64,000 nucleotides of DNA from Xanthostigma xanthostigma (taxonomy: Eukaryota > Arthropoda > Insecta > Raphidioptera > Raphidiidae), in assembly GCA_963575645.1 (NCBI GenBank), contig OY754468.1, positions 53,065,620 to 53,129,619 of the forward strand, written 5' to 3'. A program made the translations under genes and the position numbers. The notes below the pieces were generated by a model. That model was not told the origin of the DNA. It searched no databases and was given only the letters and a program-made list of their open reading frames with translations. Below, one piece after another: positions 1 to 64,000 of the stretch. Position 1 is the stretch's first letter. The number at the start of each line of letters is the position of its first letter.

Positions 1-140
1 GCTGTCAAACTATATTTTTACCGACTCTCTATCGCTTATACTGCGCTCTCGCTTGCACGCACAGGGTCAGGCGGAACGTTACACTTTTTCGTGTATGCAG
101 CCGGTGTTTCATCAATTTATAAGACGTTATCACATCAAAA
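1..140 (-). repeat. MITE family 1, partial copy at window start
   Basis: Contains GCTGTCAAACTATATTTTT, CGCTCTCGCTTGCACGCAC and GACGTTATCACATC like the other reverse-oriented copies. Its other end lies outside the window. Confidence 0.8.
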
Positions 141-274
141 GTGAGAATGCATTAGTTGAGGCAGAACACTCGATTTGTCGATGCATATCTGTGCAGAGAG
201 AAGGCCCCTAAGGAAACGGGACAATTTCAAGAAGTATTATCGATTACGATTTTTGTTTTTTTTTTTGTTTTTAG

Positions 275-3200
275 GAGTTCAAAACCGACGAGACGTCCAA
301 TGGAACACGCCGACTCTCTCAGCTCTGGCGAAGAGGATGATGACGATGGTTTTGAAATTTTAACGGCTGAAAATCTGTTCTCTACATTGTTATCGAGGGT
401 AATTGACTTGTATTCTGTGAGCAAATATTAAAAGATTTTTTTCTTTTTCCAGCTCGGACTTTATGTTGTAAGGCCTCCGACCTAAAAAGATAATTATTTA
501 TCGTTATTTTACTTTAATCGAGTTTTGATTTTGTATTCAATTTTTTCAGGTGCGCAGCTTAACCCAAAGATTGAATGTCGAGGACGGCGGCAGACCCGGT
601 TTTCCGAGCAGTCGATTACTGAGTCATTTCGGTCACGACAACTTCTGGAATTTGCATCACAAACCGGATATTTTGTCCAGGTACTCTTTATGAGAAATAT
701 TTTGTATTTAGTGACTATCCTTTCGCTGTTGCTAGCTAAATGAAAATACCAAAATAAAATCCATTTATTTTCTCGTTTGTGCGTAATTTGTATAGCTCGA
801 GAAGAAAAATATTTTTTTGAAGTGAAAACTTCTTTAACGGCGTTGTACACTTTTTTTGTAATGGGTAAAAAATGTTAAACTCGCGTCAGGAAAAGTAAGA
901 ACTGGGTGAGACTCTCTAAGTGATAGTAATTGCCAGATACTTTTTATACAACGTTAGACATCTAGCGTTGAAATATCGTACATAAAAATGCAATCTATGA
1001 TACAAACCATTTTATTTACAAGTGTTGCCAATAAATAAACAATGCTTCTAAATGCAAAAAATTAAGACGTTGATATTCAAGTTTTCACTTCTGCCGGCAC
1101 TCCTGGAGTGCAACCCGTCTTTTTTTCAACGAATTTTCGATATTTATATTGAATAACGGCCGAGCATTTTATATATATTATTACAAAGTAAAGTTATGAT
1201 CGCAGAATAATATTTATAAATTCGATCATAAAAATATAGAAAATTTGCTCGTGTTTTGCTTATGGTATTTTACGAATATCTGTACAACCGGCACGGTTGA
1301 GCCTTTCTGGTTACTATTTTGCATGCGTTGTCAGCTTTTGTGAGTTTTAAATCTTTTCTCAACTTCAAATCCCCAAACGGTCACTCGTCCCTTTTTACCG
1401 GCCCCGCGTTTAACTAGCAATAGTGAGCGACAGTATATTTGGTAAATATTATTGGTGTCGCAAGCCCGCATTATTCGTCGTATAGCTACAGGAGAGAATC
1501 GACAACCGAAACATTTACGTGAGTACTCCTTGTACTAACGCATATTATTATGTCACATGCCTGAGTTGTAGTTGCATTCGGTAGACGTTATTTTACGCAA
1601 GTTAGAGCGGTGCAATCTATTTAATCATAGGTGACGCCGCTGTGCTGTTTTTACAATTAATATTTGATGACAGTTCAAGGTTATGTGTCGAATATTCGGT
1701 TTATTTTTATATCATAGAAGTTGAAGCATATTTTTCAATAAATAAAATTATCGACCAATTTTTCAGACAATATATTAACAAAAATTATTAATAATACATT
1801 AACGTTTCAATCCGGATTTGGATCTTCTTCAGAACGGATCTAAAAATATTAAAAAAAAAAAAAATAATAATAATGCATTATTTTTTTATATTTTTTTTAT
1901 ATTTTTTTTTATATTTTTTTATATTTTTTTTATATTTTTTTATATTTTTAGATCCGTTCTGAAGAAGATCCAAATCCGGATCGAAACGTTAATGTATTAT
2001 TAATAATTTTTGTTAATATATTGTCTGAAAAATTGGTCGATAATTTTATTTATTGAAGAGTTCTAATCAGACGTTAATCAAAGATTAGAAGCATATTTTG
2101 TTGAATTGCTCTCGTTGTATATTATATTATGTATCGTTGTATTCTATTTTGAAAACACAAATACACGTGCTGTTAAAATTACACTTTTACATACGGTCGA
2201 GTCTCCATTGTCTGAGCTAATGTGAACCGAGGACGCCTCGGATTCGCTCAAACTCCGCGAATGCTGAAGAGATTCATTAATCGATCCTTGTAACAATGTT
2301 CACCTTCCCTCTAGAATTATTATTCCTCTTTGCTGCCATAAAATATACATATTGTAGGGAAATTAAATTGCAGAGAGATAATCTGTTAATCTAGAACTAT
2401 AAAAAAAAGATTAGCGCAGATAACACTCGGGCCGCGGATGATGGAGACTCGCTGTATAATGATTTTTTTTTTAATTCTTCGGTCAAGAAACACTTTTTTT
2501 TTATTTTAAACAAAGATTCGTGATTGCGCTGTAGGTTTTGTTTTGTAAGCACCGGTTAGGCATATTTTGTGTACATTTTTTTATAATTGTTCAGAGATGA
2601 ACCGATACCGGTTGATATCGATGATTATTCTGAAGTTCTCGAGGCATATATGGCGGCACGAATGTCCTTATTGTCGGTAGTGTAGCAAACTGGCTTTTCT
2701 CGTAGAAACACATTTTTTGAGCATGAATTTGTGTCGGATCAGTTATCGATATTGACAGCTAGGAGCATCGTAATCTAAGTAACGCAACAGTCGGTGAATA
2801 ATTTTATTTTTATACTAGCAGACATTCTCCGTCCGGACGAGCGTTTAGTAAAGAACGCGAAACCAACTTGAAAAACTCAAATAGCACTTTGAGCGGAGAC
2901 TCCGTCAACGGGCCGGCACCTTGGAGACGCAGCGTCAGTCGAGATCTCGCTACCGATATTGAAAAAGTGTTCGGGGATTCTCACACTTTACCTAGAGGTA
3001 AATACTGACAAAGCTGAAAGACTACTCAGAGGTTGTTATCTAATATTTACGCTACTTGAATATATCATATTTGACTGGCTCGGTGTAGCATTGTGGTTAT
3101 CTTTCAATAACGCCGACGGGAAATAACAAACCGTTGAAAATTGAAATATCGATATTGATGAGGACGCAATTAAATCGAGTATTTAAGTTATTCAAATTTA

Positions 3201-4706
3201 GTCGACTCGACTTAAACTCAAAATTAAAGATTATCAGTAGTTTGTTATTCCTACCGCGGGGAGGCTTTTCTTCTAATTATGCCACCAGATCTCGCGTGCG
3301 AGATCTAGTGTGATAGTTTGAAGAATAACCCTCGCGAGCACTGCATTTGAAAAATACCAAATCGAATTTTTAAAACAACGAACTTCAAGGCTGTTTGATC
3401 ATTAGACCTAAATTTTAATACGTTGTAGGTACGGTGTGTTCATCATCGATGGTGGCTAACAGTTAATAATTCGTGTATCCCTACCAGATCCAAAAAAACT
3501 GAGTCGTTTTTTGTTCAGCTCGAGATTTACTTTTGGAAACTGCTGAGGTGTATTTTTTTGTACTCCCGACTGAACCTGAAGTGTACGTGTATTTTTTTTT
3601 CAAATGGAAACATATTTTTTTATTTTAAAGAATAGCTTCTGTTGCTACATTGTTAAAACACCCATTGTTACATGTCTGTATTAGATAAATTTATTTCGCA
3701 AACAATGTCACCATCGGGATACGAACCCCGAATCTTTCCACTATCGCGGCGGACTGAGTTACATTACTCCACAGTGACACAGTAAGGTCAATTCATCATT
3801 CTAATATGTAGCCATTTGTAACTGTATATTTCACATCATGCGAGAGCTAATAAATAAAAAAAAAAAATAAATAAATTTTTCTAATATAGACATGTAACAA
3901 TGGATGTTTTAACAATGTAGCAACAGAAGCTATTCTTTAAAATTATTAAATAGTAGTACGCACTATACCGTATTAAAAATTAACATATTTTTTTATATTT
4001 TTGAAATCTCCATTTTTTTTCTCTATAAAAAATTATCATAAGGGGCTACATAAGAAAATATTCCAGAAAAACGTTATCGATTTATTGATTAATCAAGCAG
4101 TATGTAACCTTATGATAATTTTTTATAGAGAAAAAAAATGGAGATTTCAAAAATGTAAAAAAAATATTTTTCCATTTGAAAAAAAAAAAACTCCGGGTCG
4201 CAGTGCGAAACCCTGCCGACAATATAGTGTATTTGCTTTTATAAGCAGTGTGGCTCTATTATATGAACTTAACTTTGTTTTTGGACAAAATAAAAAAAAT
4301 TACCCCTTAATACAACCCTTAAAACAACATTTTTTACTTAATTTCAATGCTACATATCAATTCAACATCTGTACCAAATTATATACACTCTTCAGTATGT
4401 AAATCCATATCAGAAACTTGTGTTTTCATAAAATTTGTAAGTCCGGTCCTGTCGGGCCGATTTTATTAAAATTTTAGCAGCACATTTTAATAAGTACTAA
4501 AGGGTTAAATTTCAAATTTGAAACGGTTCCGAAAAATTTTTCGGTATTTTTGGGCCCGAAAACTTTTTTCAACCCCTAAATACCACCCTTAACATGGCCC
4601 GATTGGGCCCATTTTAAATAGGCTTCGTGCGGTGATGGATTTCAACATGTGGTATAAATTTTGTTAAAATCAATTAACTCCTTCGAAAGTTATAGCCCGC
4701 ACATAT

Positions 4707-4765
<59 letters not shown>

Positions 4766-7700
4766 GATATGTTTTCTATACAAGGTGAGATCATTTGGTG
4801 ATAAATGCTATACAAATGGAGATCCATTTTGACAAGCCGAGATCCGAATCGGATCTCGTTGTGTTTCTATGTGTATATCAATTTTTTTCGGTTAATATGG
4901 GTGTGGGGAATGCGCAGTTAAATTTTAGTCCGGATCTCCATTTTCCCATTTTTATCAATTTTTATACACGAGTAGTTACACCAAACGCACTAGTGAGGTC
5001 ACTGCTGTGCCAAACTTGTATATAACATTTCGTGCACAACCTGAGATCCTGTATAATCGGCAACACTGCGTCGCATATTTTCATACACACAGACGCCTTT
5101 ATTTATATCATCTAAGTTTGTTTCGGAGCTCAAGCCTCAAACCGAGTGAATAAAATTCATAACTTTGGAATTTTGTAACATTGCATTTTATAATGATCAT
5201 GTTAATGAGTAAAACCGTAGGAATAGGTAAGCGTAAGATTAAAGGCTAGCGGTTAAATATAATTGATTTATCTACATATTATATGAGTATTTGAAAAAAA
5301 AGTTGAGCATGCTATGATATTCAAATTGAAGTAAAAAAAATTAGATTATCAATATTTCTACAATAATTTCTTTTAGTTGTTCGTTTATTTATAATAAAGG
5401 AGTAATGGCTTGAGGCAGGAAGCAAACGATGTAGATATTTCCAGAGAAAAAAAATAAAAAAAATATTATCATAAGTTTTTATTAAACTGAAACTGTACTT
5501 ATTACAATAAATAAAATTATCGACCAATTTTTCAGACAAATATATTAACAAAAAATATATTTGTCTGAAAAATTAGTCGATAGTTTTATTTATTGAAGAA
5601 TTCTAATCAGACATTAATCAAAGATTTATACTTATTAAATATTTTTTAATTTAATACTTTTATTTGTACCCAGTTCTTGTCCTTAAATAAATCTGGATAT
5701 TTTTCCCGTAATTTTAGACATTCTGCTTTTTTGGGAGAATTTTTTTTTAATATGAGTTTTGAAAAATTGTAACATTTTAGATTTTTGCTGTTTATTCCAT
5801 GATCCACGGCAATTTTTTTTGTCTGTGTTTACTTTACTCTTCTCCTTTTTGCGTGGTGTTTCTGTAAAAAATAAGCGTAAGAAAAATTCGAATTTTCGTA
5901 TCGAAGAATCTCGTTAGAGATTCTTTTCTGTGCTAAATGCCGACGTATCTCTAACGTATTCTTATACATTGATTTTGCCTAGCTCCCATATAACGCCGTG
6001 TATATGAGACCAGTTTCCAAGTTTTATAGTTCTGTGACCACGTGACTTTCATAGGACCGATTTTTCGTATCACCCATATATACTTCTGTACCACAATAAC
6101 AGCTTATACTACGACTATGCCCGTGGACGAACGGTTACGACGTTAGACTAGTAATAACACTAATAACAGGGTCTCGGGTTCGATTCCCGCCAGCATCATT
6201 GGAAATTTTTTTTTTCTACTCCATTTTATTTCCACTTGATATTTATATATAATCATATTTTTTATTTTTTTGTTAATTTTAATTTTTTTTATATTTTTAA
6301 TTGTTTTTTTTTATTTTTAATTTATTTTCTCAATTTTTTTCTCATATACATATTTTTATTTCTTTTTTAATTTTTAATTTATTTTTATTTTCTTGTTTTT
6401 TGAAAAATACACTTTCGTCAAATTTTTTATTAAAAAATAACAAAATATATGATTGAAGTTAGATTTAAATAATTTAATTTATTAAAAAACATCATCATAA
6501 ATAGTGCAACAAAAATTAAAAAGAGGAAAGTTTTCAAAGTGAAACTTCTTTTTTTAATGAAAAATAAGTATTTTACAAATGATATGAAAAAAATTTTGTG
6601 TTTTTAATGGTTGGCCTTGTTCATTGATTTTTTTTCATGCCTTCAAAATTGGCCTTCATGGAATCTGTGGCCTCTTAATTCTAAAAATGCACATATGTTT
6701 ATTTTTTGGAGAAAAAATAAAAATAATGTCTCACACTTTGGAAAAAGACGTGAAATCTTAAAAAAAAAACTTCGGAGAAGTAAAAACTTCGTTCTGTGCT
6801 AAATTCAAAAACTTGAGGCGACTGAATCTCAGAATTATAACTTAAAAAAAAACGAATTTCGAGGCAGACAAGAAATTGAAATCAAGCTCGAAATTCTGTG
6901 CCTAAGACGTCGAAAAAAAAATGAATTTTGAGGCAGACAAGGAATTGAAATCCAACTTCGAAATTCTGTGCTTATAAAAGCTACAAGAGCAACAGCAAAA
7001 AAAAGTGCACAGACGGCGTTTTTTAGTGGTAACTAAAGGAGTTATGCAAACACCGTCTTTGCATTTTTTTGCTGTTGCTCTTGTAGCTTTTATAAGCACA
7101 GAATTTCGAAGTTGGATTTCAATTCCTTGTCTGCCTCAAAATTCATTTTTTTTTCGACGTCTTAGGCACAGAATTTCGAGCTTGATTTCAATTTCTTGTC
7201 TGCCTCGAAATTCGTTTTTTTTTAAGTTATAATTCTGAGATTCAGTCGCCTCAAGTTTTTGAATTTAGCACAGAACGAAGTTTTTACTTCTCCGAAGTTT
7301 TTTTTTTAAGATTAATAATACAAAGATTATTAATTTTATTTTAACGTGATTTAAGCTGTTCTGTCAAGTTTGCAAGTCTACAGAAATCGCATAACTTCGA
7401 GTTCGCGCAATTTGGAGTAGCGTAATTCGGGATATTACAGGGTATATAGATTTTAATGGGATTATCTTCAAAAATAAGTCATGTCTGTGACACTCTGTAC
7501 CTATATCAGAATAAACTTAATGTACCTGTAAGCAATAATTATTTTTCAAAATTCTAAATTTCAACAGAGATTTTATGTGGTTCATGCACTTTCGGTGATC
7601 ATTCATACGCAACCTTCCTCTGATTCAGAATTAATATCGTTCTGGGTTTCATACTCGGGGACTACAACAGTATTTGAATCATCTAGTGTACCTCGCTGAC

Positions 7701-10572
7701 TTGGGGCATCTGATAACAGACAGTCAAAAATGAGAAAAAGTGTTACGTATGTGATTTTTAATATTTTAATGTTTGAAAAATAGTTTTAATAATAATACGT
7801 GGTATTAAGAGTATTCGTCCCTGCAAATACCCCCTGCACCCTTCATCTCAGATCTTTTCCTCTCGCCTAAAAACGGTTTGCGCTCTCCCGACGCTATTTT
7901 TAAAGCTAGAGGGTTCTGGTAAACGCCAAATGAAAGACAAAGAATCAGACTACAGATCCTTCAGGCGAATTTTTTGAAAAAAAAATCCTGAAAAAACTTA
8001 CAACCTTTTGAAAAAAATAATAAGTTACGTAATATTTCACACGTAGGCGAGACTGTTTTTCAAAAAATTCGCCTGAAGGATCTGTAGTCTGATTCTTTGT
8101 CTTTCATTTGGCGTTTACCAGAACCCTATAGCTTTAAAAATAGCGTCGGGAGAGCGCGAACCGTTTTTAGGCGAGGGGAAAAGATTTGAGATGAAGGTTG
8201 CAGCGGGTGTTTGCAGGGACGAATTTTCTTAATACGTTCTTTGCCAATCATTAATAATAATTGTTACCATTTTCGTTTTCCTCGAAAGATTGTCTATTCC
8301 ATTGTTCCAATTCGACGTCGAATTTATCACTGTCGACCCCCCTTTCCATCATTAAAAGTAACTTGGCTATTTTTGCGGTTTGTTAAACTTCCTGCGGTAA
8401 TCTTAAAATAAAGTTTAAATTTATTTTTCGAATTACTTGGCGGAAGGATACCTAAGTGAGATGCAAAAGATGTAATATGTTTAGTTTTGCGAGACAGTGA
8501 ATAAATATTTAAAAAGTCGCAGGTACTTGAACAGTAAAGTGAAATAATAATCAATGTTTCTCATTTACTAAATGCACGAGTTTTTTCGGTAAATAGCGAC
8601 TTTCCCAAGTACTGTAAACAAACATTTTTACAATTATATTAAATCTAAGTACTTAATTTTAATTTTTAAGCACAACTTATTTAACCCCCACACACTCTTA
8701 ATAATGTGAGATGACGTATAACAAATATTTATCTAATATACAGTGCGTTTCATAATTGAATATACTTATACATATAGGTTCGTTTTTACTTCATTTCAGA
8801 TATACAAGGTGATAGAGATTTTTTTGAAAAATTGATTTAGGTATTTTAATAAACCTGAAGCTAACCTAAGATTTTTATTAATTTATTATTTGTTGACAGT
8901 CAATTAAAATAACTAATTTAATTTAAAAAAAATCTGTGTCACCCTGCGTATCAAATATGACGCAAATCGGGCCTAATTTTTATTATAAACTTTTTGTCTT
9001 AAAATCATGCACAATTAATAAACCCCCTTTAAAATTGACAGTCAATTACGAAGCAGCCTGTATTGAAAAATAATTTATTTTAGTTGGTACTAGTGATGTG
9101 CCGGATCGTTAAAAATGCATATCCGCGGATACGGATCTGAATACGGATATTTGGTTTCAAGATCCGCGGATACGGATACGGATATTTGGTTTCAAGATCC
9201 GTGGATACGGATACAGATCTTAACTTTCTTAGAGTACGCGGCGGTAAATATTGCACATCGACCTTTGGAAAGAGACTGTTATGGGAAAAAGTTATTGACT
9301 TCTTTAAGAGTTAACTCTCCTAACAGATTCTAGAGATCGATGTGCAATATCTCATTATAAAGATAGTTTTTTATTAGTACCTTTGAGTTATGTACTATTG
9401 GTATGGTACTCACTACGATAAATTTTTGCAATATAAAGGTGCCAAATACGATTTTAAGAAATAAAAAATAATCTGAATGGAATTTAACAGTTTCTCATTA
9501 TTACCTAATTACCTAATATATATAAAATTTCATGTATGAATTGAAAATTAATAAGGTAAAAGATCCGTAAAAGATCCGCCATAAAACTAACGGATACGGA
9601 TATTTGGTTTCAAGATCCGCGGATCTTTCTTCTCCCTCGGATATCCGGCGCATCACTAGTTGGTACACATATATAAGATATGTTTAAAAAAAATCCTAAA
9701 ATATGTATTAATTAAAGCGAAAGAAAAATAATTTTTTTCCTACAATTTTTATAGTTTATTTATAAAATATCATACCTATAAAACTGTTCGTGCGTCTTCT
9801 TCGTATAACCCATAAAAGTAGCCAATTGTTCCATTTCATTATCGTTAAGGTTTAAAATTTGTAAAACAGTTGCAATTTGTTTTCTGAGACGGGAAGATGT
9901 TAAAGTACCCGGATTTTTTTCGTTTTAACGAAACAAAAGGCAATTTATGTATTACAATTTTAATTTATCAATGATGAAATTTAAAAAAAAACAATTTTAT
10001 AGTCTTTCAAATTTTATTACAAAATGCTTTTAATAACAGCAAAATATTTTGCTGTACTATAAAATGGTTTTTGCATTCACAAAAAAGAGTTCTGCTTGAA
10101 TGTAGCTTAAAAAAAATTAAAAAGTTAATTTAACTTACCTTCGTCTTGTATACCTACTAGCAGTTGTCGTGTATTTCTTATTTATAGCTAGATTTACGAA
10201 CTTTTTCCCACGTGATAACATTTTGGAGCAAATTATTTTTCGTCACTATCACAACTCGAACACTAAAAGTGCACGCGTACTGCGTCGCAACGTCACAAAA
10301 ATTTGGCAATGTTGCAGGATCTCATTTTATGCTACATACATCGTGATATACATTTCCGGATCTCCACTTGTTTACATTTTATAACAGATCTCGTTTTGTT
10401 CAAATTTTATCACGAAAAATTTAAACGCAGAAATTGTTTCCCCTCTGCAGGGTTATAGATTAAGGACAATAAAAGGAGCCTTTTTGTGAAAAAGATACTC
10501 CAAAAAACCTTTTTTTTGTGGTGGACCTCGGGTTGTCTGTAATTTAGTCGGATCTCCACTTGATACAAAAAC

Positions 10573-10633
<61 letters not shown>

Positions 10634-13600
10634 AACATTTCCAAAAATGGTGCCAAACTTTTTAGAAAGTTATGAAACGTCGAGAAATTTTGGTCCGACC
10701 CCTAGGTCCCGCCATCCGACCGACGCCAATAGTGTAAGTGCCTTATGGCAAATACACTAAAAATACACGTACGCTTCCGGTTCAGTCGGGAGTACAAAAA
10801 AATATACCTAAGCAGTTTCCAATAGTAAATCTCGAGCTAAAGAAAAAACGACTCAACTTTTTTTTGGATCTGGTAGGGATACGCGAATTATTAATTGTTA
10901 CCCACCATCGATGAACACACTGTGTATAGATGTTCCATACAATCAACAATTTTTTTTTTTTAAATTCATTTTTTGAGTAAGTAGTTACCGGATTATTTTT
11001 TGCATACTTTTGGTGTTTTACAAATGCAGCTGTTTGTTTATACCAAAGGGGTCGTTCTGCTCAAGAGAATTTTGACAATTCTGTATTTAGAAATGCAAAT
11101 AATTTGGGTTCAATAAATAGCAAAATCGAAATCTGTTATGCGCACTAGCTGATCGTCTTGCGGCCTAATAACGTATTTTGATGCGACGAGAGTTTCGTAA
11201 TACTCAATAATAGATGTATGAATAATAATAATATTATTTACATCGACAAAACAAAAAATGTGCCAAATATTTTTTTGTTATTAAATCTAAAATTAGATTT
11301 AAAAAAAAGATGCAGAAGGATCCCGTTGCTACTTAGCTATGCAGTTTGAAAGTTGAAAAATATTTATTTTTAGATTTTTATTTTTTAATAATGTGAAACA
11401 TCCCCGTCAACAGCTTTAAATTTTTTATCGGAGTTTGTCTCCATAATTTATACATTTTTCACACACAGAATTTTATTGTCAGTTTTAATTGAATTCATTC
11501 GAAATGAATTTAAATAAAACTGTGAAAATATTTTTTGTCTGCTTTTTAAATTTGCGGATTAGACTCTCTTCTTCAAAAATTGTGAAATTTTCATCAGTTT
11601 TCAAAGAGGTATTTTTTTTTTACTGTTTTGCTTAAGTTCGAATTTTATTTCAAATGTGACCATTTAAGACTGGGAAGTATTTCATTCATATTTGTAGGAT
11701 TTCTTTTTCATTTATTATTTATTATTTTCTAATACTGACAAGTTTAAACATTTTCAGAGTGTTCCATCACTTTATAGCGATTTTAATTACTGAGGGGGGA
11801 AACCTTTGAGAGTACTGATTGTTTGGGAACATCGTTCTGATCTATGTTACGCAACAAAAAGTTGGGAACACGACTATAAGAAGAAAAAAAATTCACTACT
11901 TCTTTACACTTTTTTTAAGTTTAATTTGTGCTATAAATAATTCATATATGATTTTTTTATTGGGGTCGGAGGGTGGGGTGGTATGTTAATTTGTTACAAG
12001 TTGTTACTTAGTTGAAGAGAGGAGCTAAAAAAAATTTCAAAACTGCTTCACGTCATATTTTACTGATTTCTTCGTAAGCAGTTTTAATGGCAGATCTGTT
12101 CGAAAACGGTTATTATCCAATAACTATTACTGTACTTTCGTCCCCTCACTACTTAATTTCCTTTTCTTTATCGTAATCTATAAAATAGATACCTGGCAGG
12201 TGTTAAATTATTATTGTCGCTAAGGTCATGGGACACCCTGTATAGAGTATAAGTCCTCGTAGCTGATAGGGAAGTACTACTCATAGACTTCAATGATTAT
12301 TATCGGCGCCTTACCAGCCTTGCAATATTGGCCCGAAAACTAAAATGTACCCGATTGCGCTTGCGCATCTATATTTTCCAAAATGTATAAATACAAAAAA
12401 TTTCAAGTTTCTATCTCATCAGGAAGTTAGTTTAAAATCAATTGCGGACAGACACGCAAGAAAGCGAGTTAATAAAAACGTAGTAATAAAATAGGTCGCA
12501 CCTTATCTAGTTTATAAAACATACTGACATTTGACAGTAAATACAATAAATATTGTCATTTGTTGATTGATTATCGAGTTGACATTTATTTTATCTTTTG
12601 TTGATATTTTCCGACTGAAACAACTATCTATAACATGACGTCACTATAGTATATTATTATTTGTGTATTTCTTCCCTAAGGCTACTTTGACTCGAAAGTA
12701 TTTTTAGAGTTGTATAAATGTTTACGTTTTGCAGGTATTGAGAAATTTAATTAGTACTAACTGTTTTTGTTTTAGATGTTAACAGCAAATGTAAAATGTA
12801 GTTGAAGATTTTTCTTTTGTTTTTTGTATTATCTACTATGTTTTGCATTGGCTCGTCTTTTTTTTTTTTTGTTATTTTTTTTCTTTATTTTTTTTTTTCA
12901 TTTTTTGAACAATATCTACAAATCATACACGTCACTGACAGGTTTCGATTTTTTCTTTTTGATGAGAAAAAAAAACAACAATTATTTTGAGATTTGAATT
13001 AAAGAGCGCGCATATTATTATGAGAGCCGACAACGAGCCCGTATTTAGATCATTTGAAAATAAGATACGAAACTAGTATCGACGACCGAATGCGACTGGC
13101 TTTGAACGATGTGTATGTCGGCGTTTTGGCATGAGATAACAGTTGATCTGAAGTTGCATATTGTGTTGGATTGCAGCTCGCGTGCGCGTGACGGTACACG
13201 TCCCGACGCTCGGCGGTGCCGGCCGGCTCACCGCAGACACTAACCCGCCTCCTAGCTAGCCGCCCGCTGTTGTCACGCCGTCTCTCTCTCGGTACGCTCT
13301 ATGTCTCACTATTGTCTGTCTCTGTCTATCTACAGGCCGCCGTACCGCGTTTGGTTCGGGCGAGACTTCGTCGAGTTGAACGCGAAGGTTATTGCCGAAC
13401 AAAAATGTCGAGCTAATTATAACAGTTTTCTCTGTAGACAAAGATGCAAGCAAAATCTCTGTATCTTATATGCGCGAATATCTTAATTTTAAACAAATTT
13501 TGATTTCTCGTCGGTATACCTCCACTACAGGACTGAAATGATTCAAAAGATATTTTGGTTACGACGGCATAGCCTCACAATATCATTTTGACAATCTGTA

Positions 13601-16600
13601 CATAACGAGTCGTGCCAATATTGTTATCTGCTATACGTACAGAAACAAAATTTAGAATCTTCGGGAAACTTATTGTGATTACTTGACATTTTCAATGCAA
13701 AATAACCGTCTGGTTCGATCGACGAAGTTCCTCGAAATAAACCCAGAACGCCCCTGTATATATATATATCTCGTACTGTGCACGGCATGACAAGTTGACC
13801 TGAGCTCTTACGGCTGCAATGAATAGATTCAAAGCTAGTCGCATCGACTGATTGTCGTTTGTTATTCTCACGTCAACTTGTTTTGTTTTTCTATACATTG
13901 AAACAGAAATACAGATTTTAAAGCATGCTTATTTTTTTTTTTTGTTTATCGATTTAAAATAGAGTTTTTTGTATTCAGTTTCGATAACTGAAATTTCCAA
14001 TGGCACATGATTGTTGCATGCGTATAATTTGTAGAGCTTACACTTAAATCAGTAACTCTGTAACTTACAATAGTTTAATTATGCCCGGAAGTCAAGAGTT
14101 TCCAATACTGTTTCGAGTACTGTTTATCGATGGCTGATAAAAATCGATTGAAAAACATAATTGTGTCGATGTTCATTTTAACAATCGTGACAGAAAGATT
14201 GTATCTGATTTATTTTATTTAAAAACAAAACTGAGAATTACGTTTCGACAAACAATAAGAAATTGTTGAAATTTAATTTATATTTTTAACCTCAAAAATT
14301 ACATTAAATAATTTTATTTTGAAAGCTGAAATAATATCCTACCAATCAGAATAATAGACCTGATTGTATGAAAAACAGTTGACAAAATGTAAAACTGGTA
14401 ACTTTCATCTTTTGATTCCTTTTTTATTTGCGATAATAAGTGGTGGACATTTATTTTAAAATTTAATATTCGTTGCATTCATTGTTGTATTATGAACACA
14501 GAATATAATATATTTTTTTGTTTGGTTTCGACTCTTGAGGATATTATCCTTGAAGAAATTCATGTTTGCTTCAATAATATTACATGTTTGAAATAAATAT
14601 TTAATCGGAGCTATAAATTTCATTTAAAATTTTTACTGTAATGTGGTGTATGATTTGTAAAATTTTGTTGTTAACAATAATGGTCATTAGAGATAACTGT
14701 GTGCGGTATAGTTTTTATTTAAAATTACACAAATAGTTAAATGTGGAAAATTTTACAAGTGTGGTTACCTAACGATTATCGCGTTGTATTTTTCTGGTTT
14801 CCTATTCTAAAACTACAAAACAGTACTTATTTTTTTTTTATTTTGGTACAGATTCATAAACTAGATTATTAGAGAACAAAACAGCGTTTGCTTGTTTGAT
14901 TTATAATTTCATAAATCGAAATTTTTAATTTAATCTAAAGTCTGAATTATAAAAAATATATTGTCAATCTTCCGCTTTTAACCGTTTAAATACTGTACAC
15001 ATAAATTTTATAGCAGACTATTTTTTATTTATTGATTTATTTTTATTTTTTACTAATAAGTGTGTTTTTTATTTTATGTGTGTGTTCTAACGTAGCTATG
15101 AAGATTCTTAGTGCCAATAACGAAAATGACTGTTGATACTAGGTAGGTATGTTTGAATAGATTTTTTTTTGCTTTGTATGTTTTTAATAAACGATAATAA
15201 TATTCTAACATTAATAATTAATCAATATAGACGTCTATCGACGACTTTCATTTCGATTGCATGGACGGTCCGATTAGTTTTCCAGCGGTTTTTGGCCGAG
15301 ACCCAATGCCCTTATTTTGAAAGTAATTTAATGAAAGCTGAAACTTTGTGGAATGGTATTTTTACTCTTCGGACGCAAGGAGTGGCATCCGTCATTTCAA
15401 ACAAAAAAAAAATGCGTTTTTTCAAAATTCTCGTTAACGTTAGTCCCGTTTGGTGAAATTTTCTACTAATGGACTTATTTAAGCAAACTCAGACGTTTTG
15501 ACATTTATAATTTTGAAAACTTCAAGTTATAATCGATATGAATTACGAGAATAATGAAAAAAACATGTTTTTCACGTGATAACGTCTTATAAATTGATGA
15601 AACACCGGCTGCACGCACGAAAAAGTGTCACGTTCCGCCTGAGCCTGAGCGTGCAAGCGATAGCGCGGTATAAGCGATAGAGAGGCACGATCGGCCCAAG
15701 CGTCGGCTTGTACGCATTTCTCTCTCTTCTCGCGTGACGTCAGAGAGACATCATCAATGTTTCTTTATGACGTTATCACGTAAAACTATCGTCCGTAAAC
15801 CGACTTTACAGACAACCAATTTTTTTTATGTTTAAAATTGCTTCTATTACTAGCGCCCATCATAAAAGATTCTAGTGTTGTCATATATACATATAAGTGT
15901 AAGCTCGACGTTCATATTAACGATCAATTGTCATGTGTAGCCGTCAAATGACAGCTTTCAGAACTTTAAACACCTTTTGGTGCAAAAGTGACCACCGATG
16001 GGCTGACGGGTCTCTCTATTTTCGTCCAGGAAAGTACAAGTGCCATTCTACGAAGCACTACGAAATGTCGGCTTCTCTTTCGAAATAAATTCATTGGCTC
16101 TTACCGCTGGCGTAGGTAGATTTTTGCGGGGGGTGTTCCGCCTATTTTGGCAAAAATTACGGTAATATGTAGAAAAATTTTAAAACAACTGACTTTTAGT
16201 TCAATAGTGGCCGATTTTGATTTACCAACCTATCGACTCCCCTGTATCTATACCACTGACCCTTACGTTGTGTCCATATTAAATAAATTCGTTATCTCCC
16301 GCTAGGGCGGCGTCGGTATCTGACACCGTGCCGAGGAGAAATAACCAATTCAATGAATTTTCATTTTGTAATTTTTTCACTGTTCGGACGGGCACTGAAA
16401 ACTTAATTCGGACGCTTTAATCACCGACTAAAATAGACGTTAACATTTAAATAGTTTGATTTTCATTTCTGAAAACCAAAATTCTGAAATCGGCATAAGA
16501 AAATGAAACTGGAACTTTCCTCTGTTATCGTAAAACAAAACAAAAACGCTTAAATCATTCTGAACGAATAACAGGACATTGAGTCATCGTTGTTGTTTTT

Positions 16601-19600
16601 TTTCTTTTACAGGTAAAGACACTAAACAAGATGACATAGATCTAAGTGATTTAAATTTGGCTAATCTAAACCTTAGTGAAAAAGACACCGTAGCTTTATC
16701 ATTTCTCACTCCCGGCCTCTCCCGCAGAATTCAGAAACAACTTTTAGCACAGCTGCCGAGATCGGAAGTGCGAAAACTGTCGCGCACTTTGTCGATGCGA
16801 AATTCAAACGAAATGAAAAACAGTAAAAGCACAACGGCGAACGCCGGCAGCGATCGGTCGAGGGTCTCCGCCTCCGCGAACGACAGCGATCGAGAGAAAC
16901 AATCCAAATACGGCACCGACGCGTGTCGGCGTTCTTTAAGCTGCGAGCCGGATCCGATCGCGTCGGAACGATTGTCCGCTTCGAACGGCGGACCGCATTC
17001 GGCCGGATCTGCCGTTTCGTCGTCGGAAACGCCACTCGGACCGAAATTGAACTACAGACCGATCGGTCACGATTTGAATCCGTATTTGTTCAGTAAAAGT
17101 ATCAAAGACGACGCCGGCTGGAAATCGCATACGGATATTTTGAAAAAGTCGCCGAGCTACGAGCGAAGCATTTCGGACACTTTGAGTAGCGCAAGCTACG
17201 GAAGCAAATCCGACGGGCTGAACTATTTGACCGGCGTATCGAATTCAGATTTATCGGAAGGCGATAGAAAACTTCTTGAAAATTATAGAAAGTCTAGAGG
17301 CAGTCGGCGCGCGCTGCGTTCGATGAGTCTTTACGAGAGGAATCCGGAATCGTTCTCTAAACCGCCGCTGCCGTTCAAACCGTCCGAATCTAGCGCGTTC
17401 GACGACGCCAATAAACGCGGTGCTTACACGAGCCCGGATCAGTCGGTGTTGGAAAAATACTTGTCGCCCGTCGGCAGTTCGTACGGATACGAAAGGGGCA
17501 GATTCAGATCCAGAAGTCCGAGTCTACAGCAGTCGTTGGACGGCGGCTCTAAAACTTTAGACAGGAAAACTTCGAATACCCGGAAAATATCGAGATTCTT
17601 GCGTCCCGATTTCTTCGATACGCCTCCCGACGAAAGTATTTTTGCCAAAGAGAAAAAAGAGAAAGAATTAGAAACTCAGAAGGTGTTGAAAGAAATACGA
17701 GATAAAAGGTTTCGTCAACGGTACGGTATTAAAGAGCCGGACGCCGACATATTGGAGATAGATTGCGCCCGTGACTCGATTCTCGGAAGCGACAGTTTGT
17801 CCGAAGCGAGCGAACCGAGCGTTCAGAAAGATAAGAGGGAAGTTTCGGCGCCGGTTTCCAATGTTATCGATGCAGAAAAGACAAATGCCGACATCCAAAG
17901 AGTCGCGACTGAAATTGCGCCCGAAAGTAATTCGGATAGAAAAGAAGAAAGGCAGGCCGAAACTGTCGACGTAAAGAAAACGAAAAGCAAAATATCCAGA
18001 CTTCTCAGACCTAAGAGCTATCCCGATAAAAGTACGTTGATCAATAAGAAACTGGGTGCTCGGGAATCGCCTAAAAATGACGAGCCGTCGATTATCAACA
18101 ACAAGAACGATTATGACGATAATGCGTCTGCAACGAAGACGTTCGACGCCGCCGATAAAAAGTCTCCGGGCAAAGAAACACGGCCGACAAAGATTGTTAA
18201 AGTAAAATCTTCCACACAAAAAAATAAAACCGAAAACGACAGCGACAAAAACGTGTCCGATACGTCTAATGGTGAGAAGCAGTCGAATAAAAGTAAATTT
18301 TTACAATCGCTCGAAAAGAAGTTTGAAAAACTGCGCACATTTAGCAATTCTCATAACGAATCGAGCGAAGGAAACGATAGCAGTCTGTCGCGCGTGGGCA
18401 GCGCCATCAGGCGCTTGCGTGAACAGAGCCTTCCGAGAACGACTGAACCGATAACGGAATCCGGTCTCATAAAAAGGGCGATTTCCGTCGAAGATTTGCC
18501 GTTGGCCGGCGCGATCGGAAGCGATGCGAACAAAATATCTCGGAGGTCCGTGACGAAAATTTTGGGACTGTTTAAAAAATACGAAGACAAAGATCCCGCT
18601 AAAAGTAAAAGTTCCAGTAAAAATTCGTCGAAAACTAAAAAGTCAAACGGCAACGAACCGTCTGTCGCGAGTGACAAAAAAGAAAAGAAGATTATTAAAA
18701 AATCAGTGAAAACTTCCGACGCAGTGAGAAAAAACTCTCAAAAATCCGCCGAGTCTTCCGAACAAAATATCAAAACTTGCCAGGAATCTAACGCGCAGGA
18801 AACGCCCGTAAAAATTTCAAGTTTCAGTGCCGAATCGAAAGCGTCGAGTGCGAAAAATTCCAAAAATGCCGCCGTTGAAAGTTCCAACGGGGACGATGCA
18901 ACTGCTTTTAAAAATTCGGAGAAATTGTTGAAAGTTTCGGACATGAAAAAAATCGATACTGTCAAAACAAGTGCCGACGCTTCTAAAAGAATCGAGTCTC
19001 GTGCAGACGAGCCGGCGAAAAAATCGAAAATACCATCCAAATCGTCGATTAAAAACGAAAGTTCCGTCGAAAGAAGCCAGCCCGATAAAACCGTTCGTAA
19101 AATTTTTAAAGTTCAAAACAACAATGCGTCGACCGAGGCTACCGATAATAATTTGAATAACGTGTCGACTAATAAAGTATCGAATAAGGAAGACGCTAGC
19201 AAAATTAGACCGAAATCATTATTTATCGAGACCGTACGACGCGCTGAACCGACGACGACCGTCGAAGTTAACGCTAATTCTACGCCGTTAACGGTCGATA
19301 ATGAAAAAACAAAAACTACGTCCAAACTTCCGGTGAGCGCCAACAGGCGTAGTTTAGATTTAGGTAATTCTATGAATAATAATAATTGTAATTTCGCTGA
19401 AAATGGAGATAATTGTCAACAAAGAGTAGTGGACGTTTCGTCCGCTGCAGAGAAATTACCCAATCGCAAGGAACTCAAACTCGACTTCACGAAGCTGCAT
19501 AAAATCGGCAACGCTACGGCGGCGCCGGACGAAAACTGTGCCGCGCGAATGGAAAATAACACGACGGACGGCGAGTCGTCGAAGTGCGACGAGAATAGAA

Positions 19601-20539
19601 AATCGAACGACACGAACGCCAACGTTTCTAGTAGAGACGACAGTTCGATGTTTCTGTCCCCGTGCGACTCGGAATACAGTTTCGACAATTGGTCGGTGTG
19701 CTCCGGCGATTTCGGAACGCCGCCGGACAGCCATTCGCACGACTTCCATTGCGGCGGCTCGATCCATTCGGGCGACGAGAACGCGAACGAGTCCGTGAGC
19801 GACCGCATCCGCCGAAAGAGTTTCTATTCGCGTTTCAACGAGAAGAAGAGGCCGCGCAAAAGCTCGCTGGTCGGTCCGGGCGCTTCTTTCAACGAATTCG
19901 ATCCGACGCGCAGTTCGCATCGGTCCTACGGGAACGACAAGTCGCCGAAATTGTGTCTCGATTCGTTGCCGACGTTGAAGTTCCGAACTCTCGACTTGAA
20001 AAGCGGCAATTACAGTTCGAAATCGGTCAGGGACGATTTGAAGTACAACGAACGCCACAAGCCTTCGTATAATCATTCGGTGTCTTTGACGGAGCCCGAC
20101 AAAAAATACGAAAAGACATATTCTCGATCCGGCTCACTGTTGAAAGATCCGTCTTATACTAAATCCTATAAACCGAGTATTTACCATACATACAATCCTC
20201 GATTGAACAGACACATTGCACTATATTCGAACGATACGAACGAAAGCTCTTCATCCGGAACATCGTCCGGCGCAGGGGACGGAGCGAATATTCCTGGAAT
20301 TTCAACAAGGTAAGACGTCCGCACTCATAAACATCGGTGCATTTGGGCGAAAGCAGCTCAGACAGCGTTAAAATCAATTTGAATTGTCATCGAAGATGCT
20401 TGCGCCGAGTTTACAATACCTACTGTCTTTTGTTTCCAGATATAATTCCCAAAGTCCAACGGAACCCTCCGGCGTGCGTCTGACCGACGACAAAACGGCG
20501 AAAATGGATAGTGTAGAGAAATTTGCAACCGAGATGTAA
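275..20539 (+). CDS. Large disordered Ser/Lys-rich protein, unknown function (5' end possibly beyond window)
   Basis: I do not recognise this gene. Coding exons, all phase-compatible with GT-AG introns: 275-398, 550-680, 2822-2997, 16613-20309, 20440-20539 (TAA). From the ATG at 300 the product is 1400 aa. The frame stays open upstream to an acceptor at 273-274 (poly-T then AG), so exon 275-398 may instead be internal and the true start may lie outside the window. The N-terminal part is acidic (EEDDDDGFE) followed by a helical-looking stretch (LTAENLFSTLLSRVRSLTQR) and a conserved-looking segment at the start of the main exon (LSFLTPGLSRRIQKQLLAQL). The rest is low-complexity, rich in Ser, Lys, Asp and Asn with many RxxS-type and KISRFLRP/KISRLLRP motifs. 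I see no membrane segment or enzyme motif. A cytoskeletal or scaffold role is possible but is only a guess. Coding sequence is clearly GC-richer than its introns. Confidence 0.8.
820..1125 (+). repeat. MITE family 2, copy A (intron 2 of the first gene)
   Basis: About 305 bp. It begins AAGTGAAAACTTCTTT and ends near GCACTCC..GCAACCCGTC. An almost identical copy in the opposite orientation lies at 27618-27945 in the first intron of iav. AAGTGAAAAC near one end and GTTTTCACTT near the other give a subterminal inverted repeat. No coding capacity is visible. It is interpreted as a nonautonomous DNA element. Confidence 0.7.
1736..2055. repeat. Fold-back (near-perfect palindromic) element
   Basis: Two arms of about 110 bp (1736-1848 and 1945-2055) are reverse complements of each other, flanking an A-rich/T-rich spacer with TATTTTTTT-type repeats. 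The outer ends read CAATAAATAAAATTATCGAC and its complement. A shortened relative lies at 5505-5595, and both are followed by the same GA(A)TTCTAATCAGAC-like flank. The transcript would form a long hairpin. Confidence 0.8.
3434..3596 (+). repeat. Interspersed repeat, inverted partner of 10758-10920
   Basis: About 160 bp running from GTGTGTTCATCATCGATGG to GTGTACGTGTATTTTT. The same sequence occurs in reverse complement at 10758-10920 (GATGAACACAC end). Similarity is high but not perfect. Either these are two dispersed copies of one family, or they are the ends of a decayed 7.5-kb composite element. No open frame is visible. Confidence 0.6.
3622..3943. repeat. Inverted-repeat element enclosing a tRNA-like SINE head
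   Basis: Arms of about 75 bp (around 3622-3697 and 3866-3943) share GAATAGCTTCTGTTGCTAC and its complement. The interior carries the tRNA-like segment described separately. This looks like a fold-back pair of SINE tails or a nonautonomous element that captured a SINE. Confidence 0.65.
3706..3782 (-). repeat. tRNA-derived SINE head (minus strand)
   Basis: Read on the minus strand the segment has a B-box-like GGTTCGTATCC and a plausible A-box region (GGAGTAATGTAACTCAGTC), with GTCAC/GTGAC pairing at the ends like an acceptor stem. The spacing is tRNA-like. I do not see a clean four-arm cloverleaf, so I call it a SINE or tRNA pseudogene rather than a tRNA gene. Confidence 0.45.
3985..4170. repeat. 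Short palindromic element
   Basis: An arm around 3990-4045 (GAAATCTCCATTTTTTTTCT, then a TTATCATAAGG stretch) is repeated in reverse complement around 4105-4160. The loop is about 60 bp. Noncoding fold-back repeat. Confidence 0.6.
4701..4768. repeat. (TA)n microsatellite
   Basis: An almost uninterrupted run of TA dinucleotides within the large intron. Confidence 0.9.
5505..5595. repeat. Short fold-back element, deletion derivative of the 1736-2055 family
   Basis: The CAATAAATAAAATTATCGAC arm and its complement are separated by only a few bases. It has the same outer ends and 3' flank as the longer copy, so it is probably an internal-deletion derivative. Confidence 0.7.
6119..6198 (+). repeat. 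tRNA-derived SINE head (plus strand)
   Basis: It contains a near-consensus B box (GGTTCGATTCC) preceded by GGGTCTCG, and an upstream GTGGACGAACGGTTACGACG that resembles an A box. A T run follows at about 6205, a Pol III terminator. The anticodon-arm region has an insertion (TAATAACACTAATAAC), so it is not a functional tRNA gene. Confidence 0.5.
6754..7314. repeat. Large fold-back element with about 255-bp arms
   Basis: Arms 6754-7009 and 7050-7314 are almost perfect reverse complements (ends AATCTTAAAAA/TTTTTAAGATT). Each arm has two related blocks beginning GAGGCAGACAAG(A/G)AATTG. A damaged single arm of the same family is found at 57933-58100. The apparent open frames in it are short and mirror-symmetric, so I treat them as noncoding. 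Confidence 0.85.
7813..8224. repeat. Fold-back element with about 170-bp arms
   Basis: Arms 7813-7983 and 8055-8224 are reverse complements with a few mismatches (ends ATTCGTCCCTGCAAA/TTTGCAGGGACGAAT). The spacer of about 70 bp is T/A-rich. Confidence 0.8.
9091..9658. mobile_element. Nonautonomous hAT transposon with 8-bp target-site duplication
   Basis: Terminal inverted repeats TAGTGATGTGCCGGAT at 9091-9106 and ATCCGGCGCATCACTA at 9643-9658 match at 15 of 16 positions. They are flanked by a perfect 8-bp direct repeat GTTGGTAC (9083-9090 and 9659-9666), which is the hallmark of hAT insertion. The 568-bp interior has several GATCCGCGGATACGG/GGATATTTGGTTTCAAG subterminal repeats that are typical transposase-binding candidates. 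There is no transposase, so it would need an external enzyme. Confidence 0.9.
10571..10634. repeat. (TA)n microsatellite
   Basis: A TA dinucleotide run with two interruptions. Confidence 0.9.
10758..10920 (-). repeat. Interspersed repeat, inverted partner of 3434-3596
   Basis: Reverse-complement copy of the element at 3434-3596, ending GATGAACACAC. Same uncertainty as its partner. Confidence 0.6.
13160..13420 (+). promoter_or_regulatory. CpG-rich island inside the large intron, candidate alternative promoter
   Basis: An abrupt GC- and CpG-rich stretch (CTCGCGTGCGCGTGACGG, GGTGCCGGCCGGCTCACCGC) within very AT-rich DNA. It contains a good acceptor-like TTGGATTGCAG at 13166-13176 and another CTACAG at about 13331-13336. 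It could be a noncoding first exon or promoter used for the 16613 exon onward, or a fragment of an unrelated element. No long open frame supports a protein. Confidence 0.35.
15573..15822 (+). repeat. MITE family 1, long subtype (plus orientation)
   Basis: Begins CACGTGATAACGTC and ends with the shared block GTAAAGTCGG (here in complement) up to CAACCAATT before a T run. ACGTGATAACGT near one end and ACGTTATCACGT near the other form inverted subterminal motifs. The internal region includes CGCGTGACGTCAGAGAG, as in the copy at 41086-41332. Confidence 0.8.
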
Positions 20540-20760
20540 ATGCGACATAATTTATTTATTTTTACTAATACACTTTTTTATTCTCATAAGAATATATTAA
20601 CCCACTATTTAATAACTATAAAAATAACGGTTTAATTTTATTTATCCTACAAAACGTTGTTCCAATTCTGAGGTTGTGTTCAATATTAATTTATGTAATA
20701 TTATGACTTAAGAAATAAATTATGTCCGTTTACTTTAAATAATATTCATACAGGGTGTTA
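20440..20760 (+). terminator. 3' end of the first gene with polyadenylation signal
   Basis: The last coding exon ends with TAA at 20537-20539. AATAAA is at 20714-20719, about 175 bp downstream, in AT-rich sequence that fits a 3' UTR. Confidence 0.6.
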
Positions 20761-21790
20761 TTTATAGCGTGTATAATTGAACGTTAATTTCATTAAGGAG
20801 ATACAGGAGTGTACAGGATAAATCGTTCAGCTTTGTACCCTGAATTTAAAGAAAAACACTTTTCTAAAACTCGCCTTGCTCAATTGATAATTAATTTGTG
20901 AACAGTATTCTTTGCCTTAAACGGTTTTCAACGCTAATTAATATTTTTTAATAAATATCAATTGTAATTAAAAAGAAGTGAAAACCTTGAAAATTTATAA
21001 ATCTTTTGTGTCACCTTAAAGTATATTATATGTGTAATTTATTACGTGTTAAGTATGCATACTATAATTATATGGTATATGACATAATGACTCGTATTTA
21101 GAAGTCGATTCATAATGATAATTTACTATTCTTCATATTATTATGTTCGTTGATGAAAAATTGTGATAAAATTTTTGAAACGAGAGTCGATTTTTTCATA
21201 TGAAAAATCAAAGCTCAATATTCGATAGAACAAGTTGTAAGAAAAAGTGCTGATTTTGTTTTGTAAGGAAATGGTGCTAACATTTATTATCTAGTCAGGT
21301 TTAAATTTATACAGATTTGCAATTTATGTTCGAAACGAGACGAGCATTTTGCAACATTCAACTATGCACATTGCACAGCTATACAGAAATTAGTGCGGCG
21401 AGGCAAAATTTATCGCAAAATTTATCATTTCTAATTGCCCGCTGTTCTAATTGAAAGTATCGCTATTGAAAATTATCGTTGTATAAGTAAATTGCTTAAT
21501 GTTTTCGTTTTAAAAATTGTGTAGTCGATATATAGTTTTATTTTTAAATTTCAAGCTGGTTATTTTTTGTTTTGACTATAGCCGTCGTTCTGACACAGTA
21601 TAATCTCGATAAGATAGCTTCAAGGCAGGTTCAGATTATTGCAGTTGTACGAAAAACATTTAATGTCTTAAATAGAAATTATAATTTTAAATAGTGTTCT
21701 CGAATACCAACAGCGGGAGCGGCGACCGTAGAAAATGATTTCGATTTTATAGAGGACGAAACTTTCAGAAAAGACGACTCGGTTTTTTTT

Positions 21791-22018
21791 GACGTGATAA
21801 CGTCTTATAAATTGCAGCTGCACGCACGAAAAAGTGTAACGTTCCGCCTGACCCTGTGCGTGCAAGCGAGAGCGCAGTATAAGCGATAGAGAGTCGGTAA
21901 AAATATAGTTTGACAGCTACTAAAATTTAGGTTATGTATTATTAAATATGATATTCGAGCGGAATACGTTATCACGTAAAACTATCGTCCGTAAACCGAC
22001 TTTACAGACAACCAATTT
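21791..22018 (+). repeat. MITE family 1, short subtype (plus orientation)
   Basis: Starts GACGTGATAACGTC after a T run and ends CAACCAATTT. The interior has TTTGACAGCTACTAAAATTT and ATATTCGAGCGGAATACG, shared with the copies at 41622-41832 and 56698-56902. Confidence 0.85.
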
Positions 22019-22989
22019 TATACTATATTTTTTTCTTGATCGCTATTCGAAAAGCTCATACGGATCAACAAATTCACAAAAATTAAAAACTCTGCGTAAC
22101 TTACGAGCGGTAACTACATTAAGATTAATACCTCTATAAATTGGGAGCCGTTTTTTACGTCCGCCGCTTGGACTATACAAATGAAATGTTTATTTTTTAG
22201 TGAATTTTTCTTTAGGTGCTTATGATTGATGAAAACGCGGCTATAAATGTCTTATTTAGAAAATATAGCTGTGAATGAAGTAAAAAACTATTTTGTGTCA
22301 AATGATACTTTTAGAATCAAAATATATTATAAAACTATATAAGAATCTAATCATCATTGCACTCAAAAGGCAATTTATTAAAAATATTTACCTTGATAAA
22401 GCTGCGGTAAGCTACCAAATAAGCTTAATGTGTTTTTTTTTATTATTATTTATTTGAAGAGCAATATAAAAAATTGATTTTCCACTATTTCGTGTGAAAT
22501 TTCCAACTAAAAATATGTGAATTTTATTTCTGCGATTACGATCGCGAATTTTATAAATTTATTAAAATGAAATGTGATGCATCGAAAATTTATTTATAAA
22601 TTGTTGTTGTATATTTAATTTTTTTTTTTTTTTTTTGACTGACGAATTGAATTTAATTTTTAAATATTAGATTAATGTTGTTGCCAGCTTTTGTTTTAGT
22701 TTTTTTGTTTATTAAAAACTATCTTTGTTTATTTGCAATGTGTGTTTTTTAGTAGTGATTTTTTGATTTTTAATAATTTTAAACACAAACGATAAATATT
22801 TAAAAATAAAATTATCAGTCACTTTATATAGTTCAAAAAAATGAATACCGAATTGTTTTGGTAGCTATATTAGACGGGTAATGCCAAATTTATAACACCG
22901 AATCCAACCATATGTTTTATGTGGACGTGTAATTATTTTTTGTTATCCAAATATTATATTATACAGGCAATTCAGAATGTAATTTAGCT

Positions 22990-23112
22990 CTGTTCCAAGC
23001 TCTCCGAGAACTGTTTTGCGCAGTAGCTCAAAAATCGATACAAACAGTTTCGTTTTAGCTACTGCGCAAGACGGTGACGGTTCTGTTACCGTTCTCGGAG
23101 AGCTTGGAACAG
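22990..23112. repeat. Hairpin-forming inverted repeat
   Basis: CTGTTCCAAGCTCTCCGAG and its exact complement at 23094-23112, with a second paired block (GCGCAGTAGCT/AGCTACTGCGC) inside. Loop of about 40 bp. Intergenic, so no hairpin transcript can be claimed. Confidence 0.75.
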
Positions 23113-23558
23113 ATGGAGACGATTATTTGATTTTTTCGTTATTCAGACGAATCGCTAGAATTTAATTATTACAAAAAGGTAACACGACAACATTCTCATT
23201 TGTTGTATGTGGGAAAAGATTGCGTGAAACAAGTTATTTTTTTAACAATATCGTTCTAATAGGTACATGTCCTGAATTTTGAACATTTTTCTTATAAAAA
23301 AACGGAACGTAATGTTCTTGTTTTATCTTGTTTTATCATTGAATTGAATTCCATGTATCCACAACTCTCCGTCTTGCGTAAAAAAAATCAAAATGGCCGT
23401 CTCAATAATTCAAATGTTTAACAATTATCTTCTTGGATTTGTCCTGTATTAAAATAGTTAAATATGTATATTTACGCAAACAAATAACACAGCGGCAGTC
23501 GACCTTTTATACATAAAAAAATTTGAAAAGAAGTTTGACCCTGCAGGTCATCCCTGTA

Positions 23559-24585
23559 ACTTCCCGCTATTTTCGAGTTCAAAACGCTCAAAAATATATA
23601 AAATATAGCAAGAAGTTTATTTTTTAGCTCTTCGAGCTCAAAAAAAAAAACAATTTGTTACGAAATTTTCGTTCACTATATCTCATGAACAAATGAACCG
23701 ATTTTGATGCGACTTGCGGCAGTCGACTCAATTTTTTATCCTTAAAAAGTAATTTATTACAGAAAAATCGATCTCATAGGAATTTTACGAGCAATTTAAA
23801 AAAAACACTTTTTTACAAATTTTTCGTTCACGATATCTCGTGAACAAATGAGCCGATTTTGATGCGGTTTGCGTCGATCGACGCAGTTTTTTTAACTTAA
23901 AAAAGTAAATTATTACAAAAAAATCGATTTGATAAGAATTTTACGAGTAATTATAAAAAATTACTTTTTTCCTAATTTTTCGTTCACGTTATCTCATGAA
24001 CAAATGAACCAATTTTGATCTGGTTTGCGGCGATCGACGCAGTTTTTAACCTAAGAAAGTAAATTATTACAAAAAAATCGATTTGATAAGAATTTTACGA
24101 GTAATTATAAAAAATTACTTTTCTCCTAATTTTTCGTTCACGTTATCTCATGAACAAATGAACCAATTTTGATCTGGTTTGCGGCGATCGACGCAGTTTT
24201 TTTAGCCTAAAAAAGTAATTTATTACAAAAAAATCGATCTGATAACGATTTTAAGAATCATTTTAAAAAAACACTTTTTTACGATTTTTTCGTTCACGGT
24301 ATCTCGTGAACAAATGAACCGATTTTGATGCGGTTTGCGGAAATCAACGCAGTTTGTTAAGGAGAAGAGCTGATTAGATTTTGGAATTATTCGGTTTAGT
24401 AGTTTAGAAAATATTTTACAAAAACAAATTTTTAAAAATTTTTGAAACTTGTTTTTTTAAGATTTCTCAAAATTTTTTGGGCCGAATCGTTTCAAATTTT
24501 CAGGAAGTCTAAGTTCACCAAGATCACGTCAGATGCCGCAAACCGCGTTTCAGTCGGACACTCCGTTCAAAAGATATAAAAGGTT

Positions 24586-24619
<34 letters not shown>

Positions 24620-24789
24620 TACATACAGCCCTACGGACATCATCGCCAAAATAGTTTTAATAGCTTCCTAGGACCTCAAAACGTCGAGATCTGGCGAAAA
24701 CTCGATTTTCGAAAATCGGGGTGAAACCAATAACTTCCCGATTTTTGAAAAAAAAAAAATTTTTTTATTTTTTTTAAAGCGGGAAGTTA
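23559..24789. mobile_element. 1.23-kb inverted-repeat element with internal 155-bp tandem repeats
   Basis: Perfect 11-bp terminal inverted repeats AACTTCCCGCT (23559-23569) and AGCGGGAAGTT (24779-24789). Inside, a unit of about 155 bp is repeated five times: the phrase GTTCAC(N)TATCTC(A/G)TGAAC starts at 23671, 23826, 23982, 24136 and 24292. A (CA)n/(TACA)n microsatellite lies at 24588-24627. No transposase is present. A clear target duplication was not found, so the boundaries rest on the terminal repeats. Confidence 0.7.
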
Positions 24790-26255
24790 AAAATCAAAAT
24801 GTTTTCAGAAAGTCTCAATATTGTTAAACATACCGAACTGAAATAAATACTAGGAAAATATATACCAATTTTTATATAGTGAAATAATTTTTATATTTAT
24901 TACCTGAAGTTGTTTTAAAAGTTGACTACCGCTGAACTAAAATCTACAAACTTTAAAAATGGAGCTACAGTTGTTCATTGTTTTGATATAACTTTTCATT
25001 TTATGTTCATTCGAAAACTTTTTAAAGCAATTTTGCCATAAGAATTGTTATTAATCTCTCGGGTTGGTAAAACCTACCAATCAGTAATCATTTGAGAGAT
25101 GTGATGCCATATTTGAATCTTTTATTGTGCCAGATCTTATCTAGTAAGTATTTCTATTATTTCGAAATCGAGAAATTTAGGAAAGTTTTTTAGAGTGCCC
25201 GGAAAAAATGCTCATGGTGTTTTAATGAGTGGACCGATTATTATTATACTTTTAGGTTGCTGTTAAAAAATACAAAAAAAAAAAAAAAAACAATTGATTT
25301 TATTTTGACGTTATTGTTCTAAGTTGATAGTTACAACAACTCACTATAATGCATGTGGTAATGTACTTTTAACACAATCATTGTAATTTGAAAGAAAAAC
25401 ATATTTTAGAAATCCTCTATTTTATGAAAAATTAATTTTAATTTTTAACTGCATAAAAATAAGCCATTTCTTCTTCGCTGAATGATGTGTCATATTTTTT
25501 CACTTTCAGTTGAACTTTTAATAAAATAACGTCGATATTCTGTCCACAATTTGACTGACGAACTGAGTTTTCCATTTAAAATTTTACCATCAATTCAAGT
25601 AGCAATGCCGTTGTTTATTATTAAAAAATAGTTTGGTAAAATCAATTGGCGCTGAATCCAAAAATTCCGGACCGTTAAAACATTTTAGTGCGAAAACAAA
25701 CAAAGTTGTTTATATATTTTTTACTCAGTTGAAAATCAAGGAATTATTATTGCATTTTGCATATCATAATAAATTGTTACAATACTACCAAGTAGATTAT
25801 ACATAAATGTGTTTTAGTTAATTGTTCATGAAAATTGAAATTGTAGTTCCATTTCAGAGATTGATAGTGCGATTTGTTATTATATTTTAGATATTATGAT
25901 ATTGCCGACTAATGATGATATAATATATAGAATGTTGAGTAAATTTGTCAATGATTTTATAAAATTAAAATAAAATCTATTCATAGATCAAACAAATGAT
26001 TATTTTTTTGTGAACAGTGAAAGCCTAATTCGTTGCAATTCCGCGTAGCGCGGCTTGAAATAGCCGAATTGAGATTTCGTAAAAGCGTGACCTGTTGCGA
26101 TTCCGTTGGTACAGCAGAATGATTCTGTGCTAGTTTGAAATGGCCTATTAGAGAAGCTTTAAAATCGTACAATAGGCTGTTTGACTCTTGTTTTTTAACG
26201 GTTCTGAAATGTTCGTATCGTAGTTTAGTCCACAGGAATTTTTGTTTCGCCTAAA

Positions 26256-26507
26256 GCCTCCACTACACACGTGGCCAGCACCGCCACTTACAGGCACTCA
26301 CGATTGTGTAGAGGGCATATTCGTCGGTGCGTTGACATAATCGCCTGTAATCGGTTGATTGTCGGTACATCAAAGGAATGCGTGGCCAGCATCGTGCGCC
26401 CGTACACACAATTGGACCGGCACGATTGTGTGGAGGGCTAGGCAATCATCGCGGCGATGATGGGCACTTATTTGAGTGGCGGTGCTGGCCACGTGTGTAG
26501 TAGAGGC
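26256..26507. repeat. Fold-back element, GC-richer than surroundings
   Basis: Outer arms GCCTCCACTACACACGTGG and its near-complement at 26475-26507 extend over about 35 bp (GGCCAGCACCGCCACT/AGTGGCGGTGCTGGCC). Inner repeats such as GGCCAGCATCGTGCGCC and CACGATTGTGT(A/G)GAGGGC recur. Likely a MITE. Confidence 0.75.
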
Positions 26508-27424
26508 ATTAAAATAATCTTTTTATAGGATAAACTAGCACTCAAAATTTTGATGTGACGTCATTTATGCAGTACATACAATCGAGTGCAAACGAGGCTC
26601 GGTATCGTTTACGCGAGACCAGTTTAGTGTTTACACACATGTGTTCGTGTGTTTATATAGGTATTTCATAAATTATTAAATATACGAGATATTTGTGTAT
26701 TTACTACAAGCCTGACGTCACACATCAAACCGGCATGACGGGCAACGTTTTTTGACATGTCAAAAAATTTCAATTTCGAAATTGAAATAAATCAATCTCG
26801 TGATTTTGTGGATACACGCCGATAATTTTTGATTCCTTATTCTATAAATTGTCGTATTCGCATAATTAACGATTAATTGTTTTTTATAGAGTCACTTGAA
26901 TATTTGTTTGCGATGTGTGTTAAATTTTGTTTACAACACCTGCGTAATGTTGCAATATCGCCGATGGTATAACTATAATATGACAGATCGCAAACTTATA
27001 AATGAGCTATGTGAATCGCGTGTCCTTACACTACGAATCTTTTAACGAATGGGTTTGGTACCATCCGGTACCATGAGCTATATAATTTACCTTGACACAT
27101 AACACTGCAGCTTACAATGGTTATTGATTTTGTGCAGAATAATTATGTTTACTTGTTTTAAACGCAATATTAACATTTTTTTATATCGACTGTAAGAAGT
27201 CCATTTATATTGTTTTTGTTGTGAAATAATTAGGAGTGTTGCTGTTTTCGAAAATTTGAATATAATATGGGCTCAAAACATTGTTATATGTTGCCAAATT
27301 TGTTTTTCGAAAATGGAAAACATATTATAGTAAATATAACACGAGTGATTTTGACATTTTGACTGACATTCGAGTCGAGTTCTATATCTTATTTTTTTAA
27401 AATGGCCTTACAGTAGGTGTGTAA

Positions 27425-37848
<10,424 letters not shown>

Positions 37849-38596
37849 ATCGATAGGTGTAAATATTTTTGCAATACGATGCTAATTTAATGTGCAAAGT
37901 ACCTGGGTGACCGAGCTTTGCTCGGAAAGTTAAATAAAATACTGATATTCAAATACGTATTTATTTTAAGTCTCACTTGGATAATAATTAAAGATTAACT
38001 GTCATAATATTTTGAAAACAATTGTTATTCATTGTTTGTATAAAATTACAAAACCTACTTACAATATTTAAGTATTTTCATACGTCAAAAAATTGATTTT
38101 TATAATGATAAAATTTGTAAGAAAACGATCTTTTCGAGAGATGAGACCTAGCTAAAACGATTTTTTGCCCCCCAAAATCCCATTTCAGTAAATTTCATCC
38201 AAATCGTTAGGGCCGTTTTCGAGAAAATGTTTAGGGACATAGGTAGATACAAGAGATTAGCTCGTTTAATAATATAGGGATATAAACAAAAGACAGCAGG
38301 CCGTTGTTTCTCTCATTTATATTCCGTTGATTTATTCAATGCCTCGTTTAGGTCGGCGGTTCTCGAAATTTTCTATTGTAAAAACGGCAACCGCGCACGC
38401 GACGCGCTTTGCCACGACAAGTTTATTGGTTCGGCAATGTTGCGGATAGACACAATACCACAGAATTCCTCGAGCAAAATTTCAACTCGATCGATTAACG
38501 GGAAGCGGGTGAAAATAAATAGAAGACGGCATAAAATACAATGAAAAATAATCTTTATTCAGGTAACATAATAATGCATAGTTTTAACAAAGGCTT
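37849..38596. terminator. Tail-to-tail 3' region of iav (+) and Ku80 (-)
   Basis: iav has AATAAA at 37933-37938, 85 bp after its stop. Ku80 on the minus strand has AATAAA at 38554-38559, about 40 bp after its stop. Between them 38185-38280 resembles a LINE 3' end (AAATTTCATCCAAATCG). The transcripts converge but need not overlap. Confidence 0.6.
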
Positions 38597-41500
38597 TCAA
38601 ATGAGTTCAATTAATTTCGACGCATATTTTGAATATCTTCGCTCGACCGTAGGCGGTATCATGTGAGGTGAGAAATCTAAATCGTCCGATCTGATTTCAC
38701 TCGAAGTAAATTTTTTGTGCAGAAATTTATACACGATATCTAATTTCGGACTGAATTGGAAACGGGGCGGCACATGCTCCAATCTACGAAAACAAAAGAA
38801 GATAACGTTTTGTAACTTTTACCGCACTCAATAAGCCACTTACCGATCATCTTCTTGCAGAGTACACGCGTCCAGAAATCCATTCACGCATTCTTTAATT
38901 TCTGGATCGCGTTTAGAAATGTTCGCCACCTTTTCTGCCCATACTTTCGCTTTGGTATTATAAAACTCGAGAGGGTACTTAATATGTTCCTTGAATGGGG
39001 CTTCCGAAATGGCTAAGCACTGAAACAATAATTTCCATTTTTTCCATATACATAATAATATAGGACCTATAGAGGAAACAAAACATTTTATTTTTACTAT
39101 CTGGCTCTCAATTTCAAGTCCGCTCATCTAGGCTTTAGCTTCGACAACAGTAATAAATTGAATAAAATATAAATTAAGTTAACCTATCTATTCTATTATA
39201 TTATATCCAATTAATTATTATATTATGTAGGTACTTATTATTATTATACTTACCTTCATATTTTTCATTTTTAGTTCAGTGTAAATAGCCTTAGTTGCTG
39301 CACACTGTTTTTTTAATAAAAAAAAAAAAGTAATAAATTGGCAAATAATGTAATATGAAAAGTTTGTCTCCCCCTACTCCACACAGGGCCAGCCTGGCTC
39401 AATGTTCCTTAGTGAATATTTGCCTCCGGAACACTTCACCCTGTCTGTTTTCAGTATTGATTCGTTCCTTGCGATTCAATAATAAATTGAAAGACCATTT
39501 ACCTTAAATCCATTGTATTCTGATGGATAACACGCTGCCAACTTAGGATTATTATTACTGTTATAACAACGTCTTGCCATTGCCACTAAACCGCATTTTT
39601 TCAAACTGTTCACAAACGCGTTGAACATCACCGTTGCACTCTGTGAAAAAAGTAATCCTAAGGTAATTTTCACACTACACGAGTGCGCTATCTCAGTCTG
39701 CACCTAGACTGGATCCGTATTTTTCCCGACCCGATGTCTCGGTGTTTGTTTTTCCTCCTGGAGAAATACGACTCCAGTGTAGGTGCAGCCTAAGATAAAT
39801 AAATGGTTAAAATCAGCATTTTATGCTGAACTTTATCTATTGATTTTTATTTTGTGTATAAAGACCTTTATTATTATTATTATTATTATTAAATAGGACG
39901 CAATTACCCAATCTACGTCGTTGGCAAACACTAAAGTAACAGAATCTCCAATAAAGTACGTGGAATTTATATCATCGCGTTTTACTGTAAACAGAATATC
40001 GAGGCATCGGGTGGTTTTCAGTTTATAAGCAGCTTTTTCTTCCTTGCTAAGTAATATCCGTGAACCGTCTGGATGCCTGAAAACAAACGCGTTGGTGATC
40101 CGAGGTAGGCTTGATTATATTTTAGAAATCGTGTGAACTGATTAACAATTAGTTAATCACCACTCGAACACTGACTTTCTTAAATCTTTATTGTTTGTTT
40201 CCACGTTTCGTAAAGAAATGTAAATTTGGTGTGGAGAGACAGACGATCATCTTTAGAGGTCACTAACGTCTGTGATGGGGTCGAAAATTTGCATCCAAGC
40301 TCAGATTCTGATTGATTTTGGGGCCACTCGAATCTGTGGTTTGGGAGGTGTATAATTATATCATTAACTCTCGATCTTTGGTATCCATAATAACGTTCAG
40401 GTATCGTTACCAGGGCTTTCGAGCAGATTCCATTGAAATTTTTCGAAAATAAAAATTATGGAAATTGGAAGCGATGCATGGCTCCCGTACCGATTTGTAA
40501 GTCCAAAAACAAACGATATAAATAACAGGTTTACATTTTACAATATTGAACGATTAAACTAAAAAATAGATATTGGATTAAAAAATATGTTACTAACCAA
40601 TGAACGTCCATCAATTCTCCTTGTGAATTTACTTGATTGCTCGGACCAGCTTTTGTATCATTTATTACTTCCTGTTTGACATCGTCTACCACTTCTCGCT
40701 TGATTTTCTTATGTGGAATTTCATCCGAAGGCACAAGTCTCGTTTTAACCTGTTTAAAATCGGCCGTTGCGAACGCATATTTTGGTTCGGCGTACGGCAA
40801 TGTCTAGCAGTAATAAAAAAAGCAATTATAAAAAAAGTAGCATATCGTAGCTCAGTTCTGAAATTTTAATCGGTGACTAATACACATAATAATATGGAAT
40901 AATCAGCTGAAATTAGATCTTCTTACATATCTGTATCCATTTACTTGAATCGATATATTTTTTCCTATTGTCATTTTCGTTCTCCAGGTTACTGGACCAC
41001 CGACAGCTGCTTTGTAACTTTCAATTAAGTGTTTTCCAGCTTCTATGGTTACGGCTGCTCCGGATGTCTGTTAACGTAGAAAAAAAATTGGTTGTCTGTA
41101 AAGTCGGTTTACGGACGATAGTTTTACGTGATAACGTCATAAAGAAACGTTGATGAACTCTCTGACGTCACGCGAGATGAGAGAGAAATGCGTACAAGCC
41201 GACGCTTGGGCCGATCGTGCCTCTCTATCGCTTATACCGCGCTCTCGCTTGCACGCTCAGGCTCAGGCGGAACGTGACACTTTTTCGTGCGTGCAGCCGG
41301 TGTTTCATCAATTTATAAGACGTTATCACGTCAAAAAAAAAAGGAATGTAGAGGTGTCGGTGGATAACAGATATTTTGACAGAAACAAAATTTACCTTCG
41401 TTATTAGTTCTATTAGTTTTGGACTGAACTCGGGTCGATCCTGAAGGCCTTGAAACATCGACTGCTGAAGTTCAGATACATTTCCTGTATACAGCGGTAC

Positions 41501-43158
41501 CGTGATATCGGGGCCTCTGCATAGGTACAAAACATAATTGAATAAAAGAGAAACAAAGCTAATATCGAAATATATGAAAGTTTTGATACAATTTTTGAAA
41601 ACTTTTACTTTGAGAGAAAAAAATTGGTTGTCTGTAAAGTCGGTTTACGGACGATAGTTTTACGTGATAACGTATTCCGTAATACATAACCTAAATTTTA
41701 GTAGCTGTCAAACTTGGGCCGAAGCATACTGCGCTCTCGCTTGCACGCACAGGGTCAGGCGGAACGTTAGGAGCGTTACACTTTTCGTGCGTGCAGCTGG
41801 TGTTTCATCAATTTATAAGACGTTATCACGTCAAAAAAAAAATAGTCGTATTTAATTTTTAGAAAATCTTTTTTTACAATTTTATTATAACGCAATTTTA
41901 TATACATATATGTAAATAAATTGATCGTTACGCTAAAACCCCATTTTTGTCATTATTACTCATGTATTTATTTTAATTACTGGACAGATGACAATTCAAG
42001 TCCAAGCTTTGAATTTCGCGCCAATTAACATGTAATATTTAGTATGTACTCACAAAATGTAAAGACGAACCGGATGCGGTGCGTATTTGTCAATACATTT
42101 CTTCAGAGCTGTGTTCGAGATTTCGGTATTCTTCAGGTCACTGAATAAGATAACTTGCACATTTTGTATAGACTTTTTCATATCACTGAATCAAAAATAC
42201 GTTAGGGTGTTACAATAAAGCAACAATATAAAACACTAACGGGGATTGTTTTTGCTGGCAAATGATATTTTTTTAAACGAGCTTACATATAATCAGCAAC
42301 ATATATTTTCAGCACGTGATAAAGTGCAAGCGAAACATCAGTTTTCTTATCCGAATTCTTTTTAGCATTTTCAACGAGTTCTGGCAAATTCTTTACTAAT
42401 TCAGCATCGGTACGACATCCTCTCTGTCCCACAGTAAATGGTTCTTGACCGTTAATTACAAATATACTGATTAAGTCACATGGCCGCCAGAAGAGCTGCA
42501 AATATTTTATTTGCTTTCGTTAATACGCAAAATTTCTTATAGTAATTATTTTTTTTCTGCAAAAGGGAAAGAAACCACTTACTCTACGCCGTAATATGGT
42601 GGAAATCGTTTCGACTGTTTTTTCTTGATTTGATGAAGGATCGATGAGGAAAAATAGACCGTCCTACGAACACAAAACGATAATTGGAAATTGTTAAGGG
42701 ACCTTCAAAATATTTTCTATATTACAAAACCCCAGTCGTTTGCAAGCTACGCCTATAAAAAATTCATAAAAGAACAGAGATACCTAAAAAGGTAGGCGTG
42801 GACGGAATATAAGGAATAAGGATTATGTTCACGGACCTTCGATCAAATTGGTTGAATCTCGATCGTGCTCGCTGATTACCTTAGCTGTTGAGAGTCAATC
42901 TACGATCTATATTTGAATCTCGGTCCGCTTGGTCGTCTGAACACCCCTTTACAAAGTACAGCCGATATCGCACTACGCCGATGATTGAGAAATTTCAACA
43001 TTGTAATTATTTATTTGAAAGGACGTGCGTGTTGTCAAATATCAACTTGTCAGTTGGCTATAGCTTCGGTATGAGACAGCATTTTGACTGTTACATAAAA
43101 TAATAGTCAATAATAAATAATATAACTTTATACTCACAGCTTTCGAAGGAGTCGCCAT
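38597..43158 (-). CDS. Ku80: Ku80 / XRCC5, DNA end-binding subunit of the Ku heterodimer
   Basis: Ku70-Ku80 encircles double-strand ends and starts non-homologous end joining. Minus-strand exons in order: 43158-43138, 42663-42583, 42495-42287, 42185-42054, 41516-41396, 41067-40927, 40803-40598, 40076-39908, 39640-39503, 39019-38844, 38783-38597; all phases fit and the product is 526 aa. The N-terminal vWA-like domain begins ATPSKADGLFFLIDPSSNQ. The beta-barrel segment has VTWRTKMTIGKNISI, aligning with the family motif around CRLTIGSNLSI. SATVMFNAFVNSLKKCGLVA and the following YPSEYNGFKCLAISEAPF match the arm-proximal core, and VPPRFQFSPKLDIVYKF matches the family's IPNPRFQ segment. The usual C-terminal globular domain and Ku-type acidic end motif are absent. 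Introns 4 and 5 each hold a MITE family 1 copy. Confidence 0.93.
39864..39891. repeat. (TTA)n microsatellite in Ku80 intron 8
   Basis: A TTA repeat following AAAGACCTTTATTATT. The same kind of tail closes the LINE fragment in iav, so this may mark the 3' end of another truncated retroelement. Confidence 0.7.
41086..41332 (-). repeat. MITE family 1, long subtype (Ku80 intron 5)
   Basis: Starts AATTGGTTGTCTGTAAAGTC after an A run and ends ACGTTATCACGTC before another A run. It is nearly the reverse complement of 15573-15822, including CTGACGTCACGCGAG and GCCGATCGTGCC. Confidence 0.9.
41622..41832 (-). repeat. MITE family 1, short subtype (Ku80 intron 4)
   Basis: Starts AATTGGTTGTCTG and ends ACGTTATCACGTC before an A run. 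The interior lacks part of the block present in other short copies, and GGAACGTTAGGAGCGTTACAC shows a small local duplication. Confidence 0.9.
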
Positions 43159-43442
43159 TGCAATATTTACTGAATTAAAGTGCGCGCAAAAAAACAAGTA
43201 CCGCCAAAGTGAAGAAAAAAAGCAAAATTTTATTATATATAAATTTTAATTAGAGAATTAATTAAAAATAAACAAAGCGTGTCCCTATTTACTAAATAAA
43301 ACCTTAAAATTTGTACCAAGTGTGATTTTAGGGAAGAATTAAAACATTTTTATTTTTGTACATGACAGTCATGTGAAGCCGTACCAGCTGTACTGTCAAA
43401 TTGTGAAATAACCTCTTCGGACAAAATACATTTTTTCGTAAA
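43159..43442. promoter_or_regulatory. Putative bidirectional promoter between Ku80 and ANKLE1
   Basis: Only 284 bp separate the divergent start codons (Ku80 ATG at 43158 minus, ANKLE1 ATG at 43443 plus). Transcription start sites and both 5' UTRs must fall here or upstream introns must exist. The region is AT-rich with no obvious TATA box in a standard position. A GTACATGACAGTCATGTGAAGC stretch near 43368 contains the short palindrome CATGACAGTCATG. Confidence 0.7.
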
Positions 43443-46400
43443 ATGTCTAAAAATGTATATTATCTCGCTTCATCAATAATCGACTGCATTGACGATAGGA
43501 ATTTAAGGCATGTATTTCCACATTTTATAGAATAAGCATAACGTTTACCGGTGGCATTATTTACATATTATGTACTTATAGGCATAATTACCTGAGCCAA
43601 GGCGCTTGATTTAAGATTAAGGCTTATTTTGAAATAGATTTGAGGACTTAATGTCGAGTGAAAACATGAAGTACGGTTACCTACTTATTTTACTCAGAAT
43701 TTACAACCTGTGTATAACATTTGTATTTGGTTACTGGCCAAAGATAAGGTCAAGATTCAGGCCAACACAAAGTTAAAAAAAAAAACATTCGTATAGATAG
43801 TTTTGAAAGCGTTGATTATTTTTTGAGATATTGTTATTTTAATAATAAACACGTGTTTTTGAGTATAAATCTGCCCGCAGCGACTAAAGCTCACCTAGCA
43901 GGAGAGGAAAAACTTAGTATGTTCATTTCAGACCTAAACTGATGGAATTAAAGCAAAGTCCAACTTTCCTCCAGTTAGGTAATTCCGAATAGAAATTTCT
44001 AAGCTACTGGGCTAGTACAATACCCTCACTATACGGTCGCTCATAATACCGATGCCGATGCGGCATTTCGCAATAACGGTCAAGAAAAGTTTTGTTATAT
44101 CTACTGCGCTTTTCGCTTTAAGGCCATTTTTTCCGGAACATCTAGGCATTACATTAAGAATTGATTTCTGTTTGCCCGCGTTTCGAAATTACAAATCAAA
44201 ATTGATTAGACTACTCTTTATAATTTATGTTACTCTCCTTCAAAAATCAAGAATAAAACATCCAAAATCTGAATTGTACAAAAAAAGACATAAATTATTA
44301 TTGTTTTTAGAGACCTGGAATTGTTATTGAAATATTATCATGCGGATCCGAACATAATTGTACCTGATTTAGAAATGAGCCCGTTTCATTACGCAGCCGG
44401 TAATGAATCGGAAGAGTTTGCGGAAAATGCAGTCAGGCTATTTATTTCGTACGGAGGAAATCCAAATGTTAGGTAATGTCTTACTTTTAATCTATACACT
44501 CTGCCAATATTAAGGCGCTGCGGAAATGGGAAAAACGGATTCCCTGTAGCGCTGTGCACATTTGGATCTGGGTTCCGTATGGAATTCGACCTTCTGAACC
44601 GGTTCAAAAAGATCTGAGCTCTTCGAGTATTGAAGCTAACCGATCCGACGAGTCAGAAAGAAGGAAATCGGCTCCCGCGGATATTCTATCGGAGTCTGAT
44701 CTTTAGACCGGTCTAGAATCGAGTCGCCGACCCCAAGACTGACGGGCCCATATGAAGCGTGTAATATTATGGCCATATATCCAATTATTTACTATCTAAT
44801 TCGAAATATGTTTGTATAAAAACAGATCTGAAGACGGTCTAACTCCAGTCCATGTAGCTGCAGCGTGGGGCAAAGCAAATATATTTCGTTTTTTATTACG
44901 TAATGGCGGCGATCCCCATTTAAAAGACGATGACAATAGAACAGCAATTGACTACGCCTTAGAAGAGGGACATGCCGATCTTGTCAAGGATATCGATTGT
45001 TCGAATTGTCCAGAATGTAATTATGTTGAGAAAACAAATTTTACAAATATACAGTTGAACGTTGATTATATTATGAAATATTTTAAACCGACCCTATCTC
45101 GAATATTCAAAAGAATCTCGAATTATACGGATTAGGTACAATCTATGACAAAGTCAACATTTACTCATTAAAATATTTGTCAATTACACAAAAACAATCG
45201 AATTGCTTGTATAACCCGGATTATTCCGCGCACTGGGTCGGTACATGCGGGGAGTGAAAGTTAAATTTAATTCCGGTAAAAAAGCAACTCCTAATAAAAC
45301 GGGCTCGGTCAATCCATGTTCAACTGTATGTTAGAACGTAACACAATTTATTTCTGCGAAACCCCCCAAAAAATCGATAATTATGTAAAATGAAGTATTA
45401 CTTTCTTTTAGCTGTGATATTTAAAACAAATGCGTCACCAATTGCCGATTATGCGCCTTTATTACAACTAGAATTAAACAAAGATAATTCAGAACACAAT
45501 TCCATTTGTCTTCCATCTTCTGACGAAATATCAAAAAATCAGTACGCACACGATTGGTGCAATAAATATAGTAAATCGGAAGAAACAAAAAGTGAAGGAT
45601 ATAGCGAGAAGTCGCCTGAAAACGTGAATGAAAAAAGAAAATCGCTTACGTTAAAAATTAGCGAAAGATTAAAAAATGCCAGAGAGTTATCGATTAGTAA
45701 AAATTTGTCTTCAGCAGATACTTATATAATTTGTAAATTTACATGTACCGATAAAACCACTTCTAAAAGAAGAGGATGTAATTCTGATACAGAAGTACAT
45801 CGTAAATCAGACATTAAAAATAAAACTGATAACGTAAGTAGTTGCTCAAAACAAAATTTTCGATCATTTTCCGAAAATAGCTTAACATTTCTTCAGTCGT
45901 CATGGGAAAAAAATCTATCATTGGAGATTTCCAACAATCCAAATAAAAATGCCGAAGAGAAATGTATTAGACGGGAAAGTGCAAGTTTTAAACATAATAT
46001 TTCCGAAAATTCCGAACACAGTATTTGCAAAGGCGGCTATTCAATTGTAAGCGGAGTACATCCACTGATTTTGTCACACAATTCTGACAAAAGTACTTTT
46101 GCATTGAGAGAGAATGAATATTTTCCATTCTGCAATCAAAATGAAATTAGCTGCAATTCGTTATTAACTTCAGACAGAAGTAGTCGAATCAGTTGTACCG
46201 ACTTAAATAACGCGTTTTTGATGACAAGCGATTGTTCTGAATTGAATTCCATTTCAGGAATTGGTATGATATTTCAGAACAATACAGATAGAAGCAGTAT
46301 TCAAAGTGATAACACCGTCGTTAGTTATTCGGCGGAATATGAATACGTAGATACAAAGGAGGGAATAAAATTCATTGAAAGGAGACTGCACACCCCGTTC

Positions 46401-48781
46401 AAGTTAGTATTTCATGAGCATTTTTAACAGACTTCAAAAAAAACAAAACTGTTATTCAATTCGTCCTGTACATAGTTTTTCCTTGTATGTTTAACCGATT
46501 TGAAAATTGTTGACACAGTTCTGTTCACAATGTTAACCGATTGGTACAGTGTAATTTTTTTTTCAATCGGCTCAGCCGTCTTCAACTTCGTTTAAAAAAG
46601 AGGGTTTGTTTTATATACGCTATTTGTTGACCGAATTTGAAATTTTATTGAAATCGGTTCAGCAGTTTAGCGATAAAATATTAAGGAAGAAGGCGGCTAA
46701 TGTACAAACCGCTTTTTTTTAAACTACTAAAATGTAAAGAATAAAAAAAAATCTGTAAATTGAGTCTGTCAAAAATGGTTACTAATAAAAGTCAGAGGTC
46801 TGCGCCAAATCAATGAAGTATGTGCGTGTATAATTTTTTTTTTTTGTAATTAAATTGGCGTCGACCTCATAAAACTTTATTATTGCATGCTCTTCAGTGG
46901 CCATTTTTGTTATTAACTGTCCGGTCCAGCCTCACCTTGTTGCAAATGAATAGCTTTCTTATCTGTTCGTCACATGTCAGGTGATTGGGCAACTAATAAA
47001 GAAGAGTTTTGAAAATATTTAATTTTTAGAACTGCTTGTGATACAGAATCTTTAACGGACATTCCGGTGGATGACGTGAATTATGACACCGATACATTGA
47101 GACTGGAATTAACTGAGCTGGGCGAACCACCTGGTCCAATAACGTCTACTACAAAACGAGTTTATTTAAAAAAATTAATAAGTCTTAGGAAGTATGTTCC
47201 GATTCCTGTACCAAAGAAAATATCGGTAGAACGCGGTAAATGTATAATATTGTTATTTTACAGATTGAATAATTTAAAACGAGACATGCAGACATACAAC
47301 ACCGGATAAATCCAATTTTGCCGATTACAATATGAAAAATTAACACCCATTTGCTATACGCTAAGAAAGTATTTTAGACACGCGATCTTTACGCCCTCTC
47401 GTGTTTTTTTTTTTTTAATTCTGGTTCAGTCAAAACCTTAGTGCCATATGTTATACTTGTATTTTAATAAAAATTAATTGTTGAATAAAATGGGGAAATA
47501 ACTATCAAATAGGAAGTGCTGTGTTGGTGATTGTAAAAATACACCAACTAAAAATCCAGAATTACAATTTCACCGTTTTCCTAGATTTTCTTATGAATTA
47601 GAGAGGAAACAGAAATGGATTGTAGCAGTAGTCGTCAAAGGTAATTACATTTTATTACATGAAAAATATCATAATTGTTATTTTGTTAACAAAAATAACA
47701 TATTTTAAAAAATCTTGAAATAAAAAATGTTTATCATTAAATTTATGTAGTTTTTTTACTGACATTTGCGTAAATATTTTTTTTTTATTATGTGTTTGTA
47801 AGTTTTAACTGAACCAGATTTTAATAAATCAAATACGAGATGGCGCAAAGGTCGCGTGTCATAGATACTTTCCTAGCGTATAGGACGTAACGGGTTTAGC
47901 TTCATTCACAGCTTGATAAAGTGTACCGAAATTAACTAGAATTGATACGTGACTCAAAAAAGAAAAAAGTGGATTTATCGGGTCTTGCATGTCTGCTCCT
48001 CAATTAGCAAATAAAGCCGCAGTTACGTCGGTTTTGTGTTGCCAAAGTTACACAAAACTATCAAAATGATGTATTTGTTATTAAATGTTAATTTTGACAT
48101 TCATTTATAGTTTTTTTAATGTTATTTTTCTCAGTGTATTCAATTGAACTCGAAAGAACGTTACGAAATCCAAGCTGGCACACAAATCTTACGCCTTATG
48201 TCGTTCTGGAACAGCAAATCTATGAACAGTTTTCAAAACCGGATCCAAAAAAAAGATGGAGAGAAGGCATTGCGAAGTCCTCATTCACTTATTTATTACT
48301 GGATCCGCGCCTTTCTGATAACTTACCTTTAAAAAATTCAACACTTTCGCAAGATGTCAATGGCTTTGAAAATATTTGGAAAATTTTCTTGTCTGCAATA
48401 TTTTACATAGGTAAAGGTAAAAGATCTCGGCCGTTTTCTCATTTGTATAAGACCATTTCAATTTGGAATAGAGGCTTGAGACGAACCAACGATAAGAAAA
48501 TGCAGACAATACTAGATATTTGGAAGGATAATTACGGAGTTGTTTGCTTACATATTTTTCAAAATGTTATACCGGTAGAAGCGTACACAAGAGAGGCAGC
48601 TATGATCGACGCTATCGGACTGAAAAATCTGAAAAATATTAAAAGCGGCGACTACTATGGAATCGCTTCGACTTGGCCGTGCAAGCAAAAACGAATGTTA
48701 GGAGTTTATCTTATTTATAAAGCGCTATTAATTTATTTAAATGAAGGGGAACGTCAGCTACGACCCGCCGATATAGATTAA
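43443..48781 (+). CDS. ANKLE1: ANKLE1: ankyrin repeat, LEM domain and GIY-YIG endonuclease
   Basis: Relatives (human ANKLE1, nematode LEM-3) cut branched DNA and chromatin bridges. Best model: 43443-43507, 44311-44472, 44826-45016, 45412-46402, 47030-47235, 48135-48781 (TAA), all phase-consistent, 753 aa. Residues about 22-140 are ankyrin repeats (LTPVHVAAAWGKAN). A Ser-rich linker of about 330 aa follows. LEM domain is about 490-520 (LRLELTELGEPPGPITSTTK). The GIY-YIG domain starts after PDPKKRWREG: GIY-like FTYLLL at 589-594, FYIGKGKRSRP with YIG at 629-631, and EAYTREA with the likely metal-binding Glu at 692. The end, ALLIYLNEGERQLRPADI, matches the vertebrate C-terminus. Intron 1 is an apparent GC-AG intron (TTAAG|GCATGT). 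The donor at 45017 is the only phase-compatible one I find after the ankyrins; reading on instead reaches TAG at 45133-45135. Confidence 0.93.
47354..47883 (+). mobile_element. P-element-like relic: about 75-bp inverted ends around a THAP-domain exon
   Basis: Ends CTATACGCTAAGAAAGTAT (47354 on) and the complement of ATACTTTCCTAGCGTATAG (to 47883) are imperfect inverted repeats extending about 75 bp, to CTGGTTCAG/CTGAACCAG. Between them 47511-47640 encodes KCCVGDCKN..LQFHRFPRF..KQKWIVAVVVK, the first half of a THAP zinc finger (C-x3-C, FHRFP, Trp), stopping at a GTAATT donor. THAP domains form the DNA-binding end of P-element transposases. An ATG at 47490 in the same frame is followed by a stop after two further codons (GGG AAA TAA). 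The second Cys-x2-His half and the catalytic core are missing, so it is dead or nonautonomous. Confidence 0.7.
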
Positions 48782-49625
48782 TTAATTATTGTTTACAAAT
48801 TGCTTTTAAATTAAGCGATAGCATCATTTTTATCTGTGATCGAAAATGGGTAACATTTTTTATGCTCGTTTGTACTATGCAAATTTTAATTCATTCATGA
48901 CATTGTACAACTGTGATAATATTCTTAATGTACATTATTTTATATTCATTTTTAATAAATCATATTTTTCAAACAAAACCTACGGTACCGTGTACATTGT
49001 ACATGCACATTGATTAAATGTATTAATTGTGCAATGAAAAGTTTAGAATAAAATTTCGAATAATTTAAAGCAAACTCGCAGACGATTAAGCGTTTGCTAT
49101 ACAATTAGAACATTTTGATGAATAAATTAGTGTCTAACAGCTTCAGACACTTTACTCTTCAGAGGAATTAAAACAACTGCAAAATGCATTGAATACGAGT
49201 GTTTGTGCAATTACCAATTGCGATTGTGCTTTGGCTATTAATTGTCTGTTCTTTGATTAAGTAGTCAAAGCGATTGTCGAATATGCTTGGGTGTTTGTGT
49301 GCCCCTTTAAAAATGAATGCGGTGGCAGGCGATAGTTTTTATTGTGAACGACATAAATAGTATAGGTCTTATTCTGCAATAACAGTGCGTCACAATCGCA
49401 GGTGTAACAGAAAGTGGTCCATTGATTCGCTTAACGCATGTAATGTAAAATTGAATCAGTGTAATAATAGGACGTGTTGAAATAGTGATAAGATTTATTA
49501 TTTTTTCAATATTTAACCAAATTAGAAACATACGTAGCTAATGTATGTAGCTATAAATTATGCAGACGATGTAAATTGCTTTTCCCAATTATAGTTTGTG
49601 AACGATCAAAATATTTTGATTAAAA
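48782..49625 (+). other. ANKLE1 3' end and spacer to DNAJC14
   Basis: AATAAA at 48954-48959 lies 173 bp after the ANKLE1 stop. The remaining sequence up to 49625 shows no exon or repeat I recognise and should include the DNAJC14 promoter and 5' UTR. Confidence 0.55.
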
Positions 49626-52600
49626 ATGAGTGAACCGTCGGAAAATCGTACGAATGTAACAGTGGATCAGATGATAGAACATATGACGGCCGATTTGCAT
49701 ACATCTGACGGCCAGTACATCCAGCTAGGTTTCACGCCACCGCAAACGCCGAACGAATCCAACTGGCACGATTATCCACAAAGCGCAGCACAGACGAGTG
49801 CCAATCCGTTTATGTCGCCGCCGCAGTCGTCGTTCAATATTCACTCTCAACACCCGGAATCGCGTATGAACTACGTCCCGATGGAACAGTGTGGCAATTT
49901 TCCAGCTCCGAACGCCGGCTACAATAGCTATATTATGCAGCAGGGCGGCCTGCATCAGAGTAGCTTGCAACAGAACTCGGTCTATTATCAGGACGTTCAT
50001 TCCAGTTTGATGAATAAACCTGTGTCGGAAATAGATCAACCGGAAATGGTACCGATGATCGATGTACGAGGTAACGGTGGTTATTTCTTGTATAAGAATA
50101 CGCACCAGTTCGTTCAGTCGAATCAAGATATTCCCGCCATGTGCAGATATCTCTATCCGGACAATAGAGAATACAACATGTTCCAGTCCCAGGACATTGA
50201 AAGTCTGCACCAGATGCAGCGGAATCAACTTTTACATCACAATCAGCAGTTGAATCTAACCGCCGATCCGAACGCCGTGTATCGTTTGCAAGATAAATCT
50301 TTGCAACGGCACCAAGACAACATGCTGTTGCATCAGGCGATGCAGCATCATAAATCAAAAACAGACAGTTTGCAAGATCGAAGAAATATACAGAATGCGC
50401 AGTGTGCGCCGAACTCGCAGCCGTCGCAGAACGGAACGCAACTCATTGAGAATTTAGTCGGCAATTGGGCACCGAACATGAGCGGAACGTATTCGCCCTT
50501 CGGAAGTACACATCAGAACAGCACGTCGCCCAATTCGAGTCAGTTTGATAAGAGTTGCGGCTCCGACTCGACCCGTTTGTCTCAAAACAGAAATGTTCCT
50601 ATCGATCTAGACTTTTCGGGTGCAAAAAGCGTCAATCGCAACGGCGTCAAAAAGCAACGAGCCGTCGCCGAAGTGAAACCGATGCGTCCCAGCTATTCGG
50701 ACGTTCTGGCAAAATCTGTGCCGCCGATGATTTCGAAAATTCCAAAGTCGGAACAGAAAGACGCCAAGAACAAATCGCTGGCTACAAAAAAAGGTAATAA
50801 AACAGACAAGTCGCAAAAATCCACTCAGAGTACAATCTTGAACCGACAGGTGTCCGGAAACGAGGACGCGAAAGACGTTCGCAACGATAAAAACAATTGC
50901 GTCAGTCCGCAGCATAAAGTCAAAGCTCCCGTCGGCGACTTGTCGAGAAAATGGTCGTCTTTAAATAATTTGCAAAACGACAGTACGTTTTCTAACAATG
51001 CCAACATCATCTTTGATATTTCCGATAACGATACCGACGAGAAGATCGTCGGCGATAAGAGTTCCGAAAAGAAAACCGTGACTCCGAAAAATAAGAAATC
51101 GGACGAAACGATAATTTTAAATAACAAGACGGAAAATGCACAGAACGTTAAAAATACATCCAATAATGTGACAAAGAGACCGATTCGAATTAACAACAAT
51201 TTAGGATCCGATTGGAACGACACCGACGGATCTAGCGATTTTGCCAAAACAAACAGCAAAAACAGCGAGAAGAATACGGCCAAGAGTGCAAAAAAAGGTA
51301 AAAGAAATAATCAGTTGTGGTCGCGTGTGCTTTTCTTTATTATTTTTTTTAACCAAATCAAATTATTGAATTGTAGCAAAAGAATCTAAATCGTCGTCGT
51401 CGTCGTCCTATCAGTCCAAAACGGCTGCACCGACTCACGGTGGAATAACCGATAAACCTCCGGCGCCGAATAAGAGAGGTCAGCGTGCTCGCAAAAAAGA
51501 AAGTCAAGGAAATTTAGGTAAGCGCAAATGATGTTTGAAGGATCGCTCTTTAAAACACACTTACAAAAGTCGTAAGAAAAAAGAAACCTCGAACTGTGAA
51601 ATTATTACATCCGACCAAACATTGTTTTAGGCGTGTTCCGTCGTTCTATAAAACAATACGTGCATCGTTGGTCAAGAATCGCTTTGAGTATTTTGCTTTG
51701 GTTCTTTCACTTGCTGTCCGATGTGGCCAGCCTCAGTCTTCAGTTGCTGAAAGATCTGTAAGTATATTATTTTTTTCTTTTATGTAAATTTACTGTCATT
51801 TTGCCATATATGGAACATTTTTTGTTTTACAAATGATTTTTCTCAAAAAGAAATAATAATGAAATAAATACTTTATTAAAGCAGTGTTTTTTATAAGCAT
51901 TTATGAAAATCGATTTTAGTAAAAAGTAACACTTACATTGAATTTATACACATTGTGGATAACATATTCGTTTGATTCACTTTATAGAATGCGCTTGAAA
52001 ATTATGCCGAGTCATATAAACATACATAATATTAATGAAATGTCATTTCTTATCTATATTACATATTGTTGCGTGCATAAATAAACATTTGTTAGTATTT
52101 CTTGGGTAGTTGTAACCGCATATAACTATGGGATGTGAGACTCTGTAAGAATACATTTTTTGAATTTTGTTTTATTAGCGCACAGAACATTAGAGCTGTA
52201 TAAAATATGTCAAAATATTAACTAGTTTCAGGGGATACTTTTAGCAGTGATATATCCGATGATGAATAATTAATGCGAGAGGAGACAATATATGTTTTCC
52301 AATCGTGTTATTTTATCTAAAAATCTTATAATGATATAATCTTTACTTTTTATTATAACTGGTAAATTAAAACCAATGTATCAAACCCCAATTTTAAAAC
52401 TCATCGATATATTGATACTTTTTTCCGATATATTGAATTCCGATATAAATATATTAAAAAATATTAATGAATTAAAAATACGATATTTTTAAAAATATCA
52501 ACATTCCTATAAAACATTGACAAAAATCTAAAGTGATAATCTATATTTAGAACAGTAGTTCTAAATAAGTGGAGAGTGAAACATGCTTGACGCACAGATA

Positions 52601-55528
52601 AGAACTTATATTGTGCTTTTGCCACTATCGAGAATATCCGACTCGTACTGTAGTAAATAATATTAATTGTAGATATAATTATTGTCATCAACTGCGTCGA
52701 TCGATCATGAAACAAGCATGCTTGTGCTTACACTCGAACGCAAATCTAAATATAAGGACGTACGACAACGTTTTGCTTTCAGACCGGTTCCTTGATATGT
52801 TGCCGCTCTGTTTTTTGCAACAATAAAGGATGTCCGCCATTAAATTTAAACAGTGCCAAATAAAGAAATTTTTCATCGATTTTTAAAGGATTTTTTTTAT
52901 TATTTGCCGCCTGTTTCCACAAATTTTAAGTAGACTATCCGAAAATAGTTTATAATTAATAAAAGACATTGCTTTTTTCTTTTCAGAAGCACTTCCGTCT
53001 GGAAATCGCTTGCGCTTTGTGTATATTCATTTTGTAGTACTTTTTCCACCTTTCTGTTGAAAGTGAAAATCTTCTCCAATATGTTGAAATATATCGACGA
53101 AAAGTACGGAAATACGCGGTGGTCGTTTTGGAATCGCGGCAAGAAAGAAAAACAGAGTCGAAACAACAAACACTCGGGCGAAGAGAAGGGCTGGTTGAAT
53201 TCCGGACTGGAAGCGAATATAATAATGCCGACGACGGGCGAAGAGGCAATGAAAAGGTTGTTGGCGTGTAAAGGAAAAGATCCATATAGGTCAGTCGATC
53301 GGTTTGTATTAATTGGTAAAAGTTAAGTAATCGCCCGCCATTTTGGGCATAATATGATTCAATTAAAAGGAGGAGGAAAAAGTTCCAATTTCCCAAATTA
53401 TACAAAATTGAAATTGTGTAAACGTTATTGTAATGCTGTAAGTCGTGATTGTTTTAATTGCAACCCGAAGTAACTGTTACCGGGAACGTGTAAGATGTAA
53501 AATCATTTTGTGACAGTCGGCCATCTTGGCTACAATGAATTGCGGTACTCGGTAAATTCAGTAACTTTAGTAAAAATGAAAGTCTAAAATCTTTATCAAT
53601 AATCAAATTATCTGAATTTGGCAGATTCAACACCTGTTTTGTGCAAAATTATGTGCCAAATCATATAATAATAATAATTACCTCTCGACGTCTACAAATA
53701 CTCGAATCTGTGTGAAAAATAATATCTCGTTCTGAAATCTATAATTCTTTTCTCTTTTAGTATTCTGGGCGTAACTCCGGATTGTACGGACGACGACATT
53801 AAACGGTATTATAAAAAACAGGCGTTTCTAGTTCATCCGGATAAAAACTCTCAACCGGGAGCCGAAGAGGCGTTCAAGATACTGGTGCATGCGTTCGACA
53901 TAATCGGAGAGCCGGTCAGTGACTAAAAATTGCATTGTCCCCAATCGTAGAAAGATCGACGTCTGCGATTTAGGAGACGCCGATATTACTCTGACGTTAA
54001 AAATTTTATCGTGTATGTTTTTATAGGAGAGACGACAATCATACGATAGAAAAGTAGCCGAATCTCATCAGGTCGAACAGGCGTTTAGCGAATTGAACGA
54101 TTTATTGTCGCAGCTTCATAAAAAAATGGAATATGCGGCTAACACAATACGATGCACAAATTGTACGAAGAGGCATCGGCGCATACATGTCGACAGGCCG
54201 TGTTACGCGGCTCGGCTGTGTGCGCAGTGCAAGATTCATCACGCGGCCAGAGAAGTAAGTAATAGTGTGTCACGCGTAGCGGCAAAGCGACGAAACCATG
54301 CAAAGCAAACCCGTCCCGTGCGTAAAAACGGAAAACATTATATATTATAAAATGTGTAACGTTTTCAATAGTTATTTACATCGGTGACTTTATAACCTAA
54401 ATATAAAACGAAAACTTAAAGAAACACCTTTTTGCCTGCGGATTCGTACTTCCGATATCCGCAATCAGTCCGCGGGGAAAATAATAGTCCGGTTATATTG
54501 GAGTGGTGATTTTTAAATCGTACGAATTTTCATCGTCAATTTAATTTTACCAGGGTGATATTTGGGCGGAGTCCACCTGTTTTGGTTTTCTGTGGCATTA
54601 TTATGCTTGCATGGACGGAGCGGTATACGACATAACGGAGTGGGCCGGCTGTCAGCGTGCCAATCTGCGTCATCTCAGACCGAACACGCACTTGGTTCAG
54701 TATCGCATCGTGTTGGGCCGACAAACCGGCACCGGAAACACTTCCCCGGGCGCCGCCGGCGGAGGCGCGTACCACCGACACAGAGCGCACAGGACTCAGG
54801 ACATGCGAGGTAAGTCGGACACTCTTAATACATCTCCTCCGTCTCGAACGGTTACTGAGTGCCGATTCTGTGCTTTGTGTCGAATGACTCATATTTATTT
54901 TCTAGTTTTTAATATATTATCGATTGTACAATAAAAGCGTTTAACTTGAAAGGTTTTTACCTATTTTTATTTTAAAACAAAACCGTAAATAAATACTAAA
55001 ACTGTTTAGGCACGCGTATAGAAATGCAATAAAATCCCATCTTTGACTCGGAACCAAGGTCACGAATCCATCGGTGGCCGCATACATATTCGAGTTGTGC
55101 TTCCGGCTATGCATTTATTCTTGTGTCGAGGTCGCGTGCGATCGTTTAATCTGTCTATAATAAATTGCAGCGATCGCGAGCCAGACTTGGAAGAGTTCTT
55201 GAACAGTCTGTACAGTCAAACGGCTCCCAATGCAAGCGCCGGACCGGCAATGCGGACAGTAACAGACCCGAATCGGGTCGCAGCAAAAAGCGTAACAAGC
55301 GCAAAAAGTGAAGTCTCGCCGTCGACAATGCATGCCTGCCGATTCAACGTTGTGTGTTGTATTTACTGTGGAAATTTCATATTTAAATGTTTTCTGAAAT
55401 ATGTAAAAGATTTAAATGGAATTATAAGTTATTATCAAAACAGGAATCGACAATTGCTGTTCCGAAATAATATTTATATGCTATGGTCCGTCCGTACGGA
55501 CGGTCTTTGTGAATGGTTTACGTTTTAA
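49626..55528 (+). CDS. DNAJC14: DNAJC14-like ER-membrane J-domain co-chaperone
   Basis: Mammalian DNAJC14 is an ER-membrane Hsp40 that helps receptor export. Exons: 49626-51297, 51377-51517, 51631-51757, 52987-53289, 53761-53914, 54027-54254, 54554-54809, then a last exon of uncertain start. About the first 600 residues are Gln/Asn/Ser-rich and disordered. Hydrophobic segments lie near residues 621-645 and 650-670. The J domain is about 746-800 with HPD at 773-775 (FLVHPDKNSQPGAEEAF). A family-specific zinc-ribbon-like pair follows (C842, C845, C864, C867), then GDIWAES and MDGAVYDITEWAGCQRANL, diagnostic of DNAJC14. The last exon encodes EPDLEEFLNSLYS, matching the family. If it begins at 55131 the phase fits and the frame ends at 55528; the better-looking acceptor at 55171 does not fit that frame. 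A basic tail (GRSKKRNKRKK, stop 55309-55311) lies in a different frame. Confidence 0.9.
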
Positions 55529-56489
55529 AATTTTACACGCTTTATTGAATATAAAATGATTTCAAAAAAAACGAAACAAAATGCTGATCTTATTAAACAA
55601 AACATAAAAAATTGGAATTGGTCGAAGCGGTTAAGTGGCCAGATCACGTCTGTGGAAAAATTGGCGTGTATGGGGTTACTAAGTTACTTCCAAAACATTG
55701 TCTAGGGTGGTAATCTGGGTCTCGTAAATTTTTCTTTTTTCACGAAATTTATCTCAGTTAACTCTCCTAGTTTTGTTAAAAATTACAGATCAGAGTAAGT
55801 TTTATAACCAAACTGTTTTTAAAGAAAATTTGCCCAAAGTGCATTAAATGTTTTTTGAATTACAGTCGTTGATTGACGTATTTTATTCAGCTTGTCAGCG
55901 AGTGGCACAGAACGTAAATGGTTTGCTATATTACACTTTTTGCTACCTGAAAACGTCAATCAACGCTACGATGTTTATTCTGGTAAAACGTTTTTGAGAA
56001 AATCGAATATTTTTAAGAGCATCGCTCGGAAACTCGACATTACTAAACTTTGGCGTTCCCTGGTTGCACGTCGAAACATATTTGCAATTCCGAGACTTTT
56101 TCAAACAGCTGGCACCTTATGTGAAGGACAAAGTAAGAAAAAATGTTATAATTTCTGATTTATTTTCATTAAAACATACATTTCAGCTAACAATCTTTGA
56201 ATGACATCAACACTGCAGTAATTGCGTACGGTACACGCACGATTATTTTTATGGTGTTGGATTATCGAACTTGTACTGCAGTTTATGAGATTTGTTGCAC
56301 TATCTATAAAATAGTTGCTTTCCATGCATATCTACAGGCATAAGTGACTCATGAAGTGAAAATCGGTAATTTCTATAGGCGAAACTTAAAAAGTCATTGT
56401 TTGCTTTGTGCGTTTCTTGTAGTCGTGTAAGAAAGGTAAGAAGACAAATAAGTTAAATAATTATAGGTGATAAAATTGTTTTTTCCGAA
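55529..56489. other. Convergent 3' spacer between DNAJC14 and POLE4
   Basis: AT-rich DNA with no supported exon. A minus-strand AATAAA at 56159-56164 could serve POLE4. A weak plus-strand open stretch around 55890-56160 has no recognisable domain. Confidence 0.5.
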
Positions 56490-57414
56490 CTAATCAAGAA
56501 TGCCTTCTAAAAAACACAACGAATCGTCTTCCGCAATTACTGAATCTAAATCACGACGTTGCATAGTTTTCTTTTTACTTTTGAGTGTGTTCGAATACGC
56601 TTCTCGTGTTAATGATTCAATAAATAATTCCTAAAAAGATGAAAAACATTAATTCGGTCAATTAATTCACTGCATTGTCAAACTGTTAATAAAAAAAAAT
56701 TGGTTGTCTGTAAAGTCGGTTTACGGACGACAGTTTTACGTGATAACGTATTCCGCTCGAATATCATATTTAATAATACATTACCGCGCTCTCGCTTGCA
56801 CGCACAGGGTCAGGCGGAACGTTACACTTTTTCGTGCATGCAGCCGGTGTTTCATCTTTTTATATTGACGTGATTCATCAATTTATAAGACGTTATCACG
56901 TCAAAAAAAAAAAATTATTTGACGACGAGGTTGTCAATTCCGCTTAAGAAACTTTTTTAATTTGTCTGTGTTTATAAAACTTAGTTTGGAAACTTAATTT
57001 TTTTTTAAGATCACTGTATGACAAAACTTCGACAATTTTACAGAAACTAGACCATGTTTAAGTTTACTGTCAGTTCAAATTGCCCGATAATACACTGCAA
57101 TTCGTTATATAAATACTGTTTCAGTGAAAAATTACATACTGTAGCCTTTGTAACTAAAAAAACAGCTTCTTGACTAGCTAGTTGTAAGTCAGGATCCATC
57201 TTCATTATGTGTTTAATTCTAGCTAATGGTAAATGTACAAGTCGTTCCCTTTCAAGTGACACCGTCGACGTATCTTCTGTTTTATTTTCATTTTCTATTT
57301 GTTCGTCCGCTTCAAAGATTCGAACGTTTCATTTTGATCGTCGTTATTCATTACACTTTCAGAAAATTCGAGCCCTGTCTCAGGCATTTCAAGCTGCATA
57401 TTTTCGCCAGACAT
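56490..57414 (-). CDS. POLE4: POLE4: histone-fold subunit of DNA polymerase epsilon (apparent 1-nt frameshift)
   Basis: POLE4 pairs with POLE3 in a histone-fold dimer that helps the leading-strand polymerase hold DNA and recycle histones. Exon 1 is 57414-57140 and exon 2 is 56630-56490 (TAG). The histone fold reads LPLARIKHIMKMDPDLQLAS, then QEAVFLVTKAT joined in phase to ELFIESLTREAYSNTLKSKK, then MQRRDLDSVIAEDDSLCFLE, close to the vertebrate protein along its length. The N-terminal frame from the ATG (MSGENMQLEMPETGLEF) runs into a stop at 57298-57300. The histone-fold frame is open only with one extra base around 57315-57318, in the T run of TCTTTG. Exon 1 is 275 nt, one short of a multiple of three, as expected for a one-base loss. 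About 138 aa if in frame. A 5'-UTR intron acceptor (ATTTCAG) lies just upstream of the ATG. Confidence 0.9.
56698..56902 (-). repeat. MITE family 1, short subtype (POLE4 intron)
   Basis: Starts AATTGGTTGTCTG and ends ACGTTATCACGTC before an A run. It carries ATTCCGCTCGAATATC like the 21791-22018 copy and a small insertion (TTTTTATATTGACGTGATTC) near its end. Confidence 0.9.
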
Positions 57415-57932
57415 TGTTCCCCTGAAATTGTCATTCAACAGTATTAATTAGCACGGCATAGATGCACATTTAATGCATCTGAACGTGTTATTAGTGTCAT
57501 ACATAAAAAAAAACTCCGGGAGATTTATAACTAACCTCAATTTGCAAGTTTCGATTACGAGTGTAAAATATTATGATATTCTTTAGATCAGCAAAATAAT
57601 GAAAGAACCAATTGAAAAACAATATATGCCGCACCATTTAAAATATTTTTTATTTTAAAATAATGACATTTTCTGTAGGTACTGACACCGTCACTGACTT
57701 CCCGGTTCCCGCTCTTCTTTCTTATCTTCTCTATGTTTCTTATCGAAATACGTACTTCTCTATGAAATAATAAGCACTAAGCGCGATTCGGCGTGACGGT
57801 GATGCTGAGAACTTACGGTTATTAATAGTTACACAAAATGTTCGACAGGTGTTAGCACTTACACCTTTGTAGTTACTAGCATCTGGTTAATAGTTGTGAA
57901 TATTATATTTTTCGAAACGAAATTTATACATT
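57415..57932. other. POLE4 5' region and flanking spacer
   Basis: Holds the 5'-UTR intron acceptor of POLE4 and presumably its promoter further right. Nothing else is recognisable. Confidence 0.45.
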
Positions 57933-58100
57933 AGACTTAAAAAAAACTTCGGAGAAATAAAAAATTCGTTCTGTGCTAAATTCAAAAACTTGAGGCGACT
58001 GGATCTCAAGATTATAACTTAAAAAAAAAAGAATTTCGAGGCAGACAAGAAATTGAAATCAAGCTATAAATTCTGTACCTAAGACGTCGAAGAAAAATCA
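57933..58100 (+). repeat. Single damaged arm of the 6754-7314 fold-back family
   Basis: Shares ACTTCGGAGAA, AAACTTGAGGCGACTG and GAGGCAGACAAGAAATTGAA with the arm of the 6754-7314 element, with several substitutions. The partner arm is missing. Confidence 0.8.
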
Positions 58101-58134
58101 TAATATTAACCGCATCGGAAGGCTCTTAGTGCTT

Positions 58135-58610
58135 TAAAAAACTTTTAACAAAAAAATTAAACCGCCGAAAAACTGAAAAGCAAAAAATAATAAATCTTTT
58201 TATTTAACTAAGTTCTATCTAAGTAGTTGAACGTATGTGAAAGTCTAGTATATCTAAGTAATTTTGAGTCGGCGTCAACAATCCTTCGCCGGAAATCTCT
58301 GAGCGTTCACGAAGTTAATATCAGCGACAGAGCAACCCTAACGGGCACACGTCTTTGCGAGTGGTCGTGTGGAGAGCGCATGTTTAATGTTAATGTTTAT
58401 CGCTGGAGATTTCACGTATCATTGTTTGATTTGGTTATTTCTTTTAGTGATCTTTGTTCATTGATGGTTTGACGCCGACTCAAAATTACTTAGATATACT
58501 AGACTTTCACATACGTTCAACTACTTAGATAGAACTTAGTTAAATAAAAAGATTTATTATTTTTTGCTTTTCAGTTTTTCGGCGGTTTAATTTTTTTGTT
58601 AAAAAGTTTT
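58135..58610. repeat. Fold-back element with about 145-bp arms
   Basis: Arms 58135-58281 and 58467-58610 are near-perfect complements (e.g. TTGAGTCGGCGTCAA / TTTGACGCCGACTCAA inner ends). The spacer of about 185 bp has normal composition, unlike the AT-rich arms, and may be captured sequence. Confidence 0.85.
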
Positions 58611-58676
58611 TATTTAATAATTTTTTGTGGCTATATAATTTATAATTGTAATATACACAACTCAGCATGAAAATCT

Positions 58677-59000
58677 GTGAGTGAACAATAAATCACCCCT
58701 ATTTTCCCACCCTTAGGGTAGGAATTTTTTTTTCCAAATTTATATGAGACGAACCTCGAGGTATACCCTATCCAATAAAAAAATAATTATCAAAATTGGA
58801 CCACTCTGTAAAAAGTTATGTGTGGTCATACATTACAATCAGTGAGTGAACAATCAATCATCCCCTGGTTTCCTACCCTTAGGGTTGGAATTTTTCTACG
58901 AAATTTATATGGGACCAACTTCGGGGTATACCCTTTCAAACAAAAAAATAATTATCAAAATCGGACTACTCTGTAAAAAGTTATGCGTGGTCATACATAA
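58677..59000 (+). repeat. 165-bp tandem duplication
   Basis: Two diverged copies of a 165-bp unit start with GTGAGTGAACAAT at 58677 and 58842, sharing CCCACCCTTAGGGT-like and GGTATACCCT phrases. It is followed by a poly-A-rich stretch to about 59050. Confidence 0.8.
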
Positions 59001-59084
59001 ATAAAAAAAAAAAAAAAAAAAAAAAAAATAAAAAAAAAAAAAAAAAAATATACGCGTCGAATTGAGAACCTCCTCCGTTTTTGT

Positions 59085-61755
59085 TTTTCGTCGGTTAAAA
59101 AGCCGCCGATTTGCGAAAACATCGAAAAACTTCAATTTTTTCAATTTTTTGGAAAATATAAAAGTGTCACGGATATGCCTGCATTTACTTGACCTTATAG
59201 AAAAAAGTGCGCTGAATCGAATGAGCACAAGCGCAGAGCTGTATCTCTTCTGGTTTCGAAGTTATGAGCGTTTAAAGTTTGAAAATTTCAAACTCGATTA
59301 TCTCCGAAACTAGACAAGATACAGAGCTGCGCCTGTGATCATTGGATTCAGCGTGTCAAAATCTACCAGGTAACATTAATATCGACACGTTCTGGAAGAA
59401 AATATAAAAGTGGCACGGATATGCCTGTATTTACTTGACGTTATAGAAAAAAGTGCGCTGAATCGAATGAGCACAAGCGCAGAGCTGTATCTCTTCTGGT
59501 TTCGAAGTTATGAGCATTTAAAGTTTGAAAATTTCAAACTCGCATATCTCCAAAACTAGACAAGCTACAGAGCTGCGCCTGTGCTCATTGGATTCAGCGA
59601 GTAAATATCTACCGGGTAACCTTAATATCGACCCGTTCTGGGAGACTTCGATTTTGAAAATTTTTACTGGGGGGGCCGACGATTATTTTTTCATTTTAAA
59701 TAAAGTGCAGTATCGACTGGAAATTTATATAATATATGGTTGAAAATGGCTTGGTCCTATGCAAAAAATCATGCTGAATCGATTGAGCCTATCTAGAAGT
59801 ATGTAGCTATTGTAGTTTTCAAGTTATAGCGTTTTTAATTTTTTCAAGAAAAATTTATAAAAACGCGTCTAACTCCTAAACCAAAGGAGATACAGAGTTG
59901 CGCTTGGTCTCATTTGATTCAGCGTGATTTTTTCCATAAGTACACATAATATTAACCGCATCGGAAGGCTCTTAGTGCCTCAAAAAGCCGCCGATTTGCG
60001 AAAACATCGAAAAACTTCAATTTTTTCAATTTTTTGGAAAATATAAAAGTGTCACGGATATGCCTGCATTTACTTGACCTTATAGAAAAAAGTGCGCTGA
60101 ATCGAATGAGCACAAGCGCAGAGCTGTATCTCTTCTGGTTTCGAAGTTATGAGCGTTTAAAGTTTGAAAATTTCAAACACGATTATCTCCGAAACTAGAC
60201 AAGATACAGAGCTGCGCCTGTGATCATTGGATTCAGCGTGTCAAAATCTACCAGGTAACATTAATATCGACACGTTCTGGAAGAAAATATAAAAGTGGTA
60301 CGGATATGCCTGTATTTACTTGACGTTATAGAAAAAAGTGCGCTGAATCGAATGAGCACAAGCGCAGAGCTGTATCTCTTCTGGTTTCGAAGTTATGAGC
60401 ATTTAAAGTTTGAAAATTTCAAACTCGCATATCTCCAAAACTAGACAAGCTACAGAGCTGCGCCTGTGCTCATTGGATTCAGCGAGTAAATATCTACCGG
60501 GTAACCTTAATATCGACCCGTTCTGGGAGACTTCGATTTTGAAAATTTTTACTGGGGGGGCCGACGATTATTTTTTCATTTTAAATAAAGTGCAGTATCG
60601 ACTGGAAATTTATATAATATATGGTTGAAAATGGCTTGGTCCTATGCAAAAAATCATGCTGAATCGATTGAGCCTATCTAGAAGTATGTAGCTATTGTAG
60701 TTTTCAAGTTATAGCGTTTTTAATTTTTTCAAGAAAAATTTATAAAAACGCGTCTAACTCCTAAACCAAAGGAGATACAGAGTTGCGCTTGGTCTCATTT
60801 GATTCAGCGTGATTTTTTCCATAAGTACACATAATATTAACCGCATCGGAAGGCTCTTAGTGCCTCAAAAAGCCGCCGATTTGCGAAAACATCGAAAAAC
60901 TTCAATTTTTTCAATTTTTTGGAAAATATAAAAGTGTCACGGATATGCCTGCATTTACTTGACCTTATAGAAAAAAGTGCGCTGAATCGAATGAGCACAA
61001 GCGCAGAGCTGTATCTCTTCTGGTTTCGAAGTTATGAGCGTTTAAAGTTTGAAAATTTCAAACACGATTATCTCCGAAACTAGACAAGATACAGAGCTGC
61101 GCCTGTGATCATTGGATTCAGCGTGTCAAAATCTACCAGGTAACATTAATATCGACACGTTCTGGAAGAAAATATAAAAGTGGCACGGATATGCCTGTAT
61201 TTACTTGACGTTATAGAAAAAAGTGCGCTGAATCGAATGAGCACAAGCGCAGAGCTGTATCTCTTCTGGTTTCGAAGTTATGAGCGTTTAAAGTTTGAAA
61301 ATTTCAAACTCGATTATCTCCGAAACTAGACAAGATACAGAGCTGCGCCTGTGATCATTGGATTCAGCGTGTCAAAATCTACCAGGTAACATTAATATCG
61401 ACACGTTCTGGAAGAAAATATAAAAGTGGCACGGATATGCCTGTATTTACTTGACGTTATAGAAAAAAGTGCGCTGAATCGAATGAGCACAAGCGCAGAG
61501 CTGTATCTCTTCTGGTTTCGAAGTTATGAGCGTTTAAAGTTTGAAAATTTCAAACTCGATTATCTCCGAAACTAGACAAGATACAGAGCTGCGCCTGTGA
61601 TCATTGGATTCAGCGTGTCAAAATCTACCAGGTAACATTAATATCGACACGTTCTGGAAGAAAATATAAAAGTGGCACGGATATGCCTGTATTTACTTGA
61701 CGTTATACATAGAAAAAAGTGCGCTGAATCGAATGAGCACAAGCGCAGAGCTGTA
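59085..61755 (+). repeat. 885-bp higher-order satellite with 246-bp subunits
   Basis: The block starting AGCCGCCGATTTGCG occurs at 59101, 59986 and 60871, giving a period of 885 bp with very high identity. Within each unit the phrase ATGAGCACAAGCGCAG recurs 246 bp apart (59221/59467, 60106/60352, 60991/61237). The last unit continues with extra 246-bp repeats (61483, and 61733 after a 4-bp insertion) instead of the 393-bp remainder. This is a higher-order satellite array, apparently edited by unequal exchange. Confidence 0.92.
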
Positions 61756-64000
61756 AAGGAGCTAAAAAAGGGAAAAACGGGCCAAAAAAGGGAAAAAACG
61801 GGCCAGAAATGGGAAAAAACGGGCCAAAAAAGGTAAAAAACGGGCCAAAAAAGGGAAAAAACGGGCCAAAAAAGGGAAAAAACGGGCCAAAAAAGGGAAA
61901 AAACGGGCCAAAAAAGGTAAAAAACGGGCCAAAAAAGGGAAAAAACGGGCCAAAAAAGGGAAAAAACGGGCCAAAAAAGGGAAAAAACGGGCCAAAAAAG
62001 GGAAAAAACGGGCCAAAAAAGGGAAAAAACGGGCCAAAAAAGGGAAAAAACGGGCCAAAAAAGGGAAAAAACGGGCCAAAAAAGGAAAAAACGGGCCAAA
62101 AAAGGGAAAAAAACGGGCCAAAAAAGGGAAAAAACGGGCCAAAAAAGGGAAAAAACGGGCCAAAAAAGGGAAAAAACGGGCCAAAAAGGGAAAAAACGGG
62201 CCAAAAAAGGTAAAAAACGGGCCAAAAAAGGGAAAAAACGGGCCAAAAAAGGGAAAAAACGGGCCAAAAAAGGGAAAAAACGGGCCAAAAAAGGTAAAAA
62301 ACGGGCCAAAAAGGGAAAAAACGGGCCAAAAAAGGGAAAAAACGGGCCAAAAAAGGGAAAAAACGGGCCAAAAAAGGGAAAAAACGGGCCAAAAAAGGGA
62401 AAAAACGGGCCAAAAAAGGGAAAAAACGGGCCAAAAAAGGGAAAAAACGGGCCAAAAAAGGGAAAAAAACGGGCCAAAAAAGGGAAAAAACGGGCCAAAA
62501 AAGGGAAAAAACGGGCCAAAAAAGGGAAAAAACGGGCCAAAAAAGGGAAAAAACGGGCCAAAAAAGGGAAAAAACGGGCCAAAAAAGGGAAAAAACGGGC
62601 CAAAAAAGGGAAAAAACGGGCCAAAAAAGGGAAAAAACGGGCCAAAAAAGGGAAAAAACGGGCCAAAAAAGGGAAAAAACGGGCCAAAAAAGGGAAAAAA
62701 CGGGCCAAAAAAGGGAAAAAACGGGCCAAAAAAAGGGAAAAAACGGGCCAAAAAAGGGAAAAAACGGGCCAAAAAAGGGAAAAAACGGGCCAAAAAAGGG
62801 AAAAAACGGGCCAAAAAAGGGAAAAAACGGGCCAAAAAAGGGAAAAAACGGGCCAAAAAAGGGAAAAAACGGGCCAAAAAAGGGAAAAAACGGGCCAAAA
62901 AAGGGAAAAAACGGGCCAAAAAAGGGAAAAAACGGGCCAAAAAAGGGAAAAAACGGGCCAAAAAAGGGAAAAAACGGGCCAAAAAAGGGAAAAAACGGGC
63001 CAAAAAAGGAAAAAAACGGGCCAAAAAAGGGAAAAAACGGGCCAAAAAAGGGAAAAAACGGGCCAAAAAAGGGAAAAAACGGGCCAAAAAAGGGAAAAAA
63101 CGGGCCAAAAAAGGGAAAAAACGGGCCAAAAAAGGGAAAAAACGGGCCAAAAAAGGGAAAAAACGGGCCAAAAAAGGGAAAAAACGGGCCAAAAAAGGGA
63201 AAAAACGGGCCAAAAAAGGGAAAAAACGGGCCAAAAAAGGGAAAAAACGGGCCAAAAAAGGGAAAAAACGGGCCAAAAAAGGGAAAAAACGGGCCAAAAA
63301 GGGAAAAAACGGGCCAAAAAAGGGAAAAAACGGGCCAAAAGGAAAGGGAAAAGGAAAACGGGCCAAAAAAGGGAAAAAACGGGCCAAAAAAGGGAAAAAA
63401 CGGGCCAAAAAAGGGAAAAAACGGGCCAAAAAAGGGAAAAAACGGGCCAAAAAAGGGAAAAAACGGGCCAAAAAAGGGAAAAAACGGGCCAAAAAAGGGA
63501 AAAAACGGGCCAAAAAGGGAAAAAACGGGCCAAAAAAGGGAAAAAACGGGCCAAAAAGGGAAAAAACGGGCCAAAAAAGGGAAAAAACGGGCCAAAAAAG
63601 GGAAAAAACGGGCCAAAAAAGGGAAAAAACGGGCCAAAAAAGGGAAAAAACGGGCCAAAAAAGGGAAAAAACGGGCCAAAAAAGGGAAAAAACGGGCCAA
63701 AAAAGGGAAAAAACGGGCCAAAAAAGGGAAAAAACGGGCCAAAAAAGGGAAAAAACGGGCCAAAAAAGGGAAAAAACGGGCCAAAAAAGGGAAAAAACGG
63801 CCAAAAAAGGGAAAAAACGGGCCAAAAAAGGGAAAAAACGGGCCAAAAAAGGGAAAAAACGGGCCAAAAAAGGGAAAAAACGGGCCAAAAAAGGGAAAAA
63901 ACGGGCCAAAAAAGGGAAAAAACGGGCCAAAAAAGGGAAAAAACGGGCCAAAAAAGGGAAAAAACGGGCCAAAAGAAAAGGGCAAAAGGAAAACGGGCCA
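61756..64000 (+). repeat. 21-bp minisatellite array running off the window
   Basis: Consensus unit is A6 G3 A6 C G3 C2 (21 bp), present about 105 times. Variants include G3 to GGT (several, near the left side), A5 or A7 runs, and single irregular units near 63340 and 63970. The array starts inside a 246-bp satellite copy, right after AGAGCTGTAAAGGAG. Because 21 is divisible by three, long stop-free frames exist on both strands; they are artefacts of the repeat. Confidence 0.97.

Follow-up and report, generated by a model that had tools for sequence, protein, structure and literature searches.

Head-to-head Ku80 and ANKLE1 genes separated by 284 bp in Xanthostigma xanthostigma

A Ku80 (XRCC5-like) gene and an ANKLE1 gene lie head-to-head in the analyzed window, a 64,000-nucleotide stretch of the Xanthostigma xanthostigma genome, and probably represent an ordinary divergent gene arrangement, in which both are transcribed from a single AT-rich stretch that is no longer than 284 bp and is not a CpG island. 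In our splice models, the two genes are neighbors on opposite strands with divergent transcription. The Ku80 ATG occupies positions 43158–43156 on the minus strand and the ANKLE1 ATG positions 43443–43445 on the plus strand. The candidate shared promoter between them (43159–43442) contains 7 CpG at 27.8% GC and measures 284 bp, a distance from ATG to ATG and not between transcription start sites. The initial annotation had described this head-to-head layout and its spacing, which the splice models reproduce to the base; its interval, 43138–43507, corresponds to both first coding exons plus the gap. A 421-bp segment spanning the gap (43100–43520) has a single match in the species' own 623-Mb genome. 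Both reading frames are apparently intact. We judge Ku80/ANKLE1 to be a further case of an ordinary kind of divergent pair.

Gene models of Ku80 and ANKLE1

The Ku80 gene (38597–43158, minus strand) consists of 12 coding exons, a small exon 10 among them, encoding 540 amino acids, with the ATG at 43158 and the stop codon ending at 38597. Its coding exon 1 (43138–43158, minus strand) holds seven codons and ends at a GT donor. The model contains the Ku core β-barrel (Pfam PF02735, E = 1e-18, 68.4 bits, cut-off 25) and a Ku_N alpha/beta match that falls below its cut-off (E = 0.022, 14.9 bits versus 20.6). Neither a Ku C-terminal nor a DNA-PKcs-binding domain is listed among its Pfam matches. Seven of the nine PDB sequences matched by the model are XRCC5/KU80, with a best E value of 1.6e-8; the remaining two carry unrelated names, and Ku70 is absent among the PDB matches at E values up to 1. 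Judged by predicted protein sequence, the model is nearer to Ku80 than to Ku70.

The ANKLE1 gene (43443–48781, plus strand) comprises six coding exons encoding 753 amino acids, the first of which (43443–43507) is followed by a predicted GC-AG intron. Pfam matches to Ank_2 (4e-21), LEM (2.5e-11), and LEM-3_GIY-YIG (3.2e-60) place ankyrin repeats, LEM, and a LEM-3-type GIY-YIG domain in the order found in ANKLE1/LEM-3, with the nuclease domain carried by exon 6 (48135–48781, plus strand; model and Pfam). The human active-site residues are named in PMC10287932. Comparing motifs and residue distances with that human numbering, rather than aligning the sequences with a tool, gives putative counterparts of six residues at Y591, Y629, H641, K659 or K660, E692, and N706; two glutamates are possible for the active-site E, and the one 14 residues before N was chosen. 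A search with the ANKLE1 C-terminus in genome-contig and viral-contig collections, which contain no other insect genome, confirmed 0 relatives. Both names proposed in the initial annotation are upheld, Ku80 by the Pfam Ku match and by XRCC5/KU80 relatives in PDB with no Ku70 among them, and ANKLE1 by the nuclease, ankyrin, and LEM domains.

The two models contain 16 introns (11 in Ku80 and 5 in ANKLE1), 15 of which begin with a GT donor. The predicted GC donor belongs to ANKLE1 intron 1, where AAG is followed by GCATGT across 43507/43508. Five GT/GC candidates precede the first in-frame stop, and only this one preserves the reading frame into the acceptor chosen for exon 2.

The interval between the start codons

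A shared or back-to-back promoter within the 284 bp is likely because the first coding exons leave no other intergenic room. Each transcript would then begin within the gap, at one of two core promoters that face away from each other in a single nucleosome-depleted region, and open chromatin would be common to Ku80 and ANKLE1. The ANKLE1 transcript may start within ~70 bp of its ATG because two upstream ATGs, found by motif scan on this side of the gap (43362–43376, plus strand), lie at −81 and −72; they open MTVM followed by a stop at 43362 and an ATG-stop at 43371, and an mRNA starting further upstream would include both.

A different layout, with two separate promoters and one or both transcripts starting outside the gap via an upstream noncoding exon, would leave the 284 bp unshared. 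It would draw on an acceptor-like AG at 43368 (plus strand, ANKLE1 side), whose score of 3.6 falls within the range of true acceptors (−1.3 to 9.9, leave-one-out) and ranks among the highest 12% when all 5716 AGs scored across the window are compared, so that an upstream noncoding ANKLE1 exon is possible there. However, a plus-strand exon beyond the gap would overlap Ku80 on the opposite strand, and the acceptor-like site before the Ku80 ATG is mid-range, with a score of −2.9 that lies below 16 of 16 true acceptors and is equaled or exceeded by 48% of all AGs. We regard separate promoters as quite improbable and favor a start of both transcripts within the gap.

The base composition of the gap rules out a vertebrate-type CpG-island bidirectional promoter. 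Motifs were scanned with consensus strings, and the excesses reported here come from 20 patterns tried on one locus. The run TATATATAAAT (43234–43244) is TATA-like on both strands but was judged not significant, with one TATAAA in the gap against 0.95 expected, at chance level; the five TATAWAW matches (0.89 expected) all derive from this one run counted on both strands. DPE-like RGWYVT is likewise at chance level (2 versus 1.75 expected), and a TCAGT site lies 11–15 bp before the Ku80 ATG. Toward ANKLE1 (43360–43398), the scan found two TGACAG sites in inverted orientation together with a ACATGACAGTCATGT palindrome and a CAGCTGTA E-box, which we treat as no more than a lead. The 15-bp palindrome was judged not significant, as 180 of 2000 shuffles contain one of equal or greater length. 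Counts above expectation were obtained for TGACAG (2 versus 0.04, a motif chosen after the sequence was viewed), CAGCTSWW (1 versus 0.02), TCATGTG (1 versus 0.01), and CANNTG (6 versus 1.67, with three sites counted on both strands); the TGACAG/CANNTG enrichment could reflect a specific regulator. The scan returned zero matches in the gap for E2F, the p53 half-site, NRF1, DRE, CRE, and AP-1, and also for CCAAT, GAGA, the Inr form TCAKTY, and Ohler motifs 1, 6, and 7. A damage-response promoter built from known motifs was rejected, the damage and cell-cycle motifs scanned being all zero.

Genomic context and co-regulation

The pair lies in a compact neighborhood. Counted from coordinates, 748 bp separate the stop codons of Ku80 and of the adjacent channel gene iav, whose nearest PDB relatives are the insect proteins Inactive and Nanchung, consistent with an insect source; on the other side, 844 bp separate the ANKLE1 stop from the first ATG of an open reading frame with which a DNAJC14-like gene is taken to begin. 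Closeness is therefore not special to Ku80/ANKLE1. Searches of the window returned no Rfam family at gathering score and no tRNA. A literature search for insect bidirectional-promoter surveys beyond Drosophila led nowhere. The base rate given below is that of a fly genome, which is probably gene-denser than the 623-Mb genome here; in the latter, gaps as short as 284 bp could be rarer.

In D. melanogaster, according to Yang and Yu 2009 (PMC2670823), divergent pairs take in 31.6% of genes, and the start sites of 59.0% of these pairs are separated by fewer than 400 bp. The same text gives a median GC of 37% and TATA boxes below expectation for Drosophila divergent promoters, and reports that 58.2% of pairs show a positive correlation, and 22.8% a negative one, in one dataset or more. 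Since divergent pairs are common and both other intervals are shorter than 1 kb, the layout by itself says little for a functional link between the genes. The initial annotation had read the gap as a shared control region; the identities, orientation, and spacing behind that reading stand, together with a likely promoter in the 284 bp, whereas its proposed coupling of end protection with a structure-selective nuclease gains little from the arrangement. The pairing would most likely reflect local compactness and the general inclination of housekeeping and repair genes toward divergent arrangement.

It is unlikely, though less so than separate promoters, that Ku80/ANKLE1 form a selected, co-regulated repair module, conserved across insects, in which one bidirectional promoter coordinates the expression of both genes, as might happen after damage or in dividing cells. 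The two genes share a role in genome maintenance. According to the cited papers, ANKLE1/LEM-3 is a nuclease that cleaves branched DNA and also processes DNA bridges (PMC7610144, PMC11975286), irradiated lem-3 worms share phenotypes with irradiated cku-80 mutants (PMC3285610), and DNA-repair genes are noted as frequent among human divergent pairs (PMC2670823). The two inverted TGACAG sites and the CAGCTGTA E-box (expected 0.04 and 0.02) would also fit a module, but the post hoc choice of TGACAG and the absence of the scanned damage and cell-cycle motifs from the gap weigh against it, as does the lack of overt phenotype in Ankle1 knockout mice (PMC11975286). A literature search combining XRCC5 and ANKLE1 matched only mouse implantation work, judged by its listing, and the Ku80/ANKLE1 pair was not found among the matches listed in a search of titles and abstract openings. 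Were the pair to prove both conserved and co-expressed, the implication would be that insects tie the amounts of a break-end binder and of a last-chance DNA-bridge nuclease to each other. As it is, the locus adds one more close divergent pair, and its main use is a precise ANKLE1 gene model beside Ku80.

The window forms the terminus of a contig of chromosome size, a context that we consider a more unusual observation than the pair itself. The 13 large contigs have 26 ends, 16 of which finish in purine-rich arrays, mostly of 21-bp units, and no TTAGG repeats were seen. The telomerase RNA-binding domain PF12009 gave four matches in the same genome, none of which reached the cut-off (E = 0.19 to 0.81), in a search that has no positive control because 14 control genomes gave 0. 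Around one of the four (L045), a by-eye reading of open reading frames of at least 45 amino acids, on that strand of a 9.9-kb stretch, recognized no reverse transcriptase, although introns or divergence could hide the gene. It is conceivable, and in our judgment highly improbable, that Ku80/ANKLE1 constitute a co-transcribed end-protection and bridge-cutting unit ~20 kb from an end with non-TTAGG, ~21-bp telomere-like repeats, where the state of the telomere could influence, by a telomere position effect, how much end-binding protein is made.

Comparison with known families and divergent pairs

With the LEM-3/ANKLE1 family of branched-DNA nucleases, the ANKLE1 model shares ankyrin repeats, LEM, a C-terminal GIY-YIG domain, and six predicted active-site counterparts. 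It differs by a long middle exon 4 (991 nt) with no domain match above cut-off and by a THAP-type transposon remnant in intron 5. The Ku80 model shares the Ku β-barrel with the Ku80/XRCC5 family, which also provides its nearest solved structures, and departs from it in its weak N-terminal match and in having no C-terminal/DNA-PKcs-binding domain listed. Like the insect divergent pairs and bidirectional promoters of PMC2670823, Ku80 and ANKLE1 lie on opposite strands with start codons less than 1 kb apart, in an AT-rich setting with no CpG island and no clear TATA dependence. The pairs of that survey are defined by transcription start sites, the present one by start codons; read as an ATG-to-ATG distance, the gap falls in the commonest start-site spacing class, 200–400 bp.

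Gene models and identities

Both genes were rebuilt exon by exon as predicted models, with exons hand-picked on the basis of reading frames, splice signals, and known sequences of the two families. The minus-strand Ku80 gene consists of 12 coding exons (43158–43138, 42663–42583, 42495–42287, 42185–42054, 41516–41396, 41067–40927, 40803–40598, 40076–39917, 39640–39503, 39304–39254, 39019–38844, and 38783–38597) that form a single open frame of 540 amino acids. The plus-strand ANKLE1 gene has six coding exons (43443–43507, 44311–44472, 44826–45016, 45412–46402, 47030–47235, and 48135–48781) encoding 753 amino acids. GT donors are found in 15 of the 16 introns; the sole exception is ANKLE1 intron 1, a predicted GC–AG intron with its donor at 43507/43508; of the five GT/GC candidates preceding the first in-frame stop, no other is in phase with the exon 2 acceptor. 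The exon we are least sure of is Ku80 exon 10 (51 nt), because by our reading the protein there bears no recognizable likeness to Ku80.

The Ku80 model contains a Ku β-barrel (Pfam, E = 1e-18); its match to the N-terminal Ku domain stays under threshold, at 14.9 bits against a cut-off of 20.6, and Ku C-terminal and DNA-PKcs-binding domains are absent from the Pfam matches of the 540-residue model. Nine PDB sequences matched at E up to 1, seven of which are XRCC5/KU80 (best 1.6e-8) and none Ku70. The ANKLE1 model contains ankyrin repeats, a LEM domain, and a LEM-3-type GIY-YIG domain (E = 3.2e-60; Pfam). The human active-site residues named in PMC10287932, Y453, Y486, H498, K519, E551, and N565, correspond in motif and spacing to Y591, Y629, H641, K659 or K660, E692, and N706 of the model, with identical E-to-N and Y-to-H distances and the others off by 2 to 5 residues. 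Both gene names proposed in the initial annotation are thus upheld by the Pfam and PDB evidence and the active-site counterparts. Scanning with the ANKLE1 C-terminus yielded 60 pattern stretches in genome_contigs and two in viral_contigs, collections that include no other insect genome, with no confirmed relative in either.

ANKLE1 intron 5 (47236–48134) carries a THAP-domain fragment (47502–47705; PF05485, 1.5e-6) between imperfect inverted repeats within 47288–47436 and 47802–47996, together a predicted DNA-transposon remnant inside the nuclease gene. A mobile-element-like repeat with ends near TTTTACGTGATAACGT and ACGTTATCACGTCAAA has two copies inside Ku80 introns (41080–41340 and 41617–41853) and others across the window (~15568–15827, ~21770–22019, ~56690–56912, and ~1–140).

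The space between the start codons

The rebuilt models place 284 bp, at 43159–43442, between the two ATGs, confirming the head-to-head arrangement described initially. This gap is 27.8% GC with 7 CpG. A 421-bp stretch around it has a single match in its own genome, itself, and comparing the window with itself gave no hit to this stretch at E up to 1e-8. We scanned the gap with 20 consensus patterns against 2000 dinucleotide shuffles. The TATATATAAAT run at 43234–43244 is TATA-like on both strands, yet the shuffles predict 0.95 occurrences of TATAAA; the initiator-like word TCAGT is found 11–15 bp before the Ku80 ATG (one seen versus 0.28 expected). Within 43363–43398, a CAGCTGTA E-box (0.02 expected) stands between two inverted TGACAG sites (0.04 expected); because the TGACAG pair was noticed before being tested, we regard it as a lead, not as evidence. 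A 15-bp palindrome in the same interval was set aside, with equal or longer ones in 180 of the 2000 shuffles.

Upstream ATGs lie at -81 and -72 on the ANKLE1 side and at -189, -205, -214, and -273 on the Ku80 side, positions that make short leaders within the gap plausible, not proven. In a weight matrix built from the 16 acceptors of the two models, the AG before the Ku80 ATG scores under all true acceptors. On the ANKLE1 side, the AG at 43368 scores as true acceptors do and ranks among the top 12% of the window's AGs, so an upstream noncoding exon is possible for ANKLE1. We consider it very improbable that the genes use two independent promoters and a distal first exon.

A divergent pair in a compact neighbourhood

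Ku80 and ANKLE1 probably form an ordinary divergent pair, most likely with back-to-back core promoters within one open-chromatin interval that would lead to loose co-expression of both repair genes. PMC2670823 reports that divergent pairs with start sites <1 kb apart take in 31.6% of D. melanogaster genes, and that 59.0% of the pairs have <400 bp between start sites, mostly 200–400 bp; promoters of the divergent pairs have a median GC of 37%, with TATA under-represented. For the 1,770 pairs with data, at least one dataset shows a positive correlation in 58.2% and a negative one in 22.8%. The same text cites earlier studies placing many human DNA-repair genes in divergent pairs, and counts fewer fully conserved pairs across insects than pairs with both orthologs.

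The initial annotation proposed a shared control region that would couple end protection with a structure-selective nuclease. According to PMC7610144, PMC11975286, and PMC3285610, ANKLE1/LEM-3 of human and worm cleaves branched DNA and works on bridges, lem-3 worms share developmental defects after irradiation with NHEJ mutants such as cku-80, and mice lacking Ankle1 show no overt phenotype. No damage or cell-cycle motif among the patterns scanned occurs in the gap, and none of the open-licence papers listed concerns the pair, judged by title or listing. We think it unlikely that selection has tied end protection to bridge cutting through shared regulation.

The pair sits among close neighbors. 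Tail to tail with Ku80, past its 3′ end, is inactive, a TRPV channel gene (PDB match Inactive, 7.1e-37) that ends 748 bp from the Ku80 stop; the C-terminal exon of inactive (37627–37845) matches residues 948–979 of the same PDB chain (2.6e-6). A DNAJC14-like reading frame, of a gene with DnaJ and Jiv90 domains, starts 844 bp past the ANKLE1 stop; we infer that this gene opens with the long ORF at 49620–51389, for which Pfam gave no match. All three intervals between coding ends at the locus are <1 kb; therefore, the Ku80–ANKLE1 gap reflects a compact stretch, and local context weighs more than the fly base rate. Given a whole genome of 623 Mb, compact stretches may be rarer overall here than in fly.

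Terminal arrays at the chromosome end

The gap lies ~20.6 kb from the assembled chromosome end, and to connect the two would be speculation. Thirteen contigs are large (18 to 84 Mb), and the window forms the final 64 kb of one of them, the chromosome-size contig C5 (53,129,619 bases), which terminates in a 21-bp tandem array (AAAAAAGGGAAAAAACGGGCC) from 61764 to 64000 with the last 26 bp degenerate. This is the only window array of 18–75 bp units with at least 20 copies; a 156-bp tandem repeat (4.6 copies) is located at 23644–24360. We surveyed 6 kb from both ends of every large contig, 26 ends in all (loci L003–L015 and L031–L043). (TTAGG)2 occurs at none of them; at 16, arrays of 21, 22, 24, or 42-bp units stop no more than 26 bp short of the final base. 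These units are purine-rich (0.71 to 0.91 of the unit), differ in their variants from end to end, and run with the purine-rich strand toward the contig end in all 16 cases; the other 10 ends have no such array in their 6 kb. Of the left ends of the 15 small contigs, that of C24 has an array of this kind running out to the end, 13 have none, and that of C21 carries a different 31-bp array away from the end. Adjoining the terminal array in the window are 246-bp repeats (59152–61755) that look subtelomeric, because their unit recurs at no fewer than five further large-contig ends (C4 right, C7 both, C8 left, and C9 right) among the three top-ranked tandem repeats of each end.

The telomerase RNA-binding domain PF12009 gave four weak matches in the whole genome, all below cut-off (E 0.19–0.81; one inspected), and telomerase may be absent, divergent, or intron-split. 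The terminal arrays look like an unusual, candidate non-canonical telomere type with end-specific unit variants. For comparison, insect telomere motifs span 1–11 nt, or 173–381 bp in Diptera, in a 2025 review (PMC12036569), and several wasp lineages have lost the motif, according to PMC8977481.
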